Below, piece by piece: positions 1-64,000 of a stretch of DNA of 64,000 nt. Source of the DNA: Girardinichthys multiradiatus (Eukaryota > Chordata > Actinopteri > Cyprinodontiformes > Goodeidae). Each line of letters starts with the position of its first letter. Positions within the stretch are counted from its first letter, which is position 1. The notes under the pieces were generated by a model. The model was not told where the DNA came from. It made no database searches and saw only the letters and a list, made by a program, of their open reading frames with translations. The DNA is taken from contig NC_061795.1 in the NCBI RefSeq assembly GCF_021462225.1, forward strand, positions 47,855,880 through 47,919,879. The letters are read 5' to 3'. A program made the position numbers and the translations under genes.

Positions 1-1071
1 GTTCTGATTACTTCCCGTCTGTGAAGGCATGTGTAAATCACAGTATGGCATGAAAACACTTGAACAAAATCTTAACTATTAACTCAAATATTCACCTTAG
101 AGCTGTGCAAGAATGTCCTCATCTCGTGTGTGGTTTAACAAACAACTCAGGACTCCTGGGAGACGGTAATAGCTGCAGAGAATAAATCACTTTGGAGACA
201 CTCAACTGCACATTTTCTCAATGTCAGGAAAAAATTTAGAAAATAGGAAAATAAATGTTATTCTCTGACACTTGTTATTAAGCACTTAAACAGTAGAAAG
301 GTCACACGGTCACAATAAACATGTCATGTTCTTCTGTGAGAAAGTTCCCTGACGATCCAGGCAGTCAATTGACAAAATAAACTCGATACACTTCTTGCTG
401 CTGGTTGTTCCACTGGAATCCAATTTCAGATAAGCTAAAAATCTACAGATGGATGGATCCATTCTTGTGATGAGGGGCAAAAGGAAAGGAGTCAAGTCAT
501 ATTTATATCCCAGGGAAACAGTTGATCAAATATTAGACCTAATCACAAGTATTAGGACATTCTGATCAACTTTAAAAATAAAGTATAAATCTAAATTTGT
601 TTTCAGAGGTTATTGGCGTACCAATAATTAGAAGCTTTTTAACATGGGATTTCCCCCCCCCCCTGAATAAGTGTACTTAGATTAAAGGTTAGATGGTTTT
701 ACAATTTTATTTCTGTATTTTTGTTTTAAATTCTATATGTGGCCCTCATTTGCTTTTTTTAAAATGTTGTTTATTTACTTAAAAAACAATAAGTATTTTA
801 TTTTCTTTACCATTGATATTAAGATAATATTACCTATTAAGATGGAAGCCAATGATCTTTTAATGTCTTTATTGGGCAATCTACATGACATCAATGGATG
901 CTGAATCACTTCCAAAAATATCAGGGTTAGTCTCTCTTCAGATTGATTTTTGTCTTGTTAAACTGCTACAAACACAGACCAACACACCTGTTGTAAAATC
1001 TTGCATAAAGAATCGCGATCAGACTGATGTGTGTACCCTGACCTGAGTGGGTTTCTGTTTCTGTCTTCCAG
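1..1071. other. Non-coding, presumed intron 1 of the neuritin-like gene
   Basis: No exon or repeat could be recognised here. The segment is AT-rich with one run of cytosines near 653-662. Because exon 2 of the neuritin-like gene begins at 1072 with a splice acceptor, this stretch is inferred to be the 3' part of the preceding intron. A signal-peptide exon with a start codon was looked for on the + strand and not found, so it probably lies upstream of the window. Confidence 0.5.
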
Positions 1072-1222
1072 TGTTGAGTCCATGTCCTGTCACTGCAGCC
1101 TCAACCAGAAGGTGTCACTCTATCTACAAAGGCTTTGCTCAGTGTCTGATGGCTCTGGGAGACAGTTTGACTGACACCACACACAAGGATGAGGAAACCC
1201 ACGAGATACACTCCATCTGCAG
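1072..1222 (+). CDS. nrn1l: Neuritin-like protein, exon 2
   Basis: This 151-bp block is bounded by a pyrimidine-rich AG acceptor (ctgtcttccag) and a GT donor (cag|gtcagt). It opens with the last two bases of a codon and ends with the first two of the next. It encodes about 50 residues including RCHSIYKGFAQCLMALGDSL and HEIHSIC, the cysteine-patterned first half of the neuritin/CPG15 fold. Neuritins are small secreted, GPI-anchored neuronal proteins that promote neurite growth and synapse maturation. The reading frame joins exactly to the exon at 35373: the split codon becomes Arg and the peptide runs SICR-SWDEF, as expected for the family. The wording is closer to neuritin-1-like than to neuritin 1. 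The paralogue (la or lb in fish) cannot be decided here, and exon 1 is missing from the window. Confidence 0.88.
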
Positions 1223-2657
1223 GTCAGTCACACTCAAAAACAAGGGTGAATTACAATGCATGTGAAAAAACGGTCCGGTAGCTGATTGTTGCTGACTGTC
1301 AGTGCTTCTAGAGGAGCTCATTCTGTGTTAATGGGTGTCCAGTTACTTTGGTAGAGTTGGATTCAGGGATCAGAAGCTCTGTCGGAGATGGAGATGAGCC
1401 TGCAAAGAAAAGATTTTACAAGTCAGTCTGTTATCTGACTGACTGTCAGACAGCTCATTGATTCCTTTCTGTCTCAAAACTCCACAAATCAAACTCTTGG
1501 CTCACTACCTCTTTGTACACAGGTAGAAGATTTTCCTAAACAACTGCAAGAATATTTAGGAACCAACTTAAACAAGCAGTAACTGACAGTACATGGTTTT
1601 ATAGTTGGTTAGGAACAAAATGATGGGGGGTGTAGATGACCTGTGTGATCACCGTGGGACTGATGCTTTACGCTTCTTTTAAAATAGAGTCCTCAGGGTC
1701 AGTTCCTAAATAAATGAGAACAAATTGGAATAATGCCTCTTGCACAACAAATCTGACAGAACATCACAACATTTGTTCCTATTTATGTCCTTTTAAATGT
1801 AACACGGAAAAGAGAATGTCCAATTGTAACAGTAACAGCACAAAATCCTCTCTTAAAAAACATCTGTTCGACCAAAAGCAAAAACTTTGGTCCTTCTTAT
1901 TACCAACGTGAAACCACTGTAAACTACTAAAGGCTGTTAAACAAGGACATATAAACTAAAGGACAAACTTTCTATGCTTAGTGTACCTTAGGACAACTGA
2001 AGGGATCTTATAAAATTTTCAGATTCAGATAAATCCTTAAAAGGATTCAAGGACTCTGTACAACCGTTGCTTTTGTTACTATTTTAATGTTTTTCTAGTA
2101 AAATGACAGGAATTCACCTCAAATAAATTTAAAGATCTATTAAACAAGTTCTAATAAAAGATTTTCAATTACAAAAGCTACTGCAAGAACTCCTGTTTTT
2201 TCAGGATTATTACTATTTTATTTTTCACGGTTCTTAAACTGTTTTTGTTGAATAAAAAGCACAAGAATTTGACAGCTACAGAAACTCTTATCAAATATAG
2301 ATTTCTTTTATTGTAAAAAAAAAAAAACTCGATCCAGAGATATAATTGTTTTGAAAATTAAGTTCATGATTTTCTTTTTGGATCTAGCTTTTTATAAATT
2401 AATTCAAATTATTTCCTTCCAAAAGAAAATTATGAATATTTCTTACTTCGTATCAGAAACGTTTGGACCATTCTTCACATTATGTTAGTTATGTTATGTT
2501 ACATTGTTTAAACCTCCTTAAAATGACCAAATTTGACACTGTTATGTCCATTAAGACTTCTAAACTAACATTTTCTTGATATATTTGCAGAGCAAGTCAG
2601 GGTTAGAGTCTAAACCTTTGTTTGAAAATACATTTTAGGTCCACATTTCTTAGAAAT

Positions 2658-3267
2658 TGACATGATCTGCCTGTGTTAGATTTTAAGTCCTAATCTGTTT
2701 TCTCATATGCTCTTCTGTTATTTTAGTTCATGTTTAGAATCATCACTCCATTCTTGTGTTTAGATTTTTTTTTTTTTTGGATTCCTGTGTTAGATGTTTT
2801 AATATGTATTTTTCTATAGAAATGTTTTCTCCCTTTCCATGTTATTTTGGTAGTCTCATTGTTTACATATTTTGGTTCACTTAGATAATTTCTGTTGCCT
2901 CCCTGCACGCATTGCTCATCTGTGTGAATTAGCCATCCTCCCTCAGTTACCTTCACTCTCTCTCTCCCGCCAGCTGCTCTTGATTCCCCTCTGATTAACT
3001 CCCTTGGTTCACTGGTCCATTCCCCACTCTCCCCCAGTACTTATACTCTCTGGTTTTCCTTGTTTGCTAATGGTTCCTCCTGCTTGCTACCCTGCTTGCT
3101 ACCCGTTTGTTTCCTACCCAAGCTTATGTTAGCTGCCTGTGTTCTATCATCCTGATCCTTGTAGGTTCTTGTTTTTAAGATCATTATTAAACCGTTTACA
3201 ACTTACCATGAGGCTCCTCTGCTCTGCTCTACATGTCGGTCCAACTTAAATCCAGCTTTCCCCAACA
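2658..3267 (+). mobile_element. Solo LTR, 610 bp, TSD GAAAT
   Basis: The segment begins TGACATGATC and ends CCCCAACA, giving the TG...CA termini of an LTR. It is flanked on both sides by the 5-bp direct repeat GAAAT (2653-2657 and 3268-3272). A T/C-rich body and an attattaaacc motif near the 3' end suggest + orientation. No internal retroelement sequence is attached, so this is a solo LTR left by recombination. The 5-bp duplication fits a Ty3/gypsy-type integrase. Confidence 0.75.
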
Positions 3268-3500
3268 GAAATAACTACTAAATCACTTTTAGGGTAATAA
3301 TCCTGTTGGTTCATAGAATCGGGTATTGATTTAGAAATGTCTAAGGCACTGCATGTCTTGATGCAATACAGTTTTGTTTGCTTGGTTGTTTCCATTATTA
3401 TTTAAATGGGACTGCCATCAAACTTCAGTGTGAACAGTCCAGTAGTGACCCGCATGCACAGACAAAGATGTGAGGTCACTTTCACCATGCAGTAAATATG

Positions 3501-3640
3501 GATTCAAGATTCAAGATTATTTATTGTCATTATGTCACCATAATGATTTATTTAGCTATAATTTAGCTGAGATACGGCTCAACAGATACACTTGTAGGTT
3601 ATAGACACTTACAAAATAAAAAAAAACACTTATAGATAGT
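3501..3640 (-). mobile_element. LINE 3' tail fragment, antisense
   Basis: The start of the block contains the tandem pair gattcaagattcaag followed by ttatttattgtcattatg. Read on the minus strand this is a typical fish LINE tail, with an AATAAA-like signal and a short terminal repeat. Only the 3' end is present, as is usual for 5'-truncated LINE copies. Confidence 0.45.
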
Positions 3641-5432
3641 TGTCAGCATACATGCATTATTTCTGAACATAAGAAAATTATGACCATGATCAACAGATTA
3701 ACCATACCTTTCATTTTATCATTTATATTTGATTCTGAGTTTGTCACACTTCAAAAACACTTGCTGTTTTTAAGTTGAATGAATGCACAAGTCTGCCTTT
3801 GAGTAAAAGTCGCTCAATGTCTCTGTTCCTATTTACTAATAAATCAAAGTAAAACAACTGTGGTTATTAGAAGAAAATTCTTAGAAACATTTTTGATTCC
3901 ATGAAGATTTAATTTTGTCGGCTGGCGGATCAAATGTTAATCATTCCTTAACGACATTTAGGGGCCACACAAAATCATTTCAAAGGCCACAAATGGCCCC
4001 CAGACCACACTTTGGACACCCCTGCTGTCGGCCATGTCATGGCCCTGCCCCCCTAAGGTTATGTCCTGCTGCATGTTTTGCACTTAATCTCTTTGTTTAA
4101 AACGCACCTATCATGTATTTTCTGTGCTTTAAGAACATTCAGTCAGGTGGAAAAACAACATCATTCATAATTACATTTTTAAACAGCTGGTTTAAGTGTT
4201 TTATGTGTGATTTTTTATCTGTGTTTAGCTTTATAGCACTCAGATATGGTCAGTGCCTTTGTATCTGGAGGTTGTTCCTATTCCATTTTTTTTACTTTAA
4301 CATCAGGTTGATGTACTCTCAAAACAGAAATCCAGTTTTTATATATTTAGTCACCTTTGTTTATACACAACTGATTGTGTTAAAACAAATAAAGATGATG
4401 TTTGGATAGCAGCAGAAGAAACTGAAACAACGTCCAACATCAAACTCAACAGATTCTCATATTTCAATCAACAACCTTGATCTGTACAGATTTTTTTAAA
4501 GACCAGATATAAAGCTGAGATATATTAAACTCTCCAGCTTATCAACATAACATTGTTCAGTTAATTTCTATAATGTATTCCTTTGTTAAATTATGAATTA
4601 TTGATAAAGACAATTTCAACACATGTAGGGGAGTGGTGGTGGGTGGTGGTGAGGGGGGTTATATCTTATTTAGTATTTTGTTTTGTATGCTAATTGCTCT
4701 TACACTTGCTTTATCAAACAGCTGTGTTTTTAACCACACCATTCACTAAAATTAAAATAGATAGGTAAATCTAGTTTTAGACATCTATTAGAGGAGAACG
4801 TTATGCAGACATTGACTAGAAAACATATTTGGTGGAAGACGGATCAAGTCTTCTTAAATCTGCTTAACCTCTTAACTCACCGATGTACCAAGCTGCACAG
4901 GTGATACCGTACAACTACAATGGAATCTGTTTGCAGATGTGTGTCTCAGTTGTCCGTGTACTTTTTTATATACAAAATCTTTTACAACTGCTAATTCATT
5001 TCCTTTTATCATAATTTATTGACAACATCTTATTAACATAGTCATCATTAAGTTGCATATTGGTTTCATTTCAGTTACTAAACTACGATTAATTAACGGC
5101 TTTCATTTCAGTTAATAAACTACAATTAATTACTCGTGTTTGGCAGTTGTGATTGTAAATTGCCAAACACCACCATTTTTTCTTTTATTAATACAAATTT
5201 AATTATGTTCCTCTCTTGAAACCAGATATTTACATACACTCCTAACATTTTCTGTGACTCCAAGACTTAATCATATTAAACTTTACTGTTTTAGATCAGT
5301 TAGGAATACTAATTGTTTTTTTCTTTGCTAAACGCCAGTGAAGGATGAGAAAGCATTTTTAAAAGCACTTTCTTTAAATTCTGAAGTTTACGTAAATTTT
5401 GTTAGTGTGTGGTAGAATTGCTTTTTAAATTG
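3641..5432. other. Intronic sequence without recognisable genes
   Basis: No coding or structural RNA feature was recognised. Around 3945-4030 there is a short block with the flavour of a dispersed fish repeat (ggccac... and ggacacccctgctgtcgg). A G-rich patch lies near 4626-4660. The short open frames here lack codon or domain support. Confidence 0.5.
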
Positions 5433-5700
5433 TAATACTTGGGACAAGCATTTTTGGCCATCCTCAGGCTTTTAGGCCAACTGGTTCAGACACATCTTTT
5501 CAGCTCCATGCACAACGTTTCTATGGGACTTATATCAGTTCTCTGTGGTCTCATGATGTTTGGTGTAGTGCACCAGTCCCTCCTGGAGCAAAACACCCAC
5601 AACATGCCGCTGCCACGCTTGTACTTCACAGTTGGATCGGTGTTCTCAGGGTTGAAAGCTGCAAGCCTGAGAAAACCATCCCAAATGTGAAGCAAGTGTT
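5433..5700 (-). pseudogene. Degraded Tc1-like transposase fragment
   Basis: On the minus strand the block reads like the middle of a Tc1-family transposase gene. The + strand wording around 5600-5660 (acaacatgccgctgcca, ttcacagttgga, ggtgttctcagg) matches the antisense of the conserved catalytic-core DNA seen in the Tc1 remnants at 37868 and 45600 of this window. Frames are broken and no inverted repeats were found. It is a remnant, not a gene, and the family assignment is by resemblance only. Confidence 0.45.
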
Positions 5701-6509
5701 ACTTTTTTGAATGCTGTTATTTCCTTCATATAATATTAGCCAGTTAGAGTTCAAAATAAGAACATGATGTTGTGCTGAAATACCTCATTGGCTTATTTTA
5801 CTGTGAATATACGTTGGTTAAATAAAAGCATGAATTGTAAAGCCACATTTCACAGTTAGAAAAAAATAACTTTTTCTTCTTGTTATTTTATAAATGACAG
5901 CTTTGAGACAACAGTTACTGAACAACTCAATAAAAGCATCGGAAACGTTTTCTAATGAAAAATAATTTGTTTCTCTGACCTCCCAGTCTCAATCTAGAGG
6001 TAAAATCTGGAAGTCTTATGGTGACAGTTAAACATGCTGTTTCTTTTTCTCTCTATTTCTTCTCCCACTACTTCACCTCTTTTTCCATCCATTATTCGTC
6101 CCTTGCTCTCTGTCACCTCTGCTCGCTGCTCTATTTATACACACCGTAATCATCCATCTTCCAGAGATGTCCCTCAACCATGAACAAGGAAATCTTAATG
6201 TGACAACAGTCTGACAATAAGACCTAAAAATTATATTTTTGTCAATACAAACTTTATCCAGCCTATATAATAGTAATTCTTTCTAATCATCCCGACTGAG
6301 CGGATGCTGCAGCAGGAGGTTTAAAGCTGCTGTTACAGTCTGATAAAGCACATACTCTGCACAGCTGACAGGTTAACTTCTTGTTTAACGAAGTGTAACA
6401 GGAATTGTGACCAGCGGTCTTTCCCGCTACATTATGAATGAGCCACATGAAAACTAAAAGGGAAATTGCGACTCAGGCATGCTCCATAAAGAAATTACAA
6501 TTATATAAT
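5701..6509. other. Intronic sequence, nothing recognised
   Basis: AT-rich non-coding DNA with a pyrimidine-rich stretch near 6040-6130. No repeat termini, coding domain or RNA gene was recognised. Confidence 0.5.
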
Positions 6510-7027
6510 TGTTATGATTTGGGGTTTTTTGGTTTTTTCTTTATATGTTATTTCACAGTTGAAGTTTTGAATCACGTTTCTGTTTATTTTTCTGGTCATG
6601 TTTTAGTCTTGTTCATGTTTTGTCAAGTTTGGCTTTTGGATCTGGTTATGCTTTAGTTTCATGTTGTTCTAGTTTCTGTTTGTTTGTATTCAAGAGTCTC
6701 TGTTCTTGCTCCAGCCACATTTTGTTCTGTCAGTCAATTATCTTTATTCGGTTCACCTGCTCCAAGCTAATCTGTCTCCTTGCTCCACCTGGTTCACGCT
6801 CCATAAATACACACCTGTTCAGTTACACATTGCGGAAACATTTTCAAATCATGCTCATGTCTAGTTTTTCGAGTCATGCCATGTCTGTCTTGCCAGCCCA
6901 TTTATTGTTTTGTTCCTGCCTCTTCTGAGAGTGAGTTTTTGTTTTTTAGTCATTAAATCCTTATCACTTATCATCATGCTGCCTGCTAGTCTGCATTCTG
7001 GGTTCCTCCATTGCTCCAGTCCTAACA
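6510..7027 (+). mobile_element. Solo LTR, 518 bp, TSD ATAAT
   Basis: The element begins TGTTATGATTTGGGG and ends GTCCTAACA. The 5-bp repeat ATAAT flanks it at 6505-6509 and 7028-7032. It belongs to the same family as the solo LTR at 18430-18928: both start with the same 15 bases and share the 3' stretch tgcctgctagtctgcattct. A cattaaatcc motif about 80 bp from the end may be the polyadenylation region. No internal coding sequence is attached. Confidence 0.82.
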
Positions 7028-8433
7028 ATAATTCACAGCAAGTTTTTGTTGCTCAGTGTGTCACTGACTCCTGGAAGGGTTTTACTTTTTCTGAAAAATA
7101 GAATTTTATTCAGATTTATAAAGTATGACATTGTAGTTCTTCAGGAAAACCTACTTAAGTTATTCTGAATAGTTTCCTGTGACAATGTGTTTGAAATCTC
7201 TCATTTTGTCATGAGGTGTTTTGTTCCTGTTGGGCCAACATGCTGAACAACACAGGAGGAGAATGGCGAGTAGATGAGCTTCCTTTTAATAATAATAAGA
7301 AAGTAAATAAAACACAAACTCAAAACCCCAAACACAAGCAGATTATGATACATTTGTTTCAGCAGTTTTCTCAGTAATGACTTTACTCATTTGTTTGTGT
7401 TATCTCTTCAATTTATCTGTTAGATTTGAATGAAATTAGCAGTTTTGTGCAGATATTAATGATCCAGGAGTTTTAAATTCCTCCCTGGTTTGCTTCTGGT
7501 AAGAGTTTACGGGCAGTGGGATTGATAACAGCTGTTTTAGGCCCTGCTCATTGCCTTTTTCTTGAATTTCCTCCATTCCTCACTATTGGGTCATTTAATA
7601 GGCATTCAGGTAAAACTGCTTACATGCATTGGCACACATCATGTACAGCTTTGGGACTATCAAGTTATATCGATCCATCCATTGCCTTTTTCCTTTACAA
7701 AACTGCGTTGCAGTTGTAATAGGTCCAAATGGGAAATACAATTGGATGTCTAAAAATTAGGACAACCTATTAAATATTTAGTTTTTTCAAAGGAAATGTC
7801 CACATATAGAGGTCTAATTTTTTTGTATGTGTCTCTGTAAAAAAGTGATTTATTTACAGGTATACAACAGAAACCAGGCTCGTTTTGAGTAAAACCATTT
7901 ATTTTACTTATTAAACAAAATATATCTGGAAAATGCAGTTGTAGCTGAGAAAAAAGGGTCTTAAATGATTCCAGTGAGACCCTTCTTAATATCAGTCTGA
8001 CAAAGGTTTAATTCAGATGGTCTCACATTTTCCTCAAACACCCTCTGATCCACTGTAGAATTCATGGTTGATTTTGTGATGGTGGGCTGAGCAAGAAAAC
8101 AAAAATGTTTTAACTCTGCTGGAGACAGAGACTCACCTCCACTCTGGAGGCTGCTTTGCTCCTCTGCAGAATCATCTTTTTGAGTACCTCCATGATCCTG
8201 GGGACTTCAGCACCTGGTAGGGTCTTTCATTAAAGGTCAGCCTTGGTGAAGGGTTCAAACTAAGATTGATTCAAAGACCTTTATGCAGCAAGTCCTCAGA
8301 ATACACGATAGCCTAACAGAGGAATCTGGCTAAGCTTGAAGAAGCTACAGGAAGCCCTATCCACATGGATCTAACACCTGAGTGAAGGGACATCCAAGCT
8401 GGGTATAGTGCAAGCATGTTGATTCATGGTTAA
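7028..8433. other. Intronic sequence, nothing recognised
   Basis: No exon, transposase, LINE domain or tRNA-like head was recognised. Around 7230-7330 there is a G/A-rich stretch that might be part of an old repeat, but no termini could be found. Confidence 0.45.
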
Positions 8434-8438
8434 ACAGG

Positions 8439-9065
8439 TATCACAGTGTGTTTTTGGTTCTGTATTTGTTTGTTTAATCAGATGTTTTGATGTATGATTA
8501 GTCTTTGAGTCCCTGTTTTTGGCGTTTTATTTCCCAGGTTCTGTTCTGTTGAGTGTGTTTTATTGTATTTTTAGATCTGTTGTTCTCCCCGTGTTCTGGT
8601 TCCCTGGGTGTGTTTTACAGTTTGTTTCTTCGTCTAGCTCCTCCATGTCCTCATTTGTCTCTGTCCACTTCACCTGCTCCCTCTGCCTCCATGTCTCCAC
8701 GTTTCTCCTGTTCCCTGTTTTCCTGATCACCTGCCCTATCGTTTCATGTTCACCTTCGTCCGTATTTAGGTCTGTCTTGTCATTTGTTCCACATGGTGTT
8801 GTCGTGTCTTTTGTCATGTCTTTTGATATGTCCTCCTGATGTCTCTTTGGATTCTCGCCCTGCTTCGGATGCTGTTAGGTTTCTGTTTTAAAGTTGCCAT
8901 GTTCTCAGGATTATCCTGTACACCTGCATCTCGCCTGCACTGTAAATGAACTCTCTGAACCTTGAGAATTAAAGATTAAAGAGTTTTTTGATCCCACTCT
9001 GCTTTCTCCGTACTTGTCTGCCTCTGGTCCACCACAAAAATACCGCCACTACCGATAGTACGACA
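8439..9065 (+). repeat. Left LTR of the GC-rich element
   Basis: This copy matches 10823-11370 from about 8483 onward, including the shared stretches tgtatgattagtc, ttctgttctgtt and ctgcctctggtccaccac. An aattaaagattaaag motif about 100 bp before the end is a plausible polyadenylation region. The exact right end is uncertain by about 15 bp, because the two copies differ around ccgccactacc. Confidence 0.6.
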
Positions 9066-9990
9066 CCGCCACAAGGACCAGGCAGTAGAAGCAGAGCAGA
9101 TCACCTTGTGGGAATACTTCTGGCAGGCCGCTGCGAGGTCCTCATGCCAGGAGGAACAAGCTGCGGAGCAGCTGTCGCCATTCTGGGGCGACAGACTGGC
9201 AGTGCCTCTCCCCGGGACCGGCCCGTCACGCTGCGGATCAGCGCCTGCTTGCGCCTGCCTCCTCCGCCACCCACAGGCAGCGTTGGACACGTAGAGCCCC
9301 AGTCCCAGATGCCGTGGCGGGTCAAGGGGACGCCCCAGCTCCTTGTTCTGCTGGGGGTCCTAACAACGCCACAACACCGGGTTCTGGAACTCGATCGCCC
9401 CCGCTGTCTGGCTTCACTCCGGAGGAGCGCGTAGCTGTGCCACCGACGTCCACAGCACCTCCAGCAGAACCATCCTCACCTCCACCAGCCGCAGCCGAGT
9501 CTCCGGCTGGATTTTCAACCTGCCCAGGACGTTGTCGTCGCCGGAGGCAAGTTGGCACCGGGGAGGTTCGGTCGGGCGCCTCCTACTTCTCCACGGAGGG
9601 TCCATCCGCCATGGCTTCCTCGCGGCTGTCTTCCCCGGAGTGTGTGGGCAGTTGCCCAGTGCCCTCTGGAGGTCACCTGTCCTCGGTGCGACCTCCAACC
9701 CCGGCGTGGGTCGTGGCTGGACTGCAGTTCGTTTACAGGGAGTGCATGAGGGAACGCTGTATGGAGTGTGTTCCCCATCTGATGGTTCACCCTCAGGACC
9801 TGCTTGCTGTGCACTCCATACTGCAGGCGGAGTTTCTCAAGGAGGGGTGGTTCGACGCTCCAGCACCACTCTCAGCTGGAGGCCCCTTCACTCCCATTCT
9901 CGAGGCTGCGGCTGCCGTCTGGTCTACAGGGCCTCAGCCGGCTGCCGGGTCTGCGGGGCCACCGCCGTCCGCCGCCGGGTCGCCACGCCT

Positions 9991-10498
9991 GATTCCGGAG
10001 GGGCCAGAGGGCCGGCTGCCTCCACTTCTTCGCCTGATTCCGGAGGACTGCCTCCACTTCTTCGCCTAATGCCAGAGGAGCCCGAGGGCGGGCTGCCTCC
10101 AATTCTTCGCCTGATTCCTGAGGAGCACGAGGGCGGGCTGCCTCCACTTCTTCGCCTGATGCCAGAGGAGCCCGAGGGCGGGCTGCCTCCACTTCTTCGC
10201 CTGATTCCGGAGGAGCCCGAGGGCGGGCTGCCTCCACTTCTTCGCCTGATGCCAGAGGAGCCCGAGGGCGGGCTGCCTCCACTTCTTCGCCTGATTCCGG
10301 AGGACTGCCTCCACTTCTTCGCCTAATGCCAGAGGAGCCCGAGGGCGGGCTGCCTCCAATTCTTCGCCTGATTCCTGAGGAGCACGAGGGCGGGCTGCCT
10401 CCACTTCTTCGCCTGATTCCGGAGGAGCCCGAGGGCGGGCTGCCTCCACTTCTTCGCCTGATGCCAGAGGAGCCAGAGGACGGGCTGCCTCCAATTCC
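9991..10498 (+). repeat. 45-bp tandem repeat, about 12 units
   Basis: Units start at about 9991, 10036, 10068, 10113, 10158, 10203, 10248, 10293, 10325, 10370, 10415 and 10460. Each full unit encodes a 15-residue repeat of the form PEEPEGGLPPLLRLI or ...RLM. Two units (at 10036 and 10293) have the same 13-bp deletion and measure 32 bp. They lie 257 bp apart, showing that a block of six units was duplicated as one. The 32-bp units shift the reading frame. Confidence 0.85.
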
Positions 10499-10634
10499 AG
10501 GTCCCGAGCACCTTCTCGGTTTTCTTTGGGGGTTGCTCACTGAATTCATGCAGGACACACACCCTGACGCATCACACCCTGATGCCAGGCCAGACACACC
10601 TCAGCCTGTCTCCAGGCCAGACACACCTCAGCCA

Positions 10635-10679
10635 GACACACCAGAGCCTGACACACCAGAGCCTGACACACCAGAGCCT
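10635..10679 (+). repeat. 15-bp tandem repeat, three units
   Basis: The 15-bp unit gacacaccagagcct is repeated three times, encoding PDT/PEPDT-type repeats. Related but less regular cagacacacctcagcc units precede it. It lies in the same GC-rich interior as the 45-bp array. Confidence 0.75.
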
Positions 10680-10822
10680 GACGGCAGATCCAGTTCCTGC
10701 CTGGGTCCAAGCCGGACGCCAGACCAAAGTCTCCGCCGTGGTTCAGGAAACGTCGCAGACCACCTGACACCTCGCTTCGTGGGTTCCTCTGGCCATGTCG
10801 CAGACCGCCTGATGGCTTGCGG

Positions 10823-11370
10823 CGTTTTAATGTATGATTAGTCTCTAAGTCCCCGTTTTTGGTGTTTTTTCCTAGGTTCTGTTCTGTTCACTGTGTTTTA
10901 TTGTATTTTTAGATCTGTTGTTCTCCCCATGTTCTGGTTCCCTGGGTGTGTTTTACAGTTTGTTTCTTCGTCTAGCTCCTCCATGTCCTCATTTGTCTCT
11001 GTCCACTTCACCTGCTCCCTCTGCCTCCATGTCTCCACGTCTCACCTGTTCCCTGTTTTTCTGATCACCTGCCCTATTGTTTCATCGTCCGTATTTAGGT
11101 CTGTCTTGTCATTTGTTCCACGCGGTGTCGTTATGTCTTTTGATATGTCCTCCTGATGTCTCTTTGGATTCTCGCCCTGCTTCGGATGCTGTTAGGTTTC
11201 TGTTTTAAAGTTGCCATGTTCTCAGGATTATCCTGTAGACCTGCATCTCGCTTGCACTGTAAGTGAACTCTCTGAACCTTGAGAATTAAAGATGGATTTT
11301 TTTGATCCCACTCTGCTCTCTCCGTACTTGTCTGCCTCTGGTCCACCACAAAAATACCACAACTATGACA
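10823..11370 (+). repeat. Right LTR of the GC-rich element, 5'-truncated
   Basis: This copy matches the left LTR from cgttttaatgtatgattag to its end actatgaca, with scattered substitutions and small deletions. It lacks the first roughly 44 bp of the left LTR, and no polypurine tract precedes it. A deletion therefore probably removed the polypurine tract and the start of this LTR. Confidence 0.6.
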
Positions 11371-11683
11371 ACAGGTGTGAATCCAAAAAACACCTTAAAG
11401 CTGAATACCTAATAAAGTTATTCCACTAAAAGGTACCTGTGTACTACATTCTTTTAGTTTTTATACAATATTTCAAGGCAATCTGTTATGTTTCTTTTGT
11501 CAAATGAATAACAACCATTTTCTTTTTGTATTTTGTTAAATTTATTGCTAGAATACCATACAATATCATGATATTATCTTTGGGCCATATCGCCCAGCCC
11601 TAATCTAACCTCGATTTGTCTTGTAAACCTTCCCTCTCACTCTTGCATAATGTTTTTTTATTGAGGAGGCCATTGATGGGACA

Positions 11684-14140
11684 CAAGCGCGTCGTTAGAA
11701 CTTGGCTTCTGGGGCTGAAGCCCCGGATGTTTTCTGAATAGTCTGTTGGAAAATATTTAAAATACTTAATAGGGTCTGCATTGCTATGCTCAAGTTAGGT
11801 TTAATAATGTGTGAAATAAAATGTATTGTGTAACTTAGTGGCTTGCTCAAAACAGGCCGCTGTGTATAGATGTGTCTGACTTGGCTGTGGTCTGCCCGGC
11901 ACCAGTGAAGATATTTCTATACATGTCTGAAAATAACAGCCAAAAGTAGAATGACAGGAATGTTGTGAAGGTCGAACAAACAGCTGAATGCCAGGTGTAA
12001 GAGTTCAACTGACACTCAGCTAAAAATATGTGTTTTTTCTTTGTAATTGTACACGCCTTGCTTTTGAATAAAAACCCTGTTCTGGGGAGGAAAAGTCAGA
12101 AGTGTTTCTGGTGACTCAGCTGGAACACCTCTCCCCGGCCGGGCAGAAGAAACTGTGCAGACTCTGTGCTTCCTTTTATTATTTAGTTTTACTAAAACAG
12201 TATAGCATATGACTTAGTTTTTCCAAAACAAACGAGCACGCAGGAGTTTCTGGGAACAACTCCATCAAGTCCCAGATCTCTTAAAAGATGGAATTTAGAA
12301 GTATTAAAAAGATGCATTGAGCCACAAAATGGCATTGGATTTCACATTTTTATCTAAAAAACAATCGGATTTGTTTCTATTGTGCTCCATATATTCACTG
12401 CCTGCTTCACCTAACCTGGCAATGAGTTAAAAGAAAAAAACAAAATTATTTTTGCGCACACAGGCGACTGCTCAAATACGCACATAGGCACTGGCGGAAT
12501 AGCACTCTGTCGATCCAGGAGAAGTTCCGGACGGCTGTTCAGTCCAGAACCGTCGGCCTTCCTTGATCCTTACCCGAAAAGTTACACTAGGCGCTTTGAA
12601 CAGGGCTCAAATAGAGCAACCGCGGAGCCAACCGGAGAGCCAGGTCTGGTGCGTGTTTGCGCACAGGAACAGGTGGAAGCAGAACAGCATAACTCAGGCT
12701 TACGTTTGTGAGAAAAGCTGAATGCTGATCGTAAGTCAAAGCTAATCACTTATTCATCCAGCAAGACATGATGCGGAGGTTTCATCAGGGTCATGATGAG
12801 GAACAGAGTAGAGGGACTTTCACCTGAGCTACAGGTGAAGTTAAATGGCCTGGCCGTGATAGAAAAGACTAGGAAACTTCTCTGTGAGCTTCTAGCTGGG
12901 ATAATCATGATGTGTAAAATGTCCTTTAGTTCAGTTAAAATATAAGTTACTAAACACATTAAAAAGGTTCTCCAGATCATAATATTGCATCTCATTGCTG
13001 AAGCTAGTCCTATAGTCCAGTTCTACGTGTTGCTGAAAAAAATATCTACTGTTGCCACTATGACATAGTAGAAAAGCTTCTTTTTCATATCTTCTGTGCT
13101 GATTCTAAACACACAGCTCTCGGTTTTATGAGAAATAAAAATCATAGAAATCAATCAGAGGTGTACCATTAACTAGTTAACTTTTATTTTTTTTGAATAA
13201 CACATGTAATATTAACTAAACTAAATAAACAAGGATACAGTTTTACTCAAGGCAATATATTCATTTGTATACATTTATTAAGAACTGTAATATTAATGCT
13301 AATAACAGAACAAAAGATGACAGGTCCAGGATGAGGCTCTATGTTATGGTTCAAACCCTACAACTTAACACCCATTTCTCTCAGAAAGTGTTTAATAGTT
13401 AGAAGTTAACTCATGGCTCATGGCTCAGTGGAGAACAACAGACTGTGATGTAAATGTTTCATTTATTATTTTTGGGAGTGGATCGAAGGGTTGAAAAGAT
13501 GGCAGTAAAACAAAACAGGTTCACGAAGGAAGGAACAATTTTAATGAAATGTTTGGAAAGCTCTCAGCATAATGAAATTACATAAAGGTGCTTTTATTTA
13601 GTATCTTACTGTTTGACTAAGTTTTAAATAAATCAACTTTAGTTTCCTTTTTTGAAACGTATGAAATTAAGACCATAGAGCCTCAGGAGTGAAACATTTG
13701 GATGAGAGTGTAACGTTTAAAAAGGTTATTTACACAGATGAGAAAAGAAGCATATTTATTTGGCCCATAGTAAATATCTCTGAGTTTAAATATACATTTT
13801 GTCAGCAAAAAATTTGATTAGGTTTTTTTCTAAATATAACAAAATGTGTCATTATCTCATTCAGCAAAATGTTTGTTAAGCAATCCTAAACTCTCTCTCT
13901 CATTCGTTCTGCTTCTAACAAAAAATAAGAAACAAGTAAAATTATTGTAAATCTTCTTTGTTTGATTCACAATAATTTACATTCAATCAAAAGCCAGCCT
14001 AGATAGAGGACTGGAACAACATATCCTATGTTATTTTAAATTTAAATGACTTAGAAACTTGGCCACTGTCTTATGAAAATTAAAATATTTTGGGTCTGGG
14101 CTAAAGCCCCCAATGTTTCAAGACCCTAAAAACGCCCCTG
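11684..14140. mobile_element. Degraded hAT-like DNA transposon
   Basis: The left end (caagcgcgtcgttagaac...) and the reverse complement of the right end (caggggcgtttttaggg...) are imperfect inverted repeats. Both continue into a ggggctgaagcccc / gggggctttagccc block. Eight bases flank each end, atgggaca at 11676-11683 and atggtaca at 14141-14148. They differ at one position, as expected for an old hAT target duplication. No transposase domain was recognised in the 2.4-kb body, so it is non-autonomous or too decayed to read. Confidence 0.5.
11838..12235 (+). other. Possible retroviral-type LTR fragment
   Basis: Inside the hAT-like element there is a block resembling the promoter and R-U5 part of a retroviral LTR. 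It has a TATA-like tgaataaaaaccctg, followed by ctggggaggaaaagtc, a C/G-rich leader (cacctctccccggccgggc) and a T/A-rich end. No matching flanking duplication could be found, so the limits and identity are uncertain. Confidence 0.3.
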
Positions 14141-15584
14141 ATGGTACAGATGTGATGTCTGGCAGACTTTGTTCATAAGGAGACTCTGAAACCATGAAGA
14201 ATCTCCTCAATCTGGTGGACATAAAGGAAGCTGTGCTCCCTCTCTCCTATTTTTACTTTGCTGCATCAGTTTTATTCCCGAATTATCTCTGTGTGGATCT
14301 GTTTTTATAATAACACCACTTTAGAAACAAATCTTGGTTTAATTGTGACATCTGATTAAAACTGGGAGTACAGAGCTGGTTAAAGACACCTTTCTCACAA
14401 TAACAGCTTGTGTAACTGTGTGTCTGTGTCACCATGGCCCTGCAGCCCAGTCCTGCTACCACTCCACTGTTGTTAAGTCTCCTTTATTCCTTGAGGTACC
14501 AATTAAACGACTAATCCTGCAGCTCATCCACCTTAGTGTGAGTTGCCTAAAGTGCAGGCGTATAACACACAAACAATAGATTCTCATGTCTACATGCACA
14601 CCGTGTCCTTGTCTTACTTTCTCTCTTATTCTCTTCCACCTCTCCACATCCCTCCATATTTGTCATCCCTTCTTCTTGCCTCATGAAGATGGCTTTAACA
14701 CTTCTATCAGAACCACCTAATGAGAAGGTAGCTCCCCTCTAAAGATCCACAAACGTGCACACGCTCGATCCATTTTTTTGTACCCGTGCACAAAAGCTCT
14801 GTGAATAAGAGGCTATGATTTGCATCTAGGCCAAGGCTGCTTCATTGTCAGAGTTGTCTCAGGAGTGCAGCACTGCTTTTATTCCTTGTGCTCACAATAG
14901 GCCTTATGCAGCTGCAATCGTTCACTGTGCATCTGGTGAGGTGAAAAGGAAATATTCCAAGCTAAACATAATGACAGAAAAAAGATGCAACAGAATTAAA
15001 CAGCAACCTTTTCCTGAATCTTTAAGAAGTTTATAAGGGGAAAATAGAAGCCTCTTTACATTATCTGCATTTTTTGTTAACCATGAATTTAAGGGATGAT
15101 TTCAATGCTGTTGTATATAAACACTTACAGGTTATATTAATTTTAATATTTTACTATTATAAATGGTATGACTTCAGAAAAAATGCAACACAATTGTACT
15201 GTTTGGTTTAATTCCTTCTGAACTACCTGGCTTCTCAACCTTCTGTCTTTGTACACTGGGTCTGTTATAGTGCTAACTTCCCCTCAGTCACATCTTCTCT
15301 TCCTCCATGATAAAGAAATTGGATCTATCCTAAACATTTTTAAAGATTACAGAAACCTAGAAGTGAGTAATGGAGAAGATTGAAGCAGAGAGACACTGAG
15401 ATTATGGAGAAGCCAAAGCAACAACATGCAGCTCTTAGCCAAACCCTAAACTTTCCAGTAAGATTTTTAGATTTTGTCACATTATAACTATGTCATATTG
15501 GTTTTTAACAGATTTGTGGACAGGATTCTTGAATGGTATACAAGGAGCGAAAAATACAGGAGGCTGCCAACCGGTGAAGTCCAA
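14141..15584. other. Intronic sequence, nothing recognised
   Basis: No gene, RNA or repeat termini were recognised. The segment lies between the hAT-like element and the gypsy element. Confidence 0.5.
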
Positions 15585-15738
15585 GAGGTTTGAGTCTTTG
15601 TTCATGGAGCTTGATAGCTTCTTTCCAGAAGTGGTAAATCCAGGCAGAGTTCCACACGAAAAGACAAGGTCAGGTTCTGGTAATCCTGCAAGGTAACAAA
15701 TACAAATTACTAAGAGTCAAGGCAAGGAACAAGACAAG
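15585..15738 (-). repeat. 154-bp terminal direct repeat, 3' side of the gypsy element
   Basis: This block matches 21531-21684 at every position but one (cacacgaaa versus cacatgaaa, by my reading). It overlaps the C-terminal end of the integrase frame. It is probably what remains of the LTR, although the copies outside these limits do not align and the TG...CA ends were not identified. Confidence 0.6.
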
Positions 15739-17196
15739 TGTGCTGGCAACGAAAGGTTTGACTTGTGAGACATGAAACACAGGATGAATACGTAAGCTGG
15801 AAGGCAGACGCAGACGTAGAGCAGAGGTGCTGATGACTGAGTCAATAGTGTAAGGGCCAATGAAACGAGGAGACAGTTTTTTGGACATAGCTTTCAATGG
15901 AATGTCTCGGGAGGACAACCAAACCTTTTGGCCAGGATGGTACGCTGGCGCAGGCCGCCATCTGTGGTCAGCGTACTTCTTGTTCTGGTCTGCTGTACGA
16001 AGGAGAGCTCTGGTTGCATTTCCCCAGATCCGTTTACAATGGCATATGTGGTGCCGAACGGATGCTACACCAATGTCTTTTTCATCAGCGGGAAACAGAG
16101 GAGGTTGATAACCCAGGGAAATCTCAGAGGGTGAGAGGCCTGTTGTGGATGAGATTTGTGAATTAATTGCATATTCTACCCAGGAAAGAAAAACACACCA
16201 GTCAAGTGGTTCGGTTGTGGTCATGCATCTGAGAATGGACTCCATCTGTTGGTTCATGCGTTCAGTCTGTCCATTAGATTGGGGATGATAACCAAAAGTC
16301 AGGGAGGCTTTGGCTCCGAGAGTCAAAAAACTGTCCTGAGGTATGCCATGAAGGCGGAAAACGTTCTGAAGCAACAGCTGGGCAGTACAAAAAGCAGATG
16401 GGAGTTTTTTTAATGGTACAAGATGGCAGGACTTAGAAAAACGGTCAACAATGGTGAGAATGACAGTATTCCCTTTTGATATGGGTAAACCTGTAACAAA
16501 ATCCAGAGCGATGTGAAACCAAGGGTGTTTGGGTGTACTGAGAGGCTGAAGTAAACCATAGCTTGATTTTTGTCTGGCACATACTGAACAAGCCTGTAGA
16601 TACTCAGTAACATCCTTATGAAGAGATGGCCACCAACATCGTCTTGAAATGAGAGATATGGTTCTGCTAACCCCTGGGTGATCTGAGAATTTGGCGGTAT
16701 GAAACCAGCGGATGAGCCTAAACCTAACAGAGGTAGGTACGTACTTCCTGTTAGGAGGACCAGTACCAGGGTCTGGTTCGTTGCATTGAGCATTGTCTAT
16801 GAGGTCCTCTACCTCCCAAACTAAAGCTCCAAAGGTCCAATGGGACGGCACAATGGGTTCGGTCTCTTTCTCGGTGGAATCTGGTGAATGAAGCCGGGAA
16901 AGAGCATCCGGCTTGATGTTCTTGGAGCCTGGTCTGTAAGAAATGGAGAGATCCAAACGAGAGAAAAACAATGACCAACGTGATTGGCGGGGGTTCAGTC
17001 TTTTTGCCGATTGCAAGTAGGCCAGATTTTTGTGATCGGTCCATACTAAAATAGGATGCTTAGCCCCCTCCAGCCAATGTCTCCACTCTTCGAGCGCTAG
17101 CTTAATAGCTTGGGTTAGTGAGACGACGGGAAAAAAAAGCACATGGGTGGAGTTTTCCATCTGTGGCTGACTGCTGAGATAGTACGGCACCAACAC
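15670..17196 (-). pseudogene. Gypsy pol fragment: RNase H and integrase
   Basis: The 508-residue open frame reads through RNase H (LVWTDHKNLAYLQSAKRLNP, then YRPGSKNIKPDALSR) and the integrase zinc-binding region (FHTAKFSDHPG with ACSVCARQK). The catalytic core (HIALDFVTGLP, GYHPQSNGQTER) and a C-terminal LSPRFIGPYTI segment follow. The core is damaged: after LHGIPQD the sequence jumps almost directly to the GYHPQSNG motif. The segment that normally carries the second catalytic aspartate is therefore missing, although the first Asp and the Glu region are visible. The last 20 or so residues come from the terminal repeat, and no chromodomain is seen. The frame is open but the integrase should be inactive. 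Confidence 0.82.
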
Positions 17197-17642
17197 CTGT
17201 ATCTGAGGCGGCTACCTCCAAAATAAACTGTCTGGAAGAATCGGGATGAACTAGAATGGGTGTTTGAGAAAACCTCTCTTTTAGTGTCTGAAAGGCCTTG
17301 TCAGCTTCGGGTGTCCAGGAAAACACGATGTTTGTGGAGGTCAAGGCAGTGAGTGGTGTGGCGATTAAACTAAAGTTCATGATGAATCATTGATAAAAGT
17401 TTGCAAATCCAAGGAATTGTTGTAGCTGCTTGCGAGAGTCTGGAACAGGCCACTCCAGCACTGCCTTGATCTTCTCAGGATCCGAGCGAACCTGTCCACC
17501 CTCCAGGATGTAACCCAAAAATGTAATTGAAGTCTTGTGGAATTCACATTTCTCGGCCTTTACAAACAGTCTATTTCCAAAAGTCTTTGTAGAACTAGAC
17601 GGGTATGTTCTTTAATGTCTTTAGAGTAGATCAGGATGTCAT
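17102..17642 (-). pseudogene. Gypsy pol fragment: end of reverse transcriptase and start of RNase H
   Basis: Minus-strand translation gives [20 protein letters not shown], then [20 protein letters not shown] and [12 protein letters not shown], followed by [20 protein letters not shown] and [19 protein letters not shown]. This is the reverse transcriptase palm/thumb and connection region of Ty3/gypsy. There is a stop within it near 17390 and a frame change between about 17110 and 17190 before the RNase H frame. The catalytic YLDD motif is split by the LINE at 17643: YLD is on the far side of the insertion and DILIYS is on this side. Confidence 0.75.
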
Positions 17643-18258
17643 TGATTTACTTTGCCTCACAGAAACCTGGCTGCAGCAAGAGGATTGTGTTACTATAAAT
17701 GAGTCAACTCCTACTAATTATTTAAATTTTCACATTCCTCGAATTACTGGGCGAGGAGGAGGAGTAGCAACCATCTTTCAGTCTGATTTATTGATTAGCC
17801 CCAGACCAATCAATAGCTACAACTCTTTTGAATATTTAATCCTTAGTTTTCCTCATCCAAATTGCAAAGCACTAAAACCTCTTCTGTTTGTTGTTTTGTA
17901 CCGTCCACCAGGCCCTTACTCTCAATTTTTAGATCAGTTTTCAGACCTTTTATCTGATTTTAAGTCCAGAATAGAATTTAAAATTCTCCTCCTCACATAT
18001 AAAGCCCTTAATGATCTAGCTCCATCATACATCAGAGATCTGATTGGTCCATATGTTCCTAACAGAGCACTTCGTTCTCAGACTGCAGGTTTACTGGTGG
18101 TTCTTAGAGTCTCTAGAAGTAGAATGGGAGGCAGATCCTTTAGTTATCAGGCTCCTCTCCTGTGGAACCAGCTCCCAGCTTTAGTCCGTGAGGCAGACAC
18201 CCTGTCTACTTTTAAGGCTAGGCTTAAAACCTTCCTTTTTGATAAAGCTTATAGTTAG
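17605..18258 (+). pseudogene. Chimeric LINE frame: endonuclease fused to C-terminal domain
   Basis: The 217-residue open frame starts in antisense gypsy DNA (first 12 or so residues). It continues through a LINE endonuclease segment (LLCLTETWLQQ, RITGRGGGVATIF, VVLYRPPGPY). At about residue 118 it jumps directly to the LINE C-terminal segment (EFKILLLTYKALNDLAPSYI, APLLWNQLPALVREADTLST). The entire reverse transcriptase is missing, yet the frame is preserved across the deletion. The start codon is not LINE-derived, so expression is doubtful. The product, if made, could not reverse-transcribe. Confidence 0.7.
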
Positions 18259-19994
18259 AGTGGCTTAGTTTATCCTGAGCTATCTTCCTTATTTTTTACC
18301 TCCGTCTTCTTCCCTCCCTGTTGGTTGGAGTAAGGGGGAGTCAGGTTTAGCCTAAACCGGCTCAGTTATGGTTGAGGTGCAAACACACCCTCCATTTCTG
18401 CTACCTGTATGACCCCTTCTCTTTTCCAATGTTATGATTTGGGGTTGTTTGGTTTTTGGTTTCTGGGTTCTTGTTGGTCTTATTCACAGTTCAGGTCTTG
18501 AATCATGCTTCTGTTTATTATTTTCCTGTTTATGCTTTTGTTTCAGGTTTTTCTAGTTATATTTCTATTAGTTTGTTTCCTTGGATTTGCGTTCTGTTCA
18601 AGCCATGTTTTGCTCCTGTCACGTTGTGTTCTCTGTCAATTAAGTTTATTCGGTTCACCTGTCCAAATTAATCTGTCTCCTTGCTCCACCTGATTTTCAC
18701 GCCATATATACACACCTGATCTGTTAGTCATCGTGGAAACATCTTTTCAAATCATGCTCAAGTCTTGCGTTTTCATCATGCCAAGCCTGTCTTGCCAACC
18801 TGCCCATGTCTGTTTTTGCGGTCACCATCTGTGAGTAAGTTTTTGTTTTTTATTAAATTGTTTTTCACCTACCGTCATGTTGCCTGCTAGTCTGCATTCT
18901 GGGTTCGTCCGTTGTTCACGTCCTGACATCCAATGGTTATGGTCAATCTGAAAGAGAGAGGTATCCCAATCGTTGTGGTTTTTAGTATAACAATGACCAT
19001 CAGCGGGACCCTTTGTGGGGTTCCTTGAGACGACATTGTTGTAAATAAGCGCCGTTTAACTAAATAATCTGAACTGAAACTATCTGTGTAGTTATGCTGC
19101 TATAAGCTTAGGCTGCTGGAGGACATAATGACCACTTTCACCCTCTTTGCTACATTCTCACACTACTCTCCAATTTTGCATTGTTTGCTGTTATTTCAGC
19201 TTTTAACCTTGTTCTCTCTTTTCTCTTCCTATAAGCTACACCTGGCCTGGCTTTGTGTCTGCCTGTGACACCTTTCTAGAGAGGGGAATTGTCCGAGCTT
19301 CTGCTGGCAACAACTTAATGCTCACCCTCTACCGATGATCCACATAGCCCTGTCTTTTAGTGTTTAACCCTTTCTCTCTCCTAGACATGGAAATTGACTG
19401 AGCTTTTACTGTAACTAATTATATGTGCTCTCTTTCAGACTCTAACCTTGAAAAATGGCTCAGAGTTGATCTGTTCTTTCTTTCAAGATGAAATGACTAA
19501 AGGAGCTACATCCATTAACATTTACTTTTCCTTCCCATAGAAAGTACTTCTGGATCAGTGCTTCTTTGTTCTCTTTGTGTCTCTGCTCTGTTCTCTCTAA
19601 ACCCCCAGTCGGTCGTGGCAGATGGCCGCTCACACTGAGCCTGGTTCTGGTTCTGCTGGAGGTTTCTTCCTGTTAAAAGGGAGTTTTTCCTCTCCACTGT
19701 CGCTACATGCATGCTCAGTATGAGGGATTGCTGCAAAGTCAATGCCAGTGACTGTCCACTGTCTCTACATGCTCATCCGGGAGGAGGGAATGCTGCAAGT
19801 CACTGACTGTATGCAATCTGCTGGGTTTCCTTAGATAGAAAAACTTTTTATCCAATTTGAATAAATAACTGAATCTGACTGCACTGTTCAATGATTAGGA
19901 TTAATTGGAATGTATGTACCTGACTGTTGTGAAGTGCCTTGAGACAACATGTGTTGTGAATTGGCGCTATATAAATAAAACTGAATTGAATTGA
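17643..19994 (+). mobile_element. L2-like LINE inserted in the gypsy element
   Basis: The insertion splits the gypsy reverse transcriptase codons and carries a 5'-truncated LINE. Its parts are an endonuclease region, a C-terminal domain, and a long 3' UTR containing tggccgctcacactgagcc and tttccttagatagaaaaac. The 3' end is ggcgctatataaataaaac followed by gaattgaattgaat. At most a 2-bp AT duplication is visible at the junctions, as is common for this clade. A solo LTR (18430-18928) interrupts its 3' UTR. Relatives of the same family lie at 47203, 51597 (antisense) and 57483. Confidence 0.75.
18430..18928 (+). mobile_element. Solo LTR, 499 bp, TSD TCCAA
   Basis: It starts TGTTATGATTTGGGG and ends CGTCCTGACA. 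It is flanked by the perfect 5-bp repeat TCCAA (18425-18429 and 18929-18933). It is the same family as the solo LTR at 6510-7027 and is inserted in the 3' UTR of the L2-like LINE, so it is the youngest layer of this nest. Confidence 0.85.
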
Positions 19995-20078
19995 ATCCAG
20001 GTAAACAAAAACAAAAACGTTCAAAAAATCCCTAAGTACGTCATTGATAGACTGAAAAACTGCAGGTGCATTACTCAA
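19995..20078 (-). pseudogene. Gypsy reverse transcriptase fragment
   Basis: The minus strand encodes MSNAPAVFQSINDVLRDFLN then VFVFVYLD, the palm-domain segment that leads into the catalytic YLDD motif. It is cut by the LINE after YLD. On its upstream side it joins directly to the gag zinc-knuckle region in a different frame, showing that protease and the first half of reverse transcriptase were deleted. Confidence 0.75.
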
Positions 20079-21045
20079 TCTGACGGACCTGGCCTTTTGG
20101 TCCCGAAGGACGAATAGGACAGTTTGCGAGAAAATGATCAGTTAAGCCACAGTAAAAACATTGATTTGATTTACGGCGTCTCAGTCTTTCCTCTGGGGAA
20201 AGCTGAGTTTGACCGATCTGCATGGGTTCAGCTCCAGAATTCTGCAAGGCAGCAGTGGAGCGAATAATTTCAGGTGTAGAGCTAGGGAAATGAGTCCTAA
20301 TTGCACTCCGTTCTAGTCGGAATCTTTTTCTTTTTCTTTCTCTTTCTGTTATCTAATCTGACAGCTAACTTGATTAACCCATTCAAAGTCGTAGGCTCGT
20401 CGACTAATGCTAACTCATCCTTTAATGATTAATTTAAAGACTGGAAAAAAGCGGCTCTAATAGCGCAGTCATTCCATCCAGAAGCGGCAGCCAGGGTGCG
20501 AAAATCAATGGAGAACTCAGCAACAGACCGGTCTCTCTGTTTAATCGACCATAGACTTTGAGCGTAGCGGATAAGTCTTTCTCACTAGAGAAAACCTGTT
20601 GAAACTTCTCCTCAAATTCAGAAAAAGTGCAACCAAAATCCAAACAGTTAGAAAAATGGGCCTCTGCCCATATCAAGGCCTTTCCAGAAAGTAAACCTAG
20701 AACAAAATAAATCTTAACTGAATCATGTGGAAAGGATTGTGGAGAGCGATTGAAAGCTAGAGTGCATTGTAAAAGGAATCCACTACAATCTTCTTTCTCA
20801 CCAGAGAATTTTTCAGGATTCGGGGAAGTGACGATACGTGAGTGCGGAATTTGCTGGGAAACCAGAGAGGCTGAAGCGCCCTCTACTGCCAGGGCGGAGA
20901 AATTACTCAAGGTGTGCTGAAACAAGGAGGCTAGTTGTTCAATCTGCTGATTGGTCTGTTTCTGCTGTTCAAACAGAGAACAGAGGGAAGAATCATGTGT
21001 TATAATTTGGTGGTGTTGTTCAGATAGAGTCCTCCTGACCCACAT
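20079..21045 (-). pseudogene. Gypsy gag with CCHC zinc knuckle
   Basis: The open frame from 21045 (start MWVRRTLSEQHHQ) has a glutamine-rich coiled N-terminus. A retrotransposon-gag domain follows (NPEKFSGEKEDCSGFLLQCT, GKALIWAEAHF, FEEKFQQVF). A frame change near 20530 is followed by further gag-like codons. At about 20117-20164 there is a CX2CX4HX4C knuckle (CFYCGLTDHFLANC) that would bind the element RNA. A stop follows shortly after QVRQIE. Gag would form the particle in the cytoplasm, but this copy is frameshifted and is not expected to work. Confidence 0.75.
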
Positions 21046-21057
21046 GCAGAAAGCAAT

Positions 21058-21310
21058 TCAGAATCAGAATCAGCTTTATTGCCAAGTTCGTACATACAAA
21101 CAAGGAATTTGTCTCTGGTACACTTTGCTCTTTGGTTTTGTTTTTGCATTACAGAATATACATATTTACAATGTACAATATACACATATATAATAAAAAG
21201 GTGCATTTGCAACATCTGTATGCTGTTGTTTTGTACTCTATTTAATGTTCAACAGAGAAACAGCCTGGGGGAAGAAACTGTCTCTGTGGCGGCTGGTTTT
21301 AGCGAACAGG
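21058..21310 (-). mobile_element. LINE 3' end fragment, antisense, inside the gypsy 5' region
   Basis: The minus strand carries the same 3' end as the LINE at 21689-22290: ccgccacagagacagtttctt, then ccttgtttgtatgtac, ending ggcaataaagctgattctga. Only about 255 bp are present. With the + strand copy it forms a divergent inverted pair separated by about 700 bp. Confidence 0.6.
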
Positions 21311-21530
21311 AGAATTCAGGAGACAAAGTTTTACGGTAAAGTGTTTATCTACAGTGCAGTGGTGTGGGCACGGAAACTGGAACCGGGAAACCAACTGTAA
21401 AAATAAACAGGATGATAAGCAGGGAATACTCAGGGTCAAAAACTAAAGAATAATTATTTAGCCTTACTGGGTTGATGGAAAGATCCGCCAGAAGGTGAGA
21501 AGCGGAGAGACCAAATAGTTGTTTACCCGT

Positions 21531-21684
21531 GAGGTTTGAGTCTTTGTTCATGGAGCTTGATAGCTTCTTTCCAGAAGTGGTAAATCCAGGCAGAGTTCCA
21601 CATGAAAAGACAAGGTCAGGTTCTGGTAATCCTGCAAGGTAACAAATACAAATTACTAAGAGTCAAGGCAAGGAACAAGACAAG
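21531..21684 (-). repeat. 154-bp terminal direct repeat, 5' side of the gypsy element
   Basis: Nearly identical to 15585-15738 (one difference). It is cut at 21684 by the + strand LINE. The interval 21311-21530 between this repeat and the antisense LINE fragment probably represents the gypsy 5' leader. Confidence 0.6.
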
Positions 21685-21688
21685 GTAA

Positions 21689-22290
21689 TGTGGCTTGAGC
21701 TGTACCACTAAGGGACAACACTCTGGCAGTGAGTTGCCTTACAAAGGAGCTGCTGGTCATCTTCTCCACTGCCATCATTCAGTCTGTCCTGTCTTCATCC
21801 ATCTCAGTGTGGTTTTGCTCATCCACCAAACAGGACAGTTTCAGACTGCAACGAATAATCAGGACTGCAGAGAGAATCATCAGGGCTGACCTCCCCTCCA
21901 TCCAGGACTTATACAGGTCAAGGGTCAAGAAAAGAGCTGCAAAAATCTCTGCAGACCCCACACACCCTGCACATAAACTGTTCAGAGCTTTACCTTCAGG
22001 CCGCCGCTACAGAGCACTGTTCGCTAAAACCAGCCGCCACAGAGACAGTTTCTTACCCCAGGCTGTTTCTCTGTAGAACATTTAATAGCGTACCAAAGAA
22101 CCTCATACTGAAGTTGCAAATTCACCTTTGTATTTGTGTATATTGTATATATGTATTTATGGACATAGGGATATATGCAGAATATATCTTATAACACAAA
22201 AAAACCCAGAGAGCAAAGTGTACCGGAGTCAAATTCCTTGTTTGTTGTATGTACAAACTTGGCAATAAAGCTGATTCTGATTCAGATTCT
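21689..22290 (+). mobile_element. 5'-truncated LINE with ORF2 C-terminus and 3' tail
   Basis: The + strand encodes the C-terminal end of a non-LTR retrotransposon protein (IIQSVLSSSISVWFCSS, RLQRIIRTAERIIRADLPSI, LFRALPSGRRYRALFAKTSR, then DSFLPQAVSL and a stop at about 22076). A 3' UTR follows with the terminal signal ggcaataaagctgattctgat and a degenerate gattct repeat. The reverse transcriptase core is absent. The clade was not determined beyond the L2/CR1/Rex-like group. Confidence 0.65.
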
Positions 22291-22590
22291 GGTTATGATT
22301 CTAATTGAAAATCATTGCCTGAATGTGAGGACACAATGCTGTGAAAAATATATATGTCTTTGGCTTCCTGCTTTCTTCAGAGCACTAAGGTAAGGCAAAA
22401 CCAACCTGCAAACAGTGGAAATTTATATGATATATTTAGTTCATTTGCGCTGTGATGATCTGGTGACCTGTACAGGGTGTACCTTGCCTCTCAGACATTA
22501 ACTGCTGTAGAAAGTAATGTGAACTATTAATGTGAAAAGCAAACCGGACCAAACAAACCAAAGCACTTTCTTGGTGTGATGGAGGTCAGA

Positions 22591-23242
22591 TGAATGCCTT
22601 TCAGACTAAGTAAGTGACTATGCTGTTCGTTCTCCTCATGTTCTGGTTCAATCTACTTTCTTCCCCAAGTCTGTTATTTAATTTATTTCTCTTTAGTTTT
22701 GTTCCTTGTGGTTATTTCCCCTCTTTCGTTTTATTTAGTTTTAGTTTCTCAGTTAGTATTCTTGTGCATTTTTGCGTTAGTTATTTCCATGTCCTTAGAT
22801 TTAGTTTCTTCTAGAGTTACTATTTATGTTAGCTTATGTTCTGTTGAGTTTCTTGTTCCCTGCTTTGCCCAGTTAGTGTTTCCTTTTAGATCTGTTTCCC
22901 TAAGTTTGTTTAGTTTAGTCTCTCCTCATGTTTCTGTATCTCAGTTTCCCCTGTAGCCATAGTAACCTAATTCCCTCAGTTCCTCACACCTGATCACCAC
23001 ACCTGTCAGTACTCACCCTGATTACCTGCCTCTCCTTCCCATTGTCTCACTACTCACTTCCCTCTGTAGAAAAGCTTACCGGTTTCACTTGTTGGTTCCT
23101 CCTGTTATCTTCTTGTGTCTCCTGCTCCGTGTCCTGGTGTAAGTCATTTGTTTATTGTTTTATTAAAAAAAAGATACCAAAGACTGTGTGGCTTCCAAGC
23201 TTCTGTCTGCATCCTGCTCCCAACCAACCACAAACCCTGACA
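22591..23242 (+). mobile_element. Solo LTR, 652 bp, TSD GTCAGA
   Basis: The segment begins TGAATGCC and ends AACCCTGACA, with GTCAGA repeated at 22585-22590 and 23243-23248. A 6-bp duplication is unusual for gypsy (normally 5), so one shared base may be coincidence. The T/C-rich body and the tattaaaaaaaagatacc stretch near the end are typical of + orientation LTRs with a polyadenylation region. Confidence 0.6.
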
Positions 23243-24145
23243 GTCAGATAAACATGACATAAAACAGGCTGGTGCTGTTCCATTGATCCTCTATATCACA
23301 CGAAGCACCGAGATCCAACAGGCTCCATATCTTTGTTCATTACATAAGGCCAAGTGAACATCTCCAAATCTGCTCATGTTTTTAATGCGGATGTTAAATG
23401 ACCCTATCATTACGGCGGTGTAAAGCCTTTTCTAAACTGTTCAGGAACCAATAAAATGAAGTAATCTATGGAGTCTGGTCAAAGAATGTTCAGAACCAGT
23501 CTGATGTAGTACTAATAAAAAAATATTTATTAAAATGTCAGGATGCCAAACAGGAAAAGTACCTTTCAGTTGAAGTATTTGTCAAGTATTACCAGCAGAA
23601 AAAGTAAAAATGCACCATTTGTTTCCATGGCTATGGTCACACAAATAAAGGAAGAAGCCTGCTCATTTCTAAAATGGGTATAATCAGAAAATCTTCCCAT
23701 ACAAGGTTGAGTTTTCTTTTACTCTGTCTTCTCCCTTTGCAACGCCCCTACTTGCTTTTATGTTGCCATTCTCTGCAGATTTCGATAAGGCCGTTCATGC
23801 TTTTGTTGCATCTCAACGGACAGCTCTCCATTTCAATTCAGTTTAAAGTCCCTTTCAGCTTCACAACTCTTAGGGGATATAACAGTTTAAACTCGAACTG
23901 CTGCCACATAAAGAGGCCATAGCATTTGAAAGTTCAACATCCATCACTACTTATCAGATCGATTTATTTAAAGTGACAATAAAGGCTTTTCTTGCAGATT
24001 TCAGACCAAAGTGGCTTCTTAATATTAAAAACTAATTGTGAGTGTGCTGTGCTTCTATGCTTTTAAATGCACTGTGAATTATGTGTAACCTGCATGCACA
24101 GACATTTAAAGCCTACAGTGCTTCAACACTGCTGTAGAAAATGTA
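23243..24145. other. Intronic sequence, nothing recognised
   Basis: AT-rich non-coding DNA between the solo LTR and the Tc1 element. No coding domain, repeat termini or RNA gene was recognised. Confidence 0.5.
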
Positions 24146-25755
24146 CAGGTCCTTCTCAAAATATTAGCATATTGTGATAAAGTTCATTATTTTCCATAAA
24201 GTCATGATGAAAATTTAACATTCATATATTTTAGATTCATTGCACACTAACTGAAATATTTCAGGTCTTTTATTGTCTTAATACGGATGATTTTGGCAAA
24301 CAGCTCATGAAAACCCAAAATTCCTATCTCACAAAATTAGCATATCATTAAAAGGGTCTCTAAACGAGCTATGAACCTAATCATCTGAATCAACAAGTTA
24401 AATCTAAACACCTGCAAAAGATTCCTGAGGCCTTTAAAACTCCCAGCCTGGTTCATCACTCAAAACCCCAATCATGGGTAAGACTGCCGACCTGACTGCT
24501 GTCCAGAAGGCCACTATTGACACCCTCAAGCAAGAGGGTAAGACACAGAAAGACATTTCTGAACGAATAGGCTGTTCCCAGAGTGCTGTATCAAGGCACC
24601 TCAGTGGGAAGTCTGTGGGAAGGAAAAAGTGTGGCAGAAAACGCTGCACAACGAGAAGAGGTGACCGGACCCTGAGGAAGATTGTGGAGAAGGGCCGATT
24701 CCAGACCTTGGGGGACCTGCGGAAGCAGTGGACTGAGTCTGGAGTAGAAACATCCAGAGCCACCGTGCACAGGCGTGTGCAGGAAATGGGCTACAGGTGC
24801 CGCATTCCCCAGGTCAAACCACTTTTGAACCAGAAACAGCAGCAGAAGCGCCTGACCTGGGCTACAGAGAAGCAGCACTGGACTGTTGCTCAGTGGTCCA
24901 AAGTACTTTTTTCGGATGAAAGCAAATTCTGCATGTCATTTGGAAATCAAGGTGCCAGAGTCTGGAGGAAGACTGGGGAGAAGGAAATGCCAAAATGCCA
25001 GAAGTCCAGTGTCAAGTACCCACAGTCAGTGATGGTCTGGGGTGCCGTGTCAGCTGCTGGTGTTGGTCCACTGTGTTTTATCAAGGGCAGGGTCAATGCA
25101 GCTAGCTATCAGGAGATTTTGGAGCACTTCATGCTTCTATCTGCTGAAAAGCTTTATGGAGATGAAGATTTCATTTTTCAGCACAACCTGGCACCTGCTC
25201 ACAGTGCCAAAACCACTGGTAAATGGTTTACTGACCATGGTATCACTGTGCTCAATTGGCCTGCCAACTCTCCTTACCTGAACCCCATAGAGAATCTGTG
25301 GGATATTGTGAAGAGAACGTTGAGAGACTCAAGACCCAACACTCTGGATGAGCTAAAGGCCGCTATCGAAGCATCCTGGGCCTCCATAAGACCTCAGCAG
25401 TGCCACAGGCCGATTGCCTCCATGCCACGCTGCATTGAAGCAGTCATTTCTGCAAAAGGATTCCCGACCAAGTATTGAGTGCATAACTGTACATGATTAT
25501 TTGAAGGTTGACGTTTTTTGTATTAAAAACACTTTTCTTTTATTGGTCGGATGAAATATGCTAATTTTGTGAGATAGGAATTTTGGGTTTTCATGAGCTG
25601 TATGCCAAAATCATCCATATTAAGACAATAAAAGACCTGAAATATTTCAGTTAGTGTGCAATGAATCTAAAATATATGAATGTTAAATTTTCATCATGAC
25701 ATTATGGAAAATAATGAACTTTATCACAATATGCTAATATTTTGAGAAGGACCTG
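24146..25755 (+). mobile_element. Full-length Tc1-like transposon, copy 1
   Basis: The element is 1610 bp. Terminal inverted repeats of about 210 bp begin caggtccttctcaaaatatt and end in the complement. The left flank is TA. The right flank is AA, a one-base decay of the TA target. Repeats of the outer motif inside each arm give the IR/DR layout of fish Tc1 elements. It carries one uninterrupted transposase frame. It is the same length and family as the copy at 38468-40077. Confidence 0.92.
24474..25478 (+). CDS. Tc1 transposase, open frame, catalytic Asp replaced
   Basis: The 334-residue frame encodes a cut-and-paste transposase acting on its own inverted repeats in the nucleus. Residues 8-55 form the first helix-turn-helix (KDISERIGCSQSAVSRHL). 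A second DNA-binding helical unit runs to about residue 115 (TSRATVHRRVQEMGYR). The DDE domain follows: Asp148 in VLFSDESKF, position 238 in FIFQHNLAPAHS, and Glu273 in LNPIENLW (34 residues between the last two, the DD34E spacing). Position 238 is Asn here, whereas the sister copy has Asp, and SPYLNP replaces SPDLNP. I count about nine residue differences from the sister copy. The frame is full length for the family, but loss of a metal-binding Asp should make it catalytically dead. It could still bind DNA. Confidence 0.9.
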   Translation: MGKTADLTAVQKATIDTLKQEGKTQKDISERIGCSQSAVSRHLSGKSVGRKKCGRKRCTTRRGDRTLRKIVEKGRFQTLGDLRKQWTESGVETSRATVHRRVQEMGYRCRIPQVKPLLNQKQQQKRLTWATEKQHWTVAQWSKVLFSDESKFCMSFGNQGARVWRKTGEKEMPKCQKSSVKYPQSVMVWGAVSAAGVGPLCFIKGRVNAASYQEILEHFMLLSAEKLYGDEDFIFQHNLAPAHSAKTTGKWFTDHGITVLNWPANSPYLNPIENLWDIVKRTLRDSRPNTLDELKAAIEASWASIRPQQCHRPIASMPRCIEAVISAKGFPTKY

Positions 25756-26034
25756 AAGATCAAGTGTTTTGGATTTTTTTTTTTCAACGAGTGTGACAAC
25801 CCTGTTACCACAGCGAAGGCCACAGCAGCTGAAGTGTTGGTTTTAACATGAAAGCTTTGTCAAGCTCTTTAGAATAGCTGAGTTCCTTTCAACCCTCTAC
25901 CTCTTTCAATTCATGCTGCACTCTGAATCCCAAAGATTGTTTTGTTTATTTATTTTATTAGTATCCCTTAATTCATTAACCTTTGAACAATGTAATTACT
26001 CTGCTTTATGGGGTTTTTGGACAGGATGTTTAAA

Positions 26035-26850
26035 AAAAGAATATTGGCACCCCTGGTAAAAAGTTGTAAAAAATATATTCCCAAACTGAAAAAATGGAGA
26101 TAAATCTAACCTTTGATTTGAGTACGTTTACTATGTGGGGAAACATTTTGGCATCAAGAAATAGTACTTTTTATTATAAGTAACAATTATTGGCACCCCT
26201 AATAATACCCATATAACGTAGAGACTAAAAGAGGACACACATTCTTGTTGTTATGCCAAACAGTGTGCAGGGTTGAACTGAGAGGCACAACAATCGGCAA
26301 AGCCTAACATTAGAGAACTGCAGCAAGGGGTGTCAACAGGTCTGTATAACCATTAGATGTTCGCTACAGTATATGCCTATCAGTCTAAGATCAGGCTTTT
26401 TAGCAACAAACACTCCAGGTGGTTCTGATGTGAAACAGAAGGGTGTGAAAATAGCCCGTCTTACTGGCTGTAAAGCCTGGTGGAGAATCCGTGGGTGTTT
26501 TCTTCTGGGGGTTTGTGGCATCACAAAGTCTTTGAAATACCAGGAGAATACAAACCTGATGGCCTCTGCCAAACAAATGGAAAACAGGAAGATCATTGGG
26601 TTATATTCCAGGAAAATAATCCAAAACATATGGCCAAGTCAACACTGAACTGGATCACAAGATGCAAAACTAATGTTCTTCCATGGCCATCTCAGTGCCC
26701 AGACCTGAACTCCAGAAAAACTCTGAGTAACCTGGAGACAAGAGAGCATCAAAGAGAAACCAGAAATCAGGACGATCTAAAAAGTCCTCTCTGTGTATTC
26801 TCCACCCCTACGACATGTTCTGACAAGCTGTCCAGTTGGTGAACAGGGTT
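26035..26850 (+). pseudogene. Degraded Tc1-like element of another family
   Basis: The left part contains two copies of a tattggcacccct motif (about 26042 and 26187) typical of an inverted repeat with internal direct repeats. On the + strand the coding remnant includes HWVIFQENNPKHMAKST and PWPSQCPDLNS. These correspond to the second catalytic Asp region (here Glu-Asn-Asn) and the SPDLNPIE region of Tc1 transposases. Frames are broken, and the N-terminal part is hard to follow. The right inverted repeat was not found. Confidence 0.6.
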
Positions 26851-27410
26851 TTTACAAAGTATTACTATGGGGTAAGAATGCTGTCAAAAACAATGTGTAT
26901 GTAAAGACGGAAATGTGTGCATATTAGTCAATAGTTGTGCATAAGTAAAATCCAAAAGAGGCATTGTATATTTTCTCTGTAAGAATACAAAATAAAATGT
27001 TACAGCTTCAAGAAATTACAAACACAAAGTTCAAGTTTACACTTGTGGTTTATTCTTTATGAATACAATATGCTACAACAGTTTGTGAATACGATTTCTT
27101 TTCTATGAGAATACGAATTTACATCAGCGACTTGGCATCACGTGATCTCAGGCTGGTTAGTGGAGCACAGTTAGTCGATTCGCGTTGCGCATGCGCTGTC
27201 ACACTCCTCACCGCCAGTAAACGTAGTGCCAGAATGGGAGGTAATTCAGTCTAAAAGGAATATTAGGAACAGAGGGGAGATAGGGAGGAAATCAAGAGTA
27301 TCATAAATAAAGCATTGTTCTTATTTTTATGAAATACAAAACTAAAACATAGAATATAGTGGGTGGAGTTATACAATGATGTACAGTAGGTGGCAGTATG
27401 CACCTCTGAA
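26851..27410. other. Intronic sequence, nothing recognised
   Basis: No coding or repeat feature was identified. A small CpG-containing patch near 27170-27240 (cgcgttgcgcatgcgctgtc) stands out from the AT-rich background. Confidence 0.45.
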
Positions 27411-27612
27411 TTTGTTGCGAACCGCCAGCAGAAGAAGAGAAGAAGAAGAAGCAGCAGCACTAGCGCCAAGATGATGGACCAAGAGCATATATTAACGACA
27501 TTAAGACATATATAAACTTTTTAACATTACCTGGCTTTGTACCGTAGTTTCTTGGTCCGTTCTTTTGGCGCTAGTGCTTCTGCTTCTTCTTCTGCTGGCG
27601 GTTCGCAACAAA
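27411..27612. repeat. Inverted repeat with GAA-rich arms
   Basis: The left arm (about 27411-27485) runs from tttgttgcgaaccgccagca through a GAAGAA-rich stretch to actagcgccaag and ggacc. The right arm (about 27550-27612) is its reverse complement and ends ctggcggttcgcaacaaa. The arms are about 65 bp with a 65-bp centre. The GAA/CTT part differs in length between arms. It could fold into a long hairpin, or it could be two copies of one short dispersed repeat in opposite orientation. Confidence 0.7.
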
Positions 27613-29171
27613 CTATATTTCTGTTTGTGGAATAAATGGCTGTTGTGTTATGTTGCCAGTTGTGACATCAGTTCTTAAATCCATCACCAATCATAGATGG
27701 TCCTAATTAATATTCCTTCAGGCTTTCTGAAGTTCTACAGTCCAGTTACTGATCATTTTAGGGAAGTTCTTTGTATTTTCCAGAAGCCTGACCTACTCTG
27801 ATCTACTAATTATTCAGGTATAAAATAACTCCTAAAGTCAAGGGATAAACCAGTGCTTTGTGGACCAAAACAGACAACCAATCCTAAATTAGGCACTTGT
27901 TACCAGCATCCTGGGTGGTGCGCAGACAACAATAACTCATCCTGGAGTGGCTTTAATGCTTATTGTGAACAATAAGCCCATTTGTTTCCATGAAAAATCC
28001 ACTGCAGTGTGAATGAAAAACTCAACCTCTGCACGGCCGTTGGATGCTTTTGGTTGGAAAGTCTCTTCAACCTTGTAATGCTTGTAAAATGACATCAGTT
28101 GAAAACATTGTCGTAATGGATCTTGTTTCAGTTCAAATTTTAGACTTTTCTTTTCTCTGCTTGCTTTAGTAGAGACCGTCCGAGTGGAAGCATCTTTATT
28201 TAAAATTTGGCCATGGCAGGTAGCAGATGGAAATGTAACATAAAGATGAGATAAATCTGCAAAACAGTAACATGTAACATTACCCATGCATATACAGTAT
28301 ATTAGATATGTTCTGTAAAGATAAAATACATTTTATGTACATTAAATGGACAATAAAGTATCCTGACTTGTATTGAGCCTCTCACTTGTTGGGAAATCCA
28401 CCCTGTGGTTGGTGCACTATGATGACGGCTGGGGTGGGTCACACCAACACAGACTGGACTGCCATGGTGAGAGTCTTACATATGTTTGTGGGATACCTGA
28501 TGAAGCTGGTTCTGGTTTGACTGAAGACCACTGATCTGCTTGGTGCTGTTTGACCCACATTCGTGTTTGTGGCAGACGGGGGTCCTGGACTTCGGGTGTC
28601 TTTGTGAGGGTTTGAGGCTGGCTAGGGGTCTGTTAGTTCCAGGATGCTGGCATTTCTTTCTTCAGGTGTGGGTAGTGGGGGCTAGATATTATTGAAGAGA
28701 AGGTGGTCATGTCTCTAGGACTTGTTGGATCTTGGCCCTTGCTTGCTGCATGATTTCTGCTGGGTTTTAGGTCTGCGTCCACTCGGTTCTGTCCATGTCC
28801 TTGGGAGACTGCTTCTGGGCTTGGTGGGAGTGCCATTTTAAGGTGCTGAACTACAAACATAATTCAGTTGTGTTTGGTGTGAAATGTATTTAGAACCAAA
28901 CTAGAACTGTAGAGAACTGTAAAGGGGGAGCACACAGAGCACTAGTAGCAGCCTGTCCCACAGACACAATTTATTCCTATGTTTTTTTGAAATGGAGAAT
29001 AAAGACTCACTATTTTTGGGGCTAGGCCTATGTTTAAGTGCTTCTCTTCTGTAGAATAATGGCTTGAGTCTAACAAGCTCTAGATGATTGTTCTACAGGT
29101 ATGCAGCTCATAGCCTACAGACTGTGATACCTTAGTGGGAGGAGTAGGTGGAGCTCCTTTCCCTTGTTGTA
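27613..29171. other. Intronic sequence, nothing recognised
   Basis: A G/T-rich stretch at about 28400-28860 (ggggtgggtc, gacgggggtcctgg) looks like an old repeat, but no family could be named. No gene was recognised. Confidence 0.4.
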
Positions 29172-29175
29172 AATA

Positions 29176-30907
29176 TGAATCTGAGAATATTATTTAATAT
29201 TTTATCAAATAATATTTCGGTCTGTTAAGGGTTGTCCTGTGAATACCAGCCCAATAAGGCGATGGTATTAGGACAGAATAGAAAGGTGTGAGACGAGCTC
29301 TGACATTATTGAACAGCATAAACACTGCACATATAGGGAATGAATTCACACAATTTCTTAAAATACAAGAATTTATTATCAAAAATAAGTCAACTCAAAG
29401 TCAAACATATTTCAATCAACAAACTCTTTACTTTGCTAAAACAATCCAACTAAACTACCAAGCGGAATGAAAGAATAATGAAGACTAATGGACTATGTAC
29501 AATATAAACAAGTTGATTAAAGATGATTGAAAATCATGACCAAAAGAGTGATGCAACATTACCATGCAATGTTTATGTTTGAGAACCAAGGATTATCTTG
29601 AAGAATCTGGAAGTGAAGTTAAGTTAGTCTTGGAACTAACTTAGGCAATAATCAGCAACATTTAGACAACCATTCACAATGCAAGATCAGATAAAATATT
29701 ATTTTAATAAAATAATGTTTTAAATAATGATCTACTGAATAAAACCAACCTTCTGGATGTCCATTTCACATCGGTGTCTAATTAGCTGCCTTTATTTATT
29801 GAAATAATATTCGAAGAAAGATTATAAAGGGGTATTTTGGAAAAGAGCCAAATCTTTCTGGAGAAATTGACTTAATGGTGTTTACTTAGTGCTGCCACGT
29901 GTTCTTACCGGCTAGCCGTTGGGCTAACAAAAGAAGCTAATAGCTTAGCACCAGAATCAACACATACCTTTAAAATACCAGGTTAATAAAAGGGTTAAAA
30001 TGCATAAGCGCGGACAGCGCGTTATGAGCAATGTTCTGGTTAAAACCACCCTTTAAATAAAGTTTATCTTAACTTTAAAACATACAAAGAACACGAACCG
30101 GCCTGTGTGCTACAGATAGCATGCTAGCACAAAGATAGCCGAGTTCCACAAAACAAACTTCATAACATGAAAACGTTTAGATCATTTCATCCTAAACCTA
30201 TCTGTTAATCTGCCCAAACCTAACCTTTGACCATGGTGAGAAAACGTTGTCCAAGGGCGAAGAAGTTCGAATAAACGTCCACAGTCAACAAGCGGTTGGC
30301 TTTCAGCTAACCTCTGCGTTCGCTCTGTGAACAATAGCGTTAGCTCCGGAGAGCTGGGCGGCTGTTCGTTATCGTAACACGGTGGTGCAAGCCGTAGTCC
30401 GTCCTTCAGACTCGGCTTGTAGAAACAGCTTCTCTGCCGGGGATCTCTTCGACACAGTTTTGCTTCTGCGGAGCTTCGGAGAGAAAATTTAAGCAACTCT
30501 TACACCTTAATTTCCCCGCTCATGAATGAAAATACCGGATACACAGACAGTATTTCATTCTACTTAACTTTGCATATGATCGGTGATCGTATGGCTTCCT
30601 TGGATCCAGTTGAATTTATTTCTTTTTGCCAGCAAAAGACATCAGCGCGCTTTGTTCCCTCCTATCCCGATGGTCATCGGTGAGGAAGAGAAAGACTTGC
30701 GGAAAGGTGGGGGCTTATATGCGGGCAGTGTCATCGTGGGAAGTCCTCTGCTACCCCCCCTTCCCCCTTCCGAGTTGTGCTGGAAGTCAGTTAAATGCCA
30801 TTTATTTTGAAAGTTCCAGAAATGTTCGTACCGGAGTTTTGATGTTGAAACCCATGGCTGTAGGTCCCAACACCATGACATGGCTTACTAAGATTTCCAT
30901 GATTACA
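29176..30907 (-). mobile_element. Possible long LTR in antisense
   Basis: Read on the minus strand, a CpG-rich promoter-like region (about 30780-30200) is followed by AT-rich sequence. An AATAAA signal lies near 29372 and about 200 bp more follow it, the layout of a U3-R-U5 LTR. The ends TG (29176) and CA (30907) are flanked by AATA on both sides, but this is a weak, AT-only duplication. A CpG island unrelated to any transposon is the alternative reading of the GC-rich part. Confidence 0.35.
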
Positions 30908-31394
30908 AATATATGCAAAACTGCTGCATTAGTCTTTCATCTAAGCAAGGGAACATTTAGCAGCCTTCTTTCAGCCAGCTGAGCAGCAGTTCACAGCAAC
31001 AAGTGAGGGTGGGGTAGCTCTTTATCAATTGATGCTTCAGGCAGCTGGATAAATCTTTGGTCAGATTGGCAGTTTCTTTTTGCAGACTTTAATAAATAAT
31101 GCTAATAGAATAAATTGATTTAAAAAAAGATATATATATATAAAAAAATACAATTAGAAGATAAATAATTATAAATGCTTTTTGAAAAAATAAAAAAAAT
31201 AAATACACATGATTTTGTTTAATTATGAATAGAAAATTACCAAAAAAATATCTCAATAATAACTGTTCATAAATGTGTTTGTTTAGTGTTAGGATTTGCA
31301 GTTTTCTTTTCATATTAAATCAATAAAATAATATTAATAATATTATTATTATTACAGTTTATTATTAAAGTTTTTATTTAATACCTCCTGAACA

Positions 31395-31640
31395 ATGATG
31401 GCTTAGGTGGAAAGGGTTTGTCCTGTAACTGGTGGGTTGCCGGTTCAAATCCCCGCTCCATCTGTCTCATGGAGTCAGGGTGGGCAAGACACTTCACCCA
31501 CCTTGCCTGCTGATGGTGGTCAGAGGACCCGGTGGCACCGATTGTATGGCAACACCAGTTCTGTCAGTATGGTTAGAATGTAGTCTACCACTGTCACAGT
31601 GTGAATCTGTGGATGAATGGATGGATAGCTCTTACTAAAA
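31395..31640 (+). mobile_element. tRNA-headed SINE
   Basis: The head contains a pol III A-box-like tggcttaggtgg and a B box in ggttcaaatcc about 40 bp later. A body with gtgggcaagacacttcaccc and the tail tgtggatgaatggatgga follow. This is the layout of a teleost tRNA-derived SINE. The tail repeats suggest mobilisation by an L2-type LINE. Confidence 0.7.
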
Positions 31641-33104
31641 ATACTTTGTACCTATAGAAACTACACAATATTAGAGGTTTTGAAACAAACGTTTTAACAC
31701 CTTTTTGTAGCTTGAAACAATAACTGGCCCATGTCTTTTCTTGTCAAGAAAAATGTTGCCAGTGTCAGTTTTGTTGCAAACATCCATGTTGAAACATGTA
31801 AAACCTACAGATTCTGGCTTTTAAAGTTGAGAAACTGCGGCATGATATGTTCCTCTGACAAGAAGACGACTGTCAGGGTTTAGATCGTCCCAGAGGAACA
31901 GAACGTTCTACACAGTTTTGTTGTTTATGCTTTCTGATTTTTCTTATTGTCTCTTCCTCCATATCGTCTCTTTAGAGCATTGTGTAGCTGGATGGGCAAC
32001 ATATCGCAACTCTATGCTGTGACACAGAGCTGTGAGGAGGTTTAGATCACCTAGAGGTGATCTAAAAGACAACAAAAAACTCCAACAAAAGACAAACAGA
32101 GCTCAGACTTTGGGCATTTATGGATGTCAGCAGCAGCAGCAGCATGTTGGCAACAGAACAGACGTTCTCTCCGGAGGCTTGGTGCCTGTGGAAGCAGCTG
32201 CTTGTCTGTCAGTGTCCTCACTGTGTTTCTGCTGTCTCTGCATACACCTGTGTCCGTCCGCACAAACTTCAGGAAGGGGAGACATCTCAGACCCGCAGAC
32301 AGGAGAGATATTCCCAGCTGAATGTGCTTCCACCACTTTTCCCCCTGCAAACACTTTGCCTGCACCCTCAGAGCTACACAGACAAAAGCCAGATGCCTCC
32401 TCGCACTACTCAGGTAAACAGTTGCCCTCCTTTTGCAGCAGCTTGCGCTGTAGGTGGACCACAGGAGTGTTTAAGTCTTGGATAAAAGCCACCATGCACA
32501 CATGCAGCCACATCAGGGGAGCCTCAGGTCTGCCGGCTGCTGTTTAATTTTGTAAAGATGCTCATGTAGAGGTGCAGGTATGTGCACGGGGGCGAGCAGA
32601 TGCGTTTAAAAAAATTATGCTTGTGTGACGGTAAAGAGAACAGATGTGAGCTTAAGTCTGTCAGAGGTAAATGTTTGTGTGTGTCTGCGTCTCTGTGTTT
32701 GATTATGCACAGATGTCCAGTACAGAGCAGAGCAGAAAAAGAAGAGGGAGACGACAGCTTTTGGTGCAGAGCTGCTGAAAGACTTTTATTTCTGCAGTTC
32801 AATCGAGCCACAATTTCAGACAATCCCCAATACAATCCTTTAAGGCATTCAAAGTGCCAAAAAACATATTCCATCATTTCATGATTTGTTTGACTGATTT
32901 GCTATATTCTGGTGATCGGTTACTTTATGGGTTGTGGTGATAAATCAAAGTGCTGCTGTTAAAATGCTACTCAAAAATTAAATTGGAATTATTTTGACAT
33001 TTAGGGGAAAGTTGAAAAGAGCAGCATAGTTTTATTCAATTCTTCATACAATAAAAAGGTGCTAACGTTTCCACCCTTTATTAGATGTAAATGTCAAATT
33101 TATA
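31641..33104. other. Intronic sequence, no gene recognised
   Basis: Apart from the palindrome at 32041 there is a moderately GC-rich block (32120-32540) with overlapping open frames on both strands. No domain or splice structure could be recognised in it, and I treat the frames as chance. Confidence 0.4.
32041..32066. repeat. Perfect 26-bp palindrome
   Basis: Twelve bases, tttagatcacct, are followed by AG and then by their exact reverse complement aggtgatctaaa. It could extrude as a short cruciform or serve as a dimeric protein site. No flanking repeat explains it. Confidence 0.85.
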
Positions 33105-33240
33105 GTTTTTGTTCTCCTCCTCAGCCACTGAAACCTTGATTCACACATTTTTCACCTCTATAGTCAATTACTGTAACATCCTTCTCTATGTTTCACCGCG
33201 CAAACTCCTTACTAAACTCCTGTTCATCCAGAATCCAGGA
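33105..33240 (+). pseudogene. LINE reverse transcriptase C-terminal fragment
   Basis: The + strand reads TETLIHTFFTSIVNYCNILLY followed by LLFIQNPG. This resembles the LI.AF..SR.DYCN.LL segment at the end of L2/CR1-type reverse transcriptases. It is isolated and degraded. Confidence 0.5.
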
Positions 33241-35052
33241 ATTAGACCCACTGATTCCCACGTCCTGCTTTTTCCATCCAGGAACAAGCTTAGAACTTGG
33301 GCTGGTAGATCAACTGCACCGAACTATCTACATTCTTATGACTTATCAAAACTCACCATTTCAAAGGACTTTTGACATATTTGCATAGTGTTTGTATTTT
33401 TTCCTGCGTTCATTGTAGTTTTCCATTCTGTGTTTGTATGTGAAGCATCTTTGAGTACCCTGGAAACACCCTATATGTTCTCTTATGTTAGGAGTGCATT
33501 TAATCTCAACCCAACTTAAAGCTTTTGTCTCATGACAGAGTGTTTCTGCTTTCCTGATCTCTCACCCAGCGTCTTCTGCTCATTAACTCCCCTCAGAGAC
33601 AGTTTATCCAACACTTTCATGATGAGCGGAGGAATTAGCAGCCAATTAAATAACGATGTTTTTGGCTGCAGGCGTGAAGCTTTGAGGTCAGCAGCACAGA
33701 AATTATTGTCTTTTCTTCTCCTGCGTGTGAACAGATTGTAAACAGGTTGTTCAATTTCCTAATGCATTTTTTTCTGCAGATGAGAAAAACACAGAGAATA
33801 CTCAAAGCGATTTGGTCAGTTTGCCCACTTACACACAAAATGTCAGCCAAATATTCAGATTTTATTTGCCTGATGTGTTTCATTAGATCGTTTAAAGGAA
33901 CTAAAGTATGTGTAGCTCAGCAAAAATAAAATGTGTAAAGCCTCACTCCATACATCTGATTGAAAAACCATCAACAAAAGCAATCTATGTCTATACTCTT
34001 TGGCCTTTGGAGTAGTTTTGAGCAATCAGTATCTTACCTGCAGGAGATGGGCATCGGAGTCACCCCAGTTTGAAGTGCAGGAACCATTTAAGGATAGTCC
34101 AGGGAACTAGGGACAATTGGCTTGGGAATGCTGAAAAATGTGACACTTTAATTTTCTTTAGTTCACTTTTGTTTTTGGTTCAATGTTTATATAGTCTGGT
34201 TACATTTCCACTCTAAGTGAACGGCTCCAGGATTCACTTACAGGCAATCCGTTACCCACGTTTTCAGGTGGACCAGAGTTTGTTTGTTTGGTCCACACCA
34301 GAGTCCAGATGTGCTTTCCTATCTGCACAAGGCTCGCGGGCTGTCTGAAAGAATACTCAACAGAGATATTAACAAATAATTTTTCTCAGGGTCAAGTCAA
34401 GTCTCAAGTCTTTGTTGTGAGAAATAAATAGTCCAACTGTAACACTGCATTGCTGTATGTTAGGAATAAAATTATTTTTGTCATTAGACCTATTTAAACA
34501 CATATAGTTTTAACAATTACTTCATTTTTTTTTAACAATTATCAATCATCTGTAATTCAACATCTGGATGCGGGGAACATGCAACTCATAACAGCAAGTT
34601 TTGCACTACTTTAAATTAGTCAGAAAATAATTTATAAATACTTATATTCAGCCCAATAAAAAGATAAATTTGCATTTACTAAAGAAAAATAACAGAAATA
34701 TATTATTACCTGTCAATTTTACATTTCTAAGTGTGCTGTTATTTTGTATTTGTAATGACATAAGCCTCTTTCACATCATCCTTTCAACTGAAAGGAAGAA
34801 GCGGCTGGAGTCAACAGATACATAAAGAGCCACGACATTGCGTTTATCAGCAGGATCTGAAGCAGATGATAACATGCTGAGGATAGAGCACAACAAATTT
34901 GCGTGTATTTAAAGCACTGAATGGATCTAATGTGACTTTTTATGCAGTTTATGTAACTATCTGGTTTCAGTTGTATCAGTTATTTAAACAAAGACATATT
35001 TACTTAGAGACCATTGTACAGACAGGTAAAATATCTTTAAGTTTATGAAGAT
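33241..35052. other. Intronic sequence, nothing recognised
   Basis: AT-rich non-coding DNA. No exon between the LINE fragment and the terminal neuritin exon could be supported. Confidence 0.5.
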
Positions 35053-35190
35053 AATTCAATTCAATTCCAATTACTTTATTAATCACAAAAGGAAAATAAA
35101 TGTTGTCATAGCTCATATTATACAGGTTTCTTCAAAGATAAAACCAAAGGAGCCACACATAAGTTATTCTAAGATATATTTATGTACATA
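35053..35190 (-). mobile_element. LINE 3' tail fragment, antisense
   Basis: The block opens with aattcaattcaattccaatt, then actttattaatcac, which is the reverse complement of an AATAAA-bearing LINE tail with GAATT repeats. It resembles the tail of the element at 45885-47125. Confidence 0.5.
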
Positions 35191-35372
35191 TTGTGTTATA
35201 GATTTTATGGTTTAGTTGTTTTTTGGAAAATTACCTGCTGTTTTATGTGAAATTAGTGAATGTAAACTCTTTGATATATTTAATATGTTAGTGATAAATA
35301 TCCAATGAAGTTTACTAGCAGAGCTCTCAGAGGTGGGCAAAGTTTAGCCTTCGTCTGTTTTTTTGTCTGCAG

Positions 35373-35670
35373 GTCTTGGGATGAGTTTCATGACTGTGCT
35401 AACGTGGCGATGGCTGGCTGTCCGGAAGAAGCAGCGGCCGTATGGGAGTCTCTTCGCCAAGAATCCAAGAAGATGCAGTTCTCGGGGAACCTTTATGACA
35501 TGTGCTCCAACCGGAACAGCCACCCAGCAGACTCCATCTCAGCCCACGGCTCCCTGAACCAGGAGGAGATCAACCAGGAGTCTCTAAAAGGATGCGCAGA
35601 TCATCCAGCAGGCTCCCTCCATCTTCTCCAGCTACTGCCTCCTCTCATACTGCTGCTTATATGGATATAG
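35373..35670 (+). CDS. nrn1l: Neuritin-like protein, terminal coding exon
   Basis: The exon follows a strong acceptor (tttttttgtctgcag) and encodes about 98 residues to a TAG at 35668-35670. It begins SWDEFHDCANVAMAGCPEEA and continues AAVWESLRQESKKMQFSGNL, then YDMCSNRN. This is the conserved second half of the neuritin fold, with cysteines that pair with those of exon 2. The C-terminus (LHLLQLLPPLILLLIWI) is a hydrophobic tail preceded by small residues, as expected for a GPI-anchor signal. The PEEAAAVWESL wording and tail favour the neuritin-1-like subfamily. Phase and splice sites match exon 2 at 1072. The protein would be extracellular, membrane-anchored and neurally expressed by family knowledge; no expression signal is visible here. 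Confidence 0.93.
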
Positions 35671-36340
35671 ATACTTTGAAGAAATGTGACTAGTGTAAAT
35701 CGATAAAACTTTGTGTAATATTCTCTTTCCCAAGTCCATAGACTTTCCTCTGCTTCTTCCTCTGCTCTGCCAGAGGTTGCATATTTCTAATTGCATGCTC
35801 AGATGGCCCAACGGTCCTTTTGATAACGCATTTCTAAACTTCAGTTCCGTTTCATGAATATTCTCTGCCATTTAATGAGTGTTTCTGTTGGAAATATGCT
35901 CTGTACTTCTGTTTAAACAGCCCTGCAAACACATCGTTTTATAGATGCTCACTGAAGACACGTGTCTGTCTTTATGCCCTTGAAATTTAGCTGTAGGTTT
36001 GCATGTGATGATTCCAGAAGGACTGTAAGTTGCTAACTGTGATAAAAGAAAAGTGTAACAACACAGTCACAAGCAATGGATTACTACTACTAAGTATTTA
36101 TGTGATGCACTCACTTGTTAGTAGAGGCTTTAGGTCTTGGAAAAGCTAAATTTGTGTTCTTGTCCTTAAAAGTTTACTCTTTGACCTCCGAAAACTGATG
36201 GCATTGAAGATTTCTGTTTTTCACCAAAGCAAAAAAAATGACAATTAACAGCAAATATGTGTATCCAACCGCAGTTTAAATAAAAAGTTGTTCCTTTGAA
36301 ATAAAGAACTGGTAGCACTAACTGTCTTAATAGGGAACAG
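35671..36340 (+). other. nrn1l: Probable 3' UTR of the neuritin-like gene
   Basis: Non-coding sequence follows the stop codon. An AATAAA at 36279-36284 (gtttaaataaaaag) is the first good polyadenylation signal found; later AATAAA motifs lie near 36536 and 36584. The true cleavage site cannot be fixed from sequence alone. Confidence 0.45.
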
Positions 36341-36764
36341 GAAATATTGTCTGCAGAAAAAGCACAAAGTAGCAAAAACAACTGATATATTTTGTGTTTT
36401 AAAAATGTAAAATTTTTAAAGTTAATTGAAGTGCAGTCAATCTAGCAACTGTTGAGAGTTTGTTGGATGTTCCAATTATCCTAAAAACCTCTTGAGCACA
36501 ATATATTTTATAGTTTTTACTGACACATTTTGACATAATAAAAAACATTAATTAAAAACAGGAAGAAGAAAAATCTGAATAAATGTAAAACATGAACACT
36601 TAAAAGTGTAGAACTTTTACTGTAGAACCGTAAAATAGTTACCAATGATGGGAATTCCTGGAAATTCTAGTGGTCTTCGTGTTTTACATTTTGTGGCACT
36701 AGTGGCCTTCATTTTGAAAGTGAGGTGACAGGAAATGTGTTGGAGAGAGCAAAGGTCAACAGAT

Positions 36765-36838
36765 GGGGATTGGAACCCTTGGTGGGCCTCAGTGCATGGG
36801 TTACGCGCTCTACCCCTGTGCCACCATCACACCCCTTC
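36765..36838 (-). mobile_element. tRNA-like SINE head fragment, antisense
   Basis: The minus strand reads ggcacaggggtagagcgcg followed by gggttccaatccc, which resemble pol III A and B boxes of a tRNA-derived SINE. Only the head is recognisable. Confidence 0.5.
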
Positions 36839-36862
36839 TAGTGGTTTTCTGTTGTGCTGCAG

Positions 36863-37061
36863 GAAACTACAGGAGTTTTATCCAGGTCCGTTTCAAAGAA
36901 CCATCTCTGATGATGTGGATCGAGAAGTTAACATAATTATTAGGAAAACGACTACTGAAACCTTTTTTATCCACCTTATTCCTGGCAGCGTTGCTGTAGA
37001 ATTGATTGTGTTTGCAAAATCCAGTAAGACGGCAGACGTTGTAGAAAAGCTGTTAGTTCAG
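36863..37061 (+). CDS. Candidate internal exon of an unidentified gene
   Basis: A 199-bp block lies between an AG acceptor (ttctgttgtgctgcag) and a strong donor (cag|gtacgtaa) and is open throughout. It encodes about 66 residues including LQEFYPGPFQRTISDDVDRE, then TTETFFIHLIPGSVAVELIV and a lysine-rich end (KSSKTADVVEKLL). The PGSVAVELIVFAK...VVEKL pattern resembles the second half of SEA-type domains, but that is weak. No neighbouring exon was identified, and a Tc1 sits 180 bp downstream where an intron would be. It may be an exon of the next + strand gene, a duplicated exon, or part of an unrecognised repeat. Confidence 0.4.
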
Positions 37062-37529
37062 GTACGTAATCTTGTGTAGCGCGCAGTGTTTTTCAAGTGT
37101 CTGGTTTGCAGTTATTAGGCCATATTTCTTGTTTTTTGTTCCGTTTTACCAATTACACACTTATGGAATGGTCCCTGTGAAGCTCAGACAGGTTCCTGAG
37201 CTTCAACTACTAGTTGCTGCTGCACCTATGAAACCAGATACAGTGCCTTGCGAAAGTACTCGTCCCCCCTTGAACTTTTCAACCTCTTGCCACATTTCAG
37301 GATTCAAACATAAAGATATAAAATTCAAATTTTTTGTGAAGAATCAACAACAAGTGGGACACAATCGTGAAGTGGAATGAAATTTATTGGATGTGTCAAA
37401 CTTTTTTAACAAATAAAAAACTGAAAAGTGGGGAGTTCAATATTATTCGACCCCCTTGCGTTAATACTTTGTAGCGCCACCCTTTGCTGCAATTACAGCT
37501 GCAAGTCACTTGGGGTATGTTTCTATCAG

Positions 37530-38411
37530 TTTTGCACATCGAGAGACTGAAATTCTTGCTCATTCTTCCTTGCAAAACAGCTGGAGCTCATTAAGGTTGG
37601 ATGGAGAGCGTTCATGAACAGCAGTCTTCAGTTCTTTCCACAGATTCTCGATTGGATACGGGTCTGGACTTTGACTTGGCCATTCCAACACCTGGATACG
37701 TTTATTTGTGAACCATTCCATTGTAGATTTGGCTTCATGTTTTGGATCATTGTCTTGTTGGAAGATAAATCTCTTGCAGACTCCAACAGGTTTTCTTCCA
37801 GAATGGTTCTGTATTTGGCCCCATCCATCTTCCCATCAATTTTGACCATCTTCTCTGTCCCTGCTGACTAAAAGCAGGCCCAAACCATGATGCTGCCACC
37901 ACCATGTTTGACAGTGGGGATGGTGTGTTCAGGGTGATGAGCTGTATTGCTTTTACGCCAAACATATCGTTTTGCATTATGGCCAAACAGTTTGATTTTG
38001 GTTTCATCTGACCAGAGCACCATTTTCCACATGTTTGGTGTGTCTCCCAGGTGGCTTGTGGCAAACTTTAAACAAGACTTTTTATGGATATCTTTGAGAA
38101 ATGGCTTTCTTCTTGCCACTCTTCCATAAAGGCCAGATTTGTGTAGTGCACGACTGATTGTTGTCCTATGGACAGACTCTCTTGGCTGCATATCTGATCA
38201 GTCTTCTCCTTGTTCGAGATGAAAATTTAGAGGGACGGCCAGGTCTTAGTAGATTTGCAGTGGTCTGATACTCCTTCCATTTCAATATAATTGCTTGCAC
38301 AGTGCTCCTTGGGATGTTTAAAGCTTGGGAAATCTTTTTGTATCCAAATCCAGCTTTAAACTTCTCCACAACAGTATCTCGGACCTGCCTGGTGTGTTCC
38401 TTGGTCTTCAT
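37530..38411 (-). pseudogene. Frameshifted Tc1 transposase of the outer element
   Basis: Starting at 38411 the minus strand encodes the N-terminal helix-turn-helix (DTVVEKFKAGFGYKKISQAL, IPRSTVQAIILKW). After a frame change near 38190 it resumes with RESVHRTTISRALHKSGLYG and MVLWSDETKIKLFG (first catalytic Asp), then HGGGSIMVWACF. After another frame change near 37860 it continues KIDGKMDGAKYRTILEENLL, and a further shift near 37745 destroys the second Asp and Glu region. At least three frame breaks make it a pseudogene of a different Tc1 family from the inner element. Confidence 0.85.
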
Positions 38412-38467
38412 GATGCTCTCTGCGCTTTGAACAAAACCCTGAGACTATCACAGAGCAGGTGCATTTA

Positions 38468-40077
38468 CAGGTCCTTCTCAAAATATTAGCATATTGTGAT
38501 AAAGTTCATTATTTTCCATAATGTAATGATGAAAATTTAACATTCATATATTTTAGATTCATTGCACACTAACTGAAATATTTCAGGTGTTTTATTGTCT
38601 TAATACGGATGATTTTGGCATACAGCTCATGAAAACCCAAAATTCCTATCTCACAAAATTAGCATATTTCATCCGACCAATAAAATAAAAGTGTTTTTAA
38701 TACAAAAAACGTCAACCTTCAAATAATCATGTACAGTTATGCACTCAATACTTGGTGGGGAATCCTTTGGCAGAAATGACTGCTTCAATGCGGCGTGGCA
38801 TGGAGGCAATCAGCCTGTGGCACTGCTGAGGTCTTATGGAGGCCCAGGATGCTTCAATAGCGGCCTTTAGCTCATCCAGAGTGTTGGGTCTTGAGTCTCT
38901 CAATGTTCTCTTCACAATATCCCACAGATTCTCTATGGGGTTCAGGTCAGGAGAGTTGGCAGGCCAATTGAGCACAGTGATACCATGGTCAGTAAACCAT
39001 TTACCAGTGGTTTTGGCACTGTGAGCAGGTGCCAGGTCGTGCTGAAAAATGAAATCTTCATCTCCATAAAGCTTTTCAGCAGATGGAAGCATGAAGTGCT
39101 CCAAAATATCCTGATAGCTAGCTGCATTGACCCTGCCCTTGATAAAACACAGTGGACCAACACCAGCAGCTGACACGGCACCCCAGACCATCACTGACTG
39201 TGGGTACTTGACACTGGACTTCTGGCATTTTGGCATTTCCTTCTCCCCAGTCTTCCTCCAGACTCTGGCACCTTGATTTCCGAATGACATGCAGAATTTG
39301 CTTTCATCCGAAAAAAGTACTTTGGACCACTGAGCAACAGTCCAGTGTTGCTTCTCTGTAGCCCAGGTCAGGCGCTTCTGCCGCTGTTTCTGGTTCAAAA
39401 GTGGCTTGACCTGGGGAATGCGGCACCTGTAGCCCATTTCCTGCACACGCCTGTGCACGGTGGCTCTGGATGTTTCTACTGCAGACTCAGTCCACTGCTT
39501 CCGCAGGTCCCCCAAGGTCTGGAATCGGCCCTTCTCCACAATCTTCCTCAGGGTCCGGTCACCTCTTCTCGTTGTGCAGCGTTTTCTGCCACACGTTTTC
39601 CTTCCCACAGACTTCCCACTGAGGTGCCTTGATACAGCACTCTGGGAACAGCCTATTCGTTCAGAAATGTCTTTCTGTGTCTTACCCTCTTGCTTGAGGG
39701 TGTCAATAGTGGCCTTCTGGACAGCAGTCAGGTCGGCAGTCTTACCCATGATTGGGGTTTTGAGTGATGAACCAGGCTGGGAGTTTTAAATGCCTCAGGA
39801 ATCTTTTGCAGGTGTTTAGAGTTAACTCGTTGATTCAGATGATTAGGTTCATAGCTCGTTTAGAGACCCTTTTAATGATATGCTAATTCTGTGAGATAGG
39901 AATTTTGGGTTTTCATGAGCTGTTTGCCAAAATCATCCGTATAAAGACAATAAAAGACCTGAAATATTTCAGTTAGTGTGCAATGAATCTAAAATATATG
40001 AATGTTACATTTTCATCATTACATTATGGAAAATAATGAACTTTATCACAATATGCTAATATTTTGAGAAGGACCTG
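38468..40077 (-). mobile_element. Full-length Tc1-like transposon, copy 2
   Basis: The element is 1610 bp, the same length as copy 1. Its inverted repeats are intact (caggtccttctcaaaatatt at both ends in opposite orientation) and a perfect TA duplication lies at 38466-38467 and 40078-40079. It is inserted a little upstream of the transposase start of the outer Tc1, facing the same way. Arms and gene show no obvious decay. Confidence 0.93.
38745..39749 (-). CDS. Tc1 transposase, apparently intact
   Basis: The 334-residue frame has the full Tc1 plan: two N-terminal helix-turn-helix units (residues about 8-115), then a DD34E domain. The catalytic positions are Asp148 (FSDESKF), Asp238 (FQHDLAPAHS) and Glu273 ([11 protein letters not shown]). 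All three are present and the spacing between the last two is 34. It would cut at the ends of this family and insert at TA. Versus copy 1 it differs at about nine residues, and at positions 238 and 268 it has the family-typical Asp. Judged only by frame, length, catalytic residues and intact terminal repeats, this copy could encode active enzyme. Promoter activity cannot be judged from sequence. Confidence 0.93.
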   Translation of the reverse strand: MGKTADLTAVQKATIDTLKQEGKTQKDISERIGCSQSAVSRHLSGKSVGRKTCGRKRCTTRRGDRTLRKIVEKGRFQTLGDLRKQWTESAVETSRATVHRRVQEMGYRCRIPQVKPLLNQKQRQKRLTWATEKQHWTVAQWSKVLFSDESKFCMSFGNQGARVWRKTGEKEMPKCQKSSVKYPQSVMVWGAVSAAGVGPLCFIKGRVNAASYQDILEHFMLPSAEKLYGDEDFIFQHDLAPAHSAKTTGKWFTDHGITVLNWPANSPDLNPIENLWDIVKRTLRDSRPNTLDELKAAIEASWASIRPQQCHRLIASMPRRIEAVISAKGFPTKY

Positions 40078-40412
40078 TATACGGAGACTTGATTACACAC
40101 AGGTGGATTCTATTTATCATCATCAGTCATTTGGGACAAAGTTGGATCCTTCAGAGATCCTCACTGAACTTCTGGAGTGAGTTTGCTGCACTGAAAGTAA
40201 AGGGGCTGAATAATATTGCCCGCCCCATTTTTCAGTTTTTTATTTGTTAGAAAAGTTTGACACATCCAATAAATTTCATTCCACTTCATGATTGTGTCCC
40301 ACTTGTTGATTCTTCTCAAAAAATTTGAATTTTATATCTTTATGTTTGAAGCCTGAAATGTGGCAAAACGGTTGAAAAGTTCAAGGGGGCCGAATACTTT
40401 CGCAAGGCACTG

Positions 40413-41319
40413 TATTTACATACACTGTAAAAAGACACAAAACCTTTGTTTCTCACTGTCTGACGTTAAATCAGACTAAACCTGTCCTGTTTTAGGGTCA
40501 GTTATGATCACCACAAGCCATTTTCCACCACAAGCCATTTTCCAAGATGGCACACGGTTGGTTGTGCTCTGTGCTCCTCTGGTTTTTAGCCTTAACATAT
40601 GGCAAAATCATGCACTCTGATGGACTTTCTAATGGAACATCGATTAGCAAGGAGCAAATCATATCAATTTGTTTTTAAACCACAAGCAGTAAGTAAGTAG
40701 GGGAAACAACATCATCAGGTGTAATGCTGGTGTGGAGCAAACAAACAGCGTCAGCGCTCACACCTACTTTTCAACTGTTTGGTGTGGCTTCTTCTGCTGC
40801 TAATATTCGCATCACTTGTCCTAAGGATTCCCCAAAACGAACCCGACAGTCCTCTGCACCATATGCCATATCTTAACAACTTGGGTTACGGACGTTTTAC
40901 CATTTACCATTCACTTCGGAAGTTTGGAAACGGGCGTGCAATAGGCCTAACACGTACCAAGAAAGACTTGGATTACAGAGAGAAAGACAGTGAGCACGCT
41001 ATAATATAGTTTACCTTCCTAATCCTGTAAGCAGGAGATATCCAGCTTAATCCCAGCCCCAATAATGGCAACTGTACACCACACATCCCAACCACCGATG
41101 TGGAGCCGAGTCCTGGCGTAATGGTGGAGGCAGCAGTGGCTTGGATTGGCGAGCTGTTGATTCTGCTATGAAAGAAGCAGAGGAGGCCAAACTGGAGAAG
41201 GATTTAAATTACACACAAGGATCCAGAGATTACGCTTCCAACAGTAAGACATACCTTAACATTAATACAACTTATAAAGTCAAGTATAAGCAAACAAACA
41301 GAGACACTACTGATAGTAT
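40413..41319. other. Intergenic sequence, nothing firmly recognised
   Basis: A tandem of caccacaagccattttcca occurs near 40510-40545. Short open frames at 40779-41009 and 41141-41341 have no recognisable domain. The latter may be the decayed 5' part of the adjacent LINE. Confidence 0.4.
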
Positions 41320-43712
41320 AAATGCTTCCAAAATATTATGAAATTAGAATTTTGTTACTTGGTTCAAATCTTGATTATTTGTGCATAAGTGAAATGTGGC
41401 TGCATGACAGAATTCCAGCCTCAATGATAGATGTTCCTGGATATAAGTTGTTAGGAATAACCTTTATTCATTTGACTCATAGCAGTTTTTCCCATTTATA
41501 CCATAGTGATATAAAATATAAGTTCTGTTTCCCTTTTGTTAGAATAGGATAAGAATGCTCACAAACAAGGATAAATGGCCCAAGGGTTGTCATGAATGAC
41601 CTGAGGCTGGGGCACTGGCTTTGATAGTGGAGCAACCAGAATAATTGGTTTGATTAGAAAGCCACAGCACACTTAGATTAAGGATAGATAACCGCTACTA
41701 CACAACCTACCAGATAGACACCACAATGGTGACACATAGTCTACTGATAAACACTGAGGGAGAGCGCATCCATTGCATTGGAGTGCCAGATATAAAAACT
41801 ACATGTGACCTTCTATTGAGGCTCTTCGGCATCCTCTAACAGACGGTGACGGTCCGAGACGGGAGCCTCAGTGCTGGTCTCTGTAATCATTCCTCTGCCT
41901 TAATTTAGATTAAAGGAACTAAAAGTTAGAAACTGTATGAGAGTCGTTCATTTAAGAGTCAGAGTAAGATGGAGTGTGTGATCGCTTCTGGGGGCCAAGG
42001 ACCAGAAGAGCTCCAAGGCGTCTGACCGCCAACAGGGTGCGGTAGCTCGGACAAAGTGCTACAGACAGGATAGGATCACTGGCAGAGGAGGTGGTGTTTT
42101 GGTTTATATTAAAGACTCTTTTAAGACCAACGAGACCCAATCAGATGAAACTTTATCACTTGAAAACATATGTGTAAATGTGGCTTTATCCCCACGCATG
42201 ATGTCTAACATCGTTGTATTGTATAAGCCACCATCTAGTTGCCCACAAACCTTTTTAAAAATTTAGAAAAACGAATCAAAACTTTTTAACACAACTGTGA
42301 AGTGATCTGTTACGGGGATTTCAATGTTAACTGGTTGGATAAATCCAATAGGAAACACCTTAAAGAATTAACATCAAAATATGATTTTCATCAATTTATA
42401 AAGGGACCCACTCGTATAACAAAAACATCAAAGACAGCAATAGATTTAGTTTTTTCCAATAAACCTGAAAGAATTTAAAAAATATACAATCTGGTGTGTG
42501 GCCTATTAGATCATAACATTAATTTCCAGAAAACTCTCAAAAAAGTGCATAACTGAAAATAAAAATTAGGTTAACAATTGTTAACAAGTTAACAATTCCC
42601 CACAAGGACCTCATCAATTTTGAGAACGAGTTAACAAAAATTAAGTGGGATGAAGTAGTAAAACATAGTCAAGTGAATGACTGTTGCATTATATTTACTT
42701 CTATAATGAGTAATGTTTTAGATAAGTTTTTAAAACGATGTAAAAGGCCACAAAGAAAAAGACAGCTTCCATGGGTAAGTGAGGCAGTTCCAAATGTTTG
42801 TAAAAAAGCATTAGTTAAAGCCATCTTTAAGTCCAGGAATACTGCAGATGTCAGTAACTATCAACCAATAAGTCTAGTTCCAGTGATGTTAAAAATATTA
42901 GAAAAAATAGTTTCAGAACAACTAACTCAATTTTTAGAAACACACCGATATATACACCCTAAACAGTATGGTTTTAGACAAAACCATTCTACTGAATCGG
43001 CTATCTGCACATTATTGGCAAACATTATGCAGTCGCTTGACAAAGGAAACATTGTGGGTGCAGTATTCCTGGATTTCATCACTGTCACATCTTAAGTAAA
43101 TATAAATTCTTACATTTTGTGAATTTTGTTATTCTTAGCTATATAAAAAACATTTGTAAATGTTTGATTAGACTAGCACCTGAACCACTTTGTAAATTTG
43201 TTAACAGACTGGACACCTCCAGGTCAACGAGAGCTGCTACATGTGGAAACTGTAAAGTTCCATTTTGTAAAACATCTTTTGAAAAAAATGTATTTTCTAT
43301 GAAAGGAACCAACCTGTGGAATGGTCTTCCTGTTAATATTAAGACTTTGACTAGCCTGTCCACTTTCAAAAAATAAGCAAAATCCTGGCTCACACAGCAG
43401 CAGCACTGTGGCCATGTCATATGAAATGCATAACCGTAAATATGAGGCGTACCATTGTGTGATCTTGAGTGGATGTGTTAATTTTATTACAGTGGTTTTA
43501 TTAGTACTAACTGGTTTCTGGACATTTCTGATTGCATTTATTGTAATTGTTTTTACTTTTTATTTATTTTAACTGTTAAAAGCCCTTCAAGGGACAGATG
43601 CTGCGAATTAGCTATGGCTATAAGCACTATGATACAGACATCAGATTATTTTGCATATAATTATCTATGTTTATTGTATATGTCCCTACCAAATAAATAA
43701 TAATAGATAAAA
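41320..43712 (+). pseudogene. CR1/Rex-like LINE, internally deleted, split by a solo LTR
   Basis: The + strand encodes an endonuclease start (LDYLCISEMWLHDRI, IDVPGYK). Across the LTR insertion it resumes CYRQDRITGRGGGVLVYIKD. Further endonuclease-like codons (GDFNVNWLDKSN, TAIDLVFSN) are interrupted by stops. The first part of reverse transcriptase follows (VSNYQPISLVPVMLKILEKI, YGFRQNHSTESA, GAVFLDF). The catalytic YADD region is missing, and a C-terminal end appears (FEKNVFSMKGTNLWNGLPVN). The 3' UTR contains aagcccttcaagggacagatg and ends ccaaataaataataatag. It cannot encode a working enzyme. Confidence 0.75.
41449..42053 (+). mobile_element. Solo LTR, 605 bp, TSD AAGT
   Basis: It begins TGTTAGGAATAACC and ends GGTAGCTCGGACA, with the 4-bp repeat AAGT at 41445-41448 and 42054-42057. 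Deleting the LTR and one AAGT copy rejoins the LINE endonuclease frame exactly (...GYK/CYRQDRITG...), which confirms the boundaries. A 4-bp duplication suggests a retrovirus-like integrase rather than the 5-bp gypsy type. A promoter/leader-like region lies near 41800-41960. Confidence 0.82.
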
Positions 43713-43829
43713 AATAAATGATTCCTACTTGCTAAATGTCAGAATAATAAGAGATAGTTTTTGGACATTTTTTTATTGCCTTCTGTAAATTCACAAGGAT
43801 AAATACACTAAGATTATTATGTTTTTAAA

Positions 43830-44130
43830 CAATTTGGGAAAACGCAGATGATGATGTCATGGCTTTGTAAGCTTCTGATAGGTTAATTTAACACATTTAT
43901 GTTAAATGGAATTCACCTGTGGGTGTACAGTATTTTACACCTAAAGCACACTTCTTCCTTGTGGAATGTCATCAAACAATTAGAAGAAATCAGCCTTGAT
44001 ATCAAGAAGAAGATTGTGGACCTCCAGAGATCTGGTTCATACTTTGGTACAGTCTCCAGATGGCTGAAGGTGCCACTTCTTTCTGTTCAAGCAGTTCTAA
44101 ACAAGTATGAACCTCATGAGTCCAGCTATG
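43830..44130 (+). pseudogene. Tc1-like transposase N-terminal remnant
   Basis: The + strand encodes EEISLDIKKKIVDLQRSGSY followed by VSRWLKVPLLSVQAVLNKY, a helix-turn-helix of Tc1 transposases. The preceding non-coding stretch (gtaagcttctgataggttaat) is in keeping with a Tc1 5' leader. The rest of the gene is absent. Confidence 0.6.
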
Positions 44131-44269
44131 TCTAGCCATCATTTCATTGAGGAAGGGGATGGGTTCTGTGCCCCAGAGATGAACGTGTTTTGTTGGAAAA
44201 TGTACAAACCAACCCAAAAGAATGTTGGCTGAACCTGGTAAGACAGTGTCGTTATCCATGGTGAAAAGA

Positions 44270-44815
44270 ATCCTTTACTAATCTGGGCAGAAAGGCAACT
44301 TAAAGAGTAAATAAGCAACATTTGACAGACAAAACCATCGCAAAGCGCTGCACAGAAAATCAAAAAAATAACTTAAAATTAAGTGACAATAAAAAGATAC
44401 AATTACACACAATAAAAATAAACATTCAACAGAAAGCCTGCTTAAACAGGCAGGGTTTTTAACAACTTTTAAATGAGTCCACAGAGCCAACTAAACAGCT
44501 GTAGAGGTAGACTGCTCCACAGCCTTGGTGCCACTGATTGGGAGGTTCTGTCCCCCTTGGTCTTTAGTCTGGTGCACAGAACAACCAGAACATTTTGAGC
44601 CTCAGCTCGGAGACAGAGAACAGTATGTGTTGTAAGCAGATCAGATAAATAATCTGGGGCCTGGCTGTGATGAACTCTGTATGTTAGTGTGAGAATTTTT
44701 AAAACGAATCCTAAAAATCTTCTGGTAGCCAATAGGAGTTGGGGGTTATGTGAGTTCGCTTGCTGGAGCGTGTAAGTAGGGCGGCCACAGCACATCATGT
44801 TGTGCAGTTGTTTTG
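44270..44815 (-). pseudogene. LINE ORF2 C-terminal fragment with 3' UTR, antisense
   Basis: The minus strand encodes LGFVLKILTLTYRVHHSQAP, DYLSDLL, and SQSVAPRLWSSLPLQL. This matches the KILLLTYKALN...APLLWNQLP pattern of the L2-like LINEs elsewhere in the window, but it is more diverged. A 3' part with gtgcagcgctttgcgatgg lies at its lower-coordinate end. Confidence 0.55.
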
Positions 44816-45370
44816 CCACTTTATAAAACAGATGACATCAGGAGGAAAGAACATTACGTTAAAATATCATAAAACAACATCTCAAAACATCAGCCAGGAG
44901 GTTTTGTCATGTTACAAACACAAACTTCAATGTATTTTATGCAAATGCATTGAACTTTTTTAGATCTTTTGTTTTTGAACTGACCACTCAAGAGAACGTT
45001 CACACCAGAGCCACAATCACCCAGCCACGCTCTCTATACTCACACATTCATACACCAATATACAGATCAGTAAACACTTGGGGTTTAGTGTCTTTTCCAA
45101 CCATTCATTGTCAAGTGGCAGGGGAAGTTAAGTTGAATTTATAATCCTGCGACTGGTAATATCCTGCCCACTGAGCCACAAACATCCCATAAGTAACACA
45201 AAGTCTTCATGTTTGTTAATATAATTGGAAAGTGAAAGATAAAGGACATATGATTAAACATGTTTTTGCAACTAAAATAAGTGACTGATAAGTGTAATGC
45301 ATTAGTATTATGCATGACTGTACTTGTCACGCATAATACTAATTATGGTATTTAGGGATAACTATCAGCT
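44816..45370. other. Intergenic sequence with a 43-bp hairpin
   Basis: No gene was recognised. At 45301-45318 the sequence attagtattatgcatgac is followed by a 7-base loop and gtcacgcataatactaat (45326-45343). This is an 18-bp stem with one mismatch. It may be the tip of a small inverted-repeat element, but no partner end was found. Confidence 0.6.
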
Positions 45371-45850
45371 TTGTACATCCATAGACTGAAAGTTTACTTA
45401 AAGCATTTCATTGTATCTCTGGCTGCATGTTCAGGGTGGTTGTCCTGCTGGAAGTTGAACCTTCTCTCTGGTCTCAGGTCTTCTCTAGTCTCTGACAGGT
45501 TTTCTTTCAGGAATGTCCTTGATTTAGCTCCATTGATCCATCTTCCCATCAACTCTGACCAGCTGCCCTGTTCCCGATGAAGTAAAGGATCATCACAGCA
45601 TAATGCTGCCCCCACCATGTTTCACTGTGGGGATGGTGTGCTTAAGGCGATGTGCAGTGTTAGTTGACATCCACTTATAAAGTTCTACATGTCGGCCAAA
45701 AAGTTAGGTTTTCATCGGACTTGAGCATGTTCCTCTACATGTTTTCTAACCCTGCTGGATTTCTAATGGCTTCATCCTTCCCACTTTTATATCTGGTCCG
45801 ATATGGGGATTGGCAATACTACAGTCATGGTCAAAGGATTAGAATATTGA
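45371..45850 (-). pseudogene. Degraded Tc1-like transposase fragment
   Basis: The minus strand reads SELMGRWINGAKSRTFLKEN, LSETREDLRPERRFNF, then QQDNHPEHAARDTMK. This is the segment around the second catalytic Asp of a Tc1 transposase. The + strand words gctgcccccaccatgtttcac and actgtggggatggtgtgctt support the same. At its right end tacagtcatggtcaaagg resembles a Tc1 terminal repeat. Catalytic Glu and the N-terminus are missing. Confidence 0.65.
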
Positions 45851-45884
45851 TGATACATTAATTTATTTAACTCAGATCAGTAAG

Positions 45885-47125
45885 TGAAATACATCTGTCT
45901 CCCGCACCCCTCCCATATCTGCCCTGCTTCAGCTTTGTGTCTTGTCTTTTTTTTGGAGCCTCTTTTTGCACATCTTCCAAATTCTTCCAAAATATGGATT
46001 TGGTCAGCTGGTCTCTCAATGCAATTGATAAAATTTTCTCAACGAGAAGACAGGGATCGGGAGAGCCCACTTGCCCGGACGGGACATTTTTCTCTGGATA
46101 CACGATGGACTCCTGGCAGAAGTGGAGGATTGTGTGTCTGTTGATAATGTCAGTCGAAGATGTTGAAGATGTGTATAAAATTGGATGTTTGATATCAGGA
46201 TTTCTGCTTTTTGAAGTCAGCAGTTACCTGGCATATCGAGAAATTCGGAAAATGTCAGCAGCTGTTCTGGCCATTGTAAGGCTGCCTGGCATGTGTGATG
46301 GGATCTTCAGAGCGATCAACACTCAGACTGAGATGTTACGTGAGCTGAATCGCAGACTGGATGTGATCCTTACACAGGATCGCAGGCAGGTTGCGGTTCC
46401 TGGACTCAGGGGTGAAATGGGATAAATCTTGGAGAAAGTTGTTTGCTCGGATCTGGCAGAAAGACCAGGAATTTGGCTATTTGGATTTGCCTTTGAGAAG
46501 CACCAGTGAGACTCTCAAGGCTGATGGAAAATTAAGAGTCAGTCTACCCCAAATAATTATTGTTTTTCTGAATCTGGCTCCCCTGCGCGACCTTGATGGA
46601 TGGCTATCTTCAACTTCTCCTGGAAGTTATGTAAACATGACGCTCTGCTCTCTCTGCACCCTCCCTTCCCTGAGGACATCTGTGGACCTGCTCAGAACTT
46701 TGTGGCCAGTTGATGAACACTCCAACGTACCATCAAGGACAATGGCCTCTGTGACAGTGCTTCATGGACTTACTTGCACACACACACATGCTCAAGATAA
46801 ACATATGCACCCCCCTCACACCACCTTCACCGTTCCCGGCATGATGTTGTTTTGTCAACTGTTGCTTCTTTGTGCTGAGGTTTTTTGCAATCTCAAACTG
46901 AATCCTGCTAAGGATAAAGTGTGAAATATGATTTTTTTTCCCTCTACTTACCTAATGTGGCCTCTTTTCTCATCTAGCAAGGGCAGCGCCTGTGAGCGGG
47001 CAGCAAAGCCTCGGTGACCCGTCCCCCCATTGTCTTGTGTCATGATGTATGTTTGGATGGGTTGTACTGGAATTCTAATTTCCCCTCGGGGATCAATAAA
47101 GTATCTTTGAATTGAATTGAATTAT
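45885..47125 (+). mobile_element. Retroelement with small membrane-protein gene, copy A
   Basis: The first 1.05 kb or so (45885 to about 46960) is homologous along its length to 59368-60410. This includes a C/T-rich leader, the small coding frame, and a 3' region with gaatctggctcccc, tgctgaggttttttg and aaagtgtgaaatatgattt. It then continues into a LINE-like tail (tctaatttcccctcggggat, caataaagtatct, gaattgaattgaatt). The tail and lack of long terminal repeats suggest LINE-machinery mobilisation. The body matches no family I recognise. Confidence 0.55.
45994..46425 (+). CDS. Small single-pass membrane protein of unknown family, copy A
   Basis: Translation from MDLVSWSLNAIDKIF gives 143 residues; an internal MDSWQKW start at residue 38 gives 106. 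The frame stays open upstream to 45937 without an obviously better start, and I chose 45994 because the same ATG and codons occur at the corresponding place in copy B. Residues 62-81 form one hydrophobic segment (CLISGFLLF...YLAY) followed by basic residues. Residues about 108-131 (NTQTEMLRELNRRLDVILTQ) form a polar, heptad-like helix. By hand about two-thirds of the MDSW...GLRG region is identical to copy B. No enzymatic motif is visible. Possible readings are a LINE accessory ORF, a captured host fragment or a membrane-active peptide; none is established. Confidence 0.55.
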   Translation: MDLVSWSLNAIDKIFSTRRQGSGEPTCPDGTFFSGYTMDSWQKWRIVCLLIMSVEDVEDVYKIGCLISGFLLFEVSSYLAYREIRKMSAAVLAIVRLPGMCDGIFRAINTQTEMLRELNRRLDVILTQDRRQVAVPGLRGEMG

Positions 47126-47202
47126 ATAGATTCATTACACACAGACTGATGTTTCAATGCCTTTATTTATGTCAAGTATCATGATTGACAGAAATAAAAG
47201 AG

Positions 47203-47771
47203 AGATCATATTTCTCCTATTTTAGCTTCCCTTCATTGGCTCCCTGTTAAATCCAGAATAGAATTTAAAATTCTCCTCCTCACATATAAAGCCCTTAATG
47301 ATCTAGCTCCATCATACATCAGAGATCTGATTGGTCCATATGTTCCTAACAGAGCACTTTGTTCTCAGACTGCAGGTCTACTGGTGGTTCCTAGAAGTAG
47401 AATGGGAGGAAGATCCTTTAGTTATCAGCTCCTCTCCGGTGGAACCAGCTCCCAGCTTTAGTCCGTGAGGCAGACACCCTGTCTACTTTTAAGGCTAGGC
47501 TTAAAACTTTCCTTTTTGATAAAGCTTATAGTTAGAGTGGCTTAGGTTATCCTGAGCTATCTGTGTAGTTATGCTGCTATAGACTTAGGCTGCTGGAGGA
47601 CATAATGACCACTTTCACCCTCTTCGCTACATTCTCACACTACTCTCCAATTTTGCATTATTTGCTGTTATTTCAGCTTTTAACTTCATGTTATCTCTCT
47701 TTTCTCTTCCTAGAAGCTACACCTGGCCTGACTCTGTGTCTACCTGTGACACCTCCCTAGACGGGGGCATC
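47203..47771 (+). mobile_element. L2-like LINE fragment, C-terminal domain and part of 3' UTR
   Basis: The segment repeats the C-terminal coding and 3' UTR of the LINE at 17643-19994, for example ttcattggctccctgttaaat, gatctagctccatcatacat and gcttatagttagagtggctta. A small deletion near 47390 and base changes break the frame. It ends within the 3' UTR near gacgggggcatcg, so it is truncated at both ends. Confidence 0.75.
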
Positions 47772-50110
47772 GTTATTTTCAAAAGGTACTTTTATAAGCC
47801 TTATCGAACTGCTGATTCCAATTTACTGAATGTGTCATAGTTGTCTCTTTGACAGATTCCCCCACTTGAGTACTGGAGAAACTCCAGAGTCACCATAGGC
47901 CTTTTGGTTGCTGCTCTGAGCAATGCTTTTCTTGCCTGTCAGTTTAGGTGAACTCCATGTCCTGGTAGATCTGCAGTTGTAAAGTGAAAAAATGTAAGAA
48001 AGGAGAAGGTTTTTTACAAGGCACTATATGTAGGAAGGTATGAGCTCACTGCAGCTGCCATGTGAAAGTTAGACCCTGCAAGCTGCTTGTTATTCCAAGT
48101 GACTCCAGGTAACTGGCCAAGGATCAGAAATGCTTTCAGATTAGAGAAAGACAGAGAGATGAGCACACTTGGAAAGCAAACAGCGTTCAGCCTATTTGAA
48201 GACTGAATCCACTTTTCTTTCAGCAAGTGGGTTTTACACTTGGGGCTTTAAGTTGTAGGTTTACTTTCCTCTCTTGACAAATAATCAAAGCCTGGATGAC
48301 TTTAAAGAGTTACAAAGACATATAGAAAAAGGAGCTCATGGCTTCAGCAGCATTTTTAGAGCAGAAATAAATAAAATATTATTAAACAAAGAAATCTAGA
48401 GAGAGCCTACACAGAACACATCCACCTTGCCAGTGGCAAGTTCGTTAAATATGCCGAAAAGGGTTTCATTTAACAGAAAGATGCTGCAAGCTTTTCCTTT
48501 CATGTCATGCAGAAGCTCAAGAGAAATAGAACCCTCCAACTTTCACATTTTGACCCAAATTTTAAAATGCTGAGATTAAACCCAGCAGCTAAAAGTGCAG
48601 CAAAACACTGAGGGCAAATTCAAGACTAAAGCTGAAAGAAAGTAGCCAGCCCACAGCTTTTTTTCCCTCATGAGAGACTTCACCCACAGAAATGCTTGGA
48701 TGGTTTTAAGAGGCTTCTGTAGTTTTTAACTTTAATTAAACTGACAGAATTAGCAATTAGAGGCCTGAGTGGCCGACTCACCAAGGAGCAGCAATTTGAG
48801 AGCTCAGATAAGATGTAACTGCAGGCTAAATTTGTTTGAATCACATATGTGAGGCTTACACTGGGAGATCAGTCGGAGTGTGTTCATATAAATCTGGGTG
48901 GACTGAGCGGTGATCTTAATCATCATAAACCAACAACGTTTTGTGAGAATATGACTTGCTGTGAAGGGACTTTTTGCACAGGGATGCTGTAAGAGAAAAC
49001 TCATGAAGTCTGTTATGAGATGATGTGTACTTTGGGATAAGATCTGATTTTGCTCTGCAGTAAGTCTCAGTAACATTGTTGGCCTGTGCAGAGTGAATAA
49101 TGAGTTTCCACCAGTCCATATAAGACTGCACATCACATTAGGGGCATCACTGTCCCATTGGAGAGACACCATAATGTGAGTTATTACTGTGGACAATTGG
49201 ACACTACTACATATGAAACAGTTTACTGCTTTACTCTTCAACACTTTGTGTTTACTCCTTCTCGACTGAGGCAAACAAATACAGATTCACATACAGATCC
49301 TTTAAGATTCTAATGATAAAGATTTCCACTTTGCCTTCTGAAACATCAAAAACATAATTTTAATCCTATCAGTTTTCTGATCTAAGAACCTAACAATAAC
49401 CTAAGACAACTTTAAAACAATTTGTATACATCTATATTGATGTAGAAGCTAATTTTCCCAAAATCCCAGTGTAGAAGCAGCAGGAGTAAACAAAAAAACA
49501 AAAAAATTAAAAAAACATTCCATATTACAGCTCCATAAAATACATATGACTGTTCCAAGTTGATACACAAATGCACAGAAAAACATGATTAACACCGTCC
49601 ATTATTTTCTAAAATAAAATTTGTATGCTCATTTTCTAATGTTGCTAATAAAATACATATCTTGCTTTTATGAGCATATATAATAATTGTTAAAACATTT
49701 GCTGTTCAGTTGCGTTCAGGCTTGTGTCTCAAGTTGCATTAATGTCAATGACCAAAATCAAGAAAATGAAAAAAGTGTTAAAGGAAATAAAATGCACAAG
49801 GCAAAGTGAGAACACAGCCAAAAGTTTCCAAATAGGGTTAATGTTATGTTTGAAACATTGGATTTACTAGTGAAATGTTCAAAAGCAGTTATAGCAAGGT
49901 CTGCAGCTTGAGTTAGGTGAGAAGGAGGAAGTCATGTGAAATGTTTTCTGAGAGCTTTATTGGCCAAGACTGGGTTCCTACTTTCAGAAAAAAACCCATA
50001 AATAAAGGCCACTAGTGCTGCAGAACAACAAACATTTTCTGGTTTAAACTGCATAATGTCAATACTTTCCATCAATAAATAGATGATATATATGAATTTC
50101 AATCTACCAC
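47772..50110. other. Intergenic sequence, no gene recognised
   Basis: AT-rich non-coding DNA. A 156-residue minus-strand open frame at 48804-49274 has no recognisable domain, splice context or homologue in the window and is treated as chance. Confidence 0.45.
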
Positions 50111-50217
<107 letters not shown>

Positions 50218-51596
50218 TAGTTTGTTCACGAATACGATACAGGAAATTAAATTGTGTTTTTTCTAACTGTCACATCTTCTTTTGTGTTTTAGGTTCCAGT
50301 AAGATTTTCTGTTTTATCCAAACATTTAAAGTCTATGTAGGTATGTCTTGTTTCAGCCCATAATGGAACGTGTCAGTGTTTGACAGATTTGTGAAGACTT
50401 AAATGTTACAAGAAGAAATTTTTCTGGCTTTCTTCATTTTGAGTATAAATACCAGCTAAAACAACCAAAATAAATCCATTTCCACTGCCAGTTTTAATGT
50501 GTCTAATTTTGTGCACTCCCAGAACCTTCGTTATGTCCAGCAACTAGCACAAGTCTTCCTTAATACACAGCCTGGCCTAAAAATAAAATTGCCACCTGGA
50601 TTTAACTAAGCATATAGGTACGAGCCTCCCATTGGATAATTACTGCATGGGTGATTATGTTTCAGCTGGCAACAAGTTATTTAACCCCAACTGGTGCAAT
50701 AAGTTGCTTCTCATTTCTTAAACAACCATGTTGAAAGAAACATCCTGTGGTCGTGGAAAAGATGTCAAGCTGTTTCAGAAGGGTCAAATCATTGGCATGC
50801 ATCAAGCAGAGAAAACATCTAAGGAGATTGCAGAAACTACCAAAATTGAGTTAAGAACTGTCCAACGCATTATTAAAAACTGCAAGGACAGTGGGGATCC
50901 ATCGTTTTCAAAAAAGAAATGTGGCTGGAGAAAAATCCTGAATGATCGTGATCGCCATTAACTTAAAGGTTTGGTGAAATCAAATCGAAGAAAATAAAAC
51001 AGTAGAACTCTGGGCTAATAGTGAAAGTAAGAGCATTTCCACACACACAATGCAAAGGGAACTCAAGGGATTGGGACTGAACAGCTGTGTAGTCTTAAGA
51101 AAACCACTAATCAGTGAGGCTAACTGGAAAAATGGCTTTAATTTGCTAGGGAGCATAAAGATTGGATTCTGGAGCAATGAAAGAAGGTCATATGGTCTGA
51201 TGAGTCCAGATTGACCCTGTTCCAGAGTGATGGGAGCATCAGGGTAAGAAGAGAGGCAGGTGAAGTGATGCCCCCATCATGCCTAGTGCCCACTGTACAA
51301 GCCTGTAGGGTCAGTGCTATGATCTGGGGTTGCTGCAGGTGGTCAGGTCTGGGTTGAGCAACAGTACGTGTTCAAAGGATGAGGTCAGCTGACTACCTGA
51401 ATATACTGAATGACCAGGTTATTCCATCAATGGATTTTTACTTCCCTGAAGGCACGGGCATATTCCAAGATGACAATGCCAGGATACATCGGGCTCCAAT
51501 TGTGAAAGAGTGGTTCAGGGACCATGAGACATCATTCTCACACAAGGATTGGCCACCAGAGTCCAGACCTTAACCCCATTGAGAATTCAGTTTCAA

Positions 51597-53137
51597 TTCA
51601 ATTCAATTCAGTTTTTTTATATAGCGCCAATTTACAACACATGTCGTCTCAAGGCACTTCACAAAGTCAGGTTCATACATTCCAATTAATCCTAACATTG
51701 AACAGTTCAGTCAGATTCAGTTATTTATTCAAATTGGATAAAAAGTTTTTCTATCCAAGGAAACCCAGCAGATTGCATCGATTCAGTGACTTGCAGCATT
51801 CATTCCTGTTGGACCACTTGTTTGCTGAATATTAGACCATTTGCACGTTGCTGGATGCTACCAGGCCTTCTGGCGTTTTTGGCCATTTTGTATCCCAGGA
51901 CAGTCTGTTACTACAAATCCCAGCGGCCACTGCGGCTGATAGGACGGGGGTGTCGCAGCTCTGGGGCCACAGTCCACTATATAACAGAGTATGAGACGGC
52001 CCACCATTTGCTTTTCACGCTGGAAACCGGACCAGCAACTGAAGCGCATCATTCTGGAGAAGAGCAACTCAACACTCCTCCTGGATGTTGTATGTTGAAC
52101 AGTCACTGGCGTTGACTTTGCAGCAATCCCTCATACTGAGCATGCATGTAGCGACAGTGGAGAGGAAAAACTCCCTTTTAACAGGAAGAAACCAGCAGAA
52201 CCAGAACCAGGCTCAGTGTGAGCGGCCATCTGCCACAACTGACTGGGGGTTTGAGAGAACAGAGCAGAGACAGAAAAAGAACACAGAAGCACTGATCCAG
52301 GAATACTTTATATGGGAAGGAAAAGTAAATATTAATGGATGTAGCTCCTTTAGTCGTTTCACCTAGAAAGAAAGAACAGATAAACTCTGAGCCAGTTTTC
52401 AAGGTTAGAGTCTGAAAGAGAGCACATAGAGTTAGTTACAGTAAAGCTCGGTCAGTAGCCATGTCTAGGAGAGAGAAAGGGTTAAACACTAAAAGACAGG
52501 GCTATGTGGATCATCGGTAGAGGGTGAGCATTAAGTTGTTGCCAGCAGAAGCTTGGACGATGCCCCTCTCCAGAAAGGTGTCATAGGTAGAGACAGAGCC
52601 AGGCCAGGTGTAGCCTCTAGGGAGAGAAAAGAGAGAGAACAAAGTTAAAAGCTGAAATACCAGCAAATAATGCAAAATTGGAGAACAGTGTGAGAATGTA
52701 GCGAAGAGAGTGAAAGTGGTCATTATGTCCTCCAGCAGCCTAAGCCTATAGCAGCATAACTACACAGATAGCTCAGGATAACCTAAGCCACTCTAACTAT
52801 AAGCTTTATCAAAAAGGAAAGTTTTAAGCCTAGCCTTAAAAGTAGACAGGGTGTCTGCCTCACGGACTAAAACTGGGAGCTGGTTCCACAGGAGAGGAGC
52901 CTGATAACTAAAGGATCTTCCTCCCATTCTACTTCTAGAGACTCTAGGAACCACCAGTAAACCTGCAGTCTGAGAACAAAGTGCTCTGTTAGGAACATAT
53001 GGACCAATCAGATCTCTGATGTATGATGGAGCTAGATCATTAAGGGCTTTATATGTGAGGAGGAGAATTTTAAATTCTATTCTGGATTTAACAGGGAGCC
53101 AATGAAGGGAAGCTAAAATAGGAGAAATATGATCTCT
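51597..53137 (-). mobile_element. L2-like LINE, antisense, inserted in a Tc1 gene
   Basis: Minus-strand reading gives the C-terminal codons (about 53137-52790) and the 3' UTR shared with the LINE at 17643. The tail is ggcgctatataaaaaaactg followed by gaattgaattgaa. It is 5'-truncated. The target was within gagaat/ctttggg of the transposase gene, with at most a couple of duplicated bases. A further 280-bp insertion lies in its 3' UTR. Confidence 0.78.
51813..52094. other. Extra segment of about 282 bp inside the L2 3' UTR
   Basis: Compared with the other L2 copies (19740-19790 and 57730-57770), this copy has foreign sequence between gcattcattcctgttgga and cagtcactggc. It is more GC-rich than the LINE and contains actatataac, a TATA-like word. 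It has no recognised repeat ends, coding domain or tail. Origin unknown. Confidence 0.5.
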
Positions 53138-53369
53138 CTTTGGGATGTGCTGGAGAAGGCTTTGTGCAGCGGTCAGACTCTACCATAATCAATTCAAGAT
53201 CTTGGTGAAAAATGAATGCAACAATGGCTGGAAATAAATCTTGTGACATTGCAGAAGCTTATTGAAACAATGCCACAGTGCATGCGTACCGTAATCAAAG
53301 CTAAACCAAATATTAGAGTGCGTGACCTTTTGTTTCTGGTGGTGACTTTTGTTTTCGGCCAGGTAGTGC

Positions 53370-56300
53370 ATGATTCTCCAGGTGTTCCCTTCACATCGGA
53401 AGATGGATTTTGGAATGTCAATATACACAACCTAACCTTGTTGAGGTTTATTAACAGATCTGTTGAGTGACCATGGTAGCTACTACTAGAAATAAAATCC
53501 CATAGTAACAAAATATGTATCTACATGTTTGTATGTGTATTTAAATACTAAAGAAATGTGTTTGCTAACAGCAAATTGTGTGCTACTGATTTAACCAGAT
53601 CTCGTAGAAACCAACAGAGGTTCAAACAAAACATGGGTTTAACAGTTTTATCACCTCACCTTTAAAATCGCCTTTTCAAACATAATCTAATTTTACAACA
53701 TTTGGTAAAGTTGTCCTCTTGTAAGGAAATAAATCTGCACAGTAAGAAATGAAGTTTGTGTTTCCTTCAACATTGGTAATAAATATTAAATACATGTATA
53801 AATGCAAGTTCTCTTTTTACATTTAATAAGGACTATAGATGTGGTCATATTAGAGTAATTTCCTCCTCAAAATCATTTTTATTAACATTTTTGTTGTACA
53901 TTAATTGTTTACATTGTACATTAAATCCTATTTTGATAATACATAATTCTTGTCAACTCTAAAGGTAAACATAAACTACTTGAATACATTTTAATGGACT
54001 GTAATTTAAAAATATGTAAATATAGTCAGCTGGTATAAGAGTCTAGATGCTAACTGAAATTAGATTAAAAGTTAGTAATTAATTTTAATTTTAGTTTTAT
54101 TCCATTTTTCAGTTTGAAGTTAAAGTGGTAGCCCTGTGGTGCCCAAGTCTAGTCCTCCAGATGCTCTATCCTGCTGCTTTTCTAACAGACAAGAATAGCT
54201 TATTACCAGACCTCTGCAGAGCTGAAGAGGAAATTCAGCCATTTGATGCATCTAAATGTTGCAGGATGGAAACTCTGGACGACTGGACTTGGGCGCCCTA
54301 GTTGTTGATCATATGAAGGAAATTTAGATGTAAAATTGGGCTTAATGGCAGATTTAGGAAGTGAATAGGAGACATAGGTTTGATTGTTTCTTGGTTGCAG
54401 CACATGCACACTCCTGCCAGAGATAATACAGAAAAAAATAACCCTAACCCTGCAAAACTGTAAGATTAAAATAATAGTTTAATAGGTAATTTTACCCTAA
54501 TCAGACAGAGATTATTCCCAGGGTTTTTCTTTGATAGCATTTCATAGTTGAGGATCTTACACACATTGGAAAATTACAAAAATTTACCAAACTTTCCAGG
54601 ATGCTGACTGGAAGAAAATGGTTTCACTGTTTCAGGAAAAATGCAGCATGGAGTAAATAAAAAACCTGGTCAGATATTGTATTGCATCCGTCAAATAATT
54701 TGTAAATACATTTTTAATCAAGCTTAAAGTAAACATACTTTTCAGTATGTTGAGCCTTAGAACTATGATTGTGTCCACCATTCAGGGCTGTTTGTAGCTC
54801 ACAGTAGTACAAATCAGAGATGAACCAGAACAGTGTGCATGTGTGGGATCCTCTGACAAAACTGAACTTACAAGTTAAATATCATGTAAAACAAAAATAC
54901 TGCTGCTGCTCTTAAGGGCAGGTACTATGTTATGAACAGAAAGTGCCCTATTCCAGCGATGAGAAGCAGACACATGTTCTATGTCTAAAGCTCGGTGCAC
55001 ACATTAAGCACTCTGTTTCAATATAATTACTGGGGACTAACTATCTGTACTGTACATCAGACCAACCAGGATTCTTGTCAGATCCTGCAAACTCAGCATT
55101 TTGTGCTCCCACAGGAAACTTTGTCCTTGGCTGTCCTTAGTTTTGTCTGCTCGGTTCCAACTCTCTGTCCCTTTACTGCTTTACATTTTGGCCTTTTCTG
55201 TATGTATATCCCATTATTCTGCTCCTCCTACAGATTTTTCTTTCCGTGCCGTACTTCATCATGCAGACAGTTTTACTACCTTTATAGAAAGTAATGAAAC
55301 CTATGGTGACTGACAAACTGATTGTGTCCCTGTTAATTTCTAAATTTAAACTCAGACAAATTTGTCTAATACAAATCTTTGACAAAGGACATTTGTAAAT
55401 CTCCTGTTTGTGGAAACCTTGGTAAACAAAGCAAAGGTGTTGAACCATCTGGCCTGAGGAGATGTAGCTGGAGGATTTTGGAGACCTTGTAGCAGAGGTT
55501 GCCCATGAGTGTTCCCGTATGTCCTTAAAGTAAAGAGCTTTTCAACACAAGGCCACTAACACTGGTAAATCAATTACTGACACATTACAAAGAATATGAC
55601 CAGAAACAACTAAATAAAAATCTGAGAGACAATAAAAATATTTAAAACTATTAAAAGGTTTGAGCAAACCTTCTTAAATTCTAACAGCGTATTTCTCTTC
55701 TATTTATATTCACCGAAGCACAGGAAAAATAAACATCATGAAATAATAATTCACAGGAATAACATATTCACAGTTATTGGTTGAATAAACAAACACTGGT
55801 TGGATACAGTATAAACCTGAGGCGGTGGACTGAATGCATTGCCTGGTTTTGGTTCAAAATGTGTTGGTGTTAAATTTTCTCCCCATGACAATGATATATT
55901 TCTGCTTGTTAATCTTCATAAGTTAGTTAGGAAATTGATATAAAAAAATAGTTTCTACCTGAACTCGCCCTGAAATCTACATTCAGTGAAATATTTACAA
56001 GGTTGGATGAGAACCAGCTGTCCACCACTCATAACCAGCAGTAAGGATTATATAGGTGGCACCTTCCTAATTACCTAGTGTGTCTAACAGAGAGGAACCT
56101 GCATATGAAGACATACAAGGTACACCATGCTTATCTAATGCTCTAACACCCACCAAAAACCTTTAACAAGCAAACGAAATGCTCCAGAGCAGGTCTGCCA
56201 AGCAGTCATCAACATCCTGTGTGGGAGGAGACCAGCTCCACCCACACAGGTAAGTTTCCTACTGGATAGAGTCCTCAATCTAGGTTAGTCCTTTCAAATT

Positions 56301-56879
56301 CTCCCCCATCCAATCAGAGCTAGCATTCCCCAGCTGGCATTCTGTGTACCAAAGGACAAACAGAAGAGAAAGAAAACAGAAACACACAATCTGCAAGACC
56401 TGTAACAGTAAACATGCCAGAAAAAACAAAAACCTTTCTGTCTTACGAATGTAAATGTGTTGAGCTACCTTTAACTGTAACCATGACAAGACTAAAACTG
56501 CGTTCTACAGGAACTAAGATTCCAGGTTGATCTGCTGTAAAGTAAGGTGAAAGACCTATGATGCTGTGCTTGTGTTTCTCTTTTAGAGTTCACGGCATAA
56601 AATACCAGACTTTTTTAAAGACAATTCTGGTGGCCTCTACCAGAGAACTACATTTTTCAACATTGAGGAGAGCTGAAGAGGAGACAGTGTAAGCGAGGAC
56701 CGAGGAATCGGGAGCTTTAAGAGCTTTAAGAGAAATCGTATAAAGCAGCATGGTCAAAAGAAATCTCTCTCTGTGCCTTATGTCTTAGAACAAGAACACT
56801 ATGGTGCATTGCAGAAATATATTAAGTAGAAGAAAAAGCATATCAATGCAGTAAAAATCTGAAAATCTGTCATATATTT
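53370..56879. other. Intergenic sequence with one dispersed-repeat fragment
   Basis: At about 54121-54310 there is a block ending in tgttgcaggatggaaactctg and gacgactggacttgggcgccc that reads like a common fish dispersed repeat, but I cannot name its class. The rest is AT-rich DNA in which no gene, RNA or repeat termini were recognised. Confidence 0.4.
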
Positions 56880-57480
56880 GTGTTCAGACCCCATTCCCCT
56901 AAAAATATTCTAGTGCACCCATGTCTCCTACTGAGTCCACCAAGGAACACAGCAGACAGGTCAGCGAGAAAGATGTGGAGAAGTTTAAAGCAGGATTAGG
57001 TTCTAAAACATTGCACCAAGCTTTGAACATCTCCCAGAGCTCTGTTCAATACATCCTCTGAACATGGCAAAAGGATGGACCAACTGCAGACCTACCATGA
57101 CATGAACGTCCACCTAAACTGACAGGCTGAGCAAAGAGAGCAGTAATCAGAGAAGCAGCCAAGAGACCTATTGTTAGTCTGGAGGTGTACAGGGACCCAC
57201 AACTCAGGTGAGAGGATCTGTGGAAAAACAGCAATGAGTTATTTACTCCACTAAAAAGGCTTCTTTTGTATAAAAAAAAGTGGCTACAAGAAAGCCATAA
57301 GATGTCTTGTTTACAATGTGAATACACTATAACCAAGGTTACATATGGTGATGGCAGCATCATGCTGCGAAGATGCGTATCCCCGGCAGGAACAGGGAAG
57401 TGATCCTGGAAGAAAACCTTTTAAAGGCTAGGTTAGAATGGCATAGTCAAAGTCCAGATCTAAATCCAACTGAGAAGGTG
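56880..57480 (+). pseudogene. Degraded Tc1-like transposase gene
   Basis: The + strand DNA retains transposase wording: gagaaagatgtggagaag then tttaaagcaggattaggtt (helix-turn-helix), aaactgacaggctgagcaaag, gagaagcagccaagagacc, and later tcaaagtccagatctaaat (SPDLNP). Stops and indels interrupt every frame. It is cut off at 57482, where an L2 tail begins. Confidence 0.65.
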
Positions 57481-57482
57481 TG

Positions 57483-57919
57483 GTAATGTGTTCTCCTTTT
57501 ACAGATGACACTGTCTTTCAGTGTTTAACCCTTCTACAATTAATATTTTACTTGTCTTTCCCATGGAAAGTATTGTTATATCAGTGCTTCTGTGTTCCTT
57601 TTGTGTGTCTGCTCTGTTCTCTCAAACCCCCAGTGGATCATGGCAAATGGCCGATCACACTGAGCCTGGTTCTGGTTTTGCTGGAAGTTTCTTCCTGTTA
57701 AAGGGGAGTTTTCCTCTCCACTGTCCTCGCTACATGGTCATTCAGGAGGAGTGAATGCTGCAAGTCACTGACTCGATGCAATCTGCTGGGTTTCCTTAGA
57801 CAGAAAAACTTGGAATGTATGTACCTAACTTGAAATCTGTATGAATTGACTTTTTAAAGTGCTGTGAGACAACGTGTGTTGTGAATTGGCCTATATAAAT
57901 AAACTGAACTGAATTGATT
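57483..57919 (+). mobile_element. L2-like LINE 3' end fragment
   Basis: It carries the 3' UTR of the same L2-like family: ggccgatcacactgagcctgg, tcactgactcgatgcaatctg, tttccttagacagaaaaac and the tail ggcctatataaataaactg. A small internal deletion distinguishes it from the copy at 19800-19994. It is followed immediately by a SINE. Confidence 0.75.
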
Positions 57920-58276
57920 GGGCTGCACGGTGGTGCAGTTGGTAGCACTGTTGCCTTGCAGCAAGAAGGTCCTGGGATCGACTCCTGGCCAGGGGTCTTT
58001 CTGCATGGAATTTGCATGTTCTCCCCGTGTATGTGTGGGTTTTATCCGGGTACTCTGGCTCCCTTCCACAGTCCTGTTAGGTAAATTGGTCTCTCTAAAT
58101 TGCCCTTAGGTATGAATGAGTGTGTGCACAGTTGTTTGTGTGTAACCCTGCGATGGACTGACGACCTGTCCAGGGTGTACCCCGCCTCCTGCCCATAGAT
58201 TGCTGGAGATAGGCACCAGCTTCCCTGCGACCCACTATGGAAGAAGCGGTATACAAAATGATGAAATGACTGATTG
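57920..58276 (+). mobile_element. tRNA-derived SINE
   Basis: The head ggctgcacggtggtgcagtt contains an A-box-like ggtggtgcagttgg, and a B-box-like gggatcgactcc lies about 40 bp on. The body has tgcatgttctccccgtgta, gcgatggactgacgacctgtc and caccagcttccctgcgaccc. The tail has atgatgaaatgactgattgaa. This is a full-length teleost SINE inserted directly at the end of the L2 tail. Confidence 0.82.
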
Positions 58277-58308
58277 AATTGTAAGATGTGAAAATTGTTG
58301 TTTACAAG

Positions 58309-59096
58309 TGTTGGGGCCATCCATTTGGTCGCACATTTTGACGCACGCAGCTCAACAGACGTCGCAGCTCTGACGTCACTGGAAGTATAAATCGGCTGAG
58401 ATGCATAGTCTCGGGGCCATTTCCGCTTGTCGCAGGACAGCGTATAGGAGGCGCATTTCTGGTGAGACAAAGCTCGCAGGCGAACGTTTGCTCCACAAGG
58501 CCATTCCCAGAAGAGCTTGAAAGCTGGAAATCTGTCTGATACGAGAAGATCAGAGGATTTATTTGCTTATCGAAGACCACGCCACGACCGGCGCAGGTAA
58601 AAAACCTACAGAGGTTCTATGTCCAAGGAGATGAGTTTCCTCCTTGGGTATGCAGTCGACTAACGGTTCTTCATCTTTTCCCCTCGTGGACGGATGAGAA
58701 GTTACTGTTTTTTTTTCTTAATTTGATCACGGACGCGTGGGCATATACCAGAATAATGGTATATCAGAATTATTCGGCTTCAATAAATCTTCATATATAT
58801 AATTAAGAGAAGCATTTGTGTTTATTTCGTGCAAGACTGATTTATCTGTCAAAACAAAGTCGAAGTTCCCCCACCTTTGGTGAAGTGATTGAATAAACAG
58901 TGACAGTTTGTGGTTTTGGTTAATAATTTGTAATTATTAAAGAGCTTTGAGCCCATAATCACAACACCAGAGGATATCTCTGATTTATATTCGTAAGTGA
59001 TGATCTTTGGTTAAGAAATTAATATTTTTCAAATTATTATTTTAAATTATGATTCTTGATGAATATTAATTGATCAATAATCATATATTCCTTACA
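58309..59096 (+). mobile_element. Solo LTR, 788 bp, TSD CAAG
   Basis: The segment begins TGTTGGGGCCATCC and ends ATTCCTTACA, with CAAG repeated at 58305-58308 and 59097-59100. A CpG-containing promoter-like part with gtataaatcggctgag (about 58386) is followed by ttcaataaatcttc (polyadenylation signal, about 58779) and a long AT-rich 3' part. The 4-bp duplication and long R-U5 suggest a retrovirus-like element. No internal genes are attached. Confidence 0.75.
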
Positions 59097-59125
59097 CAAG
59101 CGTACTTCATCCAATCTAACTTAGT

Positions 59126-59235
59126 GTGAATGTTTTTGCAAAGAAGAATGGTCAAAGACTCCAGATTTACAAAACTGGTAGAGACATACCCCAAAATGTT
59201 TCCAGCTTTCACTGTAGTAAAAATTATCATGGAAT
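59126..59235 (+). mobile_element. Tc1-like non-coding remnant
   Basis: The words acaaaactggtagagacatac followed by cccaaaatg, and fainter flanks, match the reverse complement of 37480-37550 in the outer Tc1 (cttggggtatgtttctatcag). Only about 100 bp can be followed. Confidence 0.45.
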
Positions 59236-59367
59236 TAAAAACCATCTACATTTTTCTTACATTTTCTCCATCTTGCACTGTTTTCTGTGTGACTGGTGTG
59301 GTTGTCCATTGCATACTTGAGACATGCTGGCCAACATGAATGCACTGAGTCTTAATCTCGCTCTCGG

Positions 59368-60985
59368 TGGAAGACATACGTGTTTCTCTCACTCCCTCCC
59401 TGCTGATCCCTGCTTCTGCTTTTTGTCTGTATTTTTCTCAGAGCCTCGCTTTGCATATGCTCCAAACTTGTAAATTATGGATTTGGTCAGCTGGTCTCTC
59501 AACGTAACTGATCAAATTTTTTCGACGGGAAGACAGGGTAAAGGAGACCCTCTTGTCCAGACGGGACGTTCTTCTCACAATGGATTCTTGGCAGCAGTGG
59601 AAGATTGTGTGCTTGACTACAATGTCGGTGGAGGACATAGAAAATGTGTACATATTTGGACTTTTGATAACAGGATTTCTGCTTTTTGGAGTTGGTGGTT
59701 ACCTGGCTTATCGAGTGATTCGCAAAACGTGGCCAGCTGTTCAAAGTGTTCAAAAGCTTCCTGTGATGTTCGATGGAGCCTGCAGAGCGATCAGCACTCA
59801 GACTGAAATGTTAAGAGAGCAGAATCGCAAGGTGGACACGATTCTTGAACAGAATCGCAACCTGGCAGCGGTTGGACTCAGAGGTTAAAGGATATAATCT
59901 TAGAGAAGTTGTACGCTCGAGATCTGCAGAAAGTACCAGAAATTTGGCTATTTGGATTGGCAATTGAGACATATCAGTAAAACTCTTAAGGTAGTTGGAA
60001 ATTCACAACTGCCTGAACCACAACATTTATTGTTTTTCTAAATCTGGCGCCCCAATGTGGCCTTGGCAACTTCTGCTAACTAGCTATCGACAAAATATCT
60101 TCTGGATGTTATATGAACACGACGGTCTTCCCCAGCACTCCCTTACCAGCTGTGTGCTGATAGGACTACTGATAAAACTTCCACCTCTCTTCTCAAGGAC
60201 AATTGCGCTTCTATCAGTATTGACACATAATTCTTGCAAACACATTCAGACTTATATATATTCACACCCTCAAGATTCCACCGTACCCTTGCTAAATCTT
60301 TACTTATGTGTGTGTTGATTACCCCTGCTGAGGTTTTTTGTACTATTTCAGACTCTATTCTGCTAAGAATAAAGTCTGAAATATGATTTTATTTCCCTCC
60401 TATCTTACTTTACCTAAATGTGTGATTTCATTACTTTTCTTGGATTTTCAGATTTATCAGGATTACCAGCAAAAGCCAAATATTATTAGCATTTGAAAAT
60501 TTGACTACAGCTGTTTTTACACCAATGACCATAGATTTTTAAATTTCTTAGAAGGATTGTATTACAAATATTTCATACCAGTGAAAGCCAAACATTATTA
60601 GTATTTAAAAAGTTTGGACCTACCAGTGACCCAGCTTCTCTACTTCAGTGAGTGCCCATGGCTGTTACTATGTGAATGATGGGACCACAGTTGCCTCATA
60701 CCAGCGACCTCAAGGATTGATATTATCATTTTTCTTCTAGCACAGAATGAATTCCTTACCACAGAGGACTTAATGAGCTAACTACCTCTATTAGAAAGAT
60801 TGGATTAGAGCCAGCTCTTACCACTAAACTCCCAAGGATTATTAATGTCATTTGAGTTGTTTTTCTGTGTTTGATTTTCTGTATCATTGTAAAGTTTTAC
60901 CTCATGTACAGCACTTTGAGTGCCTTGTTGCTGAGAAGCGTTATATAAATAAACTTGACTTGACTTGACCTGACTTGACTCGAGT
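59368..60985 (+). mobile_element. Retroelement with small membrane-protein gene, copy B
   Basis: It shares about 1.05 kb with copy A (C/T-rich leader, coding frame, and a 3' region ending aaagtctgaaatatgatttta). It then diverges into its own 0.55-kb 3' part. This ends tgtacagcactttgagtgcct, gcgttatataaataaactt and a ttgac repeat, a LINE-type tail different from that of copy A. No long terminal repeats or inverted ends were found. Confidence 0.55.
59580..59888 (+). CDS. Small single-pass membrane protein of unknown family, copy B
   Basis: From MDSWQQWKIV the frame gives 102 residues. Residues about 24-44 are a hydrophobic segment rich in glycine (IFGLLITGFLLFGVGGYLAY) followed by RVIRK. Residues 68-93 are a polar heptad-like helix (ISTQTEMLREQNRKVDTILE). 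The stop follows GLRG as in copy A. An upstream ATG at 59477 (MDLVSWSLNVTDQIFSTGRQ) corresponds to the longer start of copy A. Here about 8 bp are missing between the two starts, so the extension is out of frame. Membrane segment, helix and C-terminus are preserved in both copies. Function unknown. Confidence 0.55.
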   Translation: MDSWQQWKIVCLTTMSVEDIENVYIFGLLITGFLLFGVGGYLAYRVIRKTWPAVQSVQKLPVMFDGACRAISTQTEMLREQNRKVDTILEQNRNLAAVGLRG

Positions 60986-63239
60986 GACTTTCTTACAAAT
61001 TAGCTAATAACTATTGACACTCCATTGCTACCTTCATCCTTTCGGCAGATGGTATGAAGAGACTTCAGCTGAGAGCATCTTCTTTACATCAGGCAGGAGC
61101 TGCTCCAAATTATTTGGATGTTTACTTCTTTCTGAATGAATCTTTAATTACAGCCGGATGCCTCGGCAAACATAAGCAGCATTTAATGGAGTGGAGATGA
61201 GGCCCTGCAGCTCCTCAAATTCACACAGTGAGTGAGCAAGCATGTGTGATTACATAGTGCAACAGTCCGGGACAGTTAAACACGAACTCCTACCGACTCA
61301 AACAGTGCATCTCTACTTGAGTGTGAAGGTGTTGGTGTGATGTTACAGACTCAGCAATCTGTTTCAAAGGTCGTCTTCCTTCCACCGGTTTCCAGGGAGC
61401 AGCAGACCTGCAGCTACAGTGGCCTCTATTATAGAAAAGGTTCTGCAGAGAGAAATCTGTCAAAAATATTTTTTATTCATTTGGACAACTCTTGAATGGT
61501 GCTCTCACATAAAGTAAAATGTAAAACACAGCAACATCAACGTAACTAAATGTAACAGACAGGTGTAGTGTTCTGTGTTGTCGTTCCTTTTAAGTATTTT
61601 ATGGATTAGGAATGTTGCTGAGCTCAACAAATCATTAATAGATGGCTTTACAAAAGCTTAATCTCTGCCAGTTTCATTTAAAACAGGCGCTGAAGACTCC
61701 ACATGAGGACTTTACAGCAGAGGAACAGCTACAATCAGGTGAAAGATGAAACGTTTCATGTCAGAGGATCCAAGTGATCAAAACTAACTCAGAAATTCAG
61801 CTGTATGCCAAAGAGGTTAAAGTTTTTGAGAGCATATTTCTCTAAGATTTACACACTTTTAGTTTTGGCATACAGTTTGTTTGAAAAGTAATCATACCCC
61901 TTAAACTTTGCAACCTCAAACTCCATGATGTTTTTCTGTGGCCAGAATCAAAGTAGTGCATAATTGTGAAACTGAAGTAAAAAGATACACAGTTTTCAAA
62001 CATTTTTGTCAGCGTCTGCTCGGAGAGTTATTTAGCGCATATAAGAATGAGCTGCAAAACTGTGGCAAGCCTTCAGGGTACATGTGTCATCTGCTGTTTA
62101 CCAAAGATATATTGTCATTTGTTCATTTTAATCTGTTTAAGTTTAGTTTTACTCGATGGGTAATCCTTCACATATCAGTAGTGCTAATCTGGAGCTCGTA
62201 GCTGGCTGCTGTTATTTCCACATCAGTAAAGCAACACACTATATCAGAGTGTGTGGAGTTTGTTGAGGGTTGTATGTTTAAGATGTGTGTTATTATTTGA
62301 TTAAAGACCCTTTTGGATTAAAAAAGATATTAAAATCATCTACTCGGTTCATCTCTGAATCAACCAAGGCAGCTGTAGGTTCAGGTATGTGAAGATTTGT
62401 ATAGTTTCATATATTTGTGATTCATCACAATACGCAAAGTTCCATTAGTCAAAAAGTACATTAACAGTAAAATTAATATCTACAGATATCACTGCAGTCT
62501 GACTAGAATAAGACTAAAATCGTTTCACCTGAACCTACAAACAACATGTGAACACATGAAGCCTGCAAACACAGAAAGTATGCAAACAGCAGCCAATGAT
62601 TGTTCAGTTATGTTTGTCTATTCTGTATCATATTTGATCACAAAAAACATTCCATTTAGCTATTACACTTTGCATATCAATTTACCAGAAACCTAGTGAG
62701 TTGTGAAAGTATTGATTAGCTACTGTCTGAAATAAATGGACCATGAAGACAGCAGTGCAGGAAGCAGAATATAATTTACATGGTGGCTAAAAATACTTAA
62801 CATTTGCAGATGGCATTCATTGTTCTGTTTTAAATGTCCAATTAAGAAAAAGGTTCTGTCCCATTGGTTTATCCCTGTGCCATTGATCACTTGCACTGAA
62901 GGTTAATATTAAGAACTATAAGGTAATCTGATCAACTACAACATTCTCCTCACTGCAGCTAAGATGTCTGAACATGACTGCTAGCAGCCTCTCAACTCCT
63001 GAAAGCATCTGCTAACTCTGTGATCGGTGGTCCCTACAGCAGACAGAACTTGTCATAAACACTGTGCTGCATGCAAAGCCCTCTATTTTTAAGTCCACTC
63101 TGGAGAAAAAGAGGGGTTCCGATGCTGTAAAAAAAGCCCCAAATTAATATGAAGGTTGAGGTCTAAGATAAGTGGATCTAAACTTGTGACTAGAACAGAA
63201 CTTATGGCCCTTTTCCATTAGGACCTACTCAGCATAACT
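60986..63239. other. Intergenic sequence with a Tc1 terminal-repeat remnant
   Basis: At about 61870-62000, gtttgaaaagtaatcatacccctt and nearby words look like a decayed Tc1 inverted repeat. The rest is AT-rich non-coding DNA without recognisable genes. Short open frames, including 61938-62201, have no domain support. Confidence 0.4.
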
Positions 63240-64000
63240 TGTCTTATGATTATTGATTAATTAATATTTATCAATAATTATAATTAAAAATCATAATTCT
63301 GAAACTAATTTCCAAACCAAAAATTATTACTTATGAATAGAAATCAGAGATGTCCTCTGGTGTTGTGATTATGGGCTCAAAGCCCTTAATAATTACAATT
63401 AGTAAATTATCATAAATAATTGATAATTATTAATTAATCAACCGCTTCACCGAAGGTGGGGGAACTTTGACCTTATTTTGTCAGATAAATCAATGTTGCT
63501 CAAAATAAACACAAACGCTTTCTCTTTATCTACACAAACATTTATTAAACCAACAGCCCTGATACACTTTGCTATTATGATTCTATAATCTTCACCTAAT
63601 CAAGCCTGCAAAACGTCTACACAAAAGGGGTAAAATAACTAACCAAACAAAGATAAAAGAACATTCAGTGTCTATGAAAGTCAAACCAGTGGTTTATGGG
63701 CAAAAATGGTAATGGAACAAAGCTTTGGGAGCGGCTTCCACCAGCCCACAGTCATAAAACCCCCAAAGTCGGAGCTCAGTGAAACACAAAGGGTCGTAAA
63801 ACTGTTAGGCAGCAACCAGTGGAAAAACACTAAGAGTGAAGACAATGGAACAGTGAGTGTTCCACCATGAGGTTCTAGCTGGAGCTTCAGAGCTTCTGAG
63901 AACCTCTAGCAGTCCAACTTTTACGTTCACCTGAATCTGCGCTCAGGTGTTCAAAACACAGTGAGACACACACAGCTTCAAAGCACTGCAGCTTTCAGAG
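63240..64000 (-). mobile_element. LTR in antisense, cut by the window end
   Basis: The reverse complement of 63240-63490 matches the last 250 bp of the LTR at 58309-59096, including aaagttcccccacctt, ctttgagcccataatcacaac and accagaggacatctctgattt. The minus-strand end is CA (complement of TG at 63240). It is preceded on the + strand by AACT, a possible 4-bp target copy whose partner would lie outside the window. The upstream U3-like part differs from the other LTR. Whether internal viral sequence follows cannot be seen. Confidence 0.6.

Follow-up and report, generated by a model that had tools for sequence, protein, structure and literature searches.

A probable LINE-mobilised retroposon of teleosts that carries its own gene for a predicted membrane protein

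Non-autonomous passengers of LINE retrotransposons are normally non-coding, as SINEs are, or carry a relic LINE gene, as does HAL1 (half-L1) of mammals. Here we describe two elements, A and B, in a 64,000-nucleotide window of the Girardinichthys multiradiatus genome (the whole stretch of DNA analysed; all features below lie on its + strand). They resemble SINEs with LINE-derived tails, such as those of eel and zebrafish L2, in their non-autonomy, fixed 5' start, 5' truncation, LINE-type tail and microsatellite end, but are longer, have no small-RNA-gene head that we could find, and contain a conserved protein gene. Like HAL1 they are non-autonomous and encode one protein; HAL1, however, encodes only ORF1p of L1 (PMC5753468), whereas the protein studied here, a predicted membrane-spanning one, found no match among the family models tried, and the element body is joined to LINE tails of two kinds. 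Their 3' ends and tail repeats resemble those of L2/Rex1-type teleost LINEs, but the unit has no endonuclease or reverse transcriptase (RT). We conclude that A and B probably represent two subfamilies of one teleost-wide retroposon that is non-autonomous and mobilised by LINEs. A literature search outside most subscription journals found no description of the element, and a Repbase or Dfam entry may exist.

Element A (45894..47123) is a retroposon copy with an intact coding frame, to which 20/20 fetched A-type loci align, with a 3' limit at 47122-47124. Relative to full-length copies it lacks about 36 nt on the 5' side, a truncation that places its start at 45894. Of the 20 loci, 11 reach the common full-length 5' end, a twelfth, L025, carries a variant form of that end, and the remainder begin later. 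The start common to A-type copies is pyrimidine-rich and TOP-like, and the 5' UTR that follows is likewise pyrimidine-rich. Between the 5' CTCGG motif and the tail, the distance in the 11 full-length copies of the A type is 1156-1260 nt, in agreement with the non-autonomy proposed in the original prediction. Element B (about 59350..60985), placed by DNA alignment and B-type loci, belongs to a second subfamily with the same body and a different tail; retroposon length is about 1.25-1.65 kb across the two subfamilies. The homologous blocks of 1.05 kb predicted earlier correspond to this body, at about 45894-46962 in A and about 59350-60428 in B (DNA homology E = 6e-125 over 665 bp). Alignment places the 3' untranslated part of the body at 46426..46962 in A, homologous to 59889-60428, and 46426-46960 used as a DNA query against its own genome gave 40 scored places, 93-100% identical.

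The mobility that had been proposed is borne out by 3,238-3,734 candidates from a loose first look at the host genome, by the common 5' end and the 5' truncations, and by one target-site duplication of 18 bp, at L019. This duplication was the only one of its kind among the 17 of 20 A-type loci that could be examined (the script located no tail position in the other three); the best duplications at the remaining 16 were 3-7 bp. Relatives occur in goodeids, Poecilia, polar cod, cyprinids and Prochilodus, with many distinct ones per species. The original prediction recognised no transposase, RT or terminal repeats; terminal inverted repeats are indeed lacking, the inverted repeats of both A and B being internal, but the elements do have recognisable ends, in the form of LINE-type microsatellite tails. 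A DNA transposon or MITE was rejected for the lack of terminal inverted repeats, and the microsatellite 3' end and the 5' truncation likewise argue against one. Because the element has one gene, no RT, a common 5' end, 5' truncations and a microsatellite tail, we read it as a LINE-dependent non-autonomous retroposon; that such a retroposon carries a membrane-protein gene under selection we hold to be probable.

We considered two further origins. For a SINE with a pol III small-RNA head, Rfam at gathering score gave no match in the window and a tRNA search of 45500-61200 found none, searches that a decayed head would both escape. An endogenous virus or virus-derived gene found no viral match either: a BFVD fold search returned 13 matches at E <= 10 and none at E <= 0.001, a weak test because the structure model is weak, and IMG/VR viral contigs gave one pattern match with no relative confirmed.

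Tail A (46963..47123), present in 20/20 A-type loci, is of LINE type, may be Rex1-like, and carries TTTCCCCTCGGGGATCAATAAAGTATCT(TTGAA)n. Tail B (60429..60985) is a 3' region ending in an L2-type GCGTTATATAAATAAAC(TTGAC)n, assigned by its similarity to a LINE 3' UTR: L014 contains an RT-bearing LINE (RT fragment matching RVT_1 at E = 6e-11) whose 3' UTR aligns with tail B at 71% across 96 bp. Tail B also resembles L2-type ends at 19968 and 57892 in the window. Among B-type loci the L2-type tail is found in 8/12 and tail A in 0/12; one body of ~1.05 kb thus carries two different LINE-type tails. The tail of B is matched also by L085, a third-subfamily locus with a full open frame, and in L078 the body runs straight, within the body hairpin, into ~38 nt of L2-type end, a junction that may have formed by joining or by deletion. 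A tail-only match in L015, considered as the LINE owning tail A, is better read as an element copy that is older and truncated. Folding of the final 53-61 nt of tails A and B does not exceed that of shuffled sequences (z 0.54 and 0.41), and a pair of L2-type ends elsewhere in the window differ, one folding well (z -3.36) and one not (z -0.31). Zebrafish L2 LINE proteins have been shown experimentally to recognise 3' tails (PMC4176376). The tails, the difference between those of A and B, and the N-terminal quarter of the gene had been missed at first reading.

The intact gene of A (45994..46425; open frame and tblastn) encodes 143 residues followed by a stop, and its product gives a 92% tblastn match to P0050 over 143 aa. 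In B the remaining frame (59580..59888; open frame and alignment) encodes 102 residues and a stop, from Met38 of the full protein, and an N-terminal gene part lies out of frame with it at 59477..59566 (tblastn and alignment), a lesion common to 9/12 fetched B-type loci. Both frames had been predicted at about two-thirds identity over 102 residues, and we find 64.7% over 102 aligned codons; the gene, then read as 102 codons long, has 143, and its N-terminal 37 residues are conserved as far as cyprinids. The common GLRG end holds for B, while A continues for three residues to end in GLRGEMG.

The protein starts with a moderately amphipathic helix (residues 2-20, 45997..46053), supported by the conserved motif MDL.SWSLNAID.IFST and by the structure model. 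Hydropathy and charge count predict a transmembrane segment at about residues 60-82 (46171..46239), acidic on its N side and basic on its C side, and a modelled helix at 57-95 covers these residues. A polar, coiled-coil-like helix follows at residues 98-133 (46285..46392; model and conservation). A and B both retain the TQTEMLRE helix and a single main hydrophobic segment, as had been noticed. Kyte-Doolittle 19-residue maxima are 1.53 in A (marginal), 2.02 in B, and 1.92 and 2.41 in two relatives; the segment is long enough for a bilayer span, which predicts a membrane protein. By the charge rule, the N-terminal helix and a CPDG loop would be luminal and the coiled coil cytosolic. The structure model is weak (pLDDT 72, pTM 0.26). 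The protein had no match above cut-off in Pfam or NCBIfam, neither to the LINE ORF1 nor to the host gene that the original prediction had named as contrary outcomes; the B frame had no match among PDB sequences, and structural homology to PDB was rejected, the one fold match having E 6.6 only. The gene product may be private to the element, outside known LINE genes.

Selection on the protein, suspected earlier from the substitutions, is borne out by codon comparison. dN/dS is 0.37 (NG86) or 0.45 (ML) between A and B and 0.31-0.40 between subfamily majorities, clearly below 1 (bootstrap 0.18-0.60), and goodeids, polar cod and cyprinids all keep the 143-codon frame; this shows long-term purifying selection at the codon level. 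Within A, a shared-versus-singleton test leans to selection without significance (p 0.08-0.46), and changes common to just two A copies show no clear trend (0.4-1.8). Neutral dN/dS with stops in most copies had been named as the contrary outcome: dN/dS is not neutral, but a surely intact frame is found in just 4 of 38 A-type copies, picked via the UTR without regard to frame. Most of the others have a broken or shortened frame, in some cases through mutations that several copies have in common, including a 1-nt insertion at frame nt 77 in 14/38 and a 4-nt deletion at frame nt 379 in 11/38. Among 150 B-type places that were scored, over half show a 117-codon open frame, as the N-terminal lesion would give; the open 102 codons of the fetched B-type loci carry no weight, because those loci were chosen from rows without stops. 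With so few copies surely intact and several frameshifts shared, the protein is not needed in cis; since frame-broken sublineages also multiplied, it probably works in trans or is dispensable in the short term.

The most serious alternative, which we nevertheless consider unlikely, is that the gene comes from an autonomous LINE as its ORF1, with A and B being ORF1-only derivatives by internal deletion, for which HAL1 is the precedent. The first position of the gene in the element, the coiled-coil-like C-terminus and the LINE-type tails fit this, but a single body and 3' UTR joined to two different LINE-type tails do not, nor does the lack of a Pfam match above cut-off. The 11 full-length A-type copies leave no room for RT, an endonuclease and RT frame is absent from the unit among the fetched copies, and four third-subfamily stretches reveal no RT frame in the ~1.4 kb past the gene, apart from a presumably endonuclease-like LINE piece in L084. 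A body joined to a LINE frame in L084 was considered and rejected: the same LINE lies apart from the element in L020, L022 and L028, for which reason we take it as a neighbour or insertion. That LINE has further coding sequence upstream of its endonuclease-like part. That the element is a passive mover, its frame an accidental relic that seems conserved because copies are young, is quite improbable: the many broken or shortened A-type copies, some sharing mutations, the N-terminal lesion in B-type loci and the 117-codon frame speak for it, but conservation of the 143-codon frame from goodeids to polar cod and cyprinids and an upper bootstrap limit of 0.60 on dN/dS speak against. Least probable is a host membrane-protein gene repeatedly retroposed as processed pseudogenes, which would suit intronless copies with one gene, a TOP-like 5' end and a pyrimidine-rich 5' UTR, but not thousands of loose candidates, LINE microsatellite tails in place of poly(A), subfamilies marked by common diagnostic indels and by different tails, or many distinct relatives per species without a family match.

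We suggest that, in the LINE-mobilised retroposon, pol II would transcribe the element RNA and that translation would yield the 143-residue membrane protein. LINE proteins recognising the 3' tail would copy the RNA into new sites, so that the tail carried by a lineage would decide which LINE serves. The protein seems most likely to be an accessory factor, able to act in trans, through which LINE proteins would meet the element RNA or its ribosomes on a membrane; we propose such a membrane-adaptor role tentatively. It is conceivable, with similar reserve, that this is a selfish lineage dating from early teleosts, combining a private membrane helper with exchangeable LINE tails, and that its frame-broken sublineages parasitise the helper; if true, a retroposon's membrane-anchored helper captures whichever LINE machinery the current tail fits. 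The existence of an old passenger with varied LINE tails and its own conserved gene, one that matches no known LINE gene, would mean that helper proteins can evolve in passengers, and the element offers a direct test of the cellular steps a passenger needs for its copying. A number of fish protein entries whose automatic names mislead are also explained as mobile-element products.

A hairpin with loop GCTA lies near the end of the body and precedes either tail. In A (46891..46926; fold z -2.31) it recurs in 20 A-type loci with 10-13 of 16 positions paired; in B (60344..60383; fold z -6.11) it has 18-nt arms that are 94% complementary. It could be scored in 5/12 B-type loci, and two of these five pair poorly in the register used, probably through a small deletion. 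Between A-type and B-type hairpins one pair has changed on both sides, from C-G to T-A.

The two elements in the window, A (45894..47123, +) and B (59350..60985, +), share a body of ~1.05 kb, the size originally predicted for the homologous blocks; their main DNA alignment block spans 665 bp (E 6e-125), and homology is lost beyond ~46962 in A and ~60428 in B. Each carries an open frame on the (+) strand, of 143 codons in A (45994-46425) and 102 codons in B (59580-59888), and the proteins, thought on first reading to be about two-thirds identical over about 102 residues, are 64.7% identical over 102 aligned codons. B's frame begins at A's Met38 because the code for the first residues (59477-59566) is kept but out of frame. 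Element A starts at 45894, ~36 nt short of the common full-length 5′ end.

A search of the host genome (1.15 Gb) with the A protein turned up 3,238 loose first-look candidates. The 150 best-scoring were scored (146 without an internal stop), and 20 of these were fetched as 9.9-kb stretches. All 20 A-type loci end at 47122-47124 (A numbering), and 11 share one 5′ end with unrelated DNA before it, reading CTTTT(T)CCTG and then a TCTCGG motif in eight of them; L025 is a twelfth locus with a variant of this end, and the remaining loci start later. Between the CTCGG motif and the tail the 11 copies span 1156-1260 nt, and therefore have no space for a reverse transcriptase. Locus L019 is flanked by an 18-bp target-site duplication, with ≤3-7 bp in the other 16 examinable loci (three of 20 were not examinable). 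These ends, the length and the L019 duplication are the signature of LINE target-primed reverse transcription with the element as passenger, in agreement with the original prediction of a mobile, apparently non-autonomous element. Several element copies lie in parallel, with equal scores, on host contigs C24 and C25, as if these were haplotypes or sex chromosomes.

The body carries two LINE-type tails. All 20 A-type loci align through a tail, presumably Rex1-like, that ends in TTTCCCCTCGGGGATCAATAAAGTATCT or close variants, then TTGAA-like repeats. Eight of 12 fetched B-type loci (L068-L079) carry an L2-type end, GCGCTATATAAATAAAC or close variants plus repeats; four of the 12 lose alignment ahead of the tail, and tail A was found in none of the 12. 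Tail B resembles two L2-type ends within the window, and over 96 bp its 3′ part shares 71% identity with a LINE 3′ UTR in locus L014; the reverse transcriptase fragment of that LINE matches RVT_1 (E 6e-11). L085, of a third subfamily with its full-length frame open, also matches tail B. In L078 the body runs at 60374 straight into ~38 nt of the L2-type end, a junction that could be direct joining or deletion. Tail-specific recognition is described for zebrafish L2 proteins in a published study (PMC4176376).

Shortly before the shared body ends, hairpins with a GCTA loop fold better than shuffles in both A (46891-46926, z -2.31) and B (60344-60383, z -6.11). Pairing holds at 10-13 of 16 positions in the 20 A-type loci and, among five scorable B-type loci, at 16/16 in L071, 15/16 in L069 and 10/16 in L070 and L076 (analyst's register), with 9/9 positions paired ahead of the junction in L078. 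At the third pair nearly all A-type loci have C-G and the scored B-type loci T-A, both sides having changed; this hints at a structured RNA, a single compensated pair counting for little. Full-length copies of both subfamilies (L009-L028; L069, L074) mostly begin with C and a pyrimidine run, then GCTCTCGGTGG, a start that we take to resemble the 5′ TOP start of ribosomal-protein mRNAs.

The original prediction that selection may act on the protein is supported by comparison between subfamilies. Between A and B dN/dS is 0.37 (NG86, bootstrap 0.19-0.64) or 0.45 (ML), and when the majority codons of 38 A-type copies are compared with those of 13 B-type copies it comes to 0.31-0.40 (NG86 bootstrap 0.18-0.60), the B-type copies being stop-free and picked by protein score, and the A-type copies picked by untranslated-region similarity so as not to select on the frame (38 of 40 scored places, leaving out the copy in the window and one member of a C24/C25 pair). 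Of these 38, 31 reach the frame start and a script called five intact, four of them surely, L042 being aligned only to nt 180. Neutral dN/dS with stops in most members had been named as evidence against function; dN/dS between subfamilies is not neutral, but only those four frames are surely whole. A 1-nt insertion at frame nt 77 is common to 14 of the 38 copies and a 4-nt deletion at nt 379 to 11, marking frame-broken lineages that went on multiplying. B's N-terminal lesion recurs in nine of 12 B-type loci (L068 has another lesion, L071 is truncated there, L079 is whole); the fetched B-type loci were selected for open frames, and their openness is not counted as evidence of selection. Of 150 scored B-type places, over half show the 117-codon stop-to-stop frame that B's lesion would produce, and 103 lack an internal stop (analyst's count). 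A-type singleton changes look neutral (omega-like 1.2-1.4), and changes in at least three copies give lower values (0.4-0.8) that do not differ significantly. All this is most simply explained if the gene has long been under selection and broken copies are complemented in trans.

Protein searches returned 82 (E ≤ 10), 184 (E ≤ 1) and 350 (E ≤ 1) database matches. Among those listed (the best 120 of the 184 and of the 350), named sources are fish, namely goodeids, Poecilia formosa, Boreogadus saida, Leuciscus, Labeo, Cirrhinus and Prochilodus; the others derive from metagenome or genome contigs. The 143-residue form occurs in goodeids and in Leuciscus, keeping an MDL.SWSLNAID.IFST-like start, GEP.CPDG, a W-rich MDSW region, SVED.ED and a glycine-rich hydrophobic segment. 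In a 57-row tree otophysan, gadid and cyprinodontiform sequences cluster approximately according to host, and the goodeid sequences fall into several subfamilies; the pattern fits vertical descent since early teleost evolution, though 19 of 54 inner branches are open. Modeling predicts an N-terminal helix (residues 2-20), a second helix (35-53) and a polar helix (98-133); a transmembrane helix is predicted within residues 57-95, and the acidic residues ahead of it and basic residues behind suggest a luminal N-terminus and cytosolic C-terminus. The protein matched nothing above cut-off in Pfam and nothing in NCBIfam, the B frame matched no PDB sequence, and the predicted structure matched no PDB or viral fold at E ≤ 0.001. 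Automatic annotation in UniRef/NCBI has given copies of the frame (P0006, P0054, P0083, P0109, P0124, P0184) unrelated names: envelope stress protein, ABC transmembrane, reticulon-like, copper transporter, dynamin and helicase-like.

The strongest rival explanation is that an as yet unseen LINE encodes this protein as its ORF1; no such LINE occurs among the copies examined. We favor a passenger that joins LINE-type insertion and tails to a conserved gene. Its RNA may be transcribed by pol II from an internal promoter with the TOP-like start and translated into the membrane protein, which might, at a membrane, help the element meet LINE proteins. Retroposons that travel as passengers are familiar. 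Literature searches that did not extend to Repbase, Dfam or most subscription journals turned up none whose conserved gene encodes a membrane protein outside the known families.

The window holds other, apparently mobile DNA. Fragments at 17599-18258, 47198-47461 and 52793-53179, one of them directly downstream of element A, are presumably endonuclease and C-terminal parts of an L2/CR1-type LINE. Two nearly identical, fully open frames of 346 codons (24438-25478, +; 38745-39785, -) look to us like Tc1-type transposase, and we read a 513-codon open frame (15670-17211, -) as RNase H and integrase of a Gypsy-type LTR retrotransposon. A perfect AAAG tandem repeat of 26.5 copies occupies 50112-50217.
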